Shown piece by piece: positions 1-64,000 of a stretch of DNA of 64,000 nucleotides. The translations under genes and the position numbers were made by a program. Numbering within the stretch: the stretch's first letter is position 1; each line of letters opens with the position of its first letter. This DNA is from Rathayibacter sp. VKM Ac-2857. Lineage in GTDB: Bacteria; Actinomycetota; Actinomycetes; Actinomycetales; Microbacteriaceae. The stretch spans positions 62,001 to 126,000 of the forward strand of contig NZ_JABMLE010000002.1 in the NCBI RefSeq assembly GCF_013205025.1, read 5' to 3'. The notes under the pieces are model-generated. The model ran no database searches. It had not been told where the DNA came from and saw only the letters and a list, made by a program, of their open reading frames with translations.

Positions 1-571
1 CGATCTCGGTGTGCGTCAGGTCGTCGTAGAAGGCGAGGCTCATCACCCGCCGCGGGACCGGATCGAGGCGGGCGAGCTCGTCCGCCACCAGGACCCGCTC
101 CTCGAGATCGACCGGCGCCTCGCCCTCGTCGATCGGGGCGACCGCGACCAGCGCGGCGGTGAGCCGGCGCTCGCGCGACCGGTTCTCGTGGGCGTCGGCG
201 ATGCGCTTGCGCGAGATGCCGACCAGCCAGGCGCCGAGGGCGGCCCGGCCGGGGTCGAAGCTGCCGCGCCCCGTCCAGGCCGAGACGAACACGCGCTGGA
301 CCACGTCCTCCGCATCACCGCGGTCGCCGAGCGAGCGCAGCGCGAGGGTGAAGACGAGCGGCGACCAGCGGGAGTAGGCCTCGGCGAGCGCCGACTCCTC
401 CCCCGCCGCGAAGCGCAGGCCGAGGCGCTGGACGAGGGCGCGCTCGTCGGCGGCCTCGTCGTCGGGCTCGCGGGTCTGGGCGTCGCTCAGGGGGGTCCTC
501 CTGGACTGGGGGCGGCACCGGGGCGGAGGAGCCGGTGGCTCGACGGCGCGGGGTGCTGCGGCGATGCTCAT
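1..571 (-). CDS. ECF-type RNA polymerase sigma factor (3' end outside window)
   Basis: Reading leftwards this frame gives a sigma-70 family protein. Region 2 is visible (RSLGDRGDAEDVVQRVF, then AWTGRGSFDP, AALGAWLVGISRKRIAD), followed by the start of region 4 (LDPVPRRVMSLAFYDDLTHTEI), where the window ends before the helix-turn-helix is complete. It would direct RNA polymerase to a small regulon. The ATG at 571 has no clear ribosome site. An AGGAGG lies 6 nt before an in-frame CTG at 490, so a shorter protein starting LSDAQTREPDDE is possible. It lies downstream of the sortase and DUF4397 genes on the same strand, so it probably belongs to that locus; an anti-sigma factor may follow beyond the edge. 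Confidence 0.85.
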   Translation of the reverse strand, partial: MSIAAAPRAVEPPAPPPRCRPQSRRTPLSDAQTREPDDEAADERALVQRLGLRFAAGEESALAEAYSRWSPLVFTLALRSLGDRGDAEDVVQRVFVSAWTGRGSFDPGRAALGAWLVGISRKRIADAHENRSRERRLTAALVAVAPIDEGEAPVDLEERVLVADELARLDPVPRRVMSLAFYDDLTHTEI

Positions 572-630
572 GCTACGGCGCGCTCTCACCGGGAGCACAG
601 GGGTGGTCGAGCACGGTCATCGTCGGGCGG

Positions 631-1314
631 TCAGGTCGAGGGGGTCGCGGTGACGACCACGTTGCTGAGGTAGTGCCGGGTGTCGTAGTCGAAGTCGCCG
701 CCGCAGGTGATCAGGACCAGCCGGGCGGGGCCGTCCTGGACGAAGACGCTGGAGAGGTCGACCGCGGTCTTCTCGGTCGTCTCGACCGTGTCGACGGTGT
801 AGACGCGCTGGACGCCGTCCTCACCGGTCAGCCCGATCCGCTGACCGGGCTGGGCCTTCTTCAGCTCGGCGAACGGGCCGAGCCCGTAGGTGAGCGAGTC
901 GACGTGCGCGGCGATCACGGTGGTGCCCTCGGCGGCATCGAGTCCGCGGCCGAAGCGGTACCAACCGGCGACGTCGGTGTCGGGCACCAGCTCCATGGTG
1001 CCGTCGTCGGCGACTTCGACCGGCTGCACCGGCATGTCGATCGGCAGGCCGTCGACGACCAGCCGGGTCGGCGCGAGCACGACCGGCGTAGGCGTTGCCC
1101 CGAGTCGCGCGTCGGCGACGGGGACGTCCGGCACGGCGGGGGCGGTGGGAGTGCTGGAGGGGATCGCGGCCGGCGTCGACGTCTGGACCGGCGGGCTCGC
1201 GTCAGGGGCGGGCACGACCCCGACCGCCTGTGCCGAGCAGCCGCCGAGGCCGACGCCGACCACGATCGAGCCGACCACGAGGAGGACGCGCGGCAGACGG
1301 GGGGTCCTGCTCAT
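631..1314 (-). CDS. class F sortase (cysteine transpeptidase), lipobox-containing N-terminus
   Basis: A 227-residue protein of the single-domain class F sortases, which join surface proteins to the actinobacterial envelope or act as housekeeping transpeptidases. The catalytic triad is visible: His137 (IAAHVDS), Cys204 (LITCGGDF) and Arg213 (YDTRHYLSNVVV). The N-terminus has a hydrophobic stretch ending in LGGC, a possible lipobox, then a Pro/Thr/Ala-rich spacer before the catalytic domain. ATG 1314 is chosen because AGGAGG lies 5 nt upstream; the frame stays open upstream only through a tandem repeat. It follows the DUF4397 gene by 128 nt, and that membrane-anchored secreted protein is the obvious candidate substrate. 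Confidence 0.9.
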   Translation of the reverse strand: MSRTPRLPRVLLVVGSIVVGVGLGGCSAQAVGVVPAPDASPPVQTSTPAAIPSSTPTAPAVPDVPVADARLGATPTPVVLAPTRLVVDGLPIDMPVQPVEVADDGTMELVPDTDVAGWYRFGRGLDAAEGTTVIAAHVDSLTYGLGPFAELKKAQPGQRIGLTGEDGVQRVYTVDTVETTEKTAVDLSSVFVQDGPARLVLITCGGDFDYDTRHYLSNVVVTATPST

Positions 1315-1366
1315 CACGTCCTCCTTCCTCGTGGTCGGCGGCCGGCCCGGAGTGCGGGGCACGCCG

Positions 1367-1455
1367 GGCCGGCGGTCTTCGGTGCCGGTTCGCGACCGGC
1401 GGTCTTCGTCGCCGGTCAGCGACCGGCGGTGCTCACCGTCGGTCAGCGACCGGCG
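1367..1455. repeat. 27-bp imperfect tandem repeat, three copies plus a partial one
   Basis: Units begin at 1367, 1394, 1421 and (partial) 1448, each starting GRCCGGCGGT and ending near GGTCAGC. The array spans the last codons of the DUF4397 gene, including its stop, and most of the gap to the sortase. The period is a multiple of three, so the sortase frame stays open through it as a repeating RRSLTGDED-type peptide. Confidence 0.8.
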
Positions 1456-2288
1456 ACGGCCTTGCGGCGGCCCACCAGCGCGGCGCCGATCAGCGCGAGC
1501 GAGGCGAGCGCGGCAGCGCCCCACCAGCCCGCGGCCGCGTCGGTGCGGTTGTCGGCGGCGAGGCCGGCCTCACCGGCGGGGACACCCGACGGCGAGGAGT
1601 GCAGTCCGCCGATGGTCTGCGTCGCGAGGGCGAGGTTGCCCTTCTCCAGGCTGCCCCAGGCGTAGACGATCGTGTTGACGCCCTCCTGGACCTGGACGTC
1701 GGCCGGGCCGATGACCGGGGTCGTGGTCCCGGTCGCGGCGACGACGGTCGAGATCGTGGCCGGAGCGAGGTTGAGGATGCCCTCGTTCGGGTTGGTCACG
1801 TTCGTCAGCACCGGCGAGCCGCCGGCGAGGATGTCCACGGCGGGGGCCGCGGCGATGTGGCGGACCGTGAGGCGTCCCTCCCCGGCTGCAGTGGCGGAGA
1901 TGTCGTTCGGGAACAGCGTGGCGGTGGGGGTGTTGTCGGGCTTGAGGTGCGCAGCGACGGTGTAGCTCTTGCCGGCCTCGAGCGCGAGGTCGACGGGGCC
2001 GATGACGGGGGCGCTCGCGTCGGCGGCGTCCGCGGCGGTGATCGCGACGGTGTAGGTGCCGGTCGGCAGGTCGAGCGGGCCGGCCAGCGAGCCGGGCGTG
2101 AAGTCGTCGAGCGTCAGTGCTCCGTTGACGTACACGTCGACCGGGGTGTCGGGCACCGCGTGCAGCACGTAGAGGTCGGCCGAGTCGGCGTCGGCGGCGC
2201 TGGCGGGGGCGGCGGCGAGGCCGGCGACGGCGAGGGTGCCGAGGCAGGCTCCGGCGAGCAGGCGGTGGGTGAGGCGGGAGGTGGTCAC
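1443..2288 (-). CDS. secreted DUF4397 domain protein with C-terminal membrane anchor
   Basis: A 281-residue exported protein. A signal peptide (about residues 1-31, ending APASA) is followed by two DUF4397 beta-sandwich repeats (ADLYVLHAVPDTPVDVYVNG near 38 and RLTVRHIAAAPAVDILAGG near 140), then a linker, one hydrophobic helix (WWGAAALASLALIGAALVG) and the basic tail RRKAVAGR. That is the layout of a cell-wall sorting signal, but no LPXTG is present; the nearest candidate is LAADN about ten residues before the helix. The GTG start at 2288 has AGAGGA 5 nt upstream. The function of DUF4397 is not established; the neighbouring sortase suggests surface display. Confidence 0.85.
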   Translation of the reverse strand: MTTSRLTHRLLAGACLGTLAVAGLAAAPASAADADSADLYVLHAVPDTPVDVYVNGALTLDDFTPGSLAGPLDLPTGTYTVAITAADAADASAPVIGPVDLALEAGKSYTVAAHLKPDNTPTATLFPNDISATAAGEGRLTVRHIAAAPAVDILAGGSPVLTNVTNPNEGILNLAPATISTVVAATGTTTPVIGPADVQVQEGVNTIVYAWGSLEKGNLALATQTIGGLHSSPSGVPAGEAGLAADNRTDAAAGWWGAAALASLALIGAALVGRRKAVAGR

Positions 2289-2494
2289 GGTGTTCCTCTT
2301 TCACGATGGGACCCGCGGGCGGGTCGGTGGGTTCTCGAGAAGGGCCTTCACCACTACTTCCGTCCGAGCGGCCTCCGCGGATGCACCGTTCCGGAGATTT
2401 CTCGAAGGAATTCCGGCCGCGGTTCCGCGCGCCTCGCTCCGCCCCTGGTCAGACGCCTGTTCCGGGTCTAGCCTCCGAGCAGAGGGAGTCCCGC

Positions 2495-3430
2495 ATGGTG
2501 CGTCGAGGCACGGTGGCGTCCGCGCTCGATCGAGTGCGGCGGGGTGAAGTGCGGCGCCAGGGAGTGCGGCCGGATCGCTCCGTCGCCGCCGTGCGCAGCG
2601 ACTCCCCCGGGCGGCTCCTCGGGGCGACCGCCGCCTCCGCCGCCGCGATCGCGGTGCTCGCGCTCGCCCTCGCCGCCCTCGCTCCCCTCGCCGGTCTGCC
2701 CTCCGCTGCGGGCGGGACGACCGGGCCGTGCGACGAACCGCGCGAGCTGCTCGCCGCCTCCTCCGTGCTCGACCGCGAGGGTGAGGCGCTGGCCGGGCAT
2801 CTGCTGGCCTGCATCGACGCCGACCACCGCAGTCTGACGATCCACAACGACACCCCCGTCGTCTGGGTGCTGAGCGATCCCGGGGTGCGCGGCGTGGTCG
2901 GTCAGAACGATCCGAGCCGCGACGCCGGGGTCACCGGACTGCTGAGCGCGTACTCCGCTCGGATCGGCCGCGGCCTGGTGCTCCCTCCGGGTGCGTCCGC
3001 CGCGATCTCCGCGGGCCCGGGCCGGCTGGCACCGCGGCCCGACGAGGAGGCGACGCGGCTGTTCCTCGCGCTGACCGCGGTCGTCGGCGCGCAGGATCAG
3101 GTCCGTGCCACCGAGCCGCCGCGGGCGCCGCGGAGCGTCGTGCGCACGGCCGCGCTGACCTGCGCGCTCGCGCTGGTGCGGGACGGCGCCGCCCCCGGCG
3201 CCGACTCGATCACCCGGGCCGCCGGCGAGCCCGCCTGCGCCGACGCCTGGCAGCGAGCGCAGGCGAAGGCCCTCGACGACCAGTGGAGCCTCCCCGGTCT
3301 CGCCGAGGCTCTGGCGCTGCCCGGACGACCCGAGGCGGACGCCGCACTCGCCCGGTCGGCGGACGACTGGTTCGCGGCGGCGGACGGCTTCTCCTGGGGC
3401 GGGGTGGACCGGCCGGAGCGCCTGGACTGA
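2495..3430 (+). CDS. hypothetical membrane-anchored extracytoplasmic protein
   Basis: A 311-residue protein I do not recognise. About 45 charged residues precede one membrane helix (LLGATAASAAAIAVLALALAALAPL, split by its Ala/Leu repeats), so the rest should lie outside the cell. The outer part has Cys residues at CDEPRELL, LLACID, LTCALAL and PACADAW that could pair. ATG 2495 follows AGAGGGAG at suitable distance; the open frame upstream lacks a ribosome site. It is divergent from the DUF4397 gene, whose 206-bp intergenic region it shares, and may belong to the same envelope locus. No catalytic motif is visible. Confidence 0.7.
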   Translation: MVRRGTVASALDRVRRGEVRRQGVRPDRSVAAVRSDSPGRLLGATAASAAAIAVLALALAALAPLAGLPSAAGGTTGPCDEPRELLAASSVLDREGEALAGHLLACIDADHRSLTIHNDTPVVWVLSDPGVRGVVGQNDPSRDAGVTGLLSAYSARIGRGLVLPPGASAAISAGPGRLAPRPDEEATRLFLALTAVVGAQDQVRATEPPRAPRSVVRTAALTCALALVRDGAAPGADSITRAAGEPACADAWQRAQAKALDDQWSLPGLAEALALPGRPEADAALARSADDWFAAADGFSWGGVDRPERLD

Positions 3431-3465
3431 GCAGGGGCTCCGGGGGTGCCACTCAGGAAACGCGG

Positions 3466-3499
3466 AACGGGCCGCCCTCCCGGAGGAGAGCGGCCCGTT
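3466..3499. terminator. bidirectional hairpin terminator
   Basis: Perfect 10-bp arms AACGGGCCGC and GCGGCCCGTT with a 14-nt loop, placed between the convergent 2495-3430 gene and rpsO. There is no strong T-tract on either side. Confidence 0.7.
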
Positions 3500-3564
3500 C
3501 TGAAGAAGATCGCGGTGTCATCGAGACTCCGCGCTCGACCCGATGAGGGGAGGAGCGAGGAGGA

Positions 3565-3834
3565 CTATCGACGGAGGCCGAGACGCTCGATCAGCGAGCG
3601 GTAGCGGCTGATGTCCACGTCCGACAGGTAGCCGAGGAGTCGACGGCGCTGACCCACGAGCAGCAGCAGACCACGACGCGAGTGGTGGTCGTGCTTGTGC
3701 TCCTTGAGGTGCTCGGTGAGGTCCTTGATCCGCTTGGTCAGGACGGCCACCTGCACCTCGGGGGATCCGGTGTCACCGGGGTGGGTCGCGTACTCTTCGA
3801 TGATCGCCTTCTTGACGTCTGCTTCGAGTGCCAT
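3565..3834 (-). CDS. rpsO: 30S ribosomal protein S15
   Basis: An 89-residue protein of normal S15 length that binds 16S rRNA in the central domain of the small subunit during assembly. The S15 signature is complete, including [34 protein letters not shown] and the C-terminal [13 protein letters not shown]. It is monocistronic here, with about 150 nt of leader/promoter before the next gene and a hairpin terminator 66 nt beyond the stop. S15 commonly represses its own translation through its leader; I did not identify such a structure. Confidence 0.98.
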
Positions 3835-3988
3835 GAATGGGATCCCCTCTCTCTCGTTGCGCGGTGCCCGGCGCCTGATGCGTGGGCTCTCTTGATCCGC
3901 GGCCGTTGGACGGCAACCTGAGGAGCCTACCAGAGCGCGAGGTCCGGTGGGCGGCGGGATCGGGCGCCCACGGACGGGCGCCGGCGGA

Positions 3989-4492
3989 TCAGGCGCCGAC
4001 GGCCCGGTTCCAGAGCTCGACGAGCCACGGCGAGACGAGCAGCTCCCAGCCGATGACGACGAGCACGTTCAGCACCACGCCGATCCAGCCGGCGATCGGC
4101 GGCCGGCCCTCGCGGCGCCGCGCGCGGATCGAGGAGACGCCGAGCAGCACGCCGGTGAGCAGGAGCGCGTGGATGATCGCGGTGTAGAGGACGCCGACGA
4201 GCAGATCGCTGACGGCCTGGTCGCCCGGGAAGGCGCCGAGGGAGATGATCGCGTACCAGACGAAGAAGGCGATAGGGACGACGACGATCGCGAGGAGGAT
4301 CGACGCCGTCGCGGCGCCGTAGCGGCGGCGGAGCGCGGCGAGACGGCCTCCGGAGGCGGCGGCGCTCGAGCGCGCGGGGCGGGTCCGGGAGCGCGGAGCG
4401 GGGGCGGCGGCGCGGCGCGCGGGGGCGGCTCCGGCGACGCGCGACGCGGTGCTGCGCGGGCGTCGGGGCGCGCCGTCGGATGACGTGCTCAT
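3989..4492 (-). CDS. hypothetical protein with three predicted membrane helices
   Basis: A 167-residue protein. The first about 55 residues are Arg/Ala/Pro-rich and probably disordered and cytoplasmic. Three hydrophobic segments follow: [41 protein letters not shown] and [20 protein letters not shown], with a basic loop ([10 protein letters not shown]) between the second and third. This resembles small actinobacterial integral membrane proteins of unknown role. It is divergent from the MFS gene at 4569, and the two starts are only 76 nt apart. Confidence 0.75.
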
Positions 4493-4568
4493 CCCCCTAC
4501 CCTACGGTCTCCGCCTGCACGGCCCCGTGCGCCCGCGTCCGGGGCGGGACGACCGCGGAGGGACGAGA

Positions 4569-5882
4569 ATGGAGCGAGTGAGCCAGCCTCCCTCCGCACC
4601 GCGACGCAGCCACGTCGTCGACCTCTCCCCCCTCCGCGAGTCCCCCGCCTTCGCCCGACTCTGGGCGGGCAACGTGATCTCCGGCATCGGCGGGCAGATG
4701 ACGATCGTCGCCGTGGGCCTGCACATCTACGCGCTGACCGGATCGACGCTCGCCGTCGCGATGGTCGGCGTGGTGGCGCTGGTGCCGACGGTCATCGCCG
4801 GACTCTACGGCGGGATGCTCGCCGACGCCTTCGACCGCCGGCTGGTACTGCTGCTCTCCGCCATCGTCGCCTGGGGCTCGACCGCGGGGATCGCGGCGCT
4901 GGCCTGGCTCGGCACCGAGACGCCGCTCACGCTCTACGCGCTGACGGCGGTCAACGCCGTGGCGACGACCATCATCGGCGCGACCCGGATGACCGTTGCG
5001 CCGCGGCTGCTCCGGCTCGAGCTGGTGCCGGCCGCAGCGGCGCTCGGCGGGATCGCCGGCGGAGTCGAGGTGACGGTCGGGCCGGCCCTCGCGGGCGTGC
5101 TGGTCGCCTCCTCCGGCTTCGCGGTGACCTACACGATCGACGTGGTGCTCTTCCTCGCGGCCTTCCTCGGCATCGCCGGGCTGCCCGCGCTGGTGCCGGA
5201 GGGCGAGCGGCAGCGGCCGGGCCTGGAGTCGCTGCGCTACGGACTGCGCTTCCTCCGCGGGGCGCCGAACATCCGGCTGTCGTTCCTGGTCGACATCGTG
5301 GCGATGACCTTCGGGCAGCCGCGCGTGGTCTTCCCGGCGGCGGCCGCGCTGCTGCTCGGCGGCGGGGCGGTGACGGTCGGGATCCTCACCGCGGCGTACG
5401 CGGTCGGGGCGCTGCTCAGCAGCGTCTTCTCCGGGCGGCTGACCGGGGTGCGGAGCCAGGGGCTCGCGATCGGCCGGTCGATCCAGGCGTACGGCGCGCT
5501 GATCGTCGGCTTCGGCGCGGTCCTGCTGGTGGCGGAGCTGACGGCGCACGACGCCGCAGAGCCGAACCTCGGCCTGATCGCGGCGGCCTCGGTCGCGCTC
5601 GCCGGGGCCGGCGCGGCCGACAACGTCAGCTCGATCTTCCGGCAGACGATGCTGCAGACGGCGGTGCCCGACAACATGCGCGGGCGGCTGCAGGGCGTCT
5701 TCATCGTGGTGGTCACGGGCGGGCCGCGGGTCGGCGACCTCTACACGGGGCTGCTGGCCTCGCTCGCGCTGCTCTGGCTGCCGCCGCTGGCCGGCGGGCT
5801 GGCGATCGTCCTGATCCTGGCGGCGGTGCTGCGGCTCAGCCCGGGCTTCCGGCGCTACGACGCGCTGCATCCGGTGGCCTGA
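4569..5882 (+). CDS. MFS transporter, EntS/MFS_3-type exporter
   Basis: A 437-residue major facilitator protein with about 12 membrane helices. The N-terminus (LRESPAFARLWAGNVISGIGGQMTIVAVGLHIYALTGS) and the loop 2-3 signature GGMLADAFDRRLVLL are typical of the MFS_3 group that includes the enterobactin exporter EntS. The substrate cannot be read from sequence; export of a siderophore or drug is a family-level inference. ATG 4569 has GGAGGG 6 nt upstream; a GTG at 4578 is an alternative. No siderophore biosynthesis genes lie nearby. Confidence 0.85.
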   Translation: MERVSQPPSAPRRSHVVDLSPLRESPAFARLWAGNVISGIGGQMTIVAVGLHIYALTGSTLAVAMVGVVALVPTVIAGLYGGMLADAFDRRLVLLLSAIVAWGSTAGIAALAWLGTETPLTLYALTAVNAVATTIIGATRMTVAPRLLRLELVPAAAALGGIAGGVEVTVGPALAGVLVASSGFAVTYTIDVVLFLAAFLGIAGLPALVPEGERQRPGLESLRYGLRFLRGAPNIRLSFLVDIVAMTFGQPRVVFPAAAALLLGGGAVTVGILTAAYAVGALLSSVFSGRLTGVRSQGLAIGRSIQAYGALIVGFGAVLLVAELTAHDAAEPNLGLIAAASVALAGAGAADNVSSIFRQTMLQTAVPDNMRGRLQGVFIVVVTGGPRVGDLYTGLLASLALLWLPPLAGGLAIVLILAAVLRLSPGFRRYDALHPVA

Positions 5883-5897
5883 GGCACGTGGTGGGGT

Positions 5898-5933
5898 GAC
5901 CGCGCCGCCGCCCGTGGAGCGAGCGGCGCGGTC
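5898..5933. terminator. bidirectional hairpin terminator
   Basis: Perfect 11-bp arms GACCGCGCCGC and GCGGCGCGGTC with a 14-nt loop, between the convergent MFS gene and the small acidic gene at 5940. Confidence 0.8.
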
Positions 5934-5939
5934 GCGGGG

Positions 5940-6212
5940 TCACTCGCCGGCGTAGGCGCCGGCGGCGTTGCCGTCGGTGAGGTCGTCCGAGACCTCGCCG
6001 CTGTCGTCGTCGCGTCCCTCGACGCGGACGGGGCGGTAGACGTGGAAGCCGTCGATCTCGCCGTCCAGCTCCCAGACGACCTCGACCTCCTCGCCGTCGA
6101 TGTCGGCGACGCGGGTGAGGGAGCGCTGCGGGGAGCCGTCGATGAGTTCGAGGCGGATGCTCTCCTGCTCCGCGCCGCTGTCGAGCATGGCCGTGTACGT
6201 GGTGGTGTCCAT
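5940..6212 (-). CDS. small acidic hypothetical protein
   Basis: A 90-residue, strongly acidic, apparently cytoplasmic protein with no signal peptide or membrane segment. The middle (VADIDGEEVEVVWELDGEIDGFHVYRPV) looks like beta-strands, and the tail is Asp/Gly/Ala-rich and probably disordered. I do not recognise a family. A TAGCGT -10-like box ends 6 nt before the ATG, so the transcript may be leaderless. It is divergent from the FMN-binding protein gene at 6288 with a 75-bp shared promoter region, so the two may be co-regulated. Confidence 0.7.
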   Translation of the reverse strand: MDTTTYTAMLDSGAEQESIRLELIDGSPQRSLTRVADIDGEEVEVVWELDGEIDGFHVYRPVRVEGRDDDSGEVSDDLTDGNAAGAYAGE

Positions 6213-6287
6213 CCCTCGACGCTAGCCAGGCCGTCGACGCGCTCGCCACCCCTTGCGGCGTCCGTGCTTCCGCGTAGCGTCGGGGCC
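6213..6287. promoter_or_regulatory. divergent pair of leaderless-type promoters
   Basis: On the plus strand TTGCGG (6253-6258), a 16-bp spacer and TAGCGT (6275-6280) end 7 nt before ATG 6288. On the minus strand TAGCGT ends 6 nt before ATG 6212. Both starts would lie at or next to the transcription start. Confidence 0.55.
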
Positions 6288-6794
6288 ATGACCGACACCT
6301 CCATCACCCCCGCCACGGACGACGACCGCGCTCAGATCACCGAGATCGTGAAGAGCGCGAAGATCGGACTCCTCACCACCGTCAACGAGACCGGGCAGCT
6401 CGTCAGCCGGCCGCTCGCCGCGCAGGACATCGACTTCGACGGCGACCTCTGGTTCTTCACCCAGGACCCGTCGGCGAAGGTCGACGACATCCGCGCCAAC
6501 CCGAGCGTCAACGTCGCGTTCGAGTCGAAGAAGGGCTACCTGTCGGTGGCCGGCTCGGCGACCGTCGTGCACGACCCCGCCAAGGTGGACGAGCTGTGGT
6601 CGCCCTCGATCTCGGCCTGGTTCCCGGACGGCAAGGACGACCCGAGCGTCGCGCTGCTGCGCGTCTCGGCCGAGACCGTCGAGCTCTGGGTGACCGACTC
6701 CCCCGCCCCCGTCGTCCTCTTCAAGGTCGCCAAGGCGGCCGTCACCGGCGGCCAGCCCGACATCGGCGAGAACCGCACCGTCAGCTTCGAGTAG
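6288..6794 (+). CDS. pyridoxamine 5'-phosphate oxidase family protein (general stress protein 26 type)
   Basis: A 168-residue split-barrel flavin-binding protein. The N-terminal block IVKSAKIGLLTTVNETGQLVSRPL followed by DGDLWFFTQDPSAKVDDIRANPSVNVAF matches the general stress protein 26 group, which binds FMN or a related cofactor and has poorly defined redox activity. It is not the vitamin B6 biosynthetic PdxH, whose substrate-binding tail is absent. The leaderless-type promoter fixes the start at 6288. A palindromic element begins 17 nt after the stop and may act as its terminator. Confidence 0.88.
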   Translation: MTDTSITPATDDDRAQITEIVKSAKIGLLTTVNETGQLVSRPLAAQDIDFDGDLWFFTQDPSAKVDDIRANPSVNVAFESKKGYLSVAGSATVVHDPAKVDELWSPSISAWFPDGKDDPSVALLRVSAETVELWVTDSPAPVVLFKVAKAAVTGGQPDIGENRTVSFE

Positions 6795-6810
6795 CCGCCC
6801 GCCCCCCTCC

Positions 6811-6881
6811 CCTCCCGCGAGATGCCACTTGTGCACGCCTTTCACGGCGTGTCGCGCTCATAAGTGGCATCTCGCGGGAGG
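6811..6881. repeat. palindromic element, family 1, copy A
   Basis: A 71-bp near-palindrome. The outer arms read CCTCCCGCGAGATGCCACTT and its complement, around an inner CGCCTTTCACGGCG-like segment and an asymmetric GTGTCGCG. The 61-bp core (6816-6876) recurs at 8659-8719 in the same orientation and at 32505-32565 and 32647-32707 inverted. It ends 6 bp from the stop of the M23 gene. Confidence 0.9.
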
Positions 6882-6887
6882 TCAGCG

Positions 6888-8408
6888 CTAGTCGACGGCG
6901 ATGCCGCGGGACTCGAAGAAGATGCGCGGGTCGAGGAGGTTCCCGTTCTGCGTGATCGTCAGGTGGCAGTGGTTGCCGAAGCTGACGCCGGTGTTCCCCG
7001 TGTAGCCGACGACCTGCCCCTTCGTGACCCGATCGCCGACCGAGACGATCGGCGATCCGGCGATCAGGTGGCCGAGCAGTGAGACGACCCCGTCCGCGTG
7101 CCGGATGTCGACCCTGTGTCCGTACGTGGGGTCGGACGTGGTGGCGAGGACCACCGTGCCGTCGCTCATGGCGCGCTGCGGCCAGTTCTGCGGCAGCCCC
7201 CAGTCGAGACCTCGGTGGCCGTTGGGGTGGGCGCTGTCCTTGACCTGGAACTCCGTCGTCACTCGCCACGTGCCCTCGAACGGGAGCTGCCACGTCGCGG
7301 GCACGGCCGTTCCGGTCACGTTGTTCCAGACGCTCACTCCGTCGTCGCGGGTCATCAGCAGTCGGCCGTCCGTCTCGAGAACGACCCTCTTGCCCTGACG
7401 GCCTGCGGTCGACGCCTGCCACCGCACATTGGCGCCGTTCTGAATGACGAAGTTGCCATCGCTCTGCATCGACGCGACGGAGCCGGGGACCGACGTGCGG
7501 GTCTGCCACTGCACAGCGTTGGACCGGTCGTAGATCACGAAATTGCCGTCGGCCTGCATGATCGCCTTGTAGCCGTTGTTGGACAGGTGATGTCCGGGCT
7601 GGAGAGCCTCTCCGGCGATGAGAGCCGCAGAGAAGGTGTTCGAGCGATATCCCGCAGTGCCGTCAGAACGGTAGAGGACGATGTTCCCGTCGTCCTGCAG
7701 CGAGAGCTTCGCCGCCGTTCCCGTGGAATACGTCTGCCAGATGGAAGGACCGGATCCCCGATAGATGACGAGATTGCCGTCCGCCTGCGGGACGAATCGG
7801 CAGTCCGCGCCGCTCGTGTACGACTGGAAGACGATCTGATTGCCGGGCGTGTAGACGGCCAGATTGCCGTCGCCCTGCATGACGAGTCGGAACTGCCCCG
7901 AAGGGGATCGGAGCGTATCGCCGTACGCCATCTCGGACCCGACCGGAATGGAATCCGTGTAGAAGATCGGCTTCGTCTCGGTTCCGCTGAACCAGAGGGC
8001 CGAGTCGGACGTCGACAGCAGCACGAGATTGCCGTCGTTCTGCATGACGAGCCTGCGCGACGCAGCGCCGGATCCGCCCGCCCGCAGGACCTTGACGACG
8101 CTGTTGTCGGTCGCCCGGTAGATGACCAGCCCGCCGTCGGCCTGGATCGCCAGCCTCGCTCCGCTGTTGCCGTCCGTGTCGCTCTTCCACAGCGCTGAAT
8201 CGTCCTTGGCATAGATGACGGCGTTGCCGTCCGGCTGCATCACCAGACGAGTGCGGCCGTTCCGCGAGACGATCTGATCGCCGTTGCGGAGATCGGCCGG
8301 AGCGGCGACCTCTCCGACGTGGTCGGCGGCGGAGGCGGGGACGGCCGAGACGACGGATGCGCTGACGACGGTCGCTCCGAGAGCGGCGAGTACTGTTCGA
8401 CGTTTCAT
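6888..8408 (-). CDS. secreted bulb-type lectin repeat protein with C-terminal M23 peptidase domain
   Basis: A 506-residue exported protein. The signal peptide (about residues 1-29, ending VPASA) is followed by roughly 300 residues of repeated beta-prism lectin units carrying variations of LVMQ-DGNLVIY, the mannose-binding motif of bulb-type lectins. The last about 130 residues are an M23 endopeptidase/LytM domain with zinc ligands in NGHRGLDWG and GNHCHLT. It probably binds a glycan surface and cleaves peptidoglycan cross-links, its own or a competitor's. ATG 8408 has AAGGAG 7 nt upstream. Base composition is visibly lower in GC than its neighbours, and the gene is bracketed by two copies of the family 1 palindrome, both suggesting acquisition. 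Confidence 0.9.
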   Translation of the reverse strand: MKRRTVLAALGATVVSASVVSAVPASAADHVGEVAAPADLRNGDQIVSRNGRTRLVMQPDGNAVIYAKDDSALWKSDTDGNSGARLAIQADGGLVIYRATDNSVVKVLRAGGSGAASRRLVMQNDGNLVLLSTSDSALWFSGTETKPIFYTDSIPVGSEMAYGDTLRSPSGQFRLVMQGDGNLAVYTPGNQIVFQSYTSGADCRFVPQADGNLVIYRGSGPSIWQTYSTGTAAKLSLQDDGNIVLYRSDGTAGYRSNTFSAALIAGEALQPGHHLSNNGYKAIMQADGNFVIYDRSNAVQWQTRTSVPGSVASMQSDGNFVIQNGANVRWQASTAGRQGKRVVLETDGRLLMTRDDGVSVWNNVTGTAVPATWQLPFEGTWRVTTEFQVKDSAHPNGHRGLDWGLPQNWPQRAMSDGTVVLATTSDPTYGHRVDIRHADGVVSLLGHLIAGSPIVSVGDRVTKGQVVGYTGNTGVSFGNHCHLTITQNGNLLDPRIFFESRGIAVD

Positions 8409-8435
8409 GGGTGCTCCTTCTGGAATAAGCGACGC

Positions 8436-8506
8436 TTCCTCACATCGCTCCACGAACGTAACGAAAGCTCGACTCCGTCGGCACGCGTCAGGAGGATTCC
8501 TCACAT
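8436..8506. promoter_or_regulatory. upstream region of the lectin/M23 gene with a repeated 10-mer
   Basis: TTCCTCACAT occurs at 8436-8445 and 8497-8506, 61 bp apart (about six helical turns). A minus-strand TACGTT -10-like box lies between them. Paired identical sites on one face of the helix would suit an activator or repressor; this is inference. Confidence 0.35.
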
Positions 8507-8653
8507 AAGAGTGGGCTCGGCGGACGTCGTCGCACTCCTTAACCGTCCGGTCAGTCCGATGGGGCGGTCCTCGACGCGGAATCACCCTTCGATGGCGCGC
8601 GAGACCGCTCCGCACCTCCGCGCGCCCGTAGCTCCGGGCGCGCGCGCCGATCC

Positions 8654-8724
8654 CCCTCCGCGAGATGCCACTTGTGCGCGCCTTTCGCGGCGTGTCGCGT
8701 GCACAAGTGGCATCTCGCGGAGGG
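8654..8724. repeat. palindromic element, family 1, copy B
   Basis: A 71-bp near-palindrome with arms CCCTCCGCGAGATGCCACTT and complement, continuing to about 24 paired bases, and an inner CCTTTCGCGGCGTGTC. It has the same orientation as copy A and sits about 245 bp upstream of the M23 gene start, immediately beyond the stop of the reductase gene at 8734. Confidence 0.9.
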
Positions 8725-8733
8725 GGGCAGAGC

Positions 8734-9462
8734 CTAGGGGCCGCCGAAGCGCTCGGTGCGGACCCGGGCGGGGTCGTGGCCCTGGGCGACCAGGGCCGTG
8801 GCGACGGCCTCGACGAAGGCGGTGGGGCCGCAGACGTAGACCGTCGGCTCCTCGGAGGCGGGGATCGCTGTCGCGGCCAGCAGCTCGGGGGTGAGGCGGC
8901 CGGCGGGGCGGGCGGAGCCGGGCGGGGCGACGCGCGTGTAGATCAGCTCGGTCTCGACGCCGCCGCGATCGCGGGACAGCTCGCCGAGCGCGCGCAGGTC
9001 GTCGCGGTAGTAGGCGAAGACGCTCGAGCGCACGGAGTAGAGCAGGCGCATCGGGGCGGCGCTGCCAACGCGGCCGTGCTCGCGGGCCATCGCCATCAGC
9101 GGGACCAGCCCGCTGCCGCCGGCGATCAGCTGCACCGGCTCGGTCTGCTCGGCGCGCCAGACGAACCAGCCGCCGATCGGGCCGCGCACCTCGAGGCGGT
9201 CGCCCGCCTCCAGTCCCTCGACCAGGTACGGCGAGACCTCGCCGTCGTCGAGGCGCTCGACGGCCAGCTCGACGCGGTCGCCGTCGGCGGGCGCGCCGAT
9301 CGAGTAGGAGCGGCTGGCCTGGTAGCCGTCGGGCGCGGTGAGCCGGACGTCGAGGTGCTGCCCGGCGAGGTGCCCGGGCCAGCCGGGGACGCGGAGCGCG
9401 ATGAGGCGCGAGGTCGGAGTGAGCGGCAGGACCGACTCGGTCACCGCCTCCGTCCAGATCAC
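8734..9462 (-). CDS. ferredoxin reductase-type FAD/NAD(P)-binding oxidoreductase
   Basis: A 242-residue two-domain flavoenzyme. The N-terminal beta-barrel binds FAD (RSYSIGAP is the RxYS motif), and the C-terminal Rossmann domain binds NAD(P)H (LIAGGSGLVPLMAM, TVYVCGPTAFVEAVATAL). There is no iron-sulfur domain, so it should pass electrons to a partner. Its GTG start overlaps the stop of the molybdoenzyme gene by 4 nt (GTGA), with GGAGG upstream, so the two are translationally coupled and it is probably the electron donor or acceptor of that enzyme. Confidence 0.9.
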   Translation of the reverse strand: MIWTEAVTESVLPLTPTSRLIALRVPGWPGHLAGQHLDVRLTAPDGYQASRSYSIGAPADGDRVELAVERLDDGEVSPYLVEGLEAGDRLEVRGPIGGWFVWRAEQTEPVQLIAGGSGLVPLMAMAREHGRVGSAAPMRLLYSVRSSVFAYYRDDLRALGELSRDRGGVETELIYTRVAPPGSARPAGRLTPELLAATAIPASEEPTVYVCGPTAFVEAVATALVAQGHDPARVRTERFGGP

Positions 9463-10043
9463 CAGTAGCGCTCCTCCTTCCAGGGATCGCCGTGCATGTG
9501 GTAGCCGTTCTGCTCCCAGAAGCCGGGCTCGTCGCCGGGCATCAGGCGGAGGCTGCGGACCCACTTCGCGCTCTTCCAGAGGTAGAGGTGCGGCACGAGC
9601 AGCCGCGCGGGTCCGCCGTGCTCGGCCGCGAGCGGCGCGCCCTCGAACTCGGTCGCGATCCAGGCCTTGCCGTCGCGGATCTCGGAGAGCGGCAGGTTGG
9701 TCGTGTAGCCGCCGTAGCTCTGTGCCATCACGAAGCCGGCGTCGCTCTCGATGCCGTCGAGCAGGAGGTCGACCGAGACGCCGCGCCAGTTCGTGGCGAG
9801 CTTGGACCAGCGGGTGACGCAGTGGAGGTCGGTGTGGATGTCCTCGCGGGGCAGCGCGGCGAACTCGTCCGCCGTCCAGCGTCGTACCCCGGCGGGGCCG
9901 GCGTCGATCGAGAAGGCCCACTCGTGGATGTTCGGGGTCGGCCCGATCGAGAGGACGGGGAAGCCCTTCTCCAGGTACTGGCCCGGCGGGATGTCCGGGT
10001 TCTGCTCGCGCTTGCCGAAGAAGCCCCGCGTGATGATGCCCAT
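9459..10043 (-). CDS. sulfite oxidase-like molybdopterin oxidoreductase (YedY/MsrP-like core)
   Basis: A 194-residue protein covering the molybdopterin-binding fold of the sulfite oxidase family. LHCVTRWSKLATNWRGV contains the conserved Cys that ligates molybdenum, and AQSYGGYTTNLPLSEI and HGGPARLLVPHLYLWKSAKW are family landmarks. No twin-arginine signal is visible, so unlike MsrP it should be cytoplasmic. The substrate is unknown; sulfoxide reduction or sulfite oxidation are family possibilities. It is coupled to the downstream flavin reductase, which replaces the membrane heme partner MsrQ seen in proteobacteria. Confidence 0.88.
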   Translation of the reverse strand: MGIITRGFFGKREQNPDIPPGQYLEKGFPVLSIGPTPNIHEWAFSIDAGPAGVRRWTADEFAALPREDIHTDLHCVTRWSKLATNWRGVSVDLLLDGIESDAGFVMAQSYGGYTTNLPLSEIRDGKAWIATEFEGAPLAAEHGGPARLLVPHLYLWKSAKWVRSLRLMPGDEPGFWEQNGYHMHGDPWKEERYW

Positions 10044-10185
10044 GTCCGCCTTCGAGTCCTCGGGTGCGCCCCGGTCCGTGGATGCCGCTCGTCGCTCGCC
10101 AGGCTAGCGCGCGACCCCCGCTACCGCATCGGGCCGCGAGCGGCGAGCCCGCGACCGTGTCGGGGGTGGGTGCGAGGATCGGGCC

Positions 10186-11253
10186 ATGAGCAGAACAGTC
10201 GTGCCGCCGTATCTCCTCGTCCGCATCGCCCGACTCGACGACCCGGCGTTCGCCCGGGCCGCGCGGGCGGCCAGCCGCTCGCTCGAGCAGGACGTGCCCT
10301 TCCGTCGCGTCCGGCCGGGCGAGCCCTCCCCCGGTCGCTCGACCGCCACCGCGTCGCCGGTCCCCCGCGCGGAGCGGGTCGCCGCCCTCCAGCGGACCAT
10401 CTCGGACGCGCAGTCGACCGAGACCCTCCCCGGCACCGTCGTGCGCACCGAGGGCGCTCCCTCCACCGGCGACGCCGCGGCGGACGAGGCGTACGACGGC
10501 CTCGGGGCGATGTCCGACTTCCTGCAGCAGGCCTTCGGCCGCGACTCGATCGACGACGCCTGGCTGCCGCTGGACGCCACGGTGCACTTCGGCGAGGACT
10601 ACGACAACGCCTTCTGGGACGGCTCGCGCATGGTCTTCGGCGACGGCGACGGGCAGGTCTTCCGCCGCTTCACGGTCTCGCAGAGCGTGATCGGCCACGA
10701 GCTGGCGCACGGGATCACGGAGTACACCGCGAACCTCGTCTACCGGGGGCAGTCCGGAGCGTTGAACGAGTCGATCTCGGACGTCTTCGGCGCGATGCTC
10801 GAGCAGTTCGGCGCCGGGCAGGGCGCGGCGGACGCGAGCTGGCTGATCGGCGAGGGCCTCTTCACCGACGAGGTGCAGGGCACCGCGCTGCGCTCGATGA
10901 TCGCGCCGGGCACCGCCTACGACGACGACGTGCTCGGCAAGGACCCGCAGCCCGGCTCGATGGCCGACTACGTCGACACCGAGGACGACAACGGCGGCGT
11001 GCACATCAACTCCGGCATCCCCAACCGCGCGTTCGCGGTCGCGGCGATCGAGCTCGGCGGTCCCTCGTGGGAGCGCGCAGGGCGGGTCTGGTACGACGTG
11101 CTGACCGGCGGCGTGCTCACGGCGACAGCGGACTTCGAGGGCTTCGCGGCCCTCACCGTGGCGGCCGCGGCCGAGCGCTTCGGCGCCGGCTCCGAGGTCG
11201 AGGCGGCGGTCCGCACCGGCTGGACGACGGTGGGGGTCGCGCTCGCCGGCTGA
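10186..11253 (+). CDS. protealysin-type M4 family metalloprotease
   Basis: A 355-residue thermolysin-family protease. The zinc site is HELAH (His171, Glu172, His175) with the third ligand in GALNESISDVFGAML, and the catalytic His region is GGVHINSGIPNRAF. The N-terminus lacks a signal peptide and carries VPPYLL, matching the PPxL motif in the short propeptide of protealysins. These enzymes are made as cytosolic precursors and mature by removing about 50 residues. The emfourin-type inhibitor gene follows at 11570, the usual partner. ATG 10186 lies 6 nt after a weak GAGGAT box. Confidence 0.92.
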   Translation: MSRTVVPPYLLVRIARLDDPAFARAARAASRSLEQDVPFRRVRPGEPSPGRSTATASPVPRAERVAALQRTISDAQSTETLPGTVVRTEGAPSTGDAAADEAYDGLGAMSDFLQQAFGRDSIDDAWLPLDATVHFGEDYDNAFWDGSRMVFGDGDGQVFRRFTVSQSVIGHELAHGITEYTANLVYRGQSGALNESISDVFGAMLEQFGAGQGAADASWLIGEGLFTDEVQGTALRSMIAPGTAYDDDVLGKDPQPGSMADYVDTEDDNGGVHINSGIPNRAFAVAAIELGGPSWERAGRVWYDVLTGGVLTATADFEGFAALTVAAAAERFGAGSEVEAAVRTGWTTVGVALAG

Positions 11254-11286
11254 CCCGCGGGGTGGGCCCTCCTGCTGCCCGCGCTT

Positions 11287-11540
11287 CATGCTGGTCGAGT
11301 AGCCCCGCAGGGGCGTATCGAGACCCACCGTCGTCAGCAGCAGGGTCTGCAGACTCGCCTCTCGGTGATGGTGGATCTCGATACGCCCGCTGCGCGGGCT
11401 ACTCGATCAGCAAGGGGCGGCCGTTGCGCGGGCTGCTCGATCAGCAGGGGACGGCCGTTGCGCGGGCTGCTCGATCAGCAGGGGACGCCCGCCGGGCGGG
11501 CTGGTCGATCAGCAGGGGCGCCCGCTGCTCGATCAGCATG
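11287..11540. repeat. array of dispersed hairpin repeats (family 3), five copies or degenerate copies
   Basis: This fills most of the 316-bp gap between protease and inhibitor genes. An inverted unit (GGTCGAGTAGCCCC...GGGGCGTATCGAGACC, from 11291) is followed by a direct unit from 11372 (GGATCTCGATACGCCC...GGGCTACTCGATCAGCA), then degenerate half-units each ending GCTGCTCGATCAGCA or GCTGGTCGATCAGCA at about 11440, 11480, 11515 and 11538. The same family occurs at 11921-12070 and 30629-30916. Confidence 0.85.
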
Positions 11541-11556
11541 GTCAGGGGCAGGCGCG

Positions 11557-11569
11557 TACGATCGCGGCC
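11557..11569 (+). promoter_or_regulatory. leaderless-type promoter of the emfourin gene
   Basis: TACGAT (11557-11562) lies 7 nt before ATG 11570. No convincing -35 is visible in the repeat-derived sequence upstream. Confidence 0.45.
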
Positions 11570-11848
11570 ATGGATGTGATCGTGTCGCGCAGTGGCGGCT
11601 TCGCCGGGCTCCGCCGGGTCTGGCGGATCGATGTGGACGCGCAGCCGGACGAGCGCGCCTGGCACGACCTGCTCGGCTCGCTGGACTGGGACGATCGGCC
11701 TCGTGCCGCGGCGGTCGCCGGCGGGCGGCCCGACCGGTTCGTCTACGAGATCCGGGTGCAGACGCACACGGTGCGGCTCGGCGAGACGGAGCTCGACGGG
11801 GCCTGGCGCGAGCTGGTGGACCGGGTGAAGAAGGCGCAGCCGCGCTGA
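11570..11848 (+). CDS. emfourin-family protealysin inhibitor
   Basis: A 92-residue cytosolic protein matching the emfourin (M4in) family, slow tight-binding inhibitors of protealysin-like M4 proteases. The family start (VSRSGGFAGLRRVWRIDV) and mid-part (DRFVYEIRVQTHTVRLGETEL) are present. It should hold the neighbouring protease in check inside the cell. Usually the two genes are almost adjacent; here they are separated by 316 bp of repeats, and the inhibitor has its own -10 box 7 nt before the ATG. A strong hairpin follows the stop. Confidence 0.85.
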   Translation: MDVIVSRSGGFAGLRRVWRIDVDAQPDERAWHDLLGSLDWDDRPRAAAVAGGRPDRFVYEIRVQTHTVRLGETELDGAWRELVDRVKKAQPR

Positions 11849-11869
11849 GAGGTGGCGGCGGGGAACGAC

Positions 11870-11906
11870 GAAGGCGCAGGCCCCGGTGATCGGGGGCTGC
11901 GCCTTC
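11870..11906 (+). terminator. hairpin terminator after the emfourin gene
   Basis: Arms GAAGGCGCAG and CTGCGCCTTC extend through GCCCCG/CGGGGC with one bulge and a short GTGAT loop. It begins 22 nt after the stop codon. Confidence 0.8.
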
Positions 11907-11920
11907 AGGGCTTGCGGGGT

Positions 11921-12070
11921 GGGTCTCGATACGCCCCTCTGGGGCTACTCGACCAGCATGAATCGAGACGCCCCCTCGGGGCTACTCGACCAGCATGAAT
12001 CGAGACGCCCCCTCGGGGCTACTCGACCAGCATGAATCGAGACGCCCCTTCGGGGCTGCTCGACCAGCTC
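11921..12070. repeat. tandem array of family 3 hairpin repeats, 37-bp period
   Basis: One full unit (11921-11960, GGTCTCGATACGCCC...GGGGCTACTCGACCAGCAT) is followed by three units of 37 bp starting near 11960, 11997 and 12034, each GAATCGAGACGCCCC then a CGGGG arm and CTACTCGACCAGCAT (CTGCTCGACCAG in the last). Each unit contains its own GCCCC/GGGGC hairpin. There is no unique spacer between units. Confidence 0.9.
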
Positions 12071-12084
12071 GGGCCGAGTGCGGG

Positions 12085-12459
12085 CTACTTGGTGCCGAGG
12101 AGGTCGATCACGAAGATGAGGGTCTTGCCGGAGAGGGGGTGGCCGCCACCGGCGGGGCCGTAGGCGAGGGCGGGCGGGCAGATCAGCTTGCGACGGCCGC
12201 CGACCTTCATGCCGGGGATGCCCTGCTGCCAGGCGCGGATGAGGTTGTTGAGGGGGAAGTTGATCGACTGGTTGCGGCTCCAGGAGGAGTCGAACTCCTC
12301 GCCGGTGTCGTACTCGACGCCGAGGTAGTGCACGTCGACGGTGGAGCCGGGCTGGGCCTCGGCGCCGTCGCCGATGACGAGGTCCTCGACGACGAGGGTG
12401 TCGGGGGCCGGGCCGTCGGGGGCGTCGAGCTCGGGCTTGGTCAGGTTCTCGCTGCTCAT
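12085..12459 (-). CDS. FKBP-type peptidyl-prolyl cis-trans isomerase
   Basis: A 124-residue single-domain FKBP without signal peptide, so a cytosolic proline isomerase/chaperone. Family features are VDVHYLGVEYDTGEEFDSSW, the active-site stretch LIRAWQQGIPGMKVGGRRKLICPPALAYG and the end LIFVIDLLGTK. The ATG at 12459 is preferred because a TAGGAT -10 box ends 7 nt before it; the ATG at 12468 lies inside that box. Downstream is the family 3 tandem array. No operon partner is apparent. Confidence 0.92.
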   Translation of the reverse strand: MSSENLTKPELDAPDGPAPDTLVVEDLVIGDGAEAQPGSTVDVHYLGVEYDTGEEFDSSWSRNQSINFPLNNLIRAWQQGIPGMKVGGRRKLICPPALAYGPAGGGHPLSGKTLIFVIDLLGTK

Positions 12460-12523
12460 GCTCTCCATCCTAGGAGGGACGCCCTGAGCGCTCGATCCGG
12501 CCGCTCCCCCGACCGCATCCGGC

Positions 12524-14761
12524 TCACTCCACCAGGGTCAGGCGCTGCGTCGGCCGGGTCATCGCGACGTAGAGCGAGGCAGCGCCCCGCTCCTCCGCCG
12601 CGATCAGCCGCGGCCGGGCGATGACGACGGAGTCGAACTCGAGCCCCTTCGCGTCGGCCGTCGAGAGCACGGCGACCGGCCGGTCGAGTCCCCGGGAGCC
12701 GCGGCCGACCTCGCGGCCGAGCTCCTGCTCCAGCCGCGCGGTGATGGCGTCGAGCTCGTCGTCGGGCGCGATCACGGCGAGCGTGCCGTCCCCGATCGCG
12801 CGGTCCTCCAGGACGACGGCGAGCACCCGGTCGGCGAGCACGGCGTCGCCGCGGTCGCGCACGGTGCGGACCGGCCACTCCGTGGAGCGCACCGCCTCGC
12901 CCGGGGTGATCTCGAGTCCGTTCTCGCGCGCGGTGCGCTCGGCGTAGGCGACGATCTGCGCGGGCGTGCGGTAGTTGACGGTCAGCTCCTCGAGGCGCCA
13001 CGGCGCGGCCTCGCCCTCGCGGCCCTGGCGGCCGAAGGTGTCGCGGAGGGCGGCGTCCCAGCTGGAGGCGGCGGAGGCGCCGGACGCCTGGGCGACGTCG
13101 CCGACGATGGTGAAGGAGCGCATCGGGCAGCGCCGCAGCAGCACCCGCCACTGCATCGGCGAGAGCTCCTGCGCCTCGTCGACCACGACGTGGCCGTAGG
13201 TCCAGGAGCGGTCGGCCGCCGCGCGCTCGGCGGTGGTGCCGACGCTGGTGCGTTCGGCGAAGCCAGCCGCGAGGTCCTTGGCGTTCACGAGCCCGTCGAC
13301 GCCCATGTTGCGGATCGCGGCCTCGGCGTTCTCGACGTCGCGGCGGCGCTGCTCCTTCTCGGCCTTCTTCTGCGCGTCGGCGTGGTCGTCGTAGGCGCCG
13401 AGGAGCTCGGCCGCCTCGTCGAGCAGCGGCACGTCGGAGACGGTGAAGGCGGCGTCGCGGTCGCGGCGGAGCAGGGCGCGCTGCTCCGGAGTCCAGCGCG
13501 GCGTGAGCGAGGCGAACCAGTTCGGCCGCGCGTAGAGGTCCTGCAGCAGCTTCTCCGGGGTGAGCGGGATCCACGCGGTGTTGAGGGCGACGCGGACGTC
13601 GTAGGCGGTGCGGACGTCCTCGCGGAGGACCGCCTCGTCGGCCTCGTCGACCGTGTTGCCGTGGCTGCGCAGCTGATCCGCGAGCTGGCGGGTGAGCTGC
13701 GTGATCATCGCCTTGACGAAGGTGACGCGGGCCTCGTTGTGCGGCTTGCGGGAGTCGCGGGCGCGGGTGATCGCACGCTCCACCTCGTGCGGCTCGAGCC
13801 GCAGCTTCTCGCCGTTGACGTCGAGGACCAGCGTCTCGGCCGGGACGGCCTGGCGCGAGCGGACGGCGCGCTTGAGCAGCTCGGCCATCCGCGAGGAGCC
13901 CTTGACCCGGGCGACCGCGGGGCGGTCCTCCTCGACGAGGTCGAGACCCGGGTAGAGCTGACCGAGGGTGGAGAGCACGACGCCGGTCTCGCCGAGCGAG
14001 GGCAGCACCGCCTCGATGTAGCGCAGGAACGAGCGCGACGGCCCGACGACGAGCACCCCGGAGGAGGCGATGCGGTCGCGGTGCGAGTAGAGGAGGTAGG
14101 CGGCGCGATGCAGCGCCACCGCGGTCTTGCCGGTGCCCGGACCGCCCTGCACGACGAGCACGCCGCGCAGCTCCGAGCGGATGATGCGGTCCTGCTCGCC
14201 CTGGATGGTCGCGACGATGTCGTGCATCCGACCGGTGCGCTGGGCGCCGAGGGCCGCCATCAGCGCGCCCTCGCCCTGGAGCGCCGTGCCCTCGCGCAGC
14301 AGCTCCTCGTCGAAGACCTCGTCCTCGAAGCGGATGACCTCGCGGCCGCGGAGGGTCAGGTGCCGGCGGGCGCGGGTGCCCATCGGGCGGGCGGCGGTGG
14401 CCTGGTAGAAGGCGGCCGACTGGGGCGCCCGCCAGTCGAGCAGCAGGGTGTCCTGCTCGTCGTCGCGGAGGCCGATGCGGCCGATGTAGCGGTGCTCGGT
14501 CTCGGCGTCGGCGAGGGTGAGCCGGCCGAAGGCGAGGCGGTCGTCGGCACCGGAGAGCGAGCGGATGCGGTCCTCGTAGAGGCGCGCGAAGGCGTCGCGC
14601 TCGGACCGGCTCTGGTGGTTGCCGCCGACGCTCTCGATCCGGACCGAGTCGAGCGCCTCCCTGGCCTGCGCGACCAGCTCGTCGAGGCGGGCGTAGAGGC
14701 CCGCCACGTACGCGCGCTCGCGCGAGAGCTCGGACTCGAGGATCGTGTCGCTGTCCGTCAT
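12524..14761 (-). CDS. helR: HelD-like RNA polymerase recycling ATPase, HelR type
   Basis: A 745-residue superfamily 1 helicase-like motor. HelD-class proteins bind RNA polymerase, pull off stalled or template-bound enzyme and in actinobacteria (HelR) displace rifamycin. An N-terminal coiled-coil arm (residues 1-50, ELSRERAYVAGLYARLDELVAQ) is followed by Walker A GGPGTGKTA near residue 208, Walker B VVVDEAQELS, and late motifs VNYRTPAQIV and LYVAMTRPTQRLTLVE. Length and arm match HelR rather than UvrD/Rep. SD GGAAGGG precedes ATG 14761. I did not find the palindromic rifamycin-associated element known upstream of some helR genes. Confidence 0.82.
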   Translation of the reverse strand: MTDSDTILESELSRERAYVAGLYARLDELVAQAREALDSVRIESVGGNHQSRSERDAFARLYEDRIRSLSGADDRLAFGRLTLADAETEHRYIGRIGLRDDEQDTLLLDWRAPQSAAFYQATAARPMGTRARRHLTLRGREVIRFEDEVFDEELLREGTALQGEGALMAALGAQRTGRMHDIVATIQGEQDRIIRSELRGVLVVQGGPGTGKTAVALHRAAYLLYSHRDRIASSGVLVVGPSRSFLRYIEAVLPSLGETGVVLSTLGQLYPGLDLVEEDRPAVARVKGSSRMAELLKRAVRSRQAVPAETLVLDVNGEKLRLEPHEVERAITRARDSRKPHNEARVTFVKAMITQLTRQLADQLRSHGNTVDEADEAVLREDVRTAYDVRVALNTAWIPLTPEKLLQDLYARPNWFASLTPRWTPEQRALLRRDRDAAFTVSDVPLLDEAAELLGAYDDHADAQKKAEKEQRRRDVENAEAAIRNMGVDGLVNAKDLAAGFAERTSVGTTAERAAADRSWTYGHVVVDEAQELSPMQWRVLLRRCPMRSFTIVGDVAQASGASAASSWDAALRDTFGRQGREGEAAPWRLEELTVNYRTPAQIVAYAERTARENGLEITPGEAVRSTEWPVRTVRDRGDAVLADRVLAVVLEDRAIGDGTLAVIAPDDELDAITARLEQELGREVGRGSRGLDRPVAVLSTADAKGLEFDSVVIARPRLIAAEERGAASLYVAMTRPTQRLTLVE

Positions 14762-15160
14762 CGTGCGCCCTTCCCTGCCGGCTCCGCGGTCTCGGGCGGG
14801 AGGCGGATGCGCTCCGGGGACCGTCGAAAACAGGCGGTCCAGTCTAACGACCGCGCGGGCGCCGACCGGCGCGACGGGGCTTCTCGCGCCTCGCCGTGGG
14901 CGAACGGCGACGCCCTCTTGCGGACGGCCGCGGAGAGGCGCATGCTGTCGGTCAAGAAGAGCTCGACGCCCTGTCAGAGCAGCCGGCCCTGCCGCTGCCG
15001 CAGGGCGTCGAGGTCTTTAACCGGCCGGATCGCGCTGATGGCACCCAGGGTCGTCCTGAGCGCCTGCTCAGGAACCGACCCGGACTGCTGCGAGGATGAG
15101 CGCGGGGCCCCTGGGCTCCTGCCCGCCCGCCCGCGAACGGCCACGCCCCCGGGAGCCCGC
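14762..15160. promoter_or_regulatory. 399-bp divergent intergenic region with perfect palindrome
   Basis: This separates helR from the histidine kinase gene. At 15054-15073 there is TCCTGAGC-N4-GCTCAGGA, a perfect 8-bp inverted repeat 88 nt before the kinase start and a plausible operator for the two-component system. A TAGACT on the minus strand near 14846-14841 could be a helR -10. Otherwise I see no gene; a 22-codon frame at 15094 overlaps the kinase start as ATGA but lacks a spaced ribosome site. Confidence 0.45.
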
Positions 15161-16693
15161 ATGACTCCGACGCCCGCGACCGCCCCGGTGCGCCGCCTGC
15201 GCTCCGTGCGGTTCCGGATCCTCGCGGCGATCCTGGTCGTCACCGCGCTCGGGCTGCTGGTCTCGGGCGGGGCGTCCTTCCTGCTGCAGCGCGACCGCAT
15301 CCTCGCCTCGATCGACGAGGAGCTGCGCCAGCAGGTCGAGAGCGTGCGCACCATCGTCGAGTCGCCGGCCGAGGCAGCGCTGACCGAGCCGGACGAGTCG
15401 CCGCTCACCGCGGCTCCCACGGACGGCTCCGGCTTCACCGACATCGACGCCCTGCTGCGCACCGTCCTCGGGCAGGTCCTGCCGCGGCTGGACGGGAGCA
15501 CCGTGGGCCTGGTCGACGGCGTCGCCCGCTGGGAGCCGCAGCCGTACGCCCTGAGCTTCCTGCTCGACGACGACCCCGACTTCCTCGCGCGCGTCTCGGG
15601 CGAGACGGCGGCGGGCGCGACGGTGCTCGGCTGGGGCGAGACGGAGGACGGGACGCTCCGCTACGCCGCGGTGCCGCTGCGCGTCGAGGGCTCCGACTCG
15701 GCCGGCGTGTTCGTGACGGCCGTCGACACCGACGCCCGGCTCTCCGACCTCGCCGACGTCTCGCGGAGCTACGCCGTGATCGCCGTCGTGGCACTCGCGG
15801 CGACGGGACTCGTCGGCTGGTTCGTCGCGGGCCGCCTGCTCTCCCCGATCCGCGAGCTGCGGCGCACCGCCTCCCGGATCACGGCGACCGACCTCGGCGA
15901 GCGGATCCCGGTCGGCGGGGACGACGACGTCTCGGATCTCGCCCGCACCGTGAACGACATGATCGCGCGACTCGAGGGGTCGTTCGACGCGCAGCGGCGG
16001 CTGCTGGCGGACGTGCGGCACGAGCTGGGCACGCCGATCACGATCGTCCGGGGCCACCTCGAGCTGGTCGACGCCCGGGATCCCAGCGACGTCGAGGCGA
16101 CCCGCGTGATCGCGCTCGATGAGCTCGATCGGATGGGGCACCTGCTGGAGGACATCGCCGAGCTGTCGGAGGCCGAGCGCGAGGACCGCGTGGCACTGCA
16201 GCCGGTCGAGGTCGGCGAGCTCACCCGGCAAGTGCTGGCGAAGGTCGCGGTGATCCCCGGGCGCGAGTGGCGGGCGGGGCCCGTGGCCGAGGTGCGGGTG
16301 GACGCGGATCCCGCGCGCCTCACCCAGGCGTGGCTGCAGCTGGCCGACAACGCGGCGAAGTACAGCCCCGAGGGCTCGACCGTCGTGCTCGGCAGCGAGC
16401 GGCGCGGCGACCGGGTCGAGCTGTTCGTCACCGACGAGGGGCCCGGGATCCCCGCCGCGGCGCGCGAGCGGATCTTCGAGCGCTTCGGCCGCGTCGACGA
16501 CGGGCGAGGCATCCGCGGCTCCGGACTCGGCCTCGCGATCGTCTCGGCGATCGCCCGCGCGCACGGCGGCCGGGTCGAGCTCGACTCCGTCCCCGGGCGC
16601 GGCACCCGCTTCGCGCTCTCGCTCCCCCTCGAGCGGCGCTCCCCCGCCGACGACGAATCGACCGACGTTCCCCCGAGAGGACGAGCACAGTGA
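15161..16693 (+). CDS. sensor histidine kinase
   Basis: A 510-residue membrane sensor. Helix 1 (about residues 20-42) and helix 2 (about 205-225) bracket an extracytoplasmic domain of roughly 160 residues. A HAMP domain (LLSPIRELRRTASRITATDL...), the phosphoacceptor His287 in ADVRHELGTPI, and the ATPase motifs (N box LQLADNAAKYSP, G1 DEGPGIP, F box ERFGR, G2 GSGLGLAI) follow. It should phosphorylate the response regulator encoded immediately downstream; stop and start overlap by 4 nt (GTGA). The stimulus is unknown. Several actinobacterial systems of this layout sense cell-envelope stress, but nothing here shows that. Confidence 0.93.
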   Translation: MTPTPATAPVRRLRSVRFRILAAILVVTALGLLVSGGASFLLQRDRILASIDEELRQQVESVRTIVESPAEAALTEPDESPLTAAPTDGSGFTDIDALLRTVLGQVLPRLDGSTVGLVDGVARWEPQPYALSFLLDDDPDFLARVSGETAAGATVLGWGETEDGTLRYAAVPLRVEGSDSAGVFVTAVDTDARLSDLADVSRSYAVIAVVALAATGLVGWFVAGRLLSPIRELRRTASRITATDLGERIPVGGDDDVSDLARTVNDMIARLEGSFDAQRRLLADVRHELGTPITIVRGHLELVDARDPSDVEATRVIALDELDRMGHLLEDIAELSEAEREDRVALQPVEVGELTRQVLAKVAVIPGREWRAGPVAEVRVDADPARLTQAWLQLADNAAKYSPEGSTVVLGSERRGDRVELFVTDEGPGIPAAARERIFERFGRVDDGRGIRGSGLGLAIVSAIARAHGGRVELDSVPGRGTRFALSLPLERRSPADDESTDVPPRGRAQ

Positions 16694-17367
16694 GCACCAT
16701 CCTCATCGCCGAGGACGAGGAGCGGATCGCCGCCTTCGTCGAGAAGGGCCTGCGCTCGGCCGGCTACACGACGACGCTGGCGGCCCGCGGGGACGACGCG
16801 CTCGCCTACCTGCGCAGCGGCGGGTTCGACCTCGTGCTGCTGGACGTCGGCCTGCCCGGCATGGACGGCTTCGCGGTGCTGCGCGCGCTGCGGGCGGAGG
16901 GGGCGACGCTGCCGGTGATCATGCTGACGGCGCGCAGCTCCGTCGCCGACACGGTCGAGGGGCTCGACCTGGGTGCGAACGACTACCTCGCGAAGCCGTT
17001 CCGCTTCGACGAGCTGCTCGCGCGGATCCGGGTGCGGCTGCGCGATGCGGCGGCCGCCGGCTCGGGCTCTGCCGAGGACGACGGCGTCCTCGTGCACGGC
17101 GGCGTCACCCTCGATCTGCGCTCGCGGCGGGCGACGGTCGAGGGCAGCACGCTCGACCTCTCGGCGCGCGAGTTCGCGCTGGCGGAGGAGTTCCTCCGCC
17201 ACCCGGAGCAGGTGCTCAGCCGCGAGCAGCTGCTGAGCCGGGTCTGGGGGTTCGACTTCGATCCGGGCTCGAACGTCGTCGACGTCTACGTGCGGTACCT
17301 GCGCGGCAAGATCGGGGCCGAGCGGATCGAGACGGTGCGCGGCATGGGCTACCGGATGGTGGGCTGA
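16690..17367 (+). CDS. OmpR/PhoB-family response regulator
   Basis: A 225-residue two-domain regulator. The receiver domain has acidic residues near EDEER, phosphoacceptor Asp52 (LVLLDVGLPGMDG) and Lys in DYLAKPF. The winged-helix DNA-binding domain spans about residues 130-225 (LDLSAREFALAEEFLRHPEQVLSREQLL, VDVYVRYLRGKI, IETVRGMGYRMVG). GTG start 16690 overlaps the kinase stop. A likely target site is the TCCTGAGC-N4-GCTCAGGA palindrome upstream of the kinase; OmpR-type factors often bind direct repeats, so this is tentative. Confidence 0.95.
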   Translation: MSTILIAEDEERIAAFVEKGLRSAGYTTTLAARGDDALAYLRSGGFDLVLLDVGLPGMDGFAVLRALRAEGATLPVIMLTARSSVADTVEGLDLGANDYLAKPFRFDELLARIRVRLRDAAAAGSGSAEDDGVLVHGGVTLDLRSRRATVEGSTLDLSAREFALAEEFLRHPEQVLSREQLLSRVWGFDFDPGSNVVDVYVRYLRGKIGAERIETVRGMGYRMVG

Positions 17368-17421
17368 GGCGGCGACGCGCCGAGTCGGCGCAGGTCGAGC
17401 GGCTCCGGACCCGCGCCGTCG

Positions 17422-17925
17422 TCAGTCGTCCGTGTCGTCGTCGACGTCGTCGTCCGGGTCGTCGGCGTCCTCGTCGTCGCCGTCGTCGTCCCCGTCGGCC
17501 GGCACGGGCGCCGGGACCGGCACGACCGGGACGGGGGCGGTGCCGGCGCCCTGCTCGGCGGGCGGGCTCTGCGGGGCCGGTGCGGCCGGGGCCGCGGGCG
17601 CGGTCGTGGCGGCGGGGTCCACGGCGGCGGGATCGGTCGCGGCGGGATCGGCGCCGGCCGGATCGTTGCTCGACGGGTCGGCGTCCGAAGTCTCGCCGGC
17701 ACCGGGGGCCCGGCTCGGTCCGACGACGGGCGTCGAGCCGATCTCGGTGACCTGCGGAGGCTGCTGCAGCGCGCTCGCGACGGTGACGACTCCCCCGGCG
17801 ATCGCGGCCAGGCAGAGGGCCGCTGCGGCGGCGAGCAGGACGGGACCACGGCGGGGCATCGGCGTCTCCTGACCGGTCGTGTCGGGATCGGGGCGGCGGA
17901 ACGGGTTTCCTGGTGATTTTCTCAT
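17422..17925 (-). CDS. acidic membrane-anchored protein, last gene of the glycosyltransferase operon
   Basis: A 167-residue protein I do not recognise. A 28-residue basic cytoplasmic start (MRKSPGNPFRRPD) precedes one membrane helix (PVLLAAAAALCLAAIAGGVVTV), then an extracytoplasmic Ala/Pro/Asp-rich linker and an almost pure Asp tail (GDDDGDDEDADDPDDD). Such a tail could bind cations or basic partners at the surface. ATG 17925 overlaps the stop of the preceding kinase gene as ATGA, so it is translationally coupled to the operon. It ends 54 nt from the convergent response regulator gene. Confidence 0.65.
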   Translation of the reverse strand: MRKSPGNPFRRPDPDTTGQETPMPRRGPVLLAAAAALCLAAIAGGVVTVASALQQPPQVTEIGSTPVVGPSRAPGAGETSDADPSSNDPAGADPAATDPAAVDPAATTAPAAPAAPAPQSPPAEQGAGTAPVPVVPVPAPVPADGDDDGDDEDADDPDDDVDDDTDD

Positions 17926-19001
17926 GCGGCGAGGATCCTTCCTGAGAGGCGGGCGAGGGACCGGGCGGCCGGCGCACGCCAGGCCGGGCGGAAGAGGTAA
18001 AGGCAGCCGAGCCGGAACCGGGCCGCGGTCTCGGAGGCGGCGAGGCGCCCGGGCGAGGCGCCCGCGTGCTCGGCAGCGCGGTCGACGACCGCGGTGGCCC
18101 GGGCCGCGAGATCTGCGGGCAGCAGGCCCTGCGCGGTGCGCAGCCGCAGGTGCGCCCGCAGGTTGCCGAGGTCGAGCGCCGCCTCGGCCCGCGCGGCGGT
18201 GTCGAGGTCGAGCAGGGCGAGCCCGCCCTCCGCGACCAGCAGCTGCTTGTCGTGCAGGTCGCGATGGGCGAGCACGAGCGGCTCGACGGGCCCCGCGAGG
18301 AGCGACTCCCCTACCCGCTCGGCGGCGGCGAGCATCTCGGCTCGCAGGCCGCGGAGGAGCAGCGGTGCGGCGTGGGCGGCCCAGCGCGCGACGACGGCGG
18401 CCTCCGCCTCCGGCCCGTGCTCGGGCAGCTCGGCCGGCGCCGCGGGCAGGAGCGCCCAGCCCTCGGCCCAGCGCTCCCAGAGCGCGGACCACTGCTCGGC
18501 GGTGGTCCGCGGGTCGGAGCCGACCTCGAGCACGGTGCGTCCGGGCAGCGCCGAGAAGCGGACGAGTCCCTCCGGGTCGTCCGGTCGCTCCAGCACCCGC
18601 GGCAGAGCGAAGCCCGCCGCGAAGGCCTCGGCGCTCCGGTGGGCGGCGAGCACCGCGGGGGCGGCCTGCGGGCGGAGGACCTTGAGGAAGCTGCCGCCGT
18701 CCGCGGCGCGCACCACGGCTCGGCGACCGGGCCGGTGCACGATCACGGCGCCCTCGCGGCGGGCGTGCGCGAGCGCCGGGAGCCGGCGGTCGGTGCCGGC
18801 GGGGAGCAGCTCGACACCGCGCTCGGGGGTCCAGCGGCCGGCGCGCACCTCCGGCGAGTCCGCACTCAGGGCCTCGAGATCCGCTCCGTCGAGGGACGGC
18901 CAGGCGCGCGAGACGGTCCACGTCACGGCGTCCTCGACGACCTCGGCGGGGACGGCGGGCGCCGCGCTCAGCGGGCTCGGCAGGTCCGGGGCGCTCAGCA
19001 T
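17922..19001 (-). CDS. APH-fold phosphotransferase, second of two
   Basis: A 359-residue protein with the aminoglycoside/choline kinase fold. The catalytic loop is LVLAHRDLHDKQLLV and the metal-binding Asp is in ALLDLDTAARAEAALDLGNL. An N-lobe Lys candidate is SFLKVLRP. The fold phosphorylates hydroxyl groups of sugars, amino alcohols or antibiotics; the substrate is unknown. Its start overlaps the stop of the other APH-fold kinase by 7 nt, and its own stop overlaps the acidic protein start. Operon context suggests phosphorylation of a sugar or glycoconjugate intermediate rather than drug resistance. Confidence 0.72.
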   Translation of the reverse strand: MLSAPDLPSPLSAAPAVPAEVVEDAVTWTVSRAWPSLDGADLEALSADSPEVRAGRWTPERGVELLPAGTDRRLPALAHARREGAVIVHRPGRRAVVRAADGGSFLKVLRPQAAPAVLAAHRSAEAFAAGFALPRVLERPDDPEGLVRFSALPGRTVLEVGSDPRTTAEQWSALWERWAEGWALLPAAPAELPEHGPEAEAAVVARWAAHAAPLLLRGLRAEMLAAAERVGESLLAGPVEPLVLAHRDLHDKQLLVAEGGLALLDLDTAARAEAALDLGNLRAHLRLRTAQGLLPADLAARATAVVDRAAEHAGASPGRLAASETAARFRLGCLYLFRPAWRAPAARSLARLSGRILAA

Positions 19002-20140
19002 CCGAGCACCTCCTCGGCACGGGTGACGGCGTCGTCGAGGCGCTCGCGCCAGTCCGGCAACGCGGTGCGGAAGGGCTCGACCGCGCGCAGCAGCACGCCC
19101 GAGGCGGTGCGGCGGCGCAGCGCCGCCTCGTCGACGGCACCGCCGGCGGCCCGGTAGGCCTCGAGAAGCGCTTCCGCGAGGGCGGAGCCGGGGGCCTCGG
19201 CCGCGAGCAACCCGCCGAGGTCGCGCTCGGGCTCGTCGAGGCGGACCCGATCGAAGTCGATCAGGCGGACGCCGTCGCCGACGAGGACCTGGTCCGCGGA
19301 GAAGTCGCCGTGCACGACGACGGACCGCGCCGGCGTCGCATCGCGGGGGGCGCCGAGGGTCGCCACCAGGCGCTCGAGGCGCGGAGCGAGGCCCGGGGCG
19401 AGGTCGGCGAGCGCGCGGACGGCCGTGGCGACCTCGTCGCGGGAGCCGGCGGGCACGCGCACTCCGCGCACCTCGTGCAGCCGGGCGAGTGCCGCGCCGG
19501 CGGCCTCGGCGGCGCCGGCCGACGGCTGTTCGGCCAGATCGCCCTCCCCCCACCACGGCGTCGAGGCCGCTCCGGAGCCGAGCACCGTCGGCGCGAGCAC
19601 CGGCACGCCCCGCGCGGCCAGCTCCGCCTGCACGCGCGCGACCTCGGCGACCGCCGCCGCGGCTCCCCGGGGGACGATCTTGACCACGCGCGACCCGTCC
19701 GCGAGGACCAGCCGGCGGTGCGGGTTGTGCCGGAGCACGCGCGACCGCTCGAGGAGCCCCGGCTCGCTCCGCTCCAGGCGCCGAAGAGTCGGCGAGAGCT
19801 CGCGGTCGGCGTGAGCCGGTCCGCTGAGGGCCGCGAGCGCCGGGTGCTCGCGCAGCTCGACGCCGACGCGGGCGGCGCGCTCGCGGGTCTTCGCGAGCTT
19901 GGCCGGGTCGGCGTAGGAGGCGATCCAGCCCGGGCCGTCGGGCGCGTCGAAGGCGACCACGACGTCGGCCGCCCGCTTCCAGCGCCGCCGGGTGACGCGC
20001 AAGGGGTGGCCGAGGGCGTCGGCGAGTCGGCGGGGATCGAGCAGCTCGGCGAGGGCGGGCAGCGCCGGGTCGCGGCGGGCGAGGTCGGCGACGGCCGCCT
20101 CCGTGACGGCGGTCGCGCCGGCGCCGGTGCGGGCGCTCAT
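18995..20140 (-). CDS. APH-fold phosphotransferase, first of two
   Basis: A 381-residue protein of the aminoglycoside phosphotransferase superfamily. SVVVHGDFSADQVLVGDGVRLIDFDRVRL contains the catalytic HGD-x-N/Q-type loop and the DFD metal motif; SRVVKIVPRG probably holds the ATP-binding Lys. An unusual 120-residue region precedes the kinase core. It overlaps the ABC transporter stop by 4 nt (ATGA). Two different kinases in tandem within one operon are unusual and may act on successive hydroxyls or on two intermediates. Confidence 0.72.
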   Translation of the reverse strand: MSARTGAGATAVTEAAVADLARRDPALPALAELLDPRRLADALGHPLRVTRRRWKRAADVVVAFDAPDGPGWIASYADPAKLAKTRERAARVGVELREHPALAALSGPAHADRELSPTLRRLERSEPGLLERSRVLRHNPHRRLVLADGSRVVKIVPRGAAAAVAEVARVQAELAARGVPVLAPTVLGSGAASTPWWGEGDLAEQPSAGAAEAAGAALARLHEVRGVRVPAGSRDEVATAVRALADLAPGLAPRLERLVATLGAPRDATPARSVVVHGDFSADQVLVGDGVRLIDFDRVRLDEPERDLGGLLAAEAPGSALAEALLEAYRAAGGAVDEAALRRRTASGVLLRAVEPFRTALPDWRERLDDAVTRAEEVLGC

Positions 20141-21963
20141 GCGCGCACCTCCGCTCCGGGCTCGGTCGCCGCGGCGCGGTGGAACCAGGCGGCGACGCGG
20201 GAGTCGCGGCCCAGCAGCTCCTCGGGCGAGCCGTCCTCGACGATGCGGCCGTCCTCGAGCCAGAGCAGCCGGTCGGCGCCCGCGATCGCGGCGGGGTCGT
20301 GGGTGATCGAGATCGTGGTGCGGCCGCGGGTGAGCTCGGCGAGCGACTGCGCGACCTGGGCACGCGCCTCCGGATCGAGCCCGGTCGTCGCCTCGTCGAG
20401 GACGACCACCGGCGCGTCGCGCAGCAGAGCGCGGGCGATGGCGATCCGCTGACGCTGGCCGCCGGAGAGGGTCCCGCCGCGCTCGCCGAGCACGGTCTCG
20501 AAGCCGTGCGGCAGCGCCTGCACGAAGTCGAGCGCGTTCGCGCGGCGGGCGGCCTCCTCCACCTCGGCGTCGGTGGCGTCGAGGCGTCCGTAGCGGATGT
20601 TCTCGCGGACCGTCGTGGCGAAGAGGACCGAGTCCTGCAGCAGCAGCGAGATGCTCGAGCGCAGGCTCGCGAGCGTCGCGTCGCGCAGATCCGTCCCGTC
20701 GATCGCGATGCGGCCGCTCCGCGGGTCGGAGGCGCGCACGAGCAGGCTCACGAGCGTCGACTTGCCGGCTCCGGAGGCGCCGAGCAGGCAGACGCTCTCG
20801 CCGCCGCGCAGCTGCAGCGACAGGTCGGTGAACAGCGGGCGGCCGTAGCCGTCGTCCACGCCGATCGCCTCGAACGAGACGGCGCCGGCCGTGGTCACGA
20901 GCGCTCGCGCGCCCGGGCGGTCGTGCACCTCGATCTCCTCGTCGAGGAGGTCGGCGACCCGCTCGCCCGAGGCGGCGGCGCGCGCGATCCGGCCGGTGTA
21001 CTTCGCGAGGTCCTTCAGCGGTCGCATCGCGATCTTGAGGTACATCGTGAAGACGACGAGGTCGCCCGGGGTCATCTGCCCCTCGAGCACCCGCCAGCCG
21101 CCGCCGGTCAGGACGAGGGCGGTCGCGACGCCGACGATGACGTCGGTGCGGCGCTCGAGCGCGGCGGCGAGCCGCCGGGCCTTCACTCCCTGGTGCAGCG
21201 CCGTCGCGTTGCCGCGGTCGAACGCGTCGCCCACCTCCTTCTCCAGCCCGTAGGCCTGAACGACGCGGATCGCCCCGAGGGTCTGCGCGGCGGTGTCGGC
21301 CAGCGCGCCCTCACCCTTGCGGGTGGAGCGCGAGGCGCTGGTGATCGAGCTGGAGCTGCGGCGCGAGGAGACGAGGTAGACGATCGACGCGCCGATCACG
21401 ACCAGGGTGAGCAGCGGATCCAGCCACAGCATCACGACGGTCAGGACGACCAGCGTGATCACATTGCCGACCAGCGGGAGCCCGGCGGTGACCGCGACCT
21501 CCTGCAGCCGGCCGATGTCGCCGACCAGCCGCTGCACGGTGTCGCCGGCCGAGGAGACCGTGTGGTACCGCAGCGAGAGGGCCTGCACGTGCGCGAAGAC
21601 GCGGGCGCGGAGCGCGGTCGCGACCCGCGAGCCGACCAGCGCGAAGGCGATCGTGGAGAGATAGGCGGTGATCGCGCGCAGGCCGACCAGGCCGAGCAGG
21701 ATCGCGCCGCAGGCGACGAGGAGGCCGATGGTGGCGGGCGGGGTGCCGGCGTTGGCGCCGGCCGTGGCGCCCAGGCTCGCGCTGACGCTGTCGATCACGA
21801 TCTTCAGCGGCCACGGCTCGAGGACCCGGAGGATCACCTCGGCCAGCAGCGCGACGAGGCCGCCGAGCATCAGGAGGCGGTGCTCGCGCAGGTGCGGGCG
21901 GACGATGCCGAGGCTGCGGCGGAGGGCGCCGGGGTCGGGGGTGCTGCGGCTCGCGCGGCTCAT
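20137..21963 (-). CDS. ABC exporter, fused membrane and ATPase domains (MsbA/LmrA-like)
   Basis: A 608-residue half-transporter. Six membrane helices occupy about residues 30-310; the nucleotide-binding domain has Walker A GASGAGKST, signature LSGGQRQRIAIARAL and Walker B VVVLDEATTGLDP. It should work as a homodimer exporting a lipid-linked or amphipathic product. Between three glycosyltransferases and two kinases, it is the likely exporter or flippase of what they make. Start and stop both overlap neighbouring genes by 4 nt. Confidence 0.93.
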   Translation of the reverse strand: MSRASRSTPDPGALRRSLGIVRPHLREHRLLMLGGLVALLAEVILRVLEPWPLKIVIDSVSASLGATAGANAGTPPATIGLLVACGAILLGLVGLRAITAYLSTIAFALVGSRVATALRARVFAHVQALSLRYHTVSSAGDTVQRLVGDIGRLQEVAVTAGLPLVGNVITLVVLTVVMLWLDPLLTLVVIGASIVYLVSSRRSSSSITSASRSTRKGEGALADTAAQTLGAIRVVQAYGLEKEVGDAFDRGNATALHQGVKARRLAAALERRTDVIVGVATALVLTGGGWRVLEGQMTPGDLVVFTMYLKIAMRPLKDLAKYTGRIARAAASGERVADLLDEEIEVHDRPGARALVTTAGAVSFEAIGVDDGYGRPLFTDLSLQLRGGESVCLLGASGAGKSTLVSLLVRASDPRSGRIAIDGTDLRDATLASLRSSISLLLQDSVLFATTVRENIRYGRLDATDAEVEEAARRANALDFVQALPHGFETVLGERGGTLSGGQRQRIAIARALLRDAPVVVLDEATTGLDPEARAQVAQSLAELTRGRTTISITHDPAAIAGADRLLWLEDGRIVEDGSPEELLGRDSRVAAWFHRAAATEPGAEVRA

Positions 21964-23186
21964 GCGGCGGCCTCCTCGGTGCTGTCGGTGGTGGTGCCGG
22001 TGCGGATGCCGTCGATGCTCATGCCCGCGGTGCGCATGGCCTCGGTGCCGGTGACCGCGGAACGATCGACGGGGACGGCGGCGAGGATCCGCTCGAGCAC
22101 CCGCGACCAGTCGTGCTCAGCGACCGCGTCGGCCCGGGCGGCCGCGCCCATCGCGCGGCGGCGGGCGGGGTCGGCGGCGAGGTCCGCGACGGCCGCGGCG
22201 AGCGCCTCCGGCCGCCCCGGCTCGACGACGAGGCCGGTGACCCCGTGCCGGAGGATCGCGGGGATCTGCCCGACGCCGGTGGCGATCACAGGCAGACCGG
22301 CGGCCAGGTACTCGTAGACCTTGAGCGGCGAGAAGTAGTCCTGGCCCTCGCGGGCCGGGTACGGAGCGACGCCGACGTCGAGGCGGGCGAGCTGCGCGGG
22401 CATGTCCTCCGGGGCGACGGCGCCGGTGAACTCGACGTCGAGGCCGAGGCGACCGGCCTGCTCGCGCAGGGCCGGTCCCTCCGGGCCGTCGCCGACGACG
22501 AGCAGCCGCACGCGCTCGGGGTCGAGCAGCGCGACGGCGTCGACCAGGCCGCCGACGCCGTGCCACGGCTTGAGCGTGCCGACGAAGCCGACGACGAGCG
22601 GGTCGCCGGAGCGGGCCGGGCCGGGAACGATGCGGCGCGTGTTGACGCCGTTGGGCGCGACGAGCGGCGAGGCGGCACCGTGCTCGGCGGCCCAGCGGGC
22701 GACGGGCTCGGAGACGCAGGCGACGGCCGCGGCCGAGGACAGCACCGCGCGGGTCGCCCGCTCCGCCCCCGCCTCGTCGACGAGGACGCGGTGCTCGCGC
22801 TGCTCGTCGATCAGGGGCGCGTTCACCTCGAGCACCGCGGGCACGCCGAGGGCGCGCGAGACCAGGGCGGAGGCGCGGCTGAAGAGGGAGTAGCGCTCGT
22901 GCACGAGGTCGCAGCCGTCGAGCACGACCGCCTCGGCGAGGTGCGCGGCCGCCTCGGCCACGGCGCGCTCGCGCTCGGCCGGGTCCTGCACGCGGGTGCG
23001 GTGCTCGAGCACCTCGACGTCCTGCAGATCGGCGGGGACGCTGTCGCCGGCCCGGGCGCAGTAGACGCGCACCTCGTCGCCGCGCGCGCGGTAGGCGCGC
23101 AGGATCTCCTGGGCGTGGACGGAGGAGCCCTTGCGGCCGAAGACCGGCACGCCGGGGTCCGCGCAGACGAAGGCGACGCGCATCAC
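21960..23186 (-). CDS. glycosyltransferase family 4 protein
   Basis: A 408-residue GT-B glycosyltransferase. The N-domain begins MMRVAFVCADPGVPVFGRKGSSVHAQEILRA, with the Gly loop expected for GT4. The C-domain has VVGFVGTLKPWHGVGGLVDAVALL and the nucleotide-sugar site SPLKVYEYLAAGLPVIATGVGQIPAIL. It should transfer a sugar with retention; donor and acceptor are unknown. It overlaps both neighbours by 4 nt. Within the operon it is one of two GT4 enzymes, consistent with stepwise building of an oligosaccharide. Confidence 0.92.
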   Translation of the reverse strand: MMRVAFVCADPGVPVFGRKGSSVHAQEILRAYRARGDEVRVYCARAGDSVPADLQDVEVLEHRTRVQDPAERERAVAEAAAHLAEAVVLDGCDLVHERYSLFSRASALVSRALGVPAVLEVNAPLIDEQREHRVLVDEAGAERATRAVLSSAAAVACVSEPVARWAAEHGAASPLVAPNGVNTRRIVPGPARSGDPLVVGFVGTLKPWHGVGGLVDAVALLDPERVRLLVVGDGPEGPALREQAGRLGLDVEFTGAVAPEDMPAQLARLDVGVAPYPAREGQDYFSPLKVYEYLAAGLPVIATGVGQIPAILRHGVTGLVVEPGRPEALAAAVADLAADPARRRAMGAAARADAVAEHDWSRVLERILAAVPVDRSAVTGTEAMRTAGMSIDGIRTGTTTDSTEEAAA

Positions 23187-24415
23187 GCCACCTCCGCCGC
23201 GAGGTGGGCGGGCGCGGTCGCCGCGAGGGTCAGCGCGGCGAGCGTGCGCGCCTGCCCGCGGGAGTCGAACTCGCGCTCCACCAGCGCGCGGGCACGGGCG
23301 GCGGTCCCGGCGGTGTCGAAGGCGGGATCCGCCACCCGCTGGAGCGCGCGGGCGAGGTCGTCCGCGCGGCCCGGGCGGCAGAGGACGCCGGTGTCGCCGT
23401 CGCGGATCACCTCGGGAATCCCGGTGACCGCGGTCGAGATGCAGGGCACCCCGGTGGCCATCGCCTCCAGCAGCACGGTCGGCAGACCGTCGGCGTTGCC
23501 GTCGGCGCCGACCACGCAGGGGGCGACGAAGACGTCGGCGCGGCGCAGCAGCTCCGCGACCTCGTTCTGCGGCACCGGGCCGAGGAGCCGGACGCTCCCG
23601 TCGAGGCCGGCGGCGCGGATCCGCTCGGCGAGAGCGTCGTGCAGCTCGCCTCCGCCGGCGATCTTGACCTCGACGGCGGTCCCCCCGAGCGCGAGCATCG
23701 CGACGGCGTCGACGAGCACCGAGAAGCCCTTCTTCTCGACCAGCCGGCCGACCGCGGCGACCCGGAGCACGCCGGTGCGCTCGGGGCGCGGCGAGAAGGC
23801 GAAGCGGTCGAGCTCCAGCCCGTTGTAGACCCGGTGCACCCGGGCGGACGCGGCCGGGAAGCGCGCGGCGAGGTGCAGCACGTTGTAGTCGCTGACCGTC
23901 ACGGCGAACCGAGCGTCGGCGAGCTTGCGCTCCAGGTCCGCGGCGTCGACGGACTCGTGGAAGAGGTCCTTGGCGTGCGCGGTGAAGGAGTAGGGCACTC
24001 CGGTCAGCAGCGACGCGAGCCGGGCGACCGTGGTGGCGCTCGACGCGAAGTGCGCGTGCAGGTGCGTGACGCCCTCGCGCTGCACGGCGGCGGCGAGCTG
24101 CACGGCCTGCGCCGCATCCTCCGGGCTCGCGCGCAGCAGCTCCGGCAGCAGCCGGCCGACGGCGGCGAGCAGCTCGGGCGACTGCTCGGCGGCCCGCAGG
24201 CCCTGCCAGAGGGCGGACGCCTTGACCGGCTTGTCGAGGTAGCGCACAGGGGCGCTCACCCGGGCGAGCTCGGGGTGGAACCGCGGGTCGTCGGGCGCGC
24301 GCAGCGAGAAGATCACCAGGTCCTCTCCCGCGGCCTCGCGGGCCAGGATCTCGGAGACGACGAAGGTCTCGGAGAAGCGCGGGTAGACCTTGAGGACGTA
24401 GGCGGTGCGGGACAT
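23183..24415 (-). CDS. glycosyltransferase family 4 protein (colanic-acid type)
   Basis: A 410-residue GT-B enzyme with the N-terminal motif VYPRFSETFVVSEILARE, seen in GT4 enzymes of exopolysaccharide synthesis, and the C-domain motif PTVLLEAMATGVPCISTAVTGIPEVIRDGDTG (EX7E type). ATG 24415 is preferred because GGAGGAG lies about 5 nt upstream; a GTG at 24490 in the same frame would overlap the previous gene but has a weaker site. Its stop overlaps the start of the next GT4 gene. Donor and acceptor sugars are unknown. Confidence 0.92.
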   Translation of the reverse strand: MSRTAYVLKVYPRFSETFVVSEILAREAAGEDLVIFSLRAPDDPRFHPELARVSAPVRYLDKPVKASALWQGLRAAEQSPELLAAVGRLLPELLRASPEDAAQAVQLAAAVQREGVTHLHAHFASSATTVARLASLLTGVPYSFTAHAKDLFHESVDAADLERKLADARFAVTVSDYNVLHLAARFPAASARVHRVYNGLELDRFAFSPRPERTGVLRVAAVGRLVEKKGFSVLVDAVAMLALGGTAVEVKIAGGGELHDALAERIRAAGLDGSVRLLGPVPQNEVAELLRRADVFVAPCVVGADGNADGLPTVLLEAMATGVPCISTAVTGIPEVIRDGDTGVLCRPGRADDLARALQRVADPAFDTAGTAARARALVEREFDSRGQARTLAALTLAATAPAHLAAEVA

Positions 24416-24479
24416 CGGGGCTCCTCCGGAGGCGGTGGCGGACGGGACGGGGGCAGCGGGCGGGGTGGTGGCCGGGGCG

Positions 24480-25664
24480 TCAGACGGCACGGTCCGCCTC
24501 CTCGACCGCGGTGCCGCGGGCGGCAGTGACGAGGCGGGCGGCGAGCGGGCCGACGGCGGCGAGACCGTCGAGGTCGATCCCCGTGCGCTGCACCTCGGTG
24601 CCGACCCTCGCCGCGAACCAGGCGCCGAGCCGCTCGGCGCTGACCTCGGCGGGCGCGAGGACCTCGACGGCGCCGCGGGCCTCGAGCGCCTCCGCCCGCA
24701 GCCGCTGCTCCTGGCGGCGGTGCGAGCGCGGCACGATCAGGGCCGGCACCGTGGTGCTCATCACCTCGCAGACCGTGTTGTAGCCGCCCATGCTCACGAC
24801 GGCGGAGGCCCGGCGCAGCAGCGCGAGCGCGTCCGGGACCGAGCGGACCACCGTGGTCGCGGGGCCGGCGGCGGCGCGGATCGCCCGCCGGTGCTCGGCC
24901 GGCATCTGCGGTCCGGTGACGACGACGTGGCGGTAGCCGGCCGGCACCTCGGCCGCCACCGCCGCCTCGGCGATCGCGCGGCCGTCGGAGCCGCCGCCGA
25001 CCGTGGTGAGGACGAAGGGCTCCTCGACCACGGAGTGACCGGCGCCGAGCCGGCCGTTCGCGAGGAAGCCGGTGTGCGCGACGAGGTCGTGCAGCCCGCG
25101 CGGGATCTCGCCAGTGGCCGCAGGATCGTGCACGGCCGGGTCGCCGTAGACCCAGACGGCGTCGTACAGCTCGCGGACGGCGCCGGCCCCGCCGATCGCC
25201 TTCCACTCGGCCGAGGTCGCGGAGCGGCGGTCGAGCACGTCGCGCAGCCCGAGCACCACGACCGCGGCGGGGTTCGCCGCGCGGACGGCCCGCAGCGCCG
25301 GCTCGAGCTCGCCCTGCACGCCGAACGCGTGCCGGTCGACGATCACCAGGTCGGGGGCGAAGGCGGCGAGACCGGCGCGGACCACGTCGCCGCGCAGGCT
25401 CGTCAGGGTGCGCAGCTCGACGTCGAGGTGGCGCGAACGGTAGCCCTGGTCGCCGGTGGTGACGCCGGGGAGGGCGAGCCAGTCCCAGCCGTCGGGGGCG
25501 GTGAACGCGGTGGCGGAGGACTGACCCGTCACCAGCAGGCCGGTCACCTCCTCGCCGAGCAGCTCCGGCAGCGCGGTGTTCAGGGCGTGCGCGAGGGCGA
25601 CGTTGCGCCGCACGTGGCCGAGCCCCACCGAGTCGTGCGAGTACAGGGCGATGCGGATGACCAT
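24480..25664 (-). CDS. MurG/UDP-glycosyltransferase-like enzyme, first gene of the operon
   Basis: A 394-residue GT-B protein. The start VIRIALYSHDSVGLGHVRRNVALAHAL and the C-domain RASAVVSMGGYNTVCEVMS followed by PALIVPRSHRRQEQRLRAEAL match the GT28/UGT-type fold that uses UDP-sugars. ATG 25664 has GAGGGG about 6 nt upstream. It heads a seven-gene minus-strand operon reaching 17422, all but one junction overlapping or touching. Upstream lie two inverted repeats that may control the operon. Confidence 0.88.
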   Translation of the reverse strand: MVIRIALYSHDSVGLGHVRRNVALAHALNTALPELLGEEVTGLLVTGQSSATAFTAPDGWDWLALPGVTTGDQGYRSRHLDVELRTLTSLRGDVVRAGLAAFAPDLVIVDRHAFGVQGELEPALRAVRAANPAAVVVLGLRDVLDRRSATSAEWKAIGGAGAVRELYDAVWVYGDPAVHDPAATGEIPRGLHDLVAHTGFLANGRLGAGHSVVEEPFVLTTVGGGSDGRAIAEAAVAAEVPAGYRHVVVTGPQMPAEHRRAIRAAAGPATTVVRSVPDALALLRRASAVVSMGGYNTVCEVMSTTVPALIVPRSHRRQEQRLRAEALEARGAVEVLAPAEVSAERLGAWFAARVGTEVQRTGIDLDGLAAVGPLAARLVTAARGTAVEEADRAV

Positions 25665-25683
25665 GGCGTTCCCCTCGGAGGCG

Positions 25684-25729
25684 GTGAGCACGGCCCGGTG
25701 GCCGTGGCGGATCCTCGACCCGTGCTCAC
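25684..25729. promoter_or_regulatory. inverted repeat in the leader of the glycosyltransferase operon
   Basis: Perfect 10-bp arms GTGAGCACGG (25684-25693) and CCGTGCTCAC (25720-25729) with a 26-nt spacer, 20 to 65 nt upstream of ATG 25664. It could be an operator or a leader stem. Confidence 0.45.
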
Positions 25730-25765
25730 AGCCTCCCGACGGGGCGTAAGCCGGGTGTGAGACGA

Positions 25766-25785
25766 AGATGAGAGCCGTCTCATCT
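25766..25785. promoter_or_regulatory. perfect palindrome in the divergent promoter region
   Basis: AGATGAGA-GCCG-TCTCATCT, 8-bp arms, between the glycosyltransferase operon and the DUF1684 gene. A related half-site GTGTGAGACG lies just to the left (25755-25764). A dimeric repressor site is the simplest reading. Confidence 0.5.
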
Positions 25786-25848
25786 GCGGCCGTCGATCCC
25801 CTCGGCTCCCTCGGGAAGAGAAGCGGCCGCCCCCGCGTTGCAGGGTGC

Positions 25849-26631
25849 ATGCCTTCGACGAGCAGCACTGTCACCGCCCCCTCCCGCGCCTCGATCGACA
25901 CGACCGAGTCGGCCCGCGCCGGCTGGGAGTCGTGGCTCGCGCGCCGCGCCGAGCGGGTCACCGGCCCGCGCGGCGACCTCGCCCTGGTCGAGACCCGCTG
26001 GCTCGAGCCGGGCGAGAGCGTCGACGACGAGGCCGCGCTGGCCGGCTACGGGCCGACCGCGACGCTCACCCGGATGCGCCGCGCGAGCCTGGACACCGGC
26101 GAGGAGGAGTACGGCTACCGCGTCTGGGACGCGGCCTCCGAGGGCATCCGCTCGTTCGACGCGATCGAGACCTTCCCCTTCGACGCCGCCTGGGTGCTCG
26201 AGGCCTGGTTCGAGCCGGTCGACGACGCGCGGACGATCCCGTTCGAGCACCTCCGCGACAACGGCGCGACCCGCGACCTGGTCGTGCCCGGCGACATCAC
26301 CTTCTCCCTCGTCGACGACGGGAGGGCGCACGAGTACACGGTGGCCGCGTTCGACGACGGCGGCACCCTGCTCGTCCCGTTCGGCGACCCGACCAACCGC
26401 AGCGACGACCCGGCGCTGAAGAGCTACCCGGTCGGCCGGTTCCTGGTCGTGCAGCGCCTCGGCGGAGCGGCCGACGCCGGCACGCCCGGCCCGGTGCTGC
26501 TCGACTTCAACCGCGCCTACATCCCGCCGTGCGGGTTCTCGCCGCACTACAACTGCCCGCTGCCGCCCGCGCAGAACCGCCTCGGCGTCGCGGTGACCGC
26601 CGGCGAGCGCCGGGTGCTGCGCGCCGACTGA
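25849..26631 (+). CDS. DUF1684 domain protein
   Basis: A 260-residue cytoplasmic protein. The family hallmark is at the C-terminus: VLLDFNRAYIPPCGFSPHYNCPLPPAQNRL, with conserved Cys and His. Other conserved blocks are RFLVVQRLGG and FEHLRDNGATRDLVVPGDITF. The function of DUF1684 is not established. It is divergent from the glycosyltransferase operon, sharing the palindromic promoter region. The stop codon region carries a 14-bp tandem duplication (GACTGAGGCCGCC twice). Confidence 0.88.
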   Translation: MPSTSSTVTAPSRASIDTTESARAGWESWLARRAERVTGPRGDLALVETRWLEPGESVDDEAALAGYGPTATLTRMRRASLDTGEEEYGYRVWDAASEGIRSFDAIETFPFDAAWVLEAWFEPVDDARTIPFEHLRDNGATRDLVVPGDITFSLVDDGRAHEYTVAAFDDGGTLLVPFGDPTNRSDDPALKSYPVGRFLVVQRLGGAADAGTPGPVLLDFNRAYIPPCGFSPHYNCPLPPAQNRLGVAVTAGERRVLRAD

Positions 26632-26642
26632 GGCCGCCGACT

Positions 26643-26683
26643 GAGGCCGCCGCCCGCCCGCTCCCGCGGAGGGCGCCGGCCTC
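26643..26683. terminator. bidirectional hairpin terminator
   Basis: GAGGCCGCCGCCC and GGGCGCCGGCCTC pair over 13 positions with one mismatch, between the convergent DUF1684 and HxlR genes. Confidence 0.7.
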
Positions 26684-26686
26684 GGG

Positions 26687-27196
26687 TCAGAGACTCTCCC
26701 ACGTCGTGCGCGCGGCCGGACCCGGCACGATCCGGACGCGGTCTATCGACGACCGGCGCCCCTCCCGGTCGACGAAGGCGAGCGCGAGCCGCTCCCCAGA
26801 GTCCGCGTCGGCGGCGAGGGAGGCCGCGCCGTGCGGGGCCGGGCGGTTCTCGTCGCCCCACTGGGCGAGCGCGACGAGGACGAGCTTGAGCGCCCGGCCC
26901 TGCTCGGTGAGCTCGTAGCGCGAGCGCTCGCGCGAGCCCTCCGGCCGGTAGGGCACCTTCTCGAAGATCCCGGCCTCGGTCAGGGTGCGCAGCCGCGCCG
27001 AGAGCACGTCGCTCGGCACTCCGAGCCGCTCGCGGAACTCCGAGTAGGTGCTCGCCCCGCGGAGCGCCTCGCGGACGATCAGGAGGCTCCAGCGCTCGCC
27101 GAGCAGCTCGAGCGACCGGGCGACCGAGCAGCGCTCGGCCCGGTCGTCGTCGACGCCGACGGGGCTGCTCTCGACGGGGCGGGGGGCGGTGGACAC
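26687..27196 (-). CDS. HxlR-family winged-helix transcriptional regulator
   Basis: A 169-residue regulator. The core CSVARSLELLGERWSLLIVREALRG, TYSEFRERLGVPSDVLSARLRTL and the wing VPYRPEGSRERSRYELTEQGRAL are standard HxlR. An extra about 55-residue C-terminal segment follows. The GTG at 27196 is chosen; the longer frame to TTG 27238 would run through the palindromic operator. It is divergent from the MFS gene at 27262 and probably controls it through that site. HxlR proteins often respond to electrophiles or aromatics. Confidence 0.88.
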   Translation of the reverse strand: MSTAPRPVESSPVGVDDDRAERCSVARSLELLGERWSLLIVREALRGASTYSEFRERLGVPSDVLSARLRTLTEAGIFEKVPYRPEGSRERSRYELTEQGRALKLVLVALAQWGDENRPAPHGAASLAADADSGERLALAFVDREGRRSSIDRVRIVPGPAARTTWESL

Positions 27197-27223
27197 GCTA
27201 CGAGGATATCGCCGGGGCACCTC

Positions 27224-27254
27224 GCTTGGACATTCCAAGCCAGGGCGCTAGCGT
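27224..27254 (+). promoter_or_regulatory. HxlR operator overlapping the MFS promoter
   Basis: The inverted repeat GCTTGGA-CAT-TCCAAGC (27224-27240) contains the -35 TTGGAC (27226-27231). A 17-bp spacer leads to -10 TAGCGT (27249-27254), 7 nt before ATG 27262, so the message should be leaderless. Binding at the palindrome would block the -35. Confidence 0.7.
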
Positions 27255-27261
27255 GACCTCC

Positions 27262-28530
27262 ATGCCGACTCCCAGCACCCTCGTCCGCCCTTCCGCGCGC
27301 TTCGGGCGGCGAGGCGCCTTCTGGGTCTCGACGCTCGTGCTGGCGCTCTGCCTCTGGTCCAGCGGCGCCCCCTCCGTGCTCTACCCGAGCTACGCCCAGG
27401 AGTGGGGCCTCTCCCCCGTCGTCATCACCTCGGTCTTCGGCGCCTACCCCGTCGCGCTGCTGCTCGCGCTGCTCCTGGTCGGCGGACTGTCCGACGTGAT
27501 CGGGCGGCGGCGGACGATGCTGCTGGGCATCGCGCTGATCGCGGTCTCGGCGGTCGTGTTCTCGCTCGCGGACGGCGTCGCGCTGCTCTACGTCGGCCGG
27601 GCGATGCAGGGCGTCGGGACCGCGCTGGCGCTCAGTGCGGCGAGCGCCTCCCTCGTGGACAACAACGTGTCCGCCAATCCGCGCCTGCCCTCCTCGCTGA
27701 CGACCGTGTCGACCGCCGCGGGGCTCACCCTCTCCCTGCTGCTCTCGGGCGCGCTCGCGCAGTACGCGCCGCTGCCGCTGCAGCTGAGCTACTGGGTCCT
27801 GGCGCTGGTCGGCGCGGTCACCCTCGTCCTGCTGGCCCTCGGCCGTGACGACCGCCCGGTCGCCGGCGCCCGCTGGCGGCCGCACCTCCCCTCCGTGCCG
27901 GTCGGCCTCCGGAGGGCGTACGCCGGTGCGACCCTCGCCGTCTCGGTCGCCTACGCGGTCGGCGCCCTCGTGCTCTCGCTCGGCGCGCAGATGGCGCGGG
28001 AGCTGACCGGCACGACCGACCTGCTCGTGATCGGCTCGGTGCTGGCGCTCTCGTCGATCGTGATCGGGCTCACCGCGCTGGCGATCCAGCGCGTGCACGC
28101 GCACCTCGCGATCATCGTCGGCGCCGTCGTCGCGATAGCCGGGCTCGCGCTGATGGAGTGGACGGCGGCGAGCGGCTCGCTCGTGCTGTTCGTCGCCTTC
28201 ATGATCGTCGGCGGCGTCGGCTACTCGCTCAGCTTCTCGGGCGGGCTCGCGCTGGTCGGGCAGGCGGCTCCGGCCGAGCACCGCGGCTCGATGATCTCGG
28301 CCGTGTACCTCCTGAGCTACCTGGTCCAGGCGATCACGGCCGTCGCGGCCGGGGCCGTGGCGACGGCGCTGGGGCTGGAGGCGGCGATCGACCTGGTCGC
28401 GCCGGCCGTGGCGGTCCTCGCCCTCGGCTCCGGGGTCGTCGCCGTGGTCGATCTGCGGCGCCGCCTCGCGGAGCGGCGCGACGCCGAGGCGGCCCCTGTC
28501 GCGGAGGTCGCGGCGGTGCAGCAGCGCTGA
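27262..28530 (+). CDS. MFS transporter controlled by an adjacent HxlR regulator
   Basis: A 422-residue 12-helix major facilitator. The loop 2-3 signature GGLSDVIGRRRTMLLG and motif C-like VGRAMQGVGTALALSAASASL put it among drug:proton antiporter-like carriers. The substrate is unknown. The start at 27262 is set by the -10 box 7 nt upstream. The divergent HxlR gene and the palindrome over the -35 suggest inducible efflux of a small, perhaps reactive, compound. Confidence 0.88.
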   Translation: MPTPSTLVRPSARFGRRGAFWVSTLVLALCLWSSGAPSVLYPSYAQEWGLSPVVITSVFGAYPVALLLALLLVGGLSDVIGRRRTMLLGIALIAVSAVVFSLADGVALLYVGRAMQGVGTALALSAASASLVDNNVSANPRLPSSLTTVSTAAGLTLSLLLSGALAQYAPLPLQLSYWVLALVGAVTLVLLALGRDDRPVAGARWRPHLPSVPVGLRRAYAGATLAVSVAYAVGALVLSLGAQMARELTGTTDLLVIGSVLALSSIVIGLTALAIQRVHAHLAIIVGAVVAIAGLALMEWTAASGSLVLFVAFMIVGGVGYSLSFSGGLALVGQAAPAEHRGSMISAVYLLSYLVQAITAVAAGAVATALGLEAAIDLVAPAVAVLALGSGVVAVVDLRRRLAERRDAEAAPVAEVAAVQQR

Positions 28531-28558
28531 CGGGCGCGCTCGACCGCGGAGAGCGGCG

Positions 28559-29380
28559 TCAGCTGAGGGCGATCAGGTGGTCGAGCGCCTCCGGCAGCCG
28601 GCGCAGCACCGAGACGTGGCCGTCGTCGGGGTGCTCGATCAGCTCGGCGGCCGGGAGCAGCGCCCGGAGCCGTCGGGCGTGCTGCGCCGGGATCACCCGG
28701 TCGAGCCCGCCCTGCACGAGCACGACCGGGCACCGGATCGCCGCGAGGTCGACTCCCCAGGGCGCGGCGAAGGCGACGTCGTCGTCGATGAGGCCGCCGT
28801 CGCCCCATTTCTCCGAGCGCGCGACGTCCTCGCCGAGGGCCGCCCACTCCCCCTCGAGGGCCGCGTAGTCGGCCGCCACGAACGACTCGGGGTCGAACTC
28901 GTCGGTCTCGGCGAAGCGGGCCCGCGCCTCGCGGCCGTCGCGCGCCGAGACGAGGCCGCCCGGAGCGGCCATGCCGTCGAACCAGGCGGGGTCGCCGTCG
29001 TACGGAGCGGGTGAGGCGAGGACGGCGACGCCGTCGACCCTGTCGCCGAGCAGTGCGGCGCAGGCCAGGGCGTGCGGACCGCCGCCGGAGGCGCCCGCGG
29101 TGAGGATCCGGTCGAGGCCCAGCGCGTCGAGCACGGTGTGGACGTCGTCCGCCGCGGAGGCGACGTCGCGGCCCAGGCGCTCGGTCGAGCCGCCGTAGCC
29201 GGGGCGCGCGTAGGAGAGGAGCCGGAGTCCGCGGGCGCGGGCGGCCTCGAGGACGGGGGTGAGCAGCGCGCCGGTCTGCGGGGAGCCGTGCTGCCAGAGG
29301 AGCGGACGGCCCTCGTCGCCGCTGTCGTGGGCGACGAGGATTTTGCCGTCGGCGGTCGCGATCTCGATGGTGCGGGTCAT
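28559..29380 (-). CDS. alpha/beta hydrolase
   Basis: A 273-residue cytoplasmic hydrolase. The nucleophile elbow is AGASGGG (Ser), the acid is in VLVQGGLDRVIP and the His in HPDDGHVSVL; the oxyanion region is WQHGSPQTG. AGGAG lies 6 nt before ATG 29380. The family covers esterases, epoxide hydrolases and C-C hydrolases, and the sequence does not decide among them. It is convergent with the MFS gene and stands alone. Confidence 0.88.
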   Translation of the reverse strand: MTRTIEIATADGKILVAHDSGDEGRPLLWQHGSPQTGALLTPVLEAARARGLRLLSYARPGYGGSTERLGRDVASAADDVHTVLDALGLDRILTAGASGGGPHALACAALLGDRVDGVAVLASPAPYDGDPAWFDGMAAPGGLVSARDGREARARFAETDEFDPESFVAADYAALEGEWAALGEDVARSEKWGDGGLIDDDVAFAAPWGVDLAAIRCPVVLVQGGLDRVIPAQHARRLRALLPAAELIEHPDDGHVSVLRRLPEALDHLIALS

Positions 29381-29438
29381 GTGCTGCTCCTGTCCTCTCG
29401 CGGACCGTGCAGTCCGCTGATCCCTCGGTCCGGACGGC

Positions 29439-30557
29439 TCAGCCGCCGGTGAGCGCTGAGCGGCGGGCGACCAGCTCGTCGAGCAGCAAGCGCTCGTCGA
29501 CGGCGGCCGCGCGCCCGCCTCGCCCGGCGAGCTGCTGCTGGCGCACGTGCGCGAGCCGGGTCGCGGAGCGGAGGAAGCCGCGCATCGCCCGGGGCCGGTC
29601 GCCGCCGGCCACCCGGGCCCAGCGCAGTGCGGTGCGGCGGCCCTCGGCGGTGCCGATCATCCGCACCTCGGTCGGCGAGAGCCAGCCGGCCGCCGCGTAG
29701 TCGCCGAGCCGCGCGAGGGTGACCCGCCGCTCCTGCCGGCGCAGCAGCACGACGACCACCACAGCGACCACGAACAGCGGCACCTGCACCACGCCGTAGA
29801 AGCCGAACCAGTCGGAGACGAGGAACGACGAGCCGTTCCAGAGGGCGTGCAGGAACGCGGCGAGCGCGAGGCCGAGGAGCGCGATCGGCAGCCGGGCGGC
29901 CGGCGGGCGGTTCATCGCGAAGCCCAGCGCCGCGCCGAAGCAGGACGTGAAGAGTACGTGCGCGAAGGGCGAGAGCACGCCGCGGAGGAAGAAGGTGACG
30001 GCGAGCGAGCCGAGGCCGCCCTCCACCAGCGCGCTGCCGAAGTAGAGGATGTTCTCGACGAAGGCGAAGCCGGAGGCGACGACCGCCGCGTAGACGATGC
30101 CGTCGACCGGTCCGTCGAAGCTGCGGCGCCAGATCAGCAGGATCAGCAGGACGCCGAGTCCCTTCGCCGACTCCTCGACGATCGGCGCCTGGATCACGGC
30201 ACCGACGAAGTCCGACTCGCTCGGCTGCGCGCCGGAGGCGTAGACCGCGATCTGCACGCCGAGATCGACCAGGAGCGCGATCGCCACCGAGCCGGCCGCT
30301 CCCCAGAGGAAGGCGAACCAGAGGCCGAGCGGCGCCTCCGGCTCCCAGCGGTCGACCCAGCGGACACCGGCCAGCACGACGAGCAGCGGCACCAGGGCGA
30401 CGACCGCGCAGATTCCGGCGGCGGTCGCCCCGAGCCCGGAGACGACGTAGGCGAGGACCAGCAGCAGCAGGACACCCAGCAGCGCGACGCCGATCGCGCC
30501 CAGCACCGTCGGGACGATCGAGGGGCGGGCGGGGGCCGGCGGCGGGTAGGCGCTCAT
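29439..30557 (-). CDS. PrsW-family intramembrane metalloprotease
   Basis: A 372-residue polytopic membrane protein with about eight helices. The PrsW motifs are visible: QAPIVEESAKGLGVL (EExxK), SGFAFVENILYF (FxxxEN) and the His-containing LSPFAHVLFTSCFG and AFLHALWNGSSF. Bacillus PrsW cuts an anti-sigma factor; actinobacterial members are abundant and mostly uncharacterised. A basic, probably cytoplasmic tail of about 110 residues follows. A partner anti-sigma factor is not encoded next to it. A family 3 repeat cluster begins 70 nt upstream of the start. Confidence 0.88.
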   Translation of the reverse strand: MSAYPPPAPARPSIVPTVLGAIGVALLGVLLLLVLAYVVSGLGATAAGICAVVALVPLLVVLAGVRWVDRWEPEAPLGLWFAFLWGAAGSVAIALLVDLGVQIAVYASGAQPSESDFVGAVIQAPIVEESAKGLGVLLILLIWRRSFDGPVDGIVYAAVVASGFAFVENILYFGSALVEGGLGSLAVTFFLRGVLSPFAHVLFTSCFGAALGFAMNRPPAARLPIALLGLALAAFLHALWNGSSFLVSDWFGFYGVVQVPLFVVAVVVVVLLRRQERRVTLARLGDYAAAGWLSPTEVRMIGTAEGRRTALRWARVAGGDRPRAMRGFLRSATRLAHVRQQQLAGRGGRAAAVDERLLLDELVARRSALTGG

Positions 30558-30628
30558 GGGGTCCGAGAGTAGGGCACCGGCGGGAGCGCGGCCCGGCGGT
30601 TGACAGCGGGTGCGGGCGGCCGGACATG

Positions 30629-30916
30629 CTGATCGAGTAGCCCGCGCAGAGGGCGTATCGAGCGGAGGGGCGCCTTCGGCGCCAGCGCAGGGCGGGGAAG
30701 AGACCGACGTCCTTGGGGTGGGAGGGTCTCGATACGCCCCTGCGGGGCTACTCGACCAGCATGACCTCGTCGGTGCGGGGGCGCCCCCATGCGATCGAGT
30801 AGCCCGCGCAGCGGGCGTATCGAGATCCACCACCGCCAGAAGGACGAGTCCGCACATCAGCCCTGCTGACGACAGCGGGTCTCGATACGCCCCTCCGGGC
30901 TACTCGACCAGCATGA
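30629..30916. repeat. cluster of four family 3 hairpin repeats
   Basis: This fills most of the 496-bp gap 30558-31053. Copies lie at about 30629-30662 (inverted), 30726-30763 (direct), 30794-30828 (inverted) and 30879-30916 (direct). Direct copies read GGTCTCGATACGCCCC...GGGCTACTCGACCAGCATGA and the inverted ones are the complement, so the copies alternate as two back-to-back pairs. I see no gene here. Confidence 0.85.
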
Positions 30917-31053
30917 ACGGGATGCCGCCGCGTCCTCTCCCTCACCACCGAGTCGCGAAGCGGCTCCGTCGTGCACGTGGCGGGCGGCGCACCGCGCGGG
31001 GCCGTGTCCGATTCCCGCGATCCTCCGGCCGCAGGGCGTGCCAGTCTCGGAGC

Positions 31054-32613
31054 ATGGTCGAGGATCCGCTGTTCGAGGAGCGCTACCGCGCGGTCGCCTC
31101 GCGCGACTCGCGCTTCGATGGCCGCTTCATCACCGGGGTGCACTCGACCGGCATCTACTGCCGGCCGAGCTGTCCCGCCACGACGCCACGGCCCGGGAAC
31201 GTCCGGTTCTACCCGACCGCGGCGGCCGCGCACGAGGCGGGGCTGCGCGCCTGCAAGCGATGCCTCCCCGACGCGGTGCCCGGGTCCCCGGAGTGGAACC
31301 TGCGCGACGACACCGCGGCCCGCGCGATGCGGCTGATCGGCGACGGCGTGGTCGACCGCGAGGGCGTCGAGGGGCTGGCGGGGCGGCTCGGCTACGGCGC
31401 ACGCCAGCTCGGGCGGATCCTGCGCGTCGAGCTGGGCGCGCCGCCGCTCGCCCTCGCCCGTGCGCAGCGGGCGCAGACCGCCCGGCTGCTGCTCACCGGG
31501 ACGGAGCTACCGGTGTCGGAGGTGGCGTTCGCCGCAGGATTCGCGAGCATCCGGCAGTTCAACGCGACGATCCAGGAGGTGTATGAGCGCAGCCCGAGCG
31601 CCCTGCGCGCCTCGGCCCGGGGAGCCCGGTCGGAGGCGGCCGTGCACGCGGGCGCGACGACGCTCGCGCTTCGGCTCGCCGTGCGCGCGCCGTTCGATCC
31701 GGGGGTGCTCGCGGTCCTCGGCGCCGACGCGGTGCCGGGATTGGAGGAGGCCGGGCCGGGCCGGTACTCCCGCTCGCTCGCGCTTCCCGGAGGCCCGGCG
31801 ATCGCGCGGCTCGAGCAGGACGGCGACGCGGTCCGCTGCACGGCGACGCTGGCCTCGGTGGCCGATGTCGGCCCCCTGGTCGCGCGGGTGCGCCGACTGC
31901 TCGACCTCGACGCCGATTCCGCCGCGATCGACGAGGCGCTGGGCGCGGATGCCGTGCTGGCGCCGCTCGTCGCCGCGACGCCGGGGATCCGCCTGCCTGG
32001 CTCCGTTGATCCGGCCGAGACTCTGCTCCGCACGCTGATCGGGCGGGGCGTCACGGCTGCCGCCGCACGCTGGGCACTGACCCGGTTGGTGGCGGCACTC
32101 GGCGAGCCGCTGCCCGCCGCCCTCGCGACCGGCGGCGTCACCCGCGCGTTCCCGTCACCCGCGGCGATCGCGGCGAGCGGTGCGGACCTGCTGCACGGCC
32201 CCGCCCGTCGGGTCGAGACCCTGCGCCGGGTCGCCGCCCTCCTCGCGGACGGCACCCTGCGCCTGGACGCGGGCCTGCCGCGCGAGGACCTGATGGAGCG
32301 CCTGCTCGCTGTCGACGGCATCGACCCGGCGACCGCCGGCTCCGTCGCGGCGCGGATCACCGGCGACCCGGACGTCCTGCCGGCCGGCGACCGCGCCGTG
32401 CGCGCCGGCGCCGCCGCGCTCGGCCTCCCGTCGACCCCTGGAGCCCTCACCGCGGCCGCCCGCCCCTGGGCCCCCTGGCGCAGCTACGCCGCCCTCCACC
32501 TCGCCGCGAGATGCCACTTGAGTACGCGACACGCCGCTGAGGACGTACACAAGTGGCATCTCGCGACGAGCGGGCCACGACGGACCACCGCTGAGTGCGA
32601 CCCGCCCGGGTGA
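31054..32613 (+). CDS. Ada-like regulator fused to AlkA-type 3-methyladenine DNA glycosylase, with altered C-terminus
   Basis: A 519-residue DNA repair protein in three parts. Residues 1-80 are the Ada zinc domain with Cys36, Cys40, Cys67 and Cys70 (YCRPSC, ACKRC), which takes methyl groups from phosphotriesters. Residues 85-190 are an AraC-type helix-turn-helix (LPVSEVAFAAGFASIRQFNATIQEVY). Residues 200-485 are an AlkA glycosylase with helix-hairpin-helix and the catalytic Asp region LPAGDRAVRAG. The Ada methyltransferase domain is absent, as in mycobacterial AlkA fusions. After WAPWRSYAALHL, where AlkA proteins normally end, the last about 35 residues are encoded by a palindromic repeat copy and following sequence. 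Confidence 0.9.
   Translation: MVEDPLFEERYRAVASRDSRFDGRFITGVHSTGIYCRPSCPATTPRPGNVRFYPTAAAAHEAGLRACKRCLPDAVPGSPEWNLRDDTAARAMRLIGDGVVDREGVEGLAGRLGYGARQLGRILRVELGAPPLALARAQRAQTARLLLTGTELPVSEVAFAAGFASIRQFNATIQEVYERSPSALRASARGARSEAAVHAGATTLALRLAVRAPFDPGVLAVLGADAVPGLEEAGPGRYSRSLALPGGPAIARLEQDGDAVRCTATLASVADVGPLVARVRRLLDLDADSAAIDEALGADAVLAPLVAATPGIRLPGSVDPAETLLRTLIGRGVTAAAARWALTRLVAALGEPLPAALATGGVTRAFPSPAAIAASGADLLHGPARRVETLRRVAALLADGTLRLDAGLPREDLMERLLAVDGIDPATAGSVAARITGDPDVLPAGDRAVRAGAAALGLPSTPGALTAAARPWAPWRSYAALHLAARCHLSTRHAAEDVHKWHLATSGPRRTTAECDPPG
32505..32565. repeat. palindromic element, family 1, copy C, inside the ada-alkA coding end
   Basis: The 61-bp core begins CGCGAGATGCCACTTG and ends CAAGTGGCATCTCGCG. 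The inner GCGACACGCCG shows orientation opposite to copies A and B. It is translated as RCHLSTRHAAEDVHKWHLAT in the glycosylase frame. Confidence 0.9.
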
Positions 32614-32646
32614 TGCGCCTCGGCAGTTGCTCGCGCAGCAGATCCC

Positions 32647-32707
32647 CGCGAGATGCCACTTGGGTACGCGACACGCCGAGAAACGCGTGCACAAGTGGCA
32701 TCTCGCG
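32647..32707. repeat. palindromic element, family 1, copy D
   Basis: A 61-bp core 142 bp after copy C, same orientation as C, between the convergent glycosylase and aspartase genes (16 bp from the aspA stop). It may also terminate transcription from both sides. Confidence 0.9.
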
Positions 32708-32723
32708 GAGGGAGGAGGCCGGG

Positions 32724-34163
32724 CTATTCCGTGGGGGGCTCGATGATCGGGAGGGACGCCGTCATCGCCTCGATGCCGGAGAGGCGGGCCGGCGAGATGA
32801 GGCGCAGGACCTCGTCGCGGGACATCAGGCCGGCCTCGACGACGAGGTCGGCGACGTTGCGGCCGGTCGCGAGCGCCGCCTTCGCGAGGGCAGCGGAGGC
32901 GGTGTAGCCGATGCTCGGGGTCAGCGCGGTCACGACTCCCACCGAGGAGGCGACCATCGCCTCCAGGCGGTCGATGTTCGCGGTGATGCCGTCGATGCAG
33001 TTGATCCGCAGGGTGAGGCAGGCCTGGGTCATCCAGGTGATGCTCTGCAGGAGCGAGTGCGCGATGACCGGCTCGAACGCGTTCAGCTGCAGCTGACCGG
33101 CCTCGGCGGCCATCGTCACGGTGACGTCGGCCCCCGCCACCGAGTAGGCGACCTGATTCACCACCTCCGGGATCACCGGGTTCACCTTCCCGGGCATGAT
33201 GCTGGAGCCCGCCTGGCGCGGCGGGAGGTTGATCTCGCCGAAGCCGGCCTGCGGACCGGAGGAGAGCAGGCGCAGGTCGTTGCAGATCTTCGACAGCTTG
33301 ATCGCCGAGCGCTTCAGCGCGCTCGAGAACGACATGAAGACGCCGGTGTCGCTGGTGGCCTCGACGAGGTCCTGCGCCATCTCGAGGTCGAGGTCGGTGA
33401 GCTCGTTGAGGTGGCGGACCGCGGCGGCGCCGTAGCGCGGGTCGGCGGTGATGCCGGTGCCGATCGCCGTCGCGCCGATGTTGACCTCGGCGAGCAGCCA
33501 GATCGTCTCGGACAGGCGCGCGTGGTCCTCACCCAGGGTCGTGGCGAAGCCGTGGAACTCCTGACCGAGCGTCATCGGCACCGCGTCCTGCAGCTGGGTG
33601 CGGCCGACCTTGAGGACACTGCCGAACTCGACGGCCTTCCGCGAGAACGAGGCCTGGAGCAGCGCGAGCTCGTCGAGCAGACGGCGCAGCGACCAGGTCA
33701 TCGCGATCTTGATCGACGTCGGGTACACATCGTTCGTCGACTGGCTGCGGTTCACGTCGTCGAGCGGGTGCAGGAAGGCGTAGTCGCCCTTCGGCCGTCC
33801 GGCGATCTCGAGGGCGACGTTGGCGACGACCTCGTTCGCGTTCATGTTGGTCGAGGTGCCCGCGCCGCCCTGGATCACGCCGACCACGAACTGGTCGTGG
33901 AACTCGCCGTCGATGATGCGGCGGCAGGCCTGCTCGATCAGCTCGGCCTTGGCCGGCGCGAGGCTGCCGATCTCGGTGTTCGCCCGGGCGGCGGCGAGCT
34001 TGACGGTGGCGAGAGCCCGGACGAGGTCCGGGTAGATCGAGATCGGGCGCTTGGAGATCGGGAAGTTGTCCAGTGCCCGCGCGGTGTGGATGCCCCAGTA
34101 GGCGTCGGCCGGGATGTCGAGCGGGCCGAGCGAGTCGGTCTCGGTGCGGGTGTCGGCGTCCAC
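32724..34163 (-). CDS. aspA: aspartate ammonia-lyase
   Basis: A 479-residue member of the aspartase/fumarase superfamily that splits aspartate to fumarate and ammonia. The signature GSSIMPGKVNPVIPEVVNQV is complete; other markers are DNFPISKRPI near the start (aspartase rather than fumarase), GAGTSTNMNANEV and SQSTNDVYPT. GTG 34163 is preferred, with GGAAGGA upstream; a GTG at 34259 would add 32 residues. Adjacent ethanolamine permease and gamma-glutamylation genes suggest an amine/amino-acid nitrogen catabolic neighbourhood. Confidence 0.93.
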   Translation of the reverse strand: MDADTRTETDSLGPLDIPADAYWGIHTARALDNFPISKRPISIYPDLVRALATVKLAAARANTEIGSLAPAKAELIEQACRRIIDGEFHDQFVVGVIQGGAGTSTNMNANEVVANVALEIAGRPKGDYAFLHPLDDVNRSQSTNDVYPTSIKIAMTWSLRRLLDELALLQASFSRKAVEFGSVLKVGRTQLQDAVPMTLGQEFHGFATTLGEDHARLSETIWLLAEVNIGATAIGTGITADPRYGAAAVRHLNELTDLDLEMAQDLVEATSDTGVFMSFSSALKRSAIKLSKICNDLRLLSSGPQAGFGEINLPPRQAGSSIMPGKVNPVIPEVVNQVAYSVAGADVTVTMAAEAGQLQLNAFEPVIAHSLLQSITWMTQACLTLRINCIDGITANIDRLEAMVASSVGVVTALTPSIGYTASAALAKAALATGRNVADLVVEAGLMSRDEVLRLISPARLSGIEAMTASLPIIEPPTE

Positions 34164-34550
34164 GGGGGGTCCTTCCGGCGGGGCCTGCGGGGCGGTGAGC
34201 CGCGAGCCGATGCTCTCGGGGTCGGTGCTCTCGGGGAGGGTGGTCGAGGCGGATGTCACGTCAGCTCCGTCGCTGTCGTCGTGCGGCCCCGAAGGCTGCA
34301 GGGGGTCCGCGAACTGCCCGGCCAGCCTACGCCGGGGCTCCGATCCGCCGGGTCGGCGGCGTTCGACGCACGCTCCAGCGCGCCATCTCCCGACGGATCG
34401 GCGGCGGCCGCCCGGGCCCACCACTGACCGGGCCACCCCGATCGAAGCGGCCACCGAAGGACCGCGACCGGCAGGGTGGCCCTTCTTCTCCTCCCCAGAG
34501 CCGAGTGGACCGGGCCACTCTCGGAGCATCACCTCGAGATCGGATGCCCC

Positions 34551-34682
34551 ATGCTCGCCCTGCTCCTCGTCCTCGTCCTCCTCACCGCCGTCGCGGTTCC
34601 GCTCGCGCTCGCAGTCCGGCGCGACGGGTACTCCCCCGTCGCGTTCGACCGCGCCTACGACAGCCGGGGCGGCGGCGCCTGA
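34551..34682 (+). CDS. 43-residue single-pass membrane protein
   Basis: A small frame with one hydrophobic helix (MLALLLVLVLLTAVAVPLAL) followed by a polar tail (VRRDGYSPVAFDRAYDSRGGGA). The tail has normal high-GC codon use, and a perfect hairpin terminator covers its stop, both suggesting a real gene. No ribosome site is obvious. It lies alone between the divergent aspA leader and the convergent permease gene. The function is unknown. Confidence 0.45.
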   Translation: MLALLLVLVLLTAVAVPLALAVRRDGYSPVAFDRAYDSRGGGA

Positions 34683-34699
34683 CACGGTGCCGCCGCCCC
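34666..34699. terminator. bidirectional hairpin terminator
   Basis: Perfect 11-bp arms GGGGCGGCGGC and GCCGCCGCCCC with a 12-nt loop; it spans the stop of the 43-residue frame and faces the end of the permease gene. Confidence 0.8.
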
Positions 34700-34711
34700 G
34701 CGGGTCCGCGC

Positions 34712-36298
34712 TCAGTCGACGCGGTCCGGCTCCGGGATGCTCGGCGCTGCCTGCAGTCCGCCGCTCAGCGCGTAGCGCTCCTCGGGCGAGAGGACGAGGC
34801 GCTTCCGGCCCCAGACCGCGAAGCCGATCAGGATGATCACGTAGACCACGGCGATGGCGATGATCGCCGGCTGGAACGCGTCGTTGAAGAGAAAGCCGAG
34901 GAAGATCAGCACGTTGATCAGCGCCGCGATCACCGCCCCCGGGACGCCCCACGGGCTGCGGTACGGACGGCTCGCGTTCGGGAACCGGCGGCGCAGCAGC
35001 ACGAACGACACCATCTGCATGAAGTAGGCGACGACCGCACCCCAGACCGCGATGTTCAGCACGATCGCGCCCGCGACGGCGCCGACGTTGTCCGGGTCGA
35101 GCCGGCTGAGCACGTCGACGACGACGAGGGCGACGAAGCCGATCACGGCACCCACGGTGAGCGCGACCCACGGCGTCTGGCGCTTGCCGGTGAGTGAGAA
35201 GACCCGCGGGTAGTAGCCGGCCCGCGAGAGCGAGTACATGTTGCGCCCGTAGGCGAACATGATGCCCTGCAGCGAGGCGAGCAGCCCGATCAGGGCGAAG
35301 AGCGCGAGCACAGCGGCTGCGCCGTCGCCGACCATCGCGCGGAAGCCGTCGAGCAGCGGCTCGGTCGAGACGCCCATGTCCTCGGAGCCGATCAGCGCCG
35401 TGTTGAGGAAGAGCACGAGCAGGCCGGTCACGATCAGGGTGCCGCGGGCCCAGAAGCCGGCGCGGGGGATGTCGCGGACCGGGTCGTGCGCCTCCTCGGC
35501 CGCGAGCGGCAGCTCCTCGATGCCGAGGAAGAACCACATGGCGAACGGCAGCGCGAAGAGGATCGGCAGGACGCCGTGCGGGAGGAACTCGGTCTGACCG
35601 GCGTCCGGCGCGATGTTCCACAGGCTCGACCAGTCCAGCGCCGGCGAGAGCAGGGCCATCACGGAGAAGGCGAGGAGGATCGCGATGGAGACGATCGAGA
35701 CGACGATCGCGAAGCGGAACGAGATGGCCGCGCCCGCCGAGTTCAGGGCGACGAAGACGATGTAGAGGACCAGCCACCAGATCCACATCGCGCCGGAGAG
35801 ATCGAAGCCGAGCAGCTCGCTCGTCACCCCGTTCGCGTACTGCGCGGAGAAGAAGACGACCACGGCGGTGGTGGCCACGTACTCGATGGTCTCGGCCAGC
35901 CCCGTCACCAGGCCGCCCCACGGCCCCATCGCCGAGCGGGCGAAGGAGTAGGCGCCGCCGGTGTGCGGCATGGCGGCGGACATCTCGCCGATCGAGAAGA
36001 TCAGGCCGTAGTACATCACCACGAGGACGGCGAAGGCGATCAGCATCCCGCCGAAGCCGGCGAAGTCGATGCCGAAGTTCCAGCCCGAGAAGTCGCCGGA
36101 GATGACGGCGGCGACCGCCAGGCCCCACAGGCCCCAGACGCCGGCGGAGCGGCGCAGGGTCCGCTTCTCGAAGTAGCCCGCCTCGGCCTCGCGATAGGTC
36201 ACCCCCGCGGTACTGGTGACGTTCGCGGAGTCGGGTCCGGACGCCGCCGGGCGCCGCGCACCCTTGCTCGTCGGAGTCTGCTTCGTCTGCTCTGCCAT
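34712..36298 (-). CDS. eat: ethanolamine permease (APC superfamily)
   Basis: A 528-residue transporter with about 12 helices. The N-terminal block YFEKRTLRRSAGVWGLWGLAVAAVISGDFSGWNFGI and IGEMSAAMPHTGGAYSFARSAMGPWGG are characteristic of ethanolamine permeases; AYGRNMYSLSRAGYYP is a second family mark. ATG 36298 has GAGGAG about 6 nt upstream. It is divergent from the gamma-glutamylation operon, sharing a 234-bp control region, and would import the amine that the operon consumes. Confidence 0.88.
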   Translation of the reverse strand: MAEQTKQTPTSKGARRPAASGPDSANVTSTAGVTYREAEAGYFEKRTLRRSAGVWGLWGLAVAAVISGDFSGWNFGIDFAGFGGMLIAFAVLVVMYYGLIFSIGEMSAAMPHTGGAYSFARSAMGPWGGLVTGLAETIEYVATTAVVVFFSAQYANGVTSELLGFDLSGAMWIWWLVLYIVFVALNSAGAAISFRFAIVVSIVSIAILLAFSVMALLSPALDWSSLWNIAPDAGQTEFLPHGVLPILFALPFAMWFFLGIEELPLAAEEAHDPVRDIPRAGFWARGTLIVTGLLVLFLNTALIGSEDMGVSTEPLLDGFRAMVGDGAAAVLALFALIGLLASLQGIMFAYGRNMYSLSRAGYYPRVFSLTGKRQTPWVALTVGAVIGFVALVVVDVLSRLDPDNVGAVAGAIVLNIAVWGAVVAYFMQMVSFVLLRRRFPNASRPYRSPWGVPGAVIAALINVLIFLGFLFNDAFQPAIIAIAVVYVIILIGFAVWGRKRLVLSPEERYALSGGLQAAPSIPEPDRVD

Positions 36299-36532
36299 CG
36301 GGTCTCCTCGGCTCGGGTGGTCCGAGCATAGGGACCTCAATGGACGCTGGGAAGACCGATGGCGTTACGACGGTGTGAACGGCGCGATCCGAAGGGTCCG
36401 AGCGTCAGCGCGTGTCCCGCGCCGTCCGCGCCGGCGTCACTCCGCCGGCGACAGCGGCTGTGCTTCAATGGACCTCGATCCGACCATGCGGCCTCGTCCG
36501 GCCCCCGGCGGAGTGACCCTCGGAGGCATCCC

Positions 36533-37954
36533 ATGGCACCTGTCAGCGCCGAGAGCAGTGCCGCCGATCGACGCAGTGCGGCCGATCCGGTCGTCGCGCG
36601 GGGCATGCTCACCCTCGAACGACTCGACGCGCTCATCGAGGCCGGTGAGATCGACACGGTGATCGTCGCCTTCACCGACATGCAGGGCCGGCTCGTCGGC
36701 AAGCGCATCTCGGCGCGGCTGTTCCAGGACGACGTCGCCGCGCACGGCGCCGAGTGCTGCAACTACCTGCTCGCCGTGGACGTCGAGATGAACACCGTCG
36801 CCGGCTACGCGATCTCGAGCTGGGAGCGCGGCTACGGCGACATGAAGATGATCCCGGACCTCTCGACGCTGCGTCTCGCGCCGTGGCTGCCGGGGACCGC
36901 GCTGGTGACGGCCGACCTCACCTGGCTCGACGACGCTCCGGTCGGCGAGGCGCCGCGGCAGATCCTCCGCGCGCAGCTGGACCGCCTCACCGAGCGCGGC
37001 CTCGAGGCGTTCGTCGCCACCGAGCTCGAGTTCATCGTGTTCGACGACTCCTACCGCGAGGCGTTCGCGAAGGGCTACCGCGGCCTCACTGCGGCCAGTG
37101 ACTACAACATCGACTACGCGCTGCTCGCCTCGACCCGGATGGAGCCGCTGATGCGGGACATCCGCGTGTCCATGGAGGGCGCCGGCCTGTACTGCGAGGG
37201 CATCAAGGGCGAGTGCAACCTGGGCCAGCAGGAGATCGGCTTCCGCTACGACGCCGCCCTCGTCACCTGCGACAACCACTCGATCTACAAGTCGGGGGCG
37301 AAGGAGATCGCCGACAAGCACGGCAAGAGCCTGACCTTCATGGCCAAGTTCAACGAGCGCGAGGGCAACTCCTGCCACATCCACCTCTCCCTCCGCGGCA
37401 CCGACGGCACACCCGTCTTCGCCGACGCGGAGAGCGAGCACGGGATGTCAGCGCTGTTCCGGCACTACCTGGCCGGCCAGCTCGCCGCGATGCGCGAGTT
37501 CACCCTCTTCTTCGCGCCGAACATCAACTCGTACAAGCGCTACGTCGACGGGTCCTTCGCGCCGACCGCCGTCGCCTGGGGTCTCGACAACCGCACCTGC
37601 GCCCTGCGCGTCGTCGGCCACGGCACCGGGATGCGCGTCGAGAACCGCGTGCCGGGAGGCGACGTCAACCAGTACCTGGCCGTCGCCGCGCTCGTCGCCG
37701 CCGGGCTGCACGGCATCGAGAACGAGCTGGAGCTCGAGGACGTCTGCACCGGCAACGCCTACGGCTCGGGAGCGCCGCGCGTCCCGACGACGCTGCGCGA
37801 AGCCGCTGACCTGTTCGAGTCCTCCGCCCTGGCGCGGGCCGCCTTCGGCGACGAGGTCGTCGACCACTACGTGAACAACGCCCGGGTGGAGCTCGCCGCC
37901 TACGACGCCGCCGTCACCGACTGGGAGAGGGTGCGCGGCTTTGAGCGGCTCTGA
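36533..37954 (+). CDS. glutamine synthetase-like gamma-glutamyl-amine ligase
   Basis: A 473-residue protein of the GS fold. The N-terminal domain carries VIVAFTDMQGRLVGKRI; the catalytic domain carries ATELEFIVFDD, GECNLGQQEIGFRYDAAL, AKFNEREGNSCHIHLSL and ALRVVGHGTGMRVENRVPGGDVNQYLA. It differs from true GlnA in lacking the adenylylation-loop tyrosine context, and resembles enzymes that ligate glutamate to ethanolamine (GlnA4 type) or polyamines (PuuA, GlnA3). With an ethanolamine permease next door, ethanolamine is the likely amine. GGAGG lies about 6 nt before ATG 36533. It overlaps the next gene by 14 nt. Confidence 0.88.
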   Translation: MAPVSAESSAADRRSAADPVVARGMLTLERLDALIEAGEIDTVIVAFTDMQGRLVGKRISARLFQDDVAAHGAECCNYLLAVDVEMNTVAGYAISSWERGYGDMKMIPDLSTLRLAPWLPGTALVTADLTWLDDAPVGEAPRQILRAQLDRLTERGLEAFVATELEFIVFDDSYREAFAKGYRGLTAASDYNIDYALLASTRMEPLMRDIRVSMEGAGLYCEGIKGECNLGQQEIGFRYDAALVTCDNHSIYKSGAKEIADKHGKSLTFMAKFNEREGNSCHIHLSLRGTDGTPVFADAESEHGMSALFRHYLAGQLAAMREFTLFFAPNINSYKRYVDGSFAPTAVAWGLDNRTCALRVVGHGTGMRVENRVPGGDVNQYLAVAALVAAGLHGIENELELEDVCTGNAYGSGAPRVPTTLREAADLFESSALARAAFGDEVVDHYVNNARVELAAYDAAVTDWERVRGFERL

Positions 37955-38759
37955 CCTGCGGACGGACTCCGAGCAGGGTCCCGTCGCCCCGCGTCCGATC
38001 ATCGGGCTCACCACCTACCGCGAGCGCGCCGTCTCCGGCGTCTGGGACGTCGAGGCGTCCTTCCTGCCCGCGAACTACATCGACTCGGTGACGCGGGCCG
38101 GCGGCGTGGCGCTGCTCCTGCCGCCGCAGCCCGCCTCGGCGGAGACCGCTCGCGCCGTCGTCGAGCGCCTCGACGGGCTGATCGTCTGCGGCGGCAAGGA
38201 CATCGACCCCGCCCGCTACGGCCAGGAGGCGCACCCCGAGACCGACGCGCCCCGCCCCGAGCGCGACGCATGGGAGGACCACCTGATGACCGCCGCGCTC
38301 GAGGCCGACCTGCCGTTCCTCGGCATCTGCCGCGGCGCGCAGCTGCTCAACGTCTCGCTCGGCGGCACCCTGCACCAGCACCTGCCCGACGTCGTCGGCG
38401 ACCGCCGCTACCAGGCGGGCGGCGGCGTGTTCTCGCACGTCGACGTCGCGGTCGAGCCGGAGTCGCGCCTGCGCGGGCTGCTCGGCGAGGACGCCGTCGT
38501 CGCGCAGGTGTACCACCACCAGGCGGTCGACCGGGTCGCGGACGGCCTCGAGGTCGCCGCGCGGACCGCCGACGGCACCATCGAGGCGCTCGAGCTGCCG
38601 GGCCGCCGCTTCGCGCTCGGCGTGCAGTGGCACCCGGAGGAGGACACCGCCGACACCCGCCTCTTCACCGGCCTGGTGGCCGCCGCGCTCGCGCACCGCG
38701 CGGGCGCCGGCACGGCAGAAGGCTCCTCCCTCAGAACCCCGAAGGACGCACTCCGATGA
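37941..38759 (+). CDS. gamma-glutamyl amide hydrolase, PuuD-like class I amidotransferase fold
   Basis: A 272-residue enzyme. The nucleophile is in LPFLGICRGAQLLNV (Cys) and the His in LGVQWHPEEDTAD; the start PIIGLTTYRERAVSGVWDVEASFLPANYIDSV fits PuuD-type hydrolases, which release glutamate from gamma-glutamyl carboxylates. The start is TTG at 37941 inside the ligase gene, after GGAGAGGG, so expression should be coupled. Its stop overlaps the ALDH start as ATGA. In the proposed pathway it frees glycine from gamma-glutamylglycine. Confidence 0.88.
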   Translation: MSGSDLRTDSEQGPVAPRPIIGLTTYRERAVSGVWDVEASFLPANYIDSVTRAGGVALLLPPQPASAETARAVVERLDGLIVCGGKDIDPARYGQEAHPETDAPRPERDAWEDHLMTAALEADLPFLGICRGAQLLNVSLGGTLHQHLPDVVGDRRYQAGGGVFSHVDVAVEPESRLRGLLGEDAVVAQVYHHQAVDRVADGLEVAARTADGTIEALELPGRRFALGVQWHPEEDTADTRLFTGLVAAALAHRAGAGTAEGSSLRTPKDALR

Positions 38760-40156
38760 CCCCGCAGACGCCGACTCCGCAGACACCGACCCCGCAGACG
38801 ACGACGCAGACCCTCGTCGACCCCTCGACGGGCGCCGCCTTCGACGAGCTCGCCCTCGCCGATCTCGCGACCGTCGACGCCGCGATCGAGCGCGCGGCCG
38901 CAGCTCAGCGCGGCTGGGCCGCGCTGGCGCCGCTCGACCGGGCCCGCGCCCTTCGCCGCTTCGCCGCCGCCGTCGACGGCGCGATCGAGGAGCTGGCGCA
39001 GCTCGAGACCCGGAACTCCGGTCACCCGATCACGCAGTCGCGCTGGGAGGCGGGGCACGTCCGCGACGTCCTCGAGTACTCCTCCGCCGCTCCGGAGCGC
39101 CTGCTCGGCGCGCAGATCCCGGTCGCCGGCGGGCTGGACGTCACGGTGCACGAGCCGCTCGGCGTCGTCGGCATCATCACGCCGTGGAACTTCCCGATGA
39201 CGATCGCCTCGTGGGGCTTCGCACCGGCGCTCGCCGCGGGCAACGCCGTCGTGCTGAAGCCGGCCGAGTGGACGCCGCTGACGAGCCTCCGCCTCGCCGA
39301 GCTGGCCCTCGCGTCCGGACTGCCGGAGGGCCTCTTCCAGGTGCTGCCCGGCCGGGGCGACGTCGTCGGCGAGCGCTTCGTGACGCATCCGCTGGTCCGC
39401 AAGGTCGTCTTCACCGGATCGACGCGCGTCGGCAAGCGGGTGATGGCGGGCTGCGCCGACCAGGTGAAGCGGGTCACGCTCGAGCTCGGCGGCAAGAGCG
39501 CGAACATCGTCTTCGCCGACTCCGACCTGGACCGCGCCGCGAGCACCGCCCCCTACGGCGTCTTCGAGAACGCCGGTCAGGACTGCTGCGCCCGCAGCCG
39601 GATCCTGGTCGAGCGGCGCGTCCTCGACCGCTTCCTCGAGCTGCTCGAGCCGGCCGTGCAGGGCGTCGTCGTCGGCGACCCTCGCGACGAGGCGACCGAG
39701 ATGGGCCCGCTGGTCTCCGCCGCGCACCACGAGCGCGTCGCCGCCTTCGTCCCGGACGCAGCACCCGTCGCGTTCCGCGGCTCGGCCCCCGCCGGCCCCG
39801 GCTTCTGGTTCCCGCCGACCGTGCTGCTGCCCTCGAGCGGCGACCCGGTCTGGCGCGAGGAGGTCTTCGGCCCCGTCGTCTCCGTCCTCCCCTTCGAGGA
39901 CGAGGCCGACGCGATCCGGCTCGCCAACGACACCGACTACGGCCTCTCCGGCTCGATCTGGACCCGCGACCTCGGCCGCGCGCTGCGGATGTCGCGGGCG
40001 GTCGAGAGCGGCAACCTGTCCATCAACTCGCACTCCTCGGTCCGCTACTCGACCCCGTTCGGCGGCTTCAAGCAGTCCGGGCTCGGCCGCGAGCTCGGAC
40101 CTGACGCGGCGCTCGGCTTCACCGAGACCAAGAACATCTTCTTCGCGGCCGACTGA
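38756..40156 (+). CDS. NAD(P)-dependent aldehyde dehydrogenase
   Basis: A 466-residue ALDH. The catalytic Cys lies in FENAGQDCCARSRI and the general-base Glu in VTLELGGKSANIVF; NAD binding is marked by TPWNFPM and FTGSTRVGKRV. The first about 18 residues are a Thr/Pro/Gln repeat (TPQTPTPQTPTPQ) encoded by a short tandem repeat and probably disordered. It should oxidise a gamma-glutamylated aldehyde to the acid. It is coupled to the upstream hydrolase by ATGA. Confidence 0.92.
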   Translation: MTPQTPTPQTPTPQTTTQTLVDPSTGAAFDELALADLATVDAAIERAAAAQRGWAALAPLDRARALRRFAAAVDGAIEELAQLETRNSGHPITQSRWEAGHVRDVLEYSSAAPERLLGAQIPVAGGLDVTVHEPLGVVGIITPWNFPMTIASWGFAPALAAGNAVVLKPAEWTPLTSLRLAELALASGLPEGLFQVLPGRGDVVGERFVTHPLVRKVVFTGSTRVGKRVMAGCADQVKRVTLELGGKSANIVFADSDLDRAASTAPYGVFENAGQDCCARSRILVERRVLDRFLELLEPAVQGVVVGDPRDEATEMGPLVSAAHHERVAAFVPDAAPVAFRGSAPAGPGFWFPPTVLLPSSGDPVWREEVFGPVVSVLPFEDEADAIRLANDTDYGLSGSIWTRDLGRALRMSRAVESGNLSINSHSSVRYSTPFGGFKQSGLGRELGPDAALGFTETKNIFFAAD

Positions 40157-40201
40157 CCCGGCCCCGTCCCACCCCCGCACCCTCCCGTGAAAGGCCGCAC
40201 C

Positions 40202-41005
40202 ATGGCTCTCCCTCCCCTCGACACCACCCCGATCGACCTCACGCAGCGCCTCGCCGGCAAGGTCGCCGTCGTCACCGGCGGCGCCAGCGGGATCGGCCTC
40301 GCCACCGCCACGCGCTTCGCCCGCGAGGGGGCGCGCGTGGTGATCGCCGACGTCGACGTCGCGCGCGGCACCGAGGTCGCCGAGGCGCTGGGCGGGATGT
40401 TCGTGCGGGTCGACGTCACCAGCGAGGCGGAGGTCGACGCCCTCTTCCAGGCCGCGGTCGACGTCTACGGCTCCGTCGACATCGCCTTCAACAACGCGGG
40501 CATCTCGCCGCCCGACGACGACTCCATCGAGACGACCGAGCTGCCGGCGTGGGAGCGCGTGCAGGACGTCAACCTGAAGTCGGTCTACCTCTGCTGCCGC
40601 GCGGCGCTGCGGCACATGACGAAGCAGGGCCGCGGATCGATCATCAACACGGCCTCGTTCGTGGCGGTGCTCGGCTCGGCGACGTCGCAGATCAGCTACA
40701 CCGCGTCGAAGGGCGGCGTGCTCGCGATGAGCCGCGAGCTGGGCGTGCAGTTCGCGCGGCAGGGCATCCGGGTGAACGCGCTCTGCCCGGGCCCCGTGAA
40801 CACCCCGCTGCTGCAGGAGCTGTTCGCGGCCGACCCGGTGCGGGCTCAGCGCCGGCTCGTGCACATCCCGGTCGGGCGCTTCGCCGAGCCGGAGGAGCTC
40901 GCCGCCGCGGTGGCCTTCCTCGCCAGCGACGACGCGTCCTTCATCACCGGGTCGACGTTCCTCGTCGACGGCGGCATCTCCTCCGCCTACGTGACCCCGG
41001 AGTGA
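40202..41005 (+). CDS. short-chain dehydrogenase/reductase
   Basis: A 267-residue classical SDR. Cofactor motif VVTGGASGIGLATA, NNAG structural motif (FNNAGISPP), catalytic Ser region NTASFVAVLGSATSQISYTASKGGV with Tyr and Lys (YTASK), and CPGPVNTPL are all present. It is the fourth gene of the operon. PuuA-type polyamine operons carry a flavin amine oxidase (PuuB) instead; an alcohol-oxidising SDR fits a gamma-glutamyl-ethanolamide substrate. The assignment of substrate is inference. ATG 40202 is favoured over GTG 40187. Confidence 0.9.
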   Translation: MALPPLDTTPIDLTQRLAGKVAVVTGGASGIGLATATRFAREGARVVIADVDVARGTEVAEALGGMFVRVDVTSEAEVDALFQAAVDVYGSVDIAFNNAGISPPDDDSIETTELPAWERVQDVNLKSVYLCCRAALRHMTKQGRGSIINTASFVAVLGSATSQISYTASKGGVLAMSRELGVQFARQGIRVNALCPGPVNTPLLQELFAADPVRAQRRLVHIPVGRFAEPEELAAAVAFLASDDASFITGSTFLVDGGISSAYVTPE

Positions 41006-41012
41006 GCGCGAC

Positions 41013-41780
41013 GTGAGCGCGAGCACCGGGACGGGCGGGGCGGACGACGACGCGGTGGGCCGCCCGGCGGCTCCGGCGGCGAGCGCCAGGGAGGCGATCC
41101 TGCGGCGGCTGCTCCGGAGCAACGCCTTCGAGGAGACGGTGCAGCGGCTGATGCAGACGGTGAATCTCGGGCTCGTGGGGCCCGGCGAGCGGCTGCCCTC
41201 CGAGCGCGAGCTCGCCGCACAGCTCGGCGTGGGACGCGACACCCTGCGCGAGGCGATCGCCTCGCTCGCGGACGCGGGGTACCTGGTGGTGCGGCGCGGC
41301 CGGTACGGCGGGGCCTTCGTGGCGGAGGAGCTGCCGACGGCACCGGTCGGCCGGCGCGGCTTCGACCGGGCCGAGATCGACGACGTGGTGGGGCTGCGCG
41401 AGATCCTCGAGGTGGGGGCCGCGCGGCTCGCGGCCGGAGCTGACTTGACCGCCGCCGACCGGGAGCAGCTGTTCCAAGCCCTCGCGGACGTCGAGGGCGC
41501 GAGTCCCGAGGACTACCGGCGGCTCGACTCCCGGCTGCACCTGACCATCGCGGAACTGGCCGGCGTCCCGTCGCTGCTGCCGCTCGTGGCCGAGAGCCGG
41601 ACGCGGGTGAACGCCCTGCTGGACGACATCCCGCTGCTGCCGCGGAACATCACCCACGCGGACGAGCAGCACCGGGCGCTCGTGACGGCGATCCTCACCG
41701 GGCGGGCGGCGGAGGCGGCCCGGCTGATGACGGAGCACGTGCACGCCTCCGCGGCGCTGCTGCGGGCGTTCCTGACCTGA
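41013..41780 (+). CDS. FadR-type GntR-family regulator
   Basis: A 255-residue regulator. The winged helix spans about residues 30-105 (LGLVGPGERLPSERELAAQLGVGRDTLREAIASLADAGYLVVRRG), followed by an all-helical FCD ligand domain with the metal/ligand residues in YRRLDSRLHLTIAELAG and ITHADEQHRALV. The GTG start at 41013 comes 7 nt after the SDR stop. It probably represses this operon and the divergent permease from the 36299-36532 region; I did not find a clear GntR palindrome there. Confidence 0.9.
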   Translation: MSASTGTGGADDDAVGRPAAPAASAREAILRRLLRSNAFEETVQRLMQTVNLGLVGPGERLPSERELAAQLGVGRDTLREAIASLADAGYLVVRRGRYGGAFVAEELPTAPVGRRGFDRAEIDDVVGLREILEVGAARLAAGADLTAADREQLFQALADVEGASPEDYRRLDSRLHLTIAELAGVPSLLPLVAESRTRVNALLDDIPLLPRNITHADEQHRALVTAILTGRAAEAARLMTEHVHASAALLRAFLT

Positions 41781-41798
41781 GCGGGAGCGCCCAGCCGG

Positions 41799-42284
41799 TC
41801 AGTTGACGTCGGTGCCGGTCGCGATCGCGACGAACGGCACGAGCAGGCCGAGGAAGAGCAGGGCGACGACGAACAGCGCGACGAGCCCGATCATCACCGC
41901 GTTGAGGACGATGCCCCAGATCGCGAGCGTGCGGCCGGTCGGCTCGCGGCGGAGGCCCAGGATGCCGAAGATCAGGCCGGCGACCGGCGCGATGACGGTG
42001 AGGCCGAAGAAGACCGAGGTGACGCCGAGGATGAGGCTGGTCAGCGAGAACGGGGTGGACGGCGTCGGGGCGACGGCGATGGGCGGGACGCCGTAGGGGG
42101 CCGGGTGCCGCGCGGCGGGCCGCTCGAACGGCGGGTCCTGCTGCTCGGACTGCTGCTGCCGCGACTCCGGGGCCGGGTCGGTGAGGACGGCGGTCGAGCC
42201 GTAGACCTCGGTGGGCTGCTCGTCGGCGGAGGTGGTGCGGGTGGACGTGGTGGCGGCGGTCGGGGTGGTCTCGGCGTTCGACAT
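41799..42284 (-). CDS. DUF4190-like two-helix membrane protein
   Basis: A 161-residue protein. About 85 disordered Thr/Pro/Gln-rich residues precede two hydrophobic segments (FSLTSLILGVTSVFFGLTVIAPVAGLIFGILGL and AIWGIVLNAVMIGLVALFVVALLFL, both with Gly/Leu repeats) joined by RREPTGR, the pattern of DUF4190 proteins. AAGGAG lies 8 nt before ATG 42284. The function is unknown; such proteins are common in actinobacteria. It is convergent with the FadR gene. Confidence 0.78.
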   Translation of the reverse strand: MSNAETTPTAATTSTRTTSADEQPTEVYGSTAVLTDPAPESRQQQSEQQDPPFERPAARHPAPYGVPPIAVAPTPSTPFSLTSLILGVTSVFFGLTVIAPVAGLIFGILGLRREPTGRTLAIWGIVLNAVMIGLVALFVVALLFLGLLVPFVAIATGTDVN

Positions 42285-42475
42285 GTTCGGTGCTCCTTCT
42301 GCGGGGTGCGGTGCCGGGGCGCCCGGCGATGCCTCCACGCTACGGAGGACGCGGATCCTCCCCCATCCGGATAACCCCCGGGCCGGACGGGGAACCCCCC
42401 GCTCACTCCCGGGGGCCGGTGCGAGACTGAGGGGACCGGCGGAGCGCCGGGACGATCGCGAGGGAGCGGCCGCGG

Positions 42476-42907
42476 ATGGACGACGACGAGACGCTGCGCC
42501 GCCGCCGCGACGGCCGCGGGGCCCGCGCGATCTGGCTCGCCGGACTGTCGGCGATCGCGGGCTTCGTCATCCTCTCCCCGCTGATCTCGGTCACCGCGAC
42601 GGTGATGGCCTGGGGTGCCCGGCGTCGCGGCGGCACTCTGAGCGACCGCAACGGCGTCGTCGCCGTGAACTGGCAGCTGACCTACCTCGCCCTCCAGCTG
42701 ATGCTCGTGCCGCTGCACCTCGCGCTCGTCTCGGTCCGCGACACCTACGGCGGCGGCTGGCCCACCCTCACCATCGCGGCCATCCTCGGCCTCTTCGTTC
42801 TGAATCTCGTGCTCTGCGTCGTGCTCGGCGTCCGCTCGGGCCGCGGCCGCAGCGTCCGCCTCGTCATCGCGGTGCCGTTCGTCCGCTCCTCCCGGCCGGT
42901 GCGCTGA
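42476..42907 (+). CDS. hypothetical membrane protein, three helices
   Basis: A 143-residue protein with helices near AIWLAGLSAIAGFVILSPLI, VAVNWQLTYLALQLMLVPLHL and LTIAAILGLFVLNLVLCVVLGV. The NGVVAVNWQLT loop recalls the DUF4870 group, in which a similar Asn-Trp-Gln segment recurs; this is a weak match. The function is unknown. It is convergent with the lower-GC bacteriocin-like gene at 42937. Confidence 0.68.
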   Translation: MDDDETLRRRRDGRGARAIWLAGLSAIAGFVILSPLISVTATVMAWGARRRGGTLSDRNGVVAVNWQLTYLALQLMLVPLHLALVSVRDTYGGGWPTLTIAAILGLFVLNLVLCVVLGVRSGRGRSVRLVIAVPFVRSSRPVR

Positions 42908-42936
42908 ACAAGATCCGACGCGTCCTCTCCGCGGTG

Positions 42937-43491
42937 TCAGCAGGTGAACGCGCCGCTCACGATCCCCCCCAGAAGGCCGCCTGTCGCCGCGGCGATCGCC
43001 CCGGGCCCTGTGATCGCCCCGACGAACCCTCCCCAGGCTGCTCCACCGATGCCATTGCCCGCCACGCAGTGACCCCATTCCTTGGAGCCCCAGTCGCTCG
43101 AGAGCGCCCGCGGCGGCGCGCCCTTCGCGGGGATGAGAGAGCTGCTCCCGGAGGAGAAGTGGAAGGTCACCGTGTTGGAGTCATCGAGCGTCCAGGTCCC
43201 CGTCACGCTCCGCCCACTGGCGCCGCTGATCGTCTTGGGTAGTGCGTCCGAGGTCACACTTCCATCAGTGATTCGGATGCGTCCATCTTTCGACTTCACG
43301 GGCAGGGCTCCGCCGCCGACGTCGAACGTCACTCCCGTGGCTGTCACGCGTTTCACCGCGATCTCGGCATGTCCGCTGGACTGCACCAACGCCGGTGCTT
43401 CCACCGCGGCCGACGCCGCAGCGAAGGGCGCTCCACTGAGGGCCGTCGCGCAGACAGCCACCGCCGTCAGGGTCATTCGAATGCTCTTCAT
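42937..43491 (-). CDS. secreted bacteriocin-like protein with Gly-rich, Cys-bounded C-terminal domain
   Basis: A 184-residue exported protein. The signal peptide (about residues 1-28, ending AAASA) is followed by a beta-rich polar domain (residues 30-130). The last 43 residues begin and end with Cys (142 and 184) and contain 14 Gly in GxxxG/GG spacing with small hydrophobics (GIGGAAWGGFVGAITG, ATGGLLGGIVSG). This resembles membrane-inserting class II bacteriocins joined to a Sec-dependent carrier domain. Strong SD GAGGAAGG. GC is lower than in neighbours. The two-helix protein encoded 21 nt upstream could be its immunity factor. The function is inferred from pattern only. Confidence 0.55.
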   Translation of the reverse strand: MKSIRMTLTAVAVCATALSGAPFAAASAAVEAPALVQSSGHAEIAVKRVTATGVTFDVGGGALPVKSKDGRIRITDGSVTSDALPKTISGASGRSVTGTWTLDDSNTVTFHFSSGSSSLIPAKGAPPRALSSDWGSKEWGHCVAGNGIGGAAWGGFVGAITGPGAIAAATGGLLGGIVSGAFTC

Positions 43492-43512
43492 TGAGTACCT
43501 TCCTCGATCTTG

Positions 43513-43746
43513 TCATCGGCGCTGACTGCGCCAGAGGGTGAGCAATGCACGGCAGACGAGATATGTGATCGCGATGGCCACGGCATTGATCACCACGGTC
43601 CACGGGTCGATCGCTCCGACTGCTTTGGCGATGGCGCCGCCGCACAACGATCCGACGAAGGCGATCACGACGAATCCCCACGGTGTCCGCGTTCCCCATA
43701 TCGGGTCTCGCTTCCGCTCTTCTTTCGGCTGTTCTGCCTCACCCAT
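43513..43746 (-). CDS. small two-helix membrane protein, possible immunity protein
   Basis: A 77-residue basic protein with two hydrophobic segments, PWGFVVIAFVGSLCGGAIAKAV and PWTVVINAVAIAITYLVCRALL, and charged ends (EEERK-type start, LWRSQRR end). Its size and topology match many bacteriocin immunity proteins, but no family is recognised. It precedes the bacteriocin-like gene by 21 nt on the same strand, and the lower-GC tract covers both. A TATGGT -10-like box ends 9 nt before the ATG. Confidence 0.55.
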   Translation of the reverse strand: MGEAEQPKEERKRDPIWGTRTPWGFVVIAFVGSLCGGAIAKAVGAIDPWTVVINAVAIAITYLVCRALLTLWRSQRR

Positions 43747-43924
43747 CTGAGAACCATACTGAAATGGTTACGATGCCTACGACGCCAGGATCGATTGCGC
43801 GAACTTGGCGCGCGATCACGCATCTCCGGGAGTGCTCTCACCTGGGCCGATGCAGCGAATCCGAGCGCGATGTCGATCCCGCCGGGGCACAGGGCCCGCC
43901 GGCGCGGGATGGCAGGGTGGTGGG

Positions 43925-44704
43925 GTGACGCCGATCGCCTTCCCCCCGCCCGTGTCCGTGGTCGCCGACGACGGGACGCGGATCGCGACGTACTCGCTCG
44001 GCGACGAGGGGGCGCCGACCGTGCTGGCGGTGCACGGGTTCGCGTCGAACGCGGTGCTGAACTGGGAGACGGCGGGCTGGCTGCGGACGCTGAGCCGCGC
44101 CGGGTACCGGGTGGTCGCGCTCGACCAGCGCGGGCACGGCGCCAGCGAGAAGCCGCATCGCGCCGGCGCGTACGGGGTCGACCTGATGGTCGCCGACATC
44201 GTGCGGGTCATCGAGACCTACGACCTGATCGCTCCGCACTACCTCGGCTACTCGCTCGGCGCGCGGATGGGCTGGGTGCTCGGGATGGAGCATCCGGAGC
44301 TGCTCGCGACGCTCAGCCTCGGCGGGCTCACGGTGGGCGAGCCGCTGCGGCACTTCGATGCGGCGGCGGCCAGGGCGCGGGTGGCCGACGGCGGCGAGAT
44401 CGACGACCGGTTCACCCGCGCGTTCATCGGCATGGCGGAGGGCGTCGCAGGGAACGACCTGGCCGCCCTGGTGGCGGTGGCCGACGGGGTGCGCGGCGGG
44501 GCGCATCCGGAGCTCGGCGCGCACCCCGAGCTCCCGACGCTGATGGTGACGGGCGGGGCCGACCCGATCGCGCCCGGCGGGGCGCGGCTGGCGGAGGAGG
44601 CGGGCGCGCGCTTCGTCAGCGTGCCGGGCCGCGACCACACGAGCACGGTGCCGGCGCGGGCGTTCAAGGACGCGGTACTGGCGTTCCTGGCGGAGCACGC
44701 CTGA
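43925..44704 (+). CDS. alpha/beta hydrolase
   Basis: A 259-residue hydrolase. The oxyanion region is VLAVHGFASNAV, the conserved DQRGHGASEKP follows, and the nucleophile position is YLGYSLGARMG (Ser). The acid is in VTGGADPIAP and the His in PGRDHTSTV. GTG 43925 is chosen because the mature N-terminus TPIAFPPPVSVVADDGTRIATY aligns with family starts. The substrate is unknown. The next gene, a quinone-oxidoreductase-like protein, lies 143 nt downstream with its own promoter. Confidence 0.88.
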   Translation: MTPIAFPPPVSVVADDGTRIATYSLGDEGAPTVLAVHGFASNAVLNWETAGWLRTLSRAGYRVVALDQRGHGASEKPHRAGAYGVDLMVADIVRVIETYDLIAPHYLGYSLGARMGWVLGMEHPELLATLSLGGLTVGEPLRHFDAAAARARVADGGEIDDRFTRAFIGMAEGVAGNDLAALVAVADGVRGGAHPELGAHPELPTLMVTGGADPIAPGGARLAEEAGARFVSVPGRDHTSTVPARAFKDAVLAFLAEHA

Positions 44705-44847
44705 CGCGTGCGGGCGGGCCGGCGTGCGATCCGCAGGCGATCCCGGCGGGAGCGCGCTCTCGTCCGCGCGGAGGCGCCGGCGGAGCGCCGGATCACCTGC
44801 GGATCGGACGGGACCGCCCGTGGAGGCCCGCGGCGTAGCATCGCGGC

Positions 44848-45822
44848 ATGCTTGCGATCCGCGTCGAGAACCCCGGCCCCGACTCCCGCCTCGTGCTCGA
44901 GGAGACCGCCACCCCCTCCCCCGGACCCGGTGAGGTGCTGCTCCGCGTGGCCGCCGCGGGCGTGAACCGCGCCGACCTCGGGCAGCGCGCCGGCGTCTAT
45001 CCGCCGCCGGCCGGAGCGTCGGAGATCCTCGGCATGGAGGTGTCCGGGACGGTCGTCGGTCTCGGCGAGGGCGTCACGACGGTCGCGCAGGGCGACGAGG
45101 TCTGCGCACTCCTCTCCGGCGGAGGCTACGCCGAGCACGTCGTCGTCGACGCGGGGCTGCTGCTGCCGGTCCCCGAGGGCGTCGACCTGATCTCGGCGGC
45201 GGCGCTGCCCGAGACGACCGCGACCGTCTGGTCCAACCTGGTGCTGGTCGCCGGGCTCCGCGCCGGCGAGACCGTGCTGATCCACGGCGGAGGCAGCGGC
45301 ATCGGCACCACGGCGATCCAGATCGCCGCGGCGATCGGCGCCCGGGTCGCCGTGACGGCCGGCAGCCCGCGGAAGCTCGACGCCTGCCGGGCGCTCGGCG
45401 CGGACATCCTGATCGACTACCGCGAGCAGGACTTCGTCGAGCGGATCGCCGCTGAGACGGACGGCGGGGTCGACGTGATCCTGGATCCGGTCGGCGGCGA
45501 CTACCTCGCCCGCGACGTCGAGGCGCTCGCGCTCGGCGGCCGCGTCGTCTTCATCGGCAACCAGTCCGGCACGCAGGGCTCCCTCGACATCGGGACGCTG
45601 ATGCGCAAGCGCGCGGCCGTGCACGCCACGACGCTCCGCGCCCGGCCGCTCGAGGAGCGGCGCGCGATCGTCGCCGCGGTGCGGAAGAGCGTCTGGCCGC
45701 TCGTCGCGGACGGGACGGTGCGGCCGGTGGTCGACGAGGTGATCCCGCTGGCCGAGGCCGAGCGGGCGCACGAGCGGATGACCGCCTCCGGGCACATCGG
45801 CAAGCTGCTGCTCACCCCGTGA
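44848..45822 (+). CDS. NAD(P)H:quinone oxidoreductase-like medium-chain dehydrogenase
   Basis: A 324-residue MDR enzyme of the zeta-crystallin/QOR group. The catalytic domain holds VAAAGVNRADLGQRAGVYPPP and ILGMEVSGTVVGLGEGV; the nucleotide site is VLIHGGGSGIGTTAIQIAAAIGA. No zinc ligands are evident. It should reduce quinones or enals with NADPH. TAGCAT ends 6 nt before ATG 44848, a leaderless-type promoter. A 27-bp perfect inverted repeat follows the stop by 14 nt. Confidence 0.9.
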   Translation: MLAIRVENPGPDSRLVLEETATPSPGPGEVLLRVAAAGVNRADLGQRAGVYPPPAGASEILGMEVSGTVVGLGEGVTTVAQGDEVCALLSGGGYAEHVVVDAGLLLPVPEGVDLISAAALPETTATVWSNLVLVAGLRAGETVLIHGGGSGIGTTAIQIAAAIGARVAVTAGSPRKLDACRALGADILIDYREQDFVERIAAETDGGVDVILDPVGGDYLARDVEALALGGRVVFIGNQSGTQGSLDIGTLMRKRAAVHATTLRARPLEERRAIVAAVRKSVWPLVADGTVRPVVDEVIPLAEAERAHERMTASGHIGKLLLTP

Positions 45823-45836
45823 CGGACGGCTGACGA

Positions 45837-45904
45837 CACAGCATCAGCCGAGAGGCCCCGTCAGCCGCGATCGGCGATGACGGGGCCTCTCGGCTGATGC
45901 TGTG
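45837..45904. repeat. long perfect palindrome, family 2, copy 1; probable bidirectional terminator
   Basis: Perfect 27-bp arms begin CACAGCATCAGCCGAGAGGC and a 14-nt loop separates them. It lies between the convergent QOR and pRiA4b genes. Outer bases resemble the palindrome at 52969-53041. Confidence 0.85.
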
Positions 45905-45917
45905 CGGTGCGGAGCGG

Positions 45918-47762
45918 TCAGACCGCTGCGCGGAGCAGGCCGAGCGAGCGGTTGATGCCGTCGACGTCGACGCTCGCGGGGTCGAACGTCGCCTCGGGGG
46001 CGAGTCCGAGGGCGTCGAGCGCCTCCGCGTGGTCGGCGGACGACGGGTCCGTCGCGGCGCGGACCGTGTCCGCCCAGGCGGCCGGGCCGCCGGGGGCGTC
46101 GAGCGGAGCGGCTCCGCGCGCGCCGGTGCAGCGCGGCAGGGCGGCGCCCAGCGGCGACACCGACTCGAGGCGGATGACGTGGCGCCACTCGTCCTCGAGG
46201 TCGTAGACGTAGAACAGCTCGTCGCCGACGCTCTCGAGCACCTCGGCGAGCGCGACGCCGCCCTCGTCGACGAGGTCGGAGCCGAGCTCCTCCGCGTCGG
46301 CCGGCGAGCCGATCGGCGCGTGCTCCTCGTCGGGCACGCCGACGCTGAAGTAGTGCGGCTGCGCGTCGGTCCAGCCGAGCGAGAGCTGCAGGGCGAGGTG
46401 CAGATCGCGCAGCGACGACTCCGAGGACAGCTCGAGCCGGCGCCAGACGACCGGCTTGGTGCCGAGCAGCGAGACGTGCAGGGCGTAGGCGGAGTCGGTG
46501 TCCTCCGTCGCCTCGTCGAGGATCTCGAGGCGGGTCGCGTCGCCGGCACCGAGGAGCACGATGCTCGCGCGGACGACCGAGGCGAGGACCGGTTGCAGGC
46601 CCTCGGGCAGCACGTAGCCGAACTCGGGCGAGTGCAGCAGCAGGCCGAGCTCGGCGGCGTCGTCGAGCATCCGCTCGGCCGCGCCGACCATCCGCTCGCG
46701 CTCGTCCAGGGCGTCCTCGAGCGAGACGTCGAGTTCGGCGGCGAGCTCGTCGACCAGCTCGCCGACGACGAGGCCCTCGTGGATCTGCGCCTGGCAGGCG
46801 ACCGCGATCCGCGCGAGGACGGCGTCGGTGGTGGTGATCGCGCGCTCGCGCGGCGAGAAGGCGCCGTTCTCGGTGTCGGCGGCGGCGAGCGCCTCCTGCG
46901 CGCTGACGAGCCAGAGCTCGATGAAGCGGGCGATGTAGGCGATGCGCTCGACCGTGGCCTCGCGCGCCTCGGAGCTGCGCCAGGCCGGCGCGGCGTCGCC
47001 GAGGCCCGCGGTGGAGCCGTCGGCGTCGAGCACGTCGGAGGCGACCAGCGCGTCCCACCAGGCCGAGACCGGGATGCGGACGGCGTCGTCGCTCGGGGAC
47101 GAGCCGGCGGAGGAGACGCCGGCCTCGACCACGATCTCGCGGGCGGCGCGCTCGGAGACCGTCGCTCCGTCGGTGGCGGCGAGGTGCTCGACGACGACGT
47201 CGGCGGCGTGCACGAGGGCGGTGGCGCGGGCAGCGGACAGCATCTCGGCGTCCGGGACCTCGTCGACCTCGAGCAGGTCGTCGAGGACGGCCTCGACGAA
47301 GGAGCCGGCGAGGTCGAGGACCTCGTCCAGCACGGCCTGGCACTCGTCGAGCTCCTCGTCGGTGCCGGTCCAGAGGTCCTCGTTGGTGAGGAAGTCGAGG
47401 AAGTGCTCGACGACCTCGGCGACGGTGAAGAGGGTGTCGTCCAGGTCTGCCTCGCTCTCCTCGCCGGAGAGGTCGGCCTCGATCTGGTCGAAGACGGCCT
47501 CGAGGAGCTCGGCGTCGGGCTGGGCGAACGAGCCGCGCGGGCGCAGGTCGCGGGTCATGGCGAAGAGGTCGGTGAGGACCTCGACGGCCTCGTCGACGTC
47601 GAGGTGCTCGTGCAGGACGGCGACGTCGGCGAGGTGCGACCGGTACCAGCTGCGGAACCGCACCATCAGTGCGGTCTCGGCCGTGCGGCCGCCGCCGCCC
47701 TGACCGCCCGAGCCGCCGGAGCGCCCGCCTCCGGATCGTCCCTGATTGCGCTTCTTGCCCAT
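45918..47762 (-). CDS. large acidic protein with C-terminal plasmid pRiA4b ORF-3-like domain
   Basis: A 614-residue protein. After a Gly-rich basic start (MGKKRNQGRSGGGRSG) come about 420 acidic, Ala-rich helical residues without a recognised domain. The pRiA4b ORF-3/TnpR-passenger-like domain occupies roughly residues 425-540 (YALHVSLLGTKPVVWRRLELSSE, LRDLHLALQLSLGWTDAQPHYFSVG, FYVYDLEDEWRHVI). This domain is often carried by mobile elements and has no established activity. GGAGGAA precedes ATG 47762. It is single-gene and convergent with QOR across a palindrome. Confidence 0.82.
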   Translation of the reverse strand: MGKKRNQGRSGGGRSGGSGGQGGGGRTAETALMVRFRSWYRSHLADVAVLHEHLDVDEAVEVLTDLFAMTRDLRPRGSFAQPDAELLEAVFDQIEADLSGEESEADLDDTLFTVAEVVEHFLDFLTNEDLWTGTDEELDECQAVLDEVLDLAGSFVEAVLDDLLEVDEVPDAEMLSAARATALVHAADVVVEHLAATDGATVSERAAREIVVEAGVSSAGSSPSDDAVRIPVSAWWDALVASDVLDADGSTAGLGDAAPAWRSSEAREATVERIAYIARFIELWLVSAQEALAAADTENGAFSPRERAITTTDAVLARIAVACQAQIHEGLVVGELVDELAAELDVSLEDALDERERMVGAAERMLDDAAELGLLLHSPEFGYVLPEGLQPVLASVVRASIVLLGAGDATRLEILDEATEDTDSAYALHVSLLGTKPVVWRRLELSSESSLRDLHLALQLSLGWTDAQPHYFSVGVPDEEHAPIGSPADAEELGSDLVDEGGVALAEVLESVGDELFYVYDLEDEWRHVIRLESVSPLGAALPRCTGARGAAPLDAPGGPAAWADTVRAATDPSSADHAEALDALGLAPEATFDPASVDVDGINRSLGLLRAAV

Positions 47763-47977
47763 CGTTCCTCCGCGACCGCTCCCCCTCGACGACGGAGCAG
47801 TACAGCCTACCCAGTGCGGGCGAGCCGGGTCACGCGCGGGGACCGCCGGGAATGAACGCTCCGCGAACTCGCGTGCGGTCGATCGACCGTCCCGCACACC
47901 TCCTCGAGCGAGGGCCCTCCGCGCGTTGACAGCGGGCCGCTGCCCTGCCTGACTGGGCTCGACGCGAGGAGGCGCTC

Positions 47978-48418
47978 ATGGCGGGGATCACCGCATTCGA
48001 CCACGTCGGAGTGACGGTGCACGATCTCGAGACGGCGACGGCGTTCTTCGTCGGGCTGGGTCTCGTGCTCGAAGGGCGCGCGCCCGTGGAGGGCGAGTTC
48101 CTCGACACGGTGGTCGGCATGCAGGACGCCCGCACCGACATCGTGATGCTGCGGCCACCCGGTGGCGGGACCGCGGTCGAGCTCTCGCGGTTCGTCCGGC
48201 CTGCACCGCGGCCCGTTCCCGCCGCCGTCGAGGCTGACGAGCCGGGGCTCCGGAGCCTGGCCTTCGTCGTCGACGACCTCTCCGCCGTCCTCGAGCGGCT
48301 CGCGGCCGACGGGTACGGACTGGTCGGCGGTGTCGGCGAGTACGAGGGGGCCTGGCGGATGGCGTACGTCCGCGGACCGGAGGGCGTCATCGTCGCGCTC
48401 AGCGAGCGGCTGGCCTGA
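47978..48418 (+). CDS. VOC (glyoxalase/bleomycin resistance) family protein
   Basis: A 146-residue protein of two beta-alpha-beta-beta-beta modules. It starts ITAFDHVGVTVHDLETATAFFVGLGLVLEGRAPVEG; the second module has LAFVVDDLSAVLERLAADGYGLVGGVGEYEG. Metal ligand candidates are the early His and the Glu of TAVELSRF. The substrate is unknown. GAGGAG precedes ATG 47978, and TTGACA lies about 55 nt upstream as a -35. Confidence 0.88.
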   Translation: MAGITAFDHVGVTVHDLETATAFFVGLGLVLEGRAPVEGEFLDTVVGMQDARTDIVMLRPPGGGTAVELSRFVRPAPRPVPAAVEADEPGLRSLAFVVDDLSAVLERLAADGYGLVGGVGEYEGAWRMAYVRGPEGVIVALSERLA

Positions 48419-48437
48419 GGCGCTCCTCCGCTCGGAT

Positions 48438-48535
48438 CGATCCGTCGCGAAGGGCTGTCTCGCTCGCTTCGATCCGTCGCGGACGGCTCTCTCGCGTGCT
48501 CCGGCACGTGCTTCCCCGACGGATCGATCGGTGCC
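48438..48535. repeat. short repeats before the DUF4259 gene
   Basis: GATCCGTCGC occurs at 48439 and 48471 (32-bp period, followed by similar GGCTSTCTCGC tracts), with an inverted ACGGATCGATC near 48519. A small direct repeat GGTGCGGCCG follows at 48541 and 48551. No coding content is seen. Confidence 0.5.
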
Positions 48536-48586
48536 TCGGCGGTGCGGCCGGGTGCGGCCGGGTGCGGGTCGGCGTAGCGTCGGGCC

Positions 48587-48982
48587 ATGGGTGCATGGAG
48601 TGGGGAGCCGTTCGGCAACGACACGGCGAGCGACTGGGTCTACGAGCTCGACGAGGCCGGCGACTGGCAGTACGTCCGCGAGGCGCTGGACGCCGCCGTC
48701 GCGCCGACGCAGGTGGACGCGGATGCGGCGACCTGCGCGATCGCGGCCGCCGAGGTCGTCGCGCGCGGGCTCGGCCGCGAGGGCGGCCCGCACGCCGACA
48801 CGATCGCGCACTTCGTGCAGCGGGCCGGGCGACCCGACGACGAGCTCGTGGCGCTCGCCCTCGCCGCGCTGGCCGCCTCCGACTCGCCCGGGAGCGAGCT
48901 CACCGAGCTCTGGGAAGAAGCGGACCCGGAGGAGTGGCGCGAGGCCAACGACGCGGTGCGGAGTGTGCTCGAGGAGGCCTGA
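48587..48982 (+). CDS. DUF4259 domain protein
   Basis: A 131-residue acidic cytoplasmic protein. The family signature is its start: MGAWSGEPFGNDTASDWVYELDEAGDW, followed by helical Ala-rich repeats (AAEVVARGLGREGGP, DELVALALAALAASD). The function of DUF4259 is not established. TAGCGT (48575-48580) ends 6 nt before the ATG with a TTGCGG-like -35 17 bp further up, so the message should be leaderless. Confidence 0.85.
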   Translation: MGAWSGEPFGNDTASDWVYELDEAGDWQYVREALDAAVAPTQVDADAATCAIAAAEVVARGLGREGGPHADTIAHFVQRAGRPDDELVALALAALAASDSPGSELTELWEEADPEEWREANDAVRSVLEEA

Positions 48983-49076
48983 TCGCGAGAGAAGCCCGCG
49001 GGCGACGACGCGCGCGCGCGACTAGCGTGGCGGAGGCGACCGCACCCGGTCGCGACGAGAGCGACGAGGGGCCACG

Positions 49077-49928
49077 ATGCCGGACTTCACCACGGACGAC
49101 GGGGTCCGGCTGAGCTGGACCGAGCAGGGCGACCCGGCCGGGCGGCCGGTGGTGCTGATCGCCGGATTCAAGGCGCCGGCGACGAGCTGGAAGCCGCAGC
49201 AGGGGCCGCTCGCGGAGGCCGGCTACCGGGTGATCTCGTTCGACCGGCGGGGGCACGGGCTGTCCGAGCGGACGGAGGCCGGCGCGACGATGCTCCGGCA
49301 CGGCGAGGATCTCGCGCAGCTGCTCCGGCACCTGGACCTGGAGGGCGCGGCGCTGGTCGGCGGCTCGATGGGCGGCAACTCGATCTGGGCGTTCCTGGCG
49401 GGCTCCGCGGGAGGCACGGCAGGAAGCACCGACGAGAGCACCGTCGAGAGCACCGACGCGAGCCGTGTCGACCGCATCGTGATCGTCGACCAGACGCCGC
49501 GGATGCTCAACGGCGGCGACTGGCCCTACGGCTTCTACGACTACACCGAGGCGAACCGCGACACCCTCTTCGCGACGACCATCCCCGATCCGGGGCGCTG
49601 GAGCATCGCCTCGAAGGGGCCGGTGCGGATCGCGCGGCTGCTGAAGGCGCTCGGCGGCGGCGAGCGCCGGGAGCTCACCGAGACCGAGCGGCGGCTGCTG
49701 AACGACCACGCGCGGGCCGACTGGCGGCCGGTGATCGCGCGGACGAGCGTGCCGGTGCTCTTCGTCGCCGGGCGCGAGAGCGAGTTCTGGCCGGCCGAGC
49801 ACGCGGCGGCCGCGGCCTCGCTCGCCCCGCACGGCGACTCCCTCGTCATCGAGAAGGACGGCCACGCGGCGAACATCGAGCAGCCGAAGGTCTTCACCGA
49901 GGCGCTGCTGGAGTTCCTGGGGCGCTGA
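49077..49928 (+). CDS. alpha/beta hydrolase
   Basis: A 283-residue hydrolase with DRRGHGLSERTEAGATML, nucleophile GGSMGGNSIWAF (Ser), acid near VLFVAGRESEFWP and His in EKDGHAANIEQP. An insert of Gly/Ser/Thr residues after the nucleophile helix (GGTAGSTDESTVESTDAS) is encoded by a short repeat and is probably a loop expansion. GAGGGG lies before ATG 49077; a TAGCGT box 50 nt upstream is a likely -10. The substrate is unknown. Confidence 0.88.
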   Translation: MPDFTTDDGVRLSWTEQGDPAGRPVVLIAGFKAPATSWKPQQGPLAEAGYRVISFDRRGHGLSERTEAGATMLRHGEDLAQLLRHLDLEGAALVGGSMGGNSIWAFLAGSAGGTAGSTDESTVESTDASRVDRIVIVDQTPRMLNGGDWPYGFYDYTEANRDTLFATTIPDPGRWSIASKGPVRIARLLKALGGGERRELTETERRLLNDHARADWRPVIARTSVPVLFVAGRESEFWPAEHAAAAASLAPHGDSLVIEKDGHAANIEQPKVFTEALLEFLGR

Positions 49929-49953
49929 TCCCGGGAGAACCGACAGCGGGGCT

Positions 49954-51390
49954 TCAGCCCGGGAACGCCTTGCCCGGGTTGAGCACGCCGAGCGGATCGA
50001 GCGCGTCCTTGATCGAGCGGTGCATCCCGAGGACGCGCGGGCCGAGCTCGTCGGCCGCCCCCGGCAGCTTGAGCCGGCCCACGCCGTGCTCGCCGGTGAC
50101 CGTGCCGCCGAGGTCCAGGCAGTCGTCGACGATGCGGTCGAAGGCGCTCTTCGCGCGGGCCTTCGCAGCTTCGTCGCCCTCGGGCGCGATGATCAGCGGG
50201 TGCAGGTTGCCGTCGCCGGCGTGCGCGATCGTCGCGATGACCACGTCGTGGTCGGCGGCGGCCGAGCGGATCCGCGCGAGCATCTCGGGGACGGCCCCGC
50301 GCGGGACGCAGACGTCCTCGGTGAGCACCGGGCCCAGGCGCTCGAGCGCCGGGTAGGCGAGGCGGCGGGCGAGGAAGAGCCGGTCGACCTCGTCCTGGTC
50401 GGTGGCCTGCTCGACGGAGAGCGCGCGGGCGCCGGCCATCAGCGCCTCGACGCGGTCGGCGGCGGTGCGGCCCGCCTCCCCCGGCTCGTCGACCTTGGCG
50501 AGCAGCAGCGTGTCGACGCCGTGCGGCAGCCCGAGGTGCTGCCAATCGTCGACGGCGCGCAGGCAGGTGCTGTCGATGATCTCGAGGGCGGAGGGGATGA
50601 TCCCGGCGGCCGAGATCGCGGCGACCGCGACTCCCGCGTCCTCGAGCGAGCCGAAGGAGCCGACGATCGCGCGCTGCTCGCGGCCGTCGAGCGGGAGCAG
50701 GCGCAGCGTCAGCTCGACGATGATGCCGAGCGTGCCCTCCGAGCCGACCATCAGGCCGGTGAGGTCGTAGCCGACGACGCCCTTCGCGGTGCGGCGGCCG
50801 AGGCTGACGAGCGAGCCGTCGGCGAGGACGACCTTCATCCCGAGCACGTAGTCGCGGGTGACGCCGTACTTCACGCAGCAGATGCCGCCGGCGTTGGTGG
50901 CGGCGTTGCCGCCGATGGTCGAGATGGCGGAGCTGGCCGGGTCCGGCGGGTACCAGAGTCGGGCCTCGGCGACGGCGGCCCGGAGCGCGTCGTTGATCAC
51001 GCCGGGCTGGGCGACGACGAAGCGCTCGTCGGCATCGATCTCGAGGACGGCGTCCATCCGCTCGAGCGAGACGACGAGGCAGCCGGCGAGCGCGTTGGCT
51101 CCGCCGGAGAGGCCTGTACCCGCGCCGCGCGGGACCACGCTGAGACCCGCGCGCGCGGCGACGCGGACGGCGTGCGCCACGTCCTCCGCGCTCTCGGCGA
51201 GGACGACCGCGAGCGGCAGGCCGTACGGCGCCCACTCGGCGTCGTCGTGGCTGTACGCCTGGAGGACGTCGCGGTCGGTGACGACGCGCTCGCCGAGCCG
51301 CTCGCGCAGCTCGTCCAGAACGCGATCCCTGGCCGGCGGCCCGCCCTGGCTCCGCTCGCGATCCTGGGTCTGCACCGGCACCGTCTCCAC
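49954..51390 (-). CDS. FAD-binding oxidase, GlcD/D-lactate dehydrogenase family
   Basis: A 478-residue flavoenzyme. The PCMH-type FAD domain has VVPRGAGTGLSGGANALAG and STIGGNAATNAGGICCVKYGVTRDYVLGM; the C-terminal domain ends IAHAGDGNLHPLII and GEHGVGRLKLPG. It should oxidise a 2-hydroxy acid such as glycolate or D-lactate. GTG 51390 is preferred because TAGGTT lies 8 nt upstream; the longer frame to 51519 looks non-coding. No GlcE/GlcF partners are present, so it is likely a single-subunit enzyme. Confidence 0.9.
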   Translation of the reverse strand: METVPVQTQDRERSQGGPPARDRVLDELRERLGERVVTDRDVLQAYSHDDAEWAPYGLPLAVVLAESAEDVAHAVRVAARAGLSVVPRGAGTGLSGGANALAGCLVVSLERMDAVLEIDADERFVVAQPGVINDALRAAVAEARLWYPPDPASSAISTIGGNAATNAGGICCVKYGVTRDYVLGMKVVLADGSLVSLGRRTAKGVVGYDLTGLMVGSEGTLGIIVELTLRLLPLDGREQRAIVGSFGSLEDAGVAVAAISAAGIIPSALEIIDSTCLRAVDDWQHLGLPHGVDTLLLAKVDEPGEAGRTAADRVEALMAGARALSVEQATDQDEVDRLFLARRLAYPALERLGPVLTEDVCVPRGAVPEMLARIRSAAADHDVVIATIAHAGDGNLHPLIIAPEGDEAAKARAKSAFDRIVDDCLDLGGTVTGEHGVGRLKLPGAADELGPRVLGMHRSIKDALDPLGVLNPGKAFPG

Positions 51391-51575
51391 GACGGACGAA
51401 CCTACACCCGGCGCCTGCGGGTGCGCGGATCCGCCTCCCGCCGGATCGGAGCGCCCGAGCGCGACCTTCGGAGCCCCGCGCACGATGGGTGAAGGCGTGT
51501 TTCGATCATGAGAAATCACGCAGCGATCTCGCGGAAGGGGTTGCGCTGGTCCCGCGTTCTCGTTGGAATCGCGGG

Positions 51576-52946
51576 ATGACCGAGACGACGAACGCCGCCG
51601 CCAGTGCCCCCGCGAAGGGCGGAGGGGCGCTGAAGAAGGTCATCACCGGCCCGCTGCTCTTCGCCTTCATCGTCGGCGACACCCTGGGCGCCGGCATCTA
51701 CACGCTGGTCGGCACGATGGCCGCCGACGTCGGTGGGGTGATCTGGCTGCCGCTGCTGATCGCGCTCGTCATCGCGCTGCTGACGGCCGGCACCTACGCC
51801 GAGCTGATCACCAAGTACCCGCACGCCGGCGGCGCCGCCCGCTACGTGGACCGGGCGTTCGGCAAGCCGTACCTGTCGTTCCTGGTCGGCTTCCTGATGA
51901 TGGCCTCCGGGATCACCACCGCCGCCTCGCTCGCCAACGCGTTCGCCGGCGACTACCTCGGTGCGCTGCTCGACGTGCCGCCCGTGCCGACCGCGATCGT
52001 CTTCATCGCGGTGCTCACGCTGATCAACCTGCGCGGGGTGAAGGAGTCGCTGACCGCGAACCTGGTCGCCTCGGTGATCGAGGTCAGCGGACTCGTGATC
52101 GTGATCGTCTGCGCGGCGATCTTCTTCGGCGGGGGCAACGGCGACGCCGGCCGCGTCCTGGAGTTCAACCCCGAGGTCGCCCCGTTGCAGGGCGCCTTCG
52201 CCGCCTCCATCGTCGCGTTCTTCTCATTCCTCGGCTTCGAGGCCGCGGCGAACATGGCGGAGGAGGTCCGCAACCCCTCGAAGGTCTACCCGCGTGCGCT
52301 GTTCGGCGCGCTGATCACCGCCGCCGTGGTCTACCTTCTGATCGCGCTCGGCGCGGTGATCGTGCTGCCGAACGAGGAGCTCGCGGCGTCGACCGGCCCG
52401 CTGCTCGACGTGGTCGCGGCCAGCGGAGTGGCGGTGCCGCCGTGGCTGTTCGGCCTGATCGCGCTCATCGCCATCGCCAACGGCGCGCTGCTCTTCATGG
52501 TGATGGCGAGCCGCGTCGGCTTCGGTCTGGCGAAGTCGGGGCTGCTGCCCAGCGCCTTCGGCCGCGTGCTGCCGAACCGCCGCACCCCCTGGGTCTCGAT
52601 CGTCGTCGTCGGCGGCGTGACGATGCTGCTCAGCCTGATCGGCGACGTCGGCACGCTGGCCGAGACGACCGTGCTGCTGCTGCTCCTGGTCTTCATCTCG
52701 GCGAACATCTCGGTGCTGGTGCTGAAGAAGGACCGCGTGGACCACCCGCACTTCTCGGTGCCGCGGGTCGTCCCGATCCTCGCGATCATCACGAGCGTCG
52801 TGCTGCTGACGCAGCAGACCGGCGTGGTCTGGCTCGGGACCGCCGGCTACGTGGTGGTCGGGACGCTGCTGTTCCTGGCGACGCGCTTCGGCAAGAAGAA
52901 GCACGCGGAGCAGGTCGAGGCGGCGGAGAGCTCGGACCGCTCCTGA
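51576..52946 (+). CDS. APC-superfamily amino acid permease
   Basis: A 456-residue transporter of about 12 helices. The start ITGPLLFAFIVGDTLGAGIYTLVGTMAADVGG contains the helix 1 substrate loop, and FSFLGFEAAANMAEEVRNPSKVYPRALF is the helix 6/loop signature. The substrate amino acid is not evident. ATG 51576 lies 35 nt after TTGCGC and 6 nt after TGGAAT, so a near-leaderless promoter is possible. It is divergent from the FAD oxidase; a functional link is unproven. Confidence 0.88.
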   Translation: MTETTNAAASAPAKGGGALKKVITGPLLFAFIVGDTLGAGIYTLVGTMAADVGGVIWLPLLIALVIALLTAGTYAELITKYPHAGGAARYVDRAFGKPYLSFLVGFLMMASGITTAASLANAFAGDYLGALLDVPPVPTAIVFIAVLTLINLRGVKESLTANLVASVIEVSGLVIVIVCAAIFFGGGNGDAGRVLEFNPEVAPLQGAFAASIVAFFSFLGFEAAANMAEEVRNPSKVYPRALFGALITAAVVYLLIALGAVIVLPNEELAASTGPLLDVVAASGVAVPPWLFGLIALIAIANGALLFMVMASRVGFGLAKSGLLPSAFGRVLPNRRTPWVSIVVVGGVTMLLSLIGDVGTLAETTVLLLLLVFISANISVLVLKKDRVDHPHFSVPRVVPILAIITSVVLLTQQTGVVWLGTAGYVVVGTLLFLATRFGKKKHAEQVEAAESSDRS

Positions 52947-52968
52947 GCGGTGTCCGGCGCCGGAGCCG

Positions 52969-53041
52969 CGCGCAACATCAGCTGAGAGGGGCAAGCCTCC
53001 GCTGTGGGGCGAGGGTCCCTCGTCTCAGCTGATGTTGCGCG
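52969..53041. repeat. long palindrome, family 2, copy 2
   Basis: Perfect 19-bp arms CGCGCAACATCAGCTGAGA and complement enclose 35 nt. The arms share the CARCATCAGCYGAGAG pattern with the palindrome at 45837-45904. It lies between the permease stop and the GNAT start and should terminate the permease transcript. Confidence 0.85.
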
Positions 53042-53063
53042 GCGGGTGTGCGAGCGTGGGGTC

Positions 53064-53543
53064 ATGTCCGTCTCCGTCGCGCCGTTCCCGCCCGCCGAAC
53101 TCGCCGAGTGGATGTCCCTCCAGCGCGCGACGTACATCGAGGACCGGATCCGCGCCGGCGACGACGAGGCCGCCGCCGTGCGGAACGCCGACGCGAACGA
53201 CGAGCGGCTGTTCCCGGGCGGCGTCCTCGCCCCGGGCCACGACGTGCTGCGGGTCCTCGACGACGGGCGCCCGGTCGGCGTGATCTGGGTCGGCCCGCAC
53301 CCGCAGGAGCTCGAGGGCGTCGCCTACATCTGGGACGTCGAGGTCGACCCTTCGGAGCGCGGCCGTGGCTTCGGCCGCGCGGCGATGCTGCTGGCGGAGG
53401 AGCACGCCCGCTCGCGCGGCTACCGGGCGCTCGCGCTGAACGTCTTCGGCTTCAACACCGCGGCGCGGGGACTGTACGAGTCGCTCGGCTACGAGCCGAC
53501 GTCGCTCCAGATGCGCAAGGAGCTCGGCGCCGCGGAGGCGTGA
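53064..53543 (+). CDS. GNAT-family N-acetyltransferase
   Basis: A 159-residue acetyltransferase. The acetyl-CoA site is VDPSERGRGFGRAAMLLAEEHARSRG (Q/R-x-x-G-x-G/A), preceded by strand AYIWDVEV and followed by ALNVFGFNTAARGLYESLGYEPTSLQMRKEL. The acceptor is unknown. It starts 22 nt after the family 2 palindrome and ends one nucleotide before the convergent toxin gene, so the defence island borders directly on it. Confidence 0.92.
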   Translation: MSVSVAPFPPAELAEWMSLQRATYIEDRIRAGDDEAAAVRNADANDERLFPGGVLAPGHDVLRVLDDGRPVGVIWVGPHPQELEGVAYIWDVEVDPSERGRGFGRAAMLLAEEHARSRGYRALALNVFGFNTAARGLYESLGYEPTSLQMRKELGAAEA

Positions 53544-53544
53544 C

Positions 53545-53886
53545 TCACTTCGTCGCGTTCGGATGCCGGGTGTGCACCTGCTCGAGGAACACCGTCCGGC
53601 CCACCACGAAGAACCAGAGGCGCGCGTCGCCCTGCCGCGTCGGCTTGTGCTGCCAGCGCTCGTGCACGACGGCGCCCTTCGTCAGGGTGCCGAGCTCGCC
53701 CCGCAACCGGTAGTTCAACGGGGTCGTCGCCGCCGGCGTCCGCGTCAGGAAGTCCCACGCCTCCGCCAGGGCGTTCCGGCTGGTGGCGCAGAGGTCGGTC
53801 CAGCCCTTCTGCGCCTGCAGCGTCGCGAAGCGGATCTCGTACTCCGACTTCTTGAGAGGCCGCTCGACGCGGCTGTCCCTCGCCAC
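53545..53886 (-). CDS. RelE-like toxin of a type II toxin-antitoxin pair
   Basis: A 113-residue basic protein. The pattern KSEYEIRFATLQAQKGWTDL, PLNYRLRGELGTL, HERWQHKPTRQGDARLWFFVVGRTVFLEQVHTRHPNATK resembles RelE/HigB-like ribonucleases, including the frequent ending HxHPNxTK. It should cut mRNA when free of antitoxin. The GTG start lies 2 nt after the antitoxin stop, so the two are coupled. Toxin downstream of antitoxin is the usual order. Confidence 0.78.
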   Translation of the reverse strand: MARDSRVERPLKKSEYEIRFATLQAQKGWTDLCATSRNALAEAWDFLTRTPAATTPLNYRLRGELGTLTKGAVVHERWQHKPTRQGDARLWFFVVGRTVFLEQVHTRHPNATK

Positions 53887-53888
53887 GG

Positions 53889-54338
53889 CTATGGACGCTC
53901 GACGACGATGCCGGTCTCGAGCCAGTCGACCGGCATGATCGCGAGTCCGTCGGCGATCGCCGTGGCCGACTCCCGCCAGGAGACCAGCTCGGCCGCGGCC
54001 AGGTGCGCGTGACCGGTGGCGAAGGACGCGCGCGCCGTCGACAGCAGGTCCTTCGCGCACTGCTCCCGGTCCGGGCCGGACAGCGCGAGCATCCAGGGGA
54101 AGACCTGCGCCATCCGGTCGCCGAGCGTTCCCCGGTCGTCGGTCGAGACCGCGATGAGCTGGGCGGCCAGCTGCAGCAGCTGCTCGCGCGAATCCGCCTC
54201 GCGCTTGGACATCAGCACGAGGTCGTCCCCGTCGCGACGCGTGACGTCGACCGGCTGCTCCTCCGCTGCGGCGAAGACGGCACGGGCGTTCCGGCTCAGC
54301 TCGGAGGACTGGAACGTCGGGATCGGGGTGGTGGCCAT
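53889..54338 (-). CDS. Phd/YefM-like antitoxin with long C-terminal domain
   Basis: A 149-residue protein. Its first 55 residues follow the Phd/YefM pattern (FQSSELSRNARAVFAAAEEQPVDVTRRDGDDLVLMSKREAD), a DNA-binding dimer module. The rest is about 95 residues of helix-rich sequence, longer than the short disordered toxin-wrapping tail of most Phd proteins. TATGAT ends 6 nt before ATG 54338, so the message is probably leaderless, and an inverted repeat overlaps the promoter, fitting autorepression. Confidence 0.8.
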   Translation of the reverse strand: MATTPIPTFQSSELSRNARAVFAAAEEQPVDVTRRDGDDLVLMSKREADSREQLLQLAAQLIAVSTDDRGTLGDRMAQVFPWMLALSGPDREQCAKDLLSTARASFATGHAHLAAAELVSWRESATAIADGLAIMPVDWLETGIVVERP

Positions 54339-54369
54339 TCCTCTATCATAGTTCAGAACGAATTCTGAA
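54339..54369 (-). promoter_or_regulatory. toxin-antitoxin promoter and operator
   Basis: Inverted repeat TTCAGAA-CGAA-TTCTGAA (54352-54369, plus-strand reading) sits immediately upstream of the minus-strand -10 TATGAT (about 54345-54350), 6 nt before ATG 54338. Antitoxin or the complex binding there would occlude RNA polymerase. Confidence 0.65.
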
Positions 54370-54457
54370 GTAGAGGAGGCGCGAGACATCGCGTGCACGA
54401 GCGCCGTCCGGCGTTCGGTGGACATCTTCGCGCGAGAAGGCTTCGGGAGCACCGCTG

Positions 54458-54463
54458 TAGGTT
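54458..54463 (+). promoter_or_regulatory. -10 box of the MazG/DUF2075 operon
   Basis: TAGGTT ends 7 nt before ATG 54471, predicting a leaderless message. The 132-bp region between this operon and the divergent antitoxin holds both promoters. Confidence 0.5.
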
Positions 54464-54470
54464 GGCTGGC

Positions 54471-54788
54471 ATGCCCGATGACGACGTCCTCGACGCCCTC
54501 CGCGCCTTCGTCCGGGAGCGGGAGTGGGCGCAGTTCCACTCGCCGGAGAACCTCGCGAAGAGCATCAGCATCGAGTCGGGCGAGCTGCTCGAGTGCTTCC
54601 AGTGGGGCGAGGGCGACCTCCCCGCGGCGGTCGACGAGCTGGCGGACGTGCTGACGTACTGCTTCCTCCTCGCGGACCGGCTCGGAGTCGATCCCGGCGC
54701 GATCGTCCTCGACAAGCTCGAGAAGACGCGCGCGAAGTACCCGGTGGAGAAGGCGCGCGGCCGGAGCGAGAAGCATGACCGGCTTTGA
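54471..54788 (+). CDS. MazG-like nucleotide pyrophosphohydrolase
   Basis: A 105-residue all-alpha NTP pyrophosphatase. The metal-binding motifs are ESGELLE (Glu35, Glu38) and DELADVLTY (Glu57, Asp60), the EExxE-ExxD arrangement of the iMazG/RS21-C6 group. It hydrolyses NTPs or dNTPs to NMP and pyrophosphate. Its last 14 nt overlap the start of the GIY-YIG/DUF2075 gene, so the two proteins are made together. In a defence setting it could lower nucleotide pools during infection or clear modified nucleotides; that role is inferred. Confidence 0.85.
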   Translation: MPDDDVLDALRAFVREREWAQFHSPENLAKSISIESGELLECFQWGEGDLPAAVDELADVLTYCFLLADRLGVDPGAIVLDKLEKTRAKYPVEKARGRSEKHDRL

Positions 54789-56493
54789 GCTCGAGCGCCT
54801 GCCCTTCGACGGGGACCGGGTGCGCGCCTGGGGAGCCGCCGACCCCCGGCACCGCAACTGGCCCGTCGTGTACGTCCTCGACAGCGCCTCGGAGGTCTAC
54901 GTCGGCGAGTCGCTCAACGCGGAGGCGCGACTGCGCCAGCACCTGGACTCACCGATCAAGAGCCGCCTCGATCGTGTGCGGGTGGTCTTCGACGACACGT
55001 TCAACAAGTCGGCCTGCCTCGATCTCGAGTCGTTCCTGCTGCGGATGCTCGCCGGCGAGGGTCGCCTGACGGTCCTCAATCAGAACGCCGGCATCACCGA
55101 CGCCGACTACTTCGACCGCGCCTCCTACCGGGAGACCTTCGACGAGGTCTTCGAGGTGCTCCGCACCCAGGAGCACCTCTTCCAGCGGACGATCCCGGAG
55201 ATCGTCAACAGCGACCTCTTCAAGCTGTCGCCGTTCAAAGCGCTCAACCACGATCAGGCCGTCGCCGTCGAGGACATCCTCGAGGGGCTGTTCGCCGACC
55301 TCGAGACTGGCGAGCGGAGCACCGTCGTCGTGCAGGGCGACCCAGGCACCGGGAAGACCGTCGTCGCGATCTACCTGCTGAAGCTCCTGCAGGACATCCG
55401 CCGGCACGATCCGGAGGAGCCGCTGGACGCCGACTCCGTCTTCAGCGAGTTCTTCACCCCGGGGCACGCCGAGCTGCTCGCGACACTGCGGGTAGGCCTC
55501 GTCGTGCCGCAGCAGTCGCTGCGCGGGTCGATCTCGCGGGTCTTCACCCTCACGCCGGGGCTGTCGAAGGACCTCGTGCTGACGCCGTTCCAGGTCGGCG
55601 AGAGCGAGGAGCCCTTCGATCTGCTGCTCGTGGACGAGGCGCACCGGCTCAGCCAGCGCGCGAATCAGCCGTCAGGGCCGCTGAACCGGAAGTTCATCGA
55701 CATCAACGAGCGCCTCTTCGGCGCGGACTCGCCGGAGCACACGCAGCTCGACTGGATCCGCGCGCAGAGCCGGCACACGATCCTGATGCTCGACACCGCG
55801 CAGACCGTGCGCCCGGCGGACCTGCCCGCCACCGTCACCCGAGCCGTCCTGGCAAAGGCGTCGGCCGCGGGTCGGCTCTACCCGCTCCGCTCGCAGATGC
55901 GCATCGCCGCGGACAAGGACTACGTCGGCTACGTGCGCGCCGTGCTGTCCGACGATCCTCCCCCCGCGCGCGAGGACTTCGGCGGGTACGACCTCCGCTT
56001 CTTCGACGATCCGAGCGAGCTGCGGCGTGCCGTGGTGCAGCGCGACCGGGAGCACGGCCTCTCGCGCTTGGTCGCCGGCTACGCCTGGAAGTGGGTCACG
56101 AAGACGGACAAGAGCGCCTTCGACATCGTGATCGGCGACGAGTCCCTTCGCTGGAATCAGACGCAGCGGGACTGGATCAATTCCCCCGGCGCGATCGACG
56201 AGGTCGGCTCCATTCACACGGTGCAGGGCTACGACCTGAACTACGCCGGAGTGATCATCGGCCGGGATCTGCGCTACGACACCGCCTCGGGCCGCATCGT
56301 CTTCGATCGCGCGCACTCCTTCGACAAGAAGGGCCGCGAGAACAACAAGAAGCTCGGCATCACCTACAGCGACGAGGACCTGCTCGCGTACGTTCGCAAT
56401 ATTTACACGGTGCTGCTGACGCGCGGGATCAGGGGGACGTACGTGTACGTCTGCGACGAGGCGCTCCGGGCGCACCTGGCGCGCTACTTCTGA
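54775..56493 (+). CDS. GIY-YIG nuclease domain fused to DUF2075 superfamily 1 helicase-like ATPase
   Basis: A 572-residue two-domain protein. The N-terminal GIY-YIG domain has VVYVLDSASEVYVGES (residues 31-46, standing for GIY and YIG), the conserved Arg at 52 or 54 and Glu85. The ATPase has Walker A GDPGTGKT (188-195), Walker B LLLVDEAHRL (DEAH 287-290), a late HTVQGYDLNYAGVIIG and VLLTRGIRGTYVYV, typical of DUF2075. It could recognise and cut structured or foreign DNA with ATP-driven movement. It is coupled to the MazG-like gene and flanked by two toxin-antitoxin-type systems, so antiviral defence is the leading hypothesis. Confidence 0.82.
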   Translation: MTGFELERLPFDGDRVRAWGAADPRHRNWPVVYVLDSASEVYVGESLNAEARLRQHLDSPIKSRLDRVRVVFDDTFNKSACLDLESFLLRMLAGEGRLTVLNQNAGITDADYFDRASYRETFDEVFEVLRTQEHLFQRTIPEIVNSDLFKLSPFKALNHDQAVAVEDILEGLFADLETGERSTVVVQGDPGTGKTVVAIYLLKLLQDIRRHDPEEPLDADSVFSEFFTPGHAELLATLRVGLVVPQQSLRGSISRVFTLTPGLSKDLVLTPFQVGESEEPFDLLLVDEAHRLSQRANQPSGPLNRKFIDINERLFGADSPEHTQLDWIRAQSRHTILMLDTAQTVRPADLPATVTRAVLAKASAAGRLYPLRSQMRIAADKDYVGYVRAVLSDDPPPAREDFGGYDLRFFDDPSELRRAVVQRDREHGLSRLVAGYAWKWVTKTDKSAFDIVIGDESLRWNQTQRDWINSPGAIDEVGSIHTVQGYDLNYAGVIIGRDLRYDTASGRIVFDRAHSFDKKGRENNKKLGITYSDEDLLAYVRNIYTVLLTRGIRGTYVYVCDEALRAHLARYF

Positions 56494-56530
56494 GCAGGGG
56501 ATCGCGGAGCCGCAGACGTTCGGAGTCACA

Positions 56531-56596
56531 TGACACGACGAAAAGCAGTACAGGTATACTAACCCTGTATTGAATTCTGCTGAGGGGAGGGCGAGC
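56531..56596 (+). promoter_or_regulatory. AbiE promoter and operator
   Basis: -10 TATACT (56555-56560), with TGACAC 18 bp upstream as a weak -35. Inverted repeat TACAGG (56549-56554) and CCTGTA (56564-56569) encloses the -10, as expected for AbiEi autorepression. The tract is conspicuously AT-rich for this genome. Confidence 0.65.
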
Positions 56597-57178
56597 GTGG
56601 ACGCGACGACTGTGCCGGACCTTCTCGACTACCGCGGTCTGGCTGCGCAAGGCCTCACCCGATACGGCCTCGACGGCTTGATCCGGACGGGCGAGTTCGA
56701 GCGCATCGCTCCCGGCCTGTTCCTCCGATCTGGGCTCGCCGACGACACGACGGCGGCGTGGATCGCGATCGCGGCGAAGAACGCCGACGCCACGCTGTGC
56801 CTCCTCACGGCGCTCTCGCTGCACGAGCTGACCGACGAGATCCCTTCTCGAAGCGACGTCGCTGTTCCACGCGGCGCTCAGACGGTCACCGTGCATCACG
56901 CCCTCCTCACCTGGCACCGGTTCGACGCCGGCACGTTCGGCGTCGGTCGCGGTGAACACGCACTCCCCGGCGGGATGTCGATCGGCCTCTACTCGGCCGA
57001 GCGCACCCTGATCGACGTCTTCCGGCTGCGGCACGTCTGGGGCGCCGACCTGGCGCTCGGCGCGCTCAAGCAGTGGCTCCGCAGGCGGGGCAGCAGCCCG
57101 GGTGCGCTGCTCGCGATGGCCGAGGACTTCCCGATGGCGCGTCCCGCACTCCAGCAGGCCCTGGAGGTTCTTCTGTGA
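56597..57178 (+). CDS. AbiEi-type antitoxin (type IV system regulator)
   Basis: A 193-residue protein. The N-terminal winged helix (LDYRGLAAQGLTRYGLDGLIRTGEFERIAPGLFLR) matches AbiEi_4, and the C-terminal antitoxin domain covers the rest (SAERTLIDVFRLRHVWGADLALGALKQWLRR). It represses its own promoter and counters the AbiEii nucleotidyltransferase without direct binding in the studied case. GTG 56597 has GGGAGGG 5 nt upstream; the TTG at 56570 would begin inside the promoter. It overlaps abiEii by 4 nt (GTGA). Confidence 0.85.
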   Translation: MDATTVPDLLDYRGLAAQGLTRYGLDGLIRTGEFERIAPGLFLRSGLADDTTAAWIAIAAKNADATLCLLTALSLHELTDEIPSRSDVAVPRGAQTVTVHHALLTWHRFDAGTFGVGRGEHALPGGMSIGLYSAERTLIDVFRLRHVWGADLALGALKQWLRRRGSSPGALLAMAEDFPMARPALQQALEVLL

Positions 57179-58077
57179 GCCCTGGTCCGCAGCGCGGCAC
57201 TCCGGAGGGCGACGCGACTCTCGCCATCCGCTCCTTCGCCCGGCGGTCCGGCGCGGACGTGCAGGAGCTGATGACTCTGTACGCGCTCGAGGGGCTGCTG
57301 GCGCGGATCGCGCTCTCCGAGTACCGCGAGGACTTCGTTCTCAAGGGCGGTGTGCTGCTCGCCGCGTTCGCTGCGCGCCGCCCGACGAAGGACATCGACC
57401 TCCAGGCGACCGGACTCGACAGTGACCCCGAGGAGGTCGCGGAGCGTGTTCGAGCGATCGCGGCGCTGGGGTGCGCCGACGGCCTCGTCTTCGACCCCTC
57501 CGCCGTCACCGCGACGACGATCCGCGACGAGGACGAGTACGCGGGCGTGCGAGTGAGACTGACCGCGCGGCTCGGCTCTGCGCGGTTGACCATCGGGATG
57601 GACGTGAACTTCGGCGACCCGATCTGGCCCGCACCGCGCCTCGTCGACCTGCCGCGCGTCGTTCCTCTCGGCCTCCCGCCCGTGACGGTGCTCGGCTACC
57701 CGCTGACGATGGTGTTCGCCGAGAAGATCGTCACTGCCATCGACCGCGGTGTCGCCAACACTCGATGGCGTGACTTCGCCGACGTCTACGCGCTCACCCG
57801 ACTCCACTCTGTCGACGCAGGAGAGCTCCGCACCTCGATGACCGCTGTCGCCGAGTACCGCGGGGTCGCGCTGGCGCCCCTCCTGCCCGCGCTCGCGCCC
57901 ATGAGCGAACGATCGCAGCAGAAGTACCGCGCCTGGCGTACCCGCTCGCACCGTGACGGCGAGGTCCCCGAGGCGTTCGGCGACCTGCTCGGCGCGGTCG
58001 CGCGCTTCGCCGACCCGGTGCTGTCCGCCGCCGCAGTGCCAGGTCGATGGAACCCTGTCGTCGCGACCTGGGAGTGA
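57175..58077 (+). CDS. AbiEii-type nucleotidyltransferase toxin
   Basis: A 300-residue protein of the AbiEii/AbiGii family. The nucleotidyltransferase motifs are FVLKGGVLLAAFAARRPTKDIDLQA (KGG and DID metal site) and VLGYPLTMVFAEKIVTAIDRG with RWRDFADVY. AbiEii proteins modify essential RNAs such as tRNA acceptor ends and cause abortive infection. GGAGG lies 7 nt before GTG 57175, which overlaps the AbiEi stop. GC is slightly lower than in the housekeeping genes around it. Confidence 0.88.
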   Translation: MSPGPQRGTPEGDATLAIRSFARRSGADVQELMTLYALEGLLARIALSEYREDFVLKGGVLLAAFAARRPTKDIDLQATGLDSDPEEVAERVRAIAALGCADGLVFDPSAVTATTIRDEDEYAGVRVRLTARLGSARLTIGMDVNFGDPIWPAPRLVDLPRVVPLGLPPVTVLGYPLTMVFAEKIVTAIDRGVANTRWRDFADVYALTRLHSVDAGELRTSMTAVAEYRGVALAPLLPALAPMSERSQQKYRAWRTRSHRDGEVPEAFGDLLGAVARFADPVLSAAAVPGRWNPVVATWE

Positions 58078-58165
58078 GGGCAAGGCCTCGCTGCCGACCG
58101 GCGCGGGGATCCGGGACGACGAGGCTGCACGAGCCCGCGCTCGAGGTCGGTGTCGCCCGACGCGG

Positions 58166-58939
58166 TCAGGGGCCGGAGAACGTGACGGCGATCGTGCCGC
58201 TGGGGACGGCGGCGGCGGCGAGTGCCGCCGCGGCGCGGTCGGCGTCGCTCGTCAGGGTCACGTCGAGGTGGTCGGGGTCGGCGCGGAAGCCCGTGGTGGG
58301 GACCGCGGCCGAGATCGCGGTCCAGAGGCGCTGGGCGTCGTCGAGCCAGGGGCCCGGGGTGCCGGTGACGAGCAGGGCGCGGTCGGCGCTCTGGACGCTC
58401 ACGTGCAGGGGCGGGGTGTCGGGGAGGAGCGCGGGGGCGTCGCGGGCGAGAGCGAAGGCGTCGTCGGCGGTCGCCTCCTCCGACAGGAAGAGACTCAGGC
58501 CGCTCACGCGGTCCTCGCTGTCGTCGGCGGCGAGGGCGAGGGACTCGACGCGCGGGTCCTCGCGGAGTGCGAGCGCGGCGGCGATCCGGCCGGATGTGAG
58601 GTCCTCGTCGCCGGACACGGGCAGGGTGAGGTCGTCGGCGTCGAGGAGGATCCGCACGTCGCCCGTCGGGCGCTTCGCGGCGAAGTCGCTCAGCCGCTCG
58701 GCCAGGGAGGTCAGGTCGGCGTCCGAGAGGTCCTCGCGGGCCACGATCTCGGCGCTGACTCCGCCGCCGAACGGCAGGTCCTCGACGGTGGCGAGTTCGA
58801 GGTCGGCGACGAACTCGTCGCGGCCGAAGGTGCGCGCGAAGTCGGCGCGGAAGGAGTCGCCGCTGCAGCCTGCCAGCAGGAGTACCGCCGTCAGGACGAC
58901 GCAGGCACGGCCGAGCCCGCGCGTCCGACCCTGCCTCAT
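58166..58939 (-). CDS. hypothetical lipoprotein
   Basis: A 257-residue exported protein with lipobox LLAGC (VVLTAVLLLAGCSGDSF), so lipid-anchored outside the membrane. The rest is two similar alpha/beta halves (LSDADLTSLAERLSDFAAKRPTGDVRI and LWTAISAAVPTTGFRADPDHLDVTL), possibly a duplication. The family is not recognised. TACGCT ends 6 nt before ATG 58939, a leaderless-type promoter; the upstream ATG at 58972 lies beyond it. It borders the defence island on the right and is convergent with abiEii. Confidence 0.75.
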   Translation of the reverse strand: MRQGRTRGLGRACVVLTAVLLLAGCSGDSFRADFARTFGRDEFVADLELATVEDLPFGGGVSAEIVAREDLSDADLTSLAERLSDFAAKRPTGDVRILLDADDLTLPVSGDEDLTSGRIAAALALREDPRVESLALAADDSEDRVSGLSLFLSEEATADDAFALARDAPALLPDTPPLHVSVQSADRALLVTGTPGPWLDDAQRLWTAISAAVPTTGFRADPDHLDVTLTSDADRAAAALAAAAVPSGTIAVTFSGP

Positions 58940-59116
58940 CGGGCCAGCGTACGTTCCGACCGGGGAGCGCACGGGGAGTGGACGGATCAGCCTCCGCGTG
59001 CTCGGCGTGCGAGTGGGTTCGTCGATCCGGCGCGGAGGGTCGTGTGGAGACCGTCGAGGCAGCCGTTGGTGACGGATCGATGCGGCGACAGCGGCGGCGG
59101 GGCCGGGCCGGGCCGG

Positions 59117-59143
59117 GGCCGCCCGCGGCGAGGGCGGGCGGCC
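59117..59143 (-). terminator. hairpin terminator after the flotillin gene
   Basis: Perfect 10-bp arms GGCCGCCCGC and GCGGGCGGCC with a 7-nt loop, 8 nt beyond the stop. Confidence 0.75.
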
Positions 59144-59151
59144 TCGGGTCG

Positions 59152-60666
59152 TCAGCTCGTCGAGGGGACGGCGGTGGGATCGGCCGACGGGGCGGGCTCG
59201 GCGGCCGAGGTCGAGGCCACGCCCCGGCCGAACGCCTGGCCCTGGAGGATCGCTCCGAGGTCGACGCCGGTCGCGGACTTGACGCTGTCGAACGTGGCCG
59301 AGAGGCTCGCCGCCTGCTCGCGGGCGATGTGCGTGGCCGCGGTGTCGCCTCCGATCAGCGTGACGGTTCCGACGTTCTGGTAGCCCTTCGCGAACTCCGC
59401 CATGAGGGAGGGGAGCTGTCCGATGAGCTCGCGGCCCAGGATCGCCTCCTGGTTCTCGCGGAGCGCTTCCGCCTCGGCCTGGATCGCGGCCGCGCTCGCC
59501 TCACCCTTGGTGCGGATGGCCTCCGCCTCGGCGGAAGCGTTCGCGCGCAGGGCCTCGGCCTCGGCGCCGGCCTTGGCGCGCAGAGCGTGGGCCTCCGCCT
59601 CGGCGCGGGCGCTCACCGCTGCCGCCTCGGCCGCGGCGGACGCCTGGCGGGCCTCCGCCTGGCGCTGGACGGCGTAGGCCTCGGCGTCGGACACCTGCTG
59701 CGCGACCTGGCGGTCGGTCTCGGCCTTCTTCGCGCGCCCGTAGGCGTCGGCGTCGGCCTCGGTCTGGCGCCGATACTTCTCGGCGTCCGCGACGCGCTTG
59801 ACGTCGGCGTCGAGCTCGGCCTGCCGGTTCTCGGCGCGCTGGACGAGGACGGCCTGCTCGCGCTCGGCGCGGGCCAGGTTCTCGGCCTGCTCGGCCTCGG
59901 CGTTGGCGCGGCCGACCTCGGACTTCGAGGCGGCGGTGTTCTTGTCGAAGGCGGTCTGCTCGATCAGGTTCGCCTCGTCGGTGGCGAGCTGGCGGGCCTT
60001 GACCTCGCGGGCCGCGTTGATCCGGGCGACGTCGGCCTCGCGCCGGACGCGCTCGATCTCCTGCGCACCGAGCGCCTCGATGTAGCCGTTGCGGTCGGTG
60101 ACGCCCTGGATGGCGAAGGAGTCGAGGACGAGGCCCTGGGCGAGCAGGTCGCCCTTGATGCCCTCGGCGATCTCGTCACCGAGCTTCTGGCGGTCCTGCA
60201 TGACCTCCTCGACGCTGAGCTTCGCGACGACGCCGCGCAGCGCGCCCTCGAGCTGCTCGGTGGTGAAGACGTCGATCGACTGGTCCTGCGAGGCGAACCG
60301 CTCGGCGGCGGCGCGCACCTGATCCGGCGTGGAGCCGATCTTGACGAGGGCGACGCCCGCGAGGTGGATCGTCACGCCGTTCTTGGTCTGCGCGACAGGC
60401 TCCATCTTGATCTGCCGCGACCGCAGCGAGATGCGGTCGGAGCGCTGGGTCAGCTTGTTGACGAAGGCGCCGCCGCCGGTGATGACGGTCATGTTGGACG
60501 TCAGCCCGTCGTCGCCCTTCTGCTTCTTTCCGACGATCACGATGGCCTCGTCGGCCTGCGGGACCTGATACCAGGCCCGGAAGATGAAGAAGCCGATGAT
60601 GGCGAGCAGCAGGACGACACCGACGGCGATGCCGGCGCCGACGATCCAGAACAGATCAGATTGCAT
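59152..60666 (-). CDS. flotillin/SPFH-domain membrane protein
   Basis: A 504-residue protein. One N-terminal membrane helix (FWIVGAGIAVGVVLLLAIIGFF) is followed by the SPFH/band 7 domain (about residues 30-200, QVPQADEAIVIVGKKQKGDDGL, VTIHLAGVALVKIG). A long Ala/Glu/Arg coiled coil follows (EAEQAENLARAEREQAV, AAEAAAVSARAEAEAHAL), then a Thr/Pro/Ser tail. Flotillins organise membrane microdomains with other proteins. ATG 60666 is chosen from the family start; an upstream in-frame ATG at 60729 lies before a leader hairpin. Confidence 0.92.
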   Translation of the reverse strand: MQSDLFWIVGAGIAVGVVLLLAIIGFFIFRAWYQVPQADEAIVIVGKKQKGDDGLTSNMTVITGGGAFVNKLTQRSDRISLRSRQIKMEPVAQTKNGVTIHLAGVALVKIGSTPDQVRAAAERFASQDQSIDVFTTEQLEGALRGVVAKLSVEEVMQDRQKLGDEIAEGIKGDLLAQGLVLDSFAIQGVTDRNGYIEALGAQEIERVRREADVARINAAREVKARQLATDEANLIEQTAFDKNTAASKSEVGRANAEAEQAENLARAEREQAVLVQRAENRQAELDADVKRVADAEKYRRQTEADADAYGRAKKAETDRQVAQQVSDAEAYAVQRQAEARQASAAAEAAAVSARAEAEAHALRAKAGAEAEALRANASAEAEAIRTKGEASAAAIQAEAEALRENQEAILGRELIGQLPSLMAEFAKGYQNVGTVTLIGGDTAATHIAREQAASLSATFDSVKSATGVDLGAILQGQAFGRGVASTSAAEPAPSADPTAVPSTS

Positions 60667-60987
60667 GGACGAGAGACCCCCTTCTCGGAACCCGCGGGGG
60701 GCGGGTTTCTGAGCGATGTACAGGTTCATCGTGGCATGGACGGGGTTCCCGGGCGTCGGCCGGACGGCGGATGCGGGGTCGTTCGCGCGGGACGCGCGGC
60801 GGTGCCGGACGGAGGGCAGGACCGCCCTCGGGACGCCGAGCAGCCAGCCGGATCGACGCCTTCACAGCGAGCGGAATCGCGGCGGGCGGACGCACAGCCG
60901 GCGGGATCGCAGTGAGCGGAGGCGGCGAGAGGAGCCGTCGCGGCGGAGGAGCCGGGCGAAGCTTCGACTCTCGCGAGCACTTCAGTG
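60667..60987. promoter_or_regulatory. 321-bp intergenic region with hairpin upstream of flotillin
   Basis: AACCCGC-GGGGG-GCGGGTT at 60689-60707 is a perfect 7-bp hairpin 23 nt upstream of the flotillin ATG, in its leader. Apart from this I see no gene or clear promoter between the flotillin start and the tRNA. Confidence 0.4.
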
Positions 60988-61059
60988 CTGGGGTACCTGG
61001 ACTCGAACCAAGAACAACTGAACCAGAATCAGTCGTGTTGCCAATTACACCATACCCCA
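60988..61059 (-). tRNA. tRNA-Gln (anticodon CTG)
   Basis: A 72-nt cloverleaf. The acceptor stem TGGGGTA pairs with TACCCCA, the anticodon stem ACTGA/TCAGT encloses loop TTCTGGT with anticodon CTG, and the T-arm contains GGTTCGAGTCC. The discriminator base is G and CCA is not encoded. Genes for gltX and a reductase lie just upstream on the same strand. Confidence 0.95.
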
Positions 61060-61132
61060 ATGGTCATCCGGCGGTGAGGCCGGGACCAGGCGGCGGCCAG
61101 AGCAGAACTCGGCGCCGAGAGACGACAGTACC

Positions 61133-62137
61133 CTACGGACGCACGCCGCTCAAATCGGCGCCCCGATCGTGCACGGCGAGGGCCTCCGACTCGGGGGCGG
61201 CCTCGCCGAGGCGGGCGCGGACCAGGTCGCGGTTGATCGCCGAGGCGACCTGCGCGCCGGAGCCGGCGGCGACGATCAGCTGCTGCGGCCCGGGGGCGGT
61301 GACCTCGCCGGCGGCGTAGAGGCCGGGGACGGAGGTGCGGCCGCCCGCGTCGACGCGGAGGAAGCCGTCGGGGTCGACGTCGGGGCCGGCCGGGTCGAGG
61401 TAGTCGAGGACGGGCACCCAGACCGGGCGGACGAAGGCGCCGGTGCGCGGGATCACGTCGCCGTCGGCGAGGGCGACGCCGGTCATCACGGCGCGCTCCC
61501 CCACGAGGTCTGCGACGGGGCGGCGCTCGATGCGGATGCCGATCGAGTTCAGCAGCGACTCGTCGGTGTCGCTGACGACTCCGACGCCGTTGGTGAAGAC
61601 GATCAGGTCGGTCGACCACTGCGAGAGGAGCATGGCGCGCTCGGCGAGGTCGGCGGTCTCGCCGATGAGGGCCAGGGGCTCACCGGCCTTCTCGTAGCCG
61701 TCGCACTCCATGCAGCTGTGCACGGCGGTGCCGTAGTAGGCGCGGAGGCTGGGCAGCGTCGGGAGGCGCTCGGAGAGGCCGCCCGCGACCACGACGGCGG
61801 TCGCCAGCACGGAGCGATCGGCCGAGCCGCGGACGCCCTTCGCGGTGACGACGAACTCGCCGCCGGAGCGCTCGACGGAGGTCACCATCGCGTTGTGCGC
61901 TTCCGCCTCCTCGTACTGCTCGAGCTCGGCGCGGCCGAGGCGGCGCAGCTCGAGCGGCGAGACGCCGTCGCGGGTGAGGAAGCCGTGCGAGTGCAGGGTC
62001 GCCGCGTTGCGCGGCCGGTTGCTGTCGAGCAGCAGCACGCTGCGGCGCGCGCGGACGAGGTTCAGCCCCGCCGAGAGCCCCGCGGGGCCGGCGCCGATGA
62101 TGACGACGTCGTAGTGGCCGCCCTGCACCTCCGCCAC
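61133..62137 (-). CDS. thioredoxin reductase-like FAD/NAD(P) oxidoreductase
   Basis: A 334-residue flavoprotein. The FAD site is YDVVIIGAGPAGLSAGLNL, a redox CxxC is in VHSCMECDGYEKAG, the NADP-site glycine motif is degenerate (LALIGETADLAERAML) and the C-terminal FAD motif is VPGLYAAGEVTAPGPQQ. It resembles thioredoxin reductase with CMEC in place of CATC. GTG 62137 follows the gltX stop by 2 nt with GGAG upstream, so it is in an operon with gltX. No thioredoxin gene is adjacent. Confidence 0.88.
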   Translation of the reverse strand: MAEVQGGHYDVVIIGAGPAGLSAGLNLVRARRSVLLLDSNRPRNAATLHSHGFLTRDGVSPLELRRLGRAELEQYEEAEAHNAMVTSVERSGGEFVVTAKGVRGSADRSVLATAVVVAGGLSERLPTLPSLRAYYGTAVHSCMECDGYEKAGEPLALIGETADLAERAMLLSQWSTDLIVFTNGVGVVSDTDESLLNSIGIRIERRPVADLVGERAVMTGVALADGDVIPRTGAFVRPVWVPVLDYLDPAGPDVDPDGFLRVDAGGRTSVPGLYAAGEVTAPGPQQLIVAAGSGAQVASAINRDLVRARLGEAAPESEALAVHDRGADLSGVRP

Positions 62138-62139
62138 GA

Positions 62140-63681
62140 TCAGCTCCGAGAGTCGGCGAGTCGGGCGAGGCGGGCGATCGACTCGGACTTGCCGAGGATC
62201 TCCATCGACTCGAACAGCGGCGGCGAGACGCGGCGGCCCGAGATCGCGGTGCGCAGCGGCCCGTAGGCGATGCGGGGCTTCAGTCCCAGGTTCTCGATCA
62301 GCGCGCCGGCGAGCGCCTCCTGGATCGAGGCGGTCAGCCACTCCCCCTCGGGCACGAGCTCGAGGGCGCCGATCGACGCGGCGAGGACCTCGCCGGCGTT
62401 CGCGGGCAGGCCCTTGAGCGCGTCCTCGTCGTAGGAGAGGGCGTCGGCGGTGGTGAAGAGGAAGCCGAGCATGCCGGGCGCCTCGCCGAGCAGGCCGATG
62501 CGCTCCTGGACGAGCGGGGCGGCGGCGTCGAGGACGGCGCGCTGGTCGGCGGTCGGCGCGGTCTCGAGGACGCCGGCGGCGATCAGGTAGGGGATCGTCC
62601 GCTCGGTGAAGTCGTCGACCGCGAGCAGGCGGATGTGGTCGCCGTTGATCGACTCGGCCTTCTTGAGGTCGAAGCGCGCCGGGTTCGGGTTCACGTCGGC
62701 GACGTCGAAGGCGGCGATCATCTCGTCGATCGAGAAGACGTCGCGGTCGTGGGTGAGCGACCAGCCGAGCAGGGCCAGGTAGTTGACCAGGCCCTCGGGG
62801 ACGAAGCCGCGGTCGCGGTGGTGGAAGAGGTTGGCGGAGGGGTCGCGCTTGGAGAGTTTCTTGTTGCCCTCGCCCATCACGTACGGGAGGTGGCCGAAGC
62901 GCGGGACGAAGGTCGTCAGTCCGATGTCGATCAGCGCGTGGTACAGCGCGATCTGGCGCGCGGTGGAGGGCAGGATGTCCTCGCCGCGGAGGACATGGGT
63001 GATCTGCATCAGCGCGTCGTCGACCGGGTTCACCAGCGTGTAGAGCGGCTGGCCGTTGGGCCGGACGACGACGAAGTCGCTGAAGGAGCCGGCCGGGAAG
63101 GTGATCTCGCCGCGGACGAGGTCGTCGAAGGAGAGGTCGGCGTCCGGGACGCGCAGGCGGAGCGCGGGGCTCCGGCCCTCGGCGCGGAAGGCGGCGCGCT
63201 GCTCCTCGGTGAGGTCGCGGTCGAAGTTGTCGTAGCCGTGCTGCTTGGCGCGGCCGGCCGCCTCGTTGCGGGCGTCGATCTCCTCGGCGTTCGAGTAGCT
63301 CTCGTAGAGGTGGCCCGAGGCGAGCAGGCGCTGGATGACGTCGGTGTAGACGTCGCTGCGCTCGGACTGGCGGTACGGGCCGTGCGGGCCGCCGACGCCC
63401 ACGCCCTCGTCCCAGTCGAGCTTCAGCCAGCGGAGCGCGTCGATGAGCTGCTCGTAGCTCTCCTCGCTGTCGCGGGCCGCGTCGGTGTCCTCGATCCGGA
63501 AGACGAAGGTGCCTCCGGTGTGCCGCGCGTAGGCCCAGTTGAACAGGGCGGTGCGGATGAGGCCGACGTGCGGCGTCCCGGTCGGGGACGGGCAGAAGCG
63601 GACGCGGACGTCCCTCCCGGTCGCGGTCGTGAACGGGTGCGCGTCGTGGGCGCGATCGGAGGGCGGGGTGAGCTCAGACAT
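62140..63681 (-). CDS. gltX: glutamyl-tRNA synthetase
   Basis: A 513-residue class I synthetase charging tRNA-Glu, and in most actinobacteria also tRNA-Gln for later amidation. The HIGH-equivalent is [16 protein letters not shown], the KMSKS-equivalent is [12 protein letters not shown], and [13 protein letters not shown] is the Glu-binding block. The C-terminal anticodon-binding cage follows. Length is normal. The N-terminal about 20 residues before VRVRFCPSP are a variable extension. It is followed after 2 nt by the reductase gene. Confidence 0.97.
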
Positions 63682-63800
63682 ACCCGGCGATTCTAGCGGC
63701 GGGGCGAGGATCGGCGCCCGGACTGGACAGGGGGCCGACTCGGGCGTCGGTCCGGCTCGCGGGACCGATCCGGCTCGCGGGCGGCAGGAGCTCTTAGCGC

Positions 63801-63869
63801 GAAGCAGTGCTCCGAGTCAACGGACTTCTCGAACGGGAGGAGCAGTGGTGGCCTGTGCTCACTGCTTCT
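63801..63869. promoter_or_regulatory. leader region with interlocking inverted repeats
   Basis: GAAGCAGTG at 63801 pairs with CACTGCTTC at 63861-63869, while GGAGCAGTG at 63839-63847 competes for the same right arm. Mutually exclusive stems are possible in the transcript leading to ATG 63946. Confidence 0.3.
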
Positions 63870-63945
63870 CCCCGGGGCCGCTCGACGACGAGCGTGTCGC
63901 ACCCTGCCGCCCCGGACGCGTCAGCATGCCCGGAAAGGGGTCCCG

Positions 63946-64000
63946 ATGAGCACGGTCGTTCTCGACACCGCATTCTCAGCGCCCGCCCCTGAGATCGACT
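63946..64000 (+). CDS. start of an unidentified gene, cut by the window edge
   Basis: ATG 63946 has AAGGGG 5 nt upstream and opens the frame MSTVVLDTAFSAPAPEID, which runs off the window. There is too little sequence to identify it. It is divergent from gltX with a 264-bp gap. Confidence 0.5.
   Translation, partial: MSTVVLDTAFSAPAPEID

What the first reader, a model, noticed from the sequence alone, without database searches (positions are those of the whole stretch)
54471..56493. MazG-like pyrophosphohydrolase coupled to a GIY-YIG/DUF2075 helicase: candidate two-gene defence system
The two genes overlap by 14 nt under one leaderless-type promoter. One has an intact ExxE/ExxD metal site; the other has a GIY-YIG nuclease joined to a Walker A/B ATPase with DEAH. 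They sit between a Phd/RelE-like module and AbiE. Nucleotide depletion plus nuclease/helicase is a combination seen in antiviral systems, but I know of no named system with exactly this pair.
Basis: partly seen in the sequence, partly recalled or inferred. Interest (0 to 1): 0.78.

Follow-up and report, generated by a model that had tools for sequence, protein, structure and literature searches.

The report
Nucleotide-destroying enzyme paired with nuclease-helicase
A small enzyme that probably breaks down DNA building blocks is locked, gene against gene, to a DNA-cutting motor protein in a mobile two-gene unit of soil and plant bacteria; it looks like an undescribed anti-virus system, but protection has not been shown.

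Summary
Window 54471-54788 encodes a MazG-like, dCTPP1-type NTP pyrophosphohydrolase; 54775-56493 encodes a GIY-YIG nuclease fused to a SLFN-g3 (DUF2075) superfamily-1 helicase. Expected catalytic residues are invariant in homologues. The genes overlap by 14 nt, as in 55 of 58 measured Microbacteriaceae pairs, behind a conserved leaderless -10 box (54 of 66 loci). The host is a Rathayibacter.

The pair travels as one unit. The helicase is in 64 of 249 Microbacteriaceae genomes; all 60 full-length MazG copies found lie in those genomes, 59 directly beside it. Flanking genes differ from species to species. Distant DUF2075 helicases with an apparent PD-(D/E)XK nuclease instead of GIY-YIG also have a MazG neighbour in 10 of 18 actinobacterial loci; 788 kb of control DNA held none. 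One scaffold has both helicase types around a single MazG gene.

PADLOC-DB names no such system and ten open-access literature searches found none; MazG is in print as a predicted, unvalidated defence domain. Best reading: a mobile anti-phage unit in which the nuclease-helicase attacks DNA and MazG acts on the dNTP pool. Defence is inferred; MazG's role is open.

The parts
54458..54463 (+). -10 box TAGGTT of a leaderless promoter
   Evidence: Starts 13 nt before the MazG start codon; TANNNT at -16..-10 in 54 of 66 loci
54471..54788 (+). MazG-like (dCTPP1/RS21-C6 type) NTP pyrophosphohydrolase, 105 aa
   Evidence: PF12643 63 bits; dCTPP1 chains in PDB E 5e-15, profile E 3.7e-24; E35 E38 E56 D59 invariant in 75
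54763..54766 (+). GGAG, probable ribosome-binding site of the second gene, inside the MazG gene
   Evidence: Sequence; GGAGC at this position in 11 of the 14 loci printed
54775..54788 (+). 14-nt gene overlap; helicase ATG formed by the MazG [Y/H]-D codons
   Evidence: Exactly 14 nt in 55 of 58 measured Microbacteriaceae pairs; TATGAC 64 or CATGAC 2 of the 66 loci with a 14-nt overlap
54775..56493 (+). GIY-YIG nuclease fused to SLFN-g3 (DUF2075) SF1 helicase, 572 aa
   Evidence: PF09848 231.9 bits; AlphaFold2 pLDDT 86.5, pTM 0.84; Foldseek RecD2, Dna2, Upf1, SLFN14
54775..55167 (+). GIY-YIG nuclease domain (residues 1-131; active-site residues Y33, Y42, R52, H56, E85, N102)
   Evidence: Invariant in 74 homologues; model m50e4cebb5e4f matches UvrC 1ycz
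55336..55359 (+). Walker A GDPGTGKT (residues 188-195)
   Evidence: Sequence; G188, G191-T195 invariant
55633..55644 (+). Walker B / DEAH (residues 287-290)
   Evidence: D287, E288, H290 invariant
53889..54338 (-). Divergent Phd-like gene (weak), neighbour, not part of the unit
   Evidence: PF02604 22.2 bits, under the cut-off; a similar stretch lies 3' of the pair in L128
56570..58077 (+). AbiE operon (AbiEi 56570-57178, AbiEii to 58077), neighbour, not part of the unit
   Evidence: PADLOC AbiEi 2.1e-44, AbiEii 8.4e-79; absent from the same site in L002

Best explanation
The two genes form one mobile immune unit. Shown by sequence: a conserved leaderless-type promoter, overlapping genes, all expected catalytic residues kept under purifying selection, and co-occurrence of the two genes. 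Inferred: the helicase loads on foreign or abnormal DNA, unwinds it, and its GIY-YIG domain nicks or cuts it, as in other nuclease-helicase immune proteins. The MazG partner hydrolyses dNTPs, most likely dCTP or modified dCTP, so that phage replication is also starved, or so that modified nucleotides are kept out of host DNA. Which of these MazG roles is right is open.
For: Unit: helicase in 64 of 249 Microbacteriaceae genomes; MazG found with it in 60 of the 64, and in 57 of the 58 whose helicase gene is intact; the 60 full-length MazG copies found in the 249 genomes all lie in genomes that have the helicase, 59 of them adjacent and one (G487) about 1 kb away; the only other match is a 41-residue fragment in G494. 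17 of 17 full-length relatives in named genomes, out to a Saccharibacteria MAG, have MazG directly upstream. Catalysis kept; dN/dS 0.11-0.34 over five comparisons per gene. Mobile: on average 1.25 of 55 other loci share a flanking protein, against 21.97 of 29 for gltX (the gltX loci were the 30 best matches of 59, so somewhat closer kin); 880 neighbours of 62 loci fall in 798 clusters, none in more than 4 loci; two slots in one hotspot within the genus; broken copies in G413, G487, G547, G562 and G589. Defence context: AbiE in the window; DruE and PD-Lambda-1 among 9 neighbours scanned singly; type I restriction genes and CRISPR III-A beside plasmid relatives. Deeper coupling: 17 of 28 actinobacterial helicase loci have MazG against 0 hits in 787,940 control bases. 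Precedent for nuclease-helicase immunity: Nhi, Hna, AbpAB (PMC12904381, PMC10732053, passages read).
Against: No phage or enzyme experiment exists here. Outside the clade MazG is often missing: 11 of 28 loci in the phylum draw (some with under 500 nt of upstream DNA fetched), and 11 of the 15 plasmid records opened have none adjacent, among them the GIY-YIG relatives L079 and L115-L119; so the helicase can work without it. Related MazG-like genes also stand alone in ordinary contexts on large replicons, and some plasmid helicases lie among metabolic genes. Neighbour enrichment is crude: 182 against 71 PADLOC families for 37 of the 64 loci and 37 control regions, counted as families and not proteins, 5 of 9 neighbours matched nothing and 2 matched only mad3/mad8. 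tRNA proximity is not enriched: 12 of 64 against 9 of 40. PADLOC profiles match P0002 only partly and weakly. In congener G611 neither gene is at the site, but the SPFH gene there is truncated, so this may be a deletion and not an empty site.
Confidence: 0.62

Rival explanations
1. DNA-repair or house-cleaning module: MazG removes damaged dNTPs and the UvrC-like GIY-YIG helicase excises the same lesions from DNA. It protects against mutagens, not phage.
For: MazG relatives are classic house-cleaning enzymes (recalled), some standing alone; the GIY-YIG domain's best fold match is UvrC and the helicase's are RecD2 and Dna2.
Against: Patchy in 64 of 249 species of one family, variably placed, with several decayed copies; neighbours differ from species to species and include some defence genes.
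Confidence: 0.15
2. MazG is the trigger, not a weapon: it lowers local NTP or dNTP levels and thereby releases a nucleotide-inhibited nuclease-helicase, as described for Ppl, whose inhibition by NTPs is relieved by pool depletion.
For: Strict 1:1 coupling and gene overlap in the clade suit a regulator; precedent read in a passage of PMC12904381.
Against: Helicases without MazG exist in both nuclease classes; no nucleotide-binding regulatory site was looked for or identified.
Confidence: 0.2
3. Anti-plasmid or selfish stabilisation element: the unit degrades incoming plasmids or makes its own loss costly, and phage defence is secondary.
For: Related systems ride on plasmids and the pair changes place within a hotspot.
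Against: Copies decay, as in G562 and G413, which speaks against strong addiction; no neighbour is fixed with the pair.
Confidence: 0.12

Closest known systems
Nhi, nuclease-helicase immunity (PADLOC PDLC02372)
   Same: One protein joining a nuclease to a helicase; weak profile similarity in the helicase (E 8.7e-5 for the window protein; 2.7e-14 for the L125 GIY-YIG relative)
   Different: Only a short stretch of the profile aligns; here the nuclease is GIY-YIG; Nhi is described as a single gene (PMC12904381, passage), here MazG accompanies nearly every copy in the clade
AbiO and PADLOC candidates PDC-S41 and PDC-S14
   Same: Partial matches in helicase or nuclease parts (E 1.5e-5, 7e-8, 4.3e-6)
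   Different: No full-length match; whether those systems have a MazG partner was not looked up
DefensePredictor candidate system with a MazG domain (PMC13092281, Fig. 6F; passages and legends read)
   Same: MazG-type NTP pyrophosphohydrolase predicted as defensive
   Different: Not validated there; GIY-YIG and DUF2075 do not occur in the main text; the figure itself is not held, so its partner genes are unknown to me
Human dCTPP1 / mouse RS21-C6
   Same: Human E63, E66, E95, D98 and W47, W73, Y102, K121 align with E35, E38, E56, D59, W19, W45, Y63, K82 (alignment; roles of the human residues recalled)
   Different: House-cleaning enzyme of animals with no nuclease-helicase partner (recalled); the first aligned human residue, H38, is L10 here
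Type IV-like restriction enzyme with NUDIX partner (L. plantarum plasmid, L078)
   Same: A nucleotide hydrolase gene overlapping a nuclease-helicase gene, directly next to a MazG plus GIY-YIG-DUF2075 pair
   Different: Different folds in both parts (NUDIX; PLD nuclease with SF2 helicase and DUF3427). PADLOC says mREase_IV; likeness to SauUSI is recalled

Membership tests
SLFN-g3 / DUF2075 helicases (PF09848) | Profile match over the cut-off with intact Walker A and B | tested here: met
   231.9 bits against 24; motifs invariant in 74
GIY-YIG nuclease superfamily | Catalytic Tyr, Tyr, Arg, Glu, Asn in order (motif recalled) | tested here: met
   Y33, Y42, R52, E85, N102 in 74 of 74
GIY-YIG nuclease superfamily | Pfam PF01541 over the cut-off | tested here: inconclusive
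   No match on the window protein at E<=0.01; met by homologues L078 (27.4 bits) and L125 (28.1 bits) against 22.6
GIY-YIG nuclease superfamily | GIY-YIG fold | tested here: met
   Domain model pLDDT 90.3; 5 of the best 6 Foldseek matches are UvrC GIY-YIG, but E is only 0.088-0.15
MazG-like pyrophosphohydrolases (PF12643), dCTPP1 type | Profile match and ExxE...ExxD metal site | tested here: met
   63 bits against 27; residues invariant in 75
MazG (PF03819) | Profile match over the cut-off | tested here: not met
   18.1 bits against 22
Nhi | Full-length profile match | tested here: not met
   E 8.7e-5, residues 137-205 of 572 only
AbiO | Full-length profile match | tested here: not met
   E 1.5e-5, residues 157-206 only
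Any named PADLOC 2.0.0 system | Strong match of both proteins | tested here: not met
   P0001 no hits at E<=0.01, P0002 partial hits only
DefenseFinder systems | Model match | not testable with these tools
   DefenseFinder is not on hand
Anti-phage defence system | Lowers phage plating or spread when expressed | not testable with these tools
   Needs an experiment
Nucleotide-depletion defence | dNTP pool falls on infection through the system | not testable with these tools
   Needs metabolite measurement

The most novel reading that the evidence does not exclude
The pair belongs to a general, undescribed design: a nucleotide pyrophosphohydrolase of any fold (MazG, NUDIX, Ham1) coupled to a nuclease-helicase of any type (GIY-YIG or PD-(D/E)XK with SLFN-g3 SF1; PLD with SF2). 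Both halves would act on the same non-canonical base: the hydrolase destroys the modified dNTP in the pool, and the nuclease-helicase cuts DNA into which it was built, so the host is guarded against self-restriction while modified-DNA phages are hit twice. Pointers: L125, with PD-(D/E)XK helicase, MazG, GIY-YIG helicase and Ham1 in a row; L078, with NUDIX, a type IV-like enzyme, MazG and GIY-YIG helicase; MazG lineages shared across both nuclease types. These are two loci and one poorly resolved tree.
Probability: 0.22. Interest if true: 0.82.

Novelty: new variant of a known kind. Interest (0 to 1): 0.64.

Why it matters
If it defends, it is a common (64 of 249 Microbacteriaceae species sampled), compact immune unit that the PADLOC catalogue misses, and a nuclease-helicase immunity hard-wired to a dNTP pyrophosphohydrolase, of which I found no earlier description in the searches made. 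It would give an experimental handle on an open question: whether the nucleotide enzymes that computational surveys predict to be defensive, MazG among them and not yet validated according to PMC13092281, starve the phage, trigger a nuclease, or police modified bases.

Tried and rejected
Rejected readings. (1) Housekeeping pair: spoken against for the clade by variable placement relative to the gltX control. (2) Chance adjacency: refuted by the 14-nt overlap, the reciprocal linkage and zero MazG hits in 787,940 control bases. (3) Insertion next to tRNA genes as a rule: no enrichment, 12 of 64 against 9 of 40, although the Rathayibacter hotspot lies by tRNA-Gln. (4) The pair as mainly a phage gene: one distant relative (27% over 132 residues) confirmed among 104 candidate stretches of the viral contigs, and 4 phage records: three fecal scaffolds named 'Bacteriophage sp.' (two opened, both marked UNVERIFIED) and Microcystis phage Mwe-JY31, which does carry a MazG gene before a PD-(D/E)XK-type helicase (L083). 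(5) A fixed operon with AbiE or the Phd-like gene: AbiE is missing at the same site in L002. (6) Simple descent of MazG with nuclease type: the MazG tree mixes partners (7 changes for the 24 GIY rows, 3 forced by starred branches), though it is poorly resolved.

Led nowhere or weak: the defence-neighbour count could only be had as families per set; glcD was a poor synteny control because of paralogues and was replaced by gltX; Streptomyces L019 was only a 47-residue match; E. coli genomes gave no match to the L. plantarum gene.

Rows to bear in mind: five helicases were dropped (L170, L173, L187, L188, L189; broken, too long or fragments), while L164 and L186, which are interrupted, stayed in, which explains some columns with 72-73 of 74. 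In the all-loci overlap count (66 of 76 at 14 nt) L002/L127 and L005/L128 are the same strains; the family-only count (55 of 58) avoids that, and one of its 58 (L188) has a broken helicase. Of 64 family loci, L164 and L170 have MazG but a broken helicase and were not measured; L141, L186, L187 and L189 show no MazG. L031 is a 321-residue fragment of unknown nuclease type, so the PD-(D/E)XK count is 10 of 18 and the whole 17 of 28; the second helicases of G161 and G171 were not fetched. Of 37 plasmid records with a helicase match 30 were listed and 15 opened for it.
Full report
What is there. The window lies in a Rathayibacter genome (4.6 Mb): the nearest named relative is Rathayibacter sp. VKM Ac-2856, 93% identical for the larger protein, and the genome with that same contig is listed as of the same genus. 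The first gene (54471-54788) encodes a 105-residue MazG-like protein (PF12643, 63 bits) whose solved relatives are dCTPP1/RS21-C6 and a pyrophosphatase, 4qgp. In the alignment, E63, E66, E95, D98, W47, W73, Y102 and K121 of dCTPP1 all have identical partners here; that they bind metal, base and phosphate in the human enzyme is recalled. The second gene (54775-56493) encodes 572 residues: an N-terminal GIY-YIG nuclease and a C-terminal SLFN-g3/DUF2075 helicase (PF09848, 231.9 bits). An AlphaFold2 model from 17 sequences is confident (mean pLDDT 86.5, pTM 0.84); its best matches are superfamily-1 helicases, RecD2 (E 1.6e-10), Dna2, Upf1 and human SLFN14 (E 2.4e-8), with TM-scores on the query of only 0.30-0.36. 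The first 143 residues, folded alone (pLDDT 90.3), match the UvrC GIY-YIG domain best, with probability 0.97 but a weak E-value of 0.088. The residues of both active sites are invariant in 74 helicases and 75 MazG proteins.

How it is expressed. A TANNNT box starts 16 to 10 nt before the MazG start codon in 54 of 66 loci, almost always at -12 or -13; windows of equal width further upstream hold it in 0 to 9 of 66. That is the spacing of a leaderless transcript (recalled). The helicase start codon lies inside the last codons of MazG: the sequence around it is TATGAC in 64 and CATGAC in 2 of these 66 loci, and the overlap is exactly 14 nt in 55 of 58 family pairs that could be measured. Both genes are under purifying selection (dN/dS 0.11-0.34 against five relatives).

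How tightly the two genes go together. A pattern scan of the genome collection found 17 full-length relatives, and all 17 have the MazG gene directly upstream, including a Saccharibacteria MAG at 40% identity. In 249 Microbacteriaceae genomes the helicase occurs in 64. MazG was found with it in 60; the four without are one intact gene (G465), one broken gene (G413), one contig-edge fragment (G633) and one remnant (G562). In the other direction, MazG was found in 61 of the same 249 genomes: 60 full-length copies, all in genomes with the helicase, 59 adjacent to it and one (G487) about 1 kb off, and one 41-residue fragment in G494. The own genome has no second copy of either gene at the thresholds used.

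How it is placed. Flanking genes of 62 loci give 880 proteins in 798 clusters, none shared by more than four loci. With 1.5-kb flanks, 34 of 56 loci share a neighbour with at least one other, on average 1.25 of 55 others, against 21.97 of 29 for gltX; the gltX loci were the 30 best of 59 matches and so lean to closer kin. Within Rathayibacter the pair sits in one hotspot between a permease/GNAT stretch and tRNA-Gln/gltX, but in two different slots relative to the SPFH gene (window, L002, L003, L004 against L005/L128 and the G562 remnant). In G611 neither gene is found there, but its SPFH gene is truncated, so insertion and deletion cannot be told apart. AbiE stands directly downstream in the window and is missing at the same place in L002. 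tRNA genes are not enriched near the pair in general: 12 of 64 against 9 of 40 controls.

Defence context. In the window: AbiE. Of 9 neighbours of relatives scanned singly, one is Druantia DruE, one PD-Lambda-1, two match mad3/mad8 and five match nothing at E<=1e-20. Of 148 neighbours from 37 of the 64 loci, PADLOC matched 182 families against 71 for 148 proteins from 37 control regions; this counts redundant models, not proteins, and is only suggestive. Of 15 plasmid records opened around helicase matches, some have restriction genes, a CRISPR III-A locus or McrB/McrC-like genes (that DUF2357 and DUF3578 belong to McrBC-like systems is recalled) beside the helicase, while others lie among metabolic genes.

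The wider family. DUF2075 helicases without GIY-YIG carry a different N-terminal region with an invariant D-x17-E-x-K pattern (26 of 26 aligned), which I read as a PD-(D/E)XK nuclease; no Pfam family called it in the three such proteins scanned. On a tree of the helicase domain alone the two nuclease types split cleanly (one change, support 100; quick method, 60 rows). MazG neighbours occur on both sides, upstream or downstream, needing 13 changes of presence. In a draw of 396 actinobacterial genomes, 28 helicase loci besides the window's were fetched and 17 have a MazG gene within the fetched flanks, one of them on the opposite strand: 7 of 9 GIY-YIG loci, 10 of 18 of the other type, and not the fragment L031. 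Flanks were counted from the match, so some loci had under 500 nt upstream and the misses may be overcounted. The same MazG profile found nothing in 787,940 bases of control regions or 262,883 bases around glcD and gltX. In plasmids, 37 records have the helicase (30 listed) and 21 have MazG; at least 10 records of 72,556 have both, 3 of them in direct neighbourhood by annotation, and a fourth pair was seen in L114, making 4 adjacent of 15 opened. The MazG tree, poorly resolved, mixes partners of both nuclease types. On the unverified scaffold L125 a single MazG lies between a PD-(D/E)XK-type helicase and a GIY-YIG helicase, followed by a Ham1 family protein. On an L. plantarum plasmid, NUDIX plus a type IV-like restriction enzyme stand directly before MazG plus GIY-YIG-DUF2075.

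What it most likely does. Distribution, variable placement, decay, coupling and some neighbours point to an immune function. Nuclease-helicases such as Nhi, Hna and AbpAB defend against phages and are reported to respond to phage single-stranded-DNA-binding proteins (PMC12904381 and PMC10732053, passages read). For MazG I see three roles: starving replication, releasing a nucleotide-inhibited nuclease (as described for Ppl in PMC12904381), or removing modified dNTPs. The third is suggested by the dCTPP1-like site and the company of a type IV-like enzyme with its own NUDIX partner, but no result here separates them. Helicases without MazG show that the helicase can function alone, at least in other lineages.

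What is known. PADLOC-DB 2.0.0 has no model that covers the pair; partial matches to PDC-S41, PDC-S14, AbiO and Nhi are weak. Ten full-text searches of open-access PMC papers listed no paper whose title or abstract start describes this pair; eight papers were looked up and seven were held and searched for terms, one of them with one section read, and of the 51 papers only 20 were listed. Subscription papers and preprints are not held. DefensePredictor (PMC13092281; passages and figure legends read) lists MazG among domains predicted as defensive and not validated, and cites a 2015 bioinformatic survey that is not held. So the general idea that MazG defends is not new; the locked pair with a GIY-YIG SLFN-g3 helicase, its conserved expression layout and the exchanged nuclease are new as far as I could search.

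Noticed in passing
L125:2761-7156 (MT838580.1, unverified human fecal scaffold): PD-(D/E)XK-type DUF2075 helicase, MazG, GIY-YIG-DUF2075 helicase and a Ham1-family NTP pyrophosphatase in a row: two nucleotide hydrolases with two nuclease-helicases.
   Followed up: partly
L078:2249-7644 (L. plantarum plasmid NZ_CP028230.1): NUDIX gene overlapping by 14 nt a PLD-ResIII-DUF3427 type IV-like restriction enzyme, directly before the MazG plus GIY-YIG-DUF2075 pair: the same hydrolase plus nuclease-helicase design with other folds.
   Followed up: partly
window 53543-60987: Variable hotspot between a GNAT gene and tRNA-Gln/gltX in Rathayibacter; contents and order differ between strains, AbiE is absent in L002, and the pair is absent in G611, where the SPFH gene is truncated.
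   Followed up: partly
DUF2075 helicases L029-L047, L081-L083, L121-L125 (those without GIY-YIG): N-terminal region with invariant D-x17-E-x-K, apparently an unnamed PD-(D/E)XK nuclease domain that no Pfam family called in the three proteins scanned.
   Followed up: partly
window 53545-53904 (-): 119-residue ORF beside the Phd-like gene, no Pfam, PADLOC or NCBIfam match; possible unknown toxin partner.
   Followed up: no
L173 (G545) 14.0-17.0 kb: Fragments of one or more further copies of the helicase gene downstream of an intact pair.
   Followed up: no
L083:4937-7143 (Microcystis phage Mwe-JY31): A phage record carries a MazG gene directly before a PD-(D/E)XK-type DUF2075 helicase.
   Followed up: partly
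L116 (F. sanfranciscensis plasmid) 1693-6656: A GIY-YIG DUF2075 helicase without MazG next to cytosine deaminase and cytosine permease genes.
   Followed up: no
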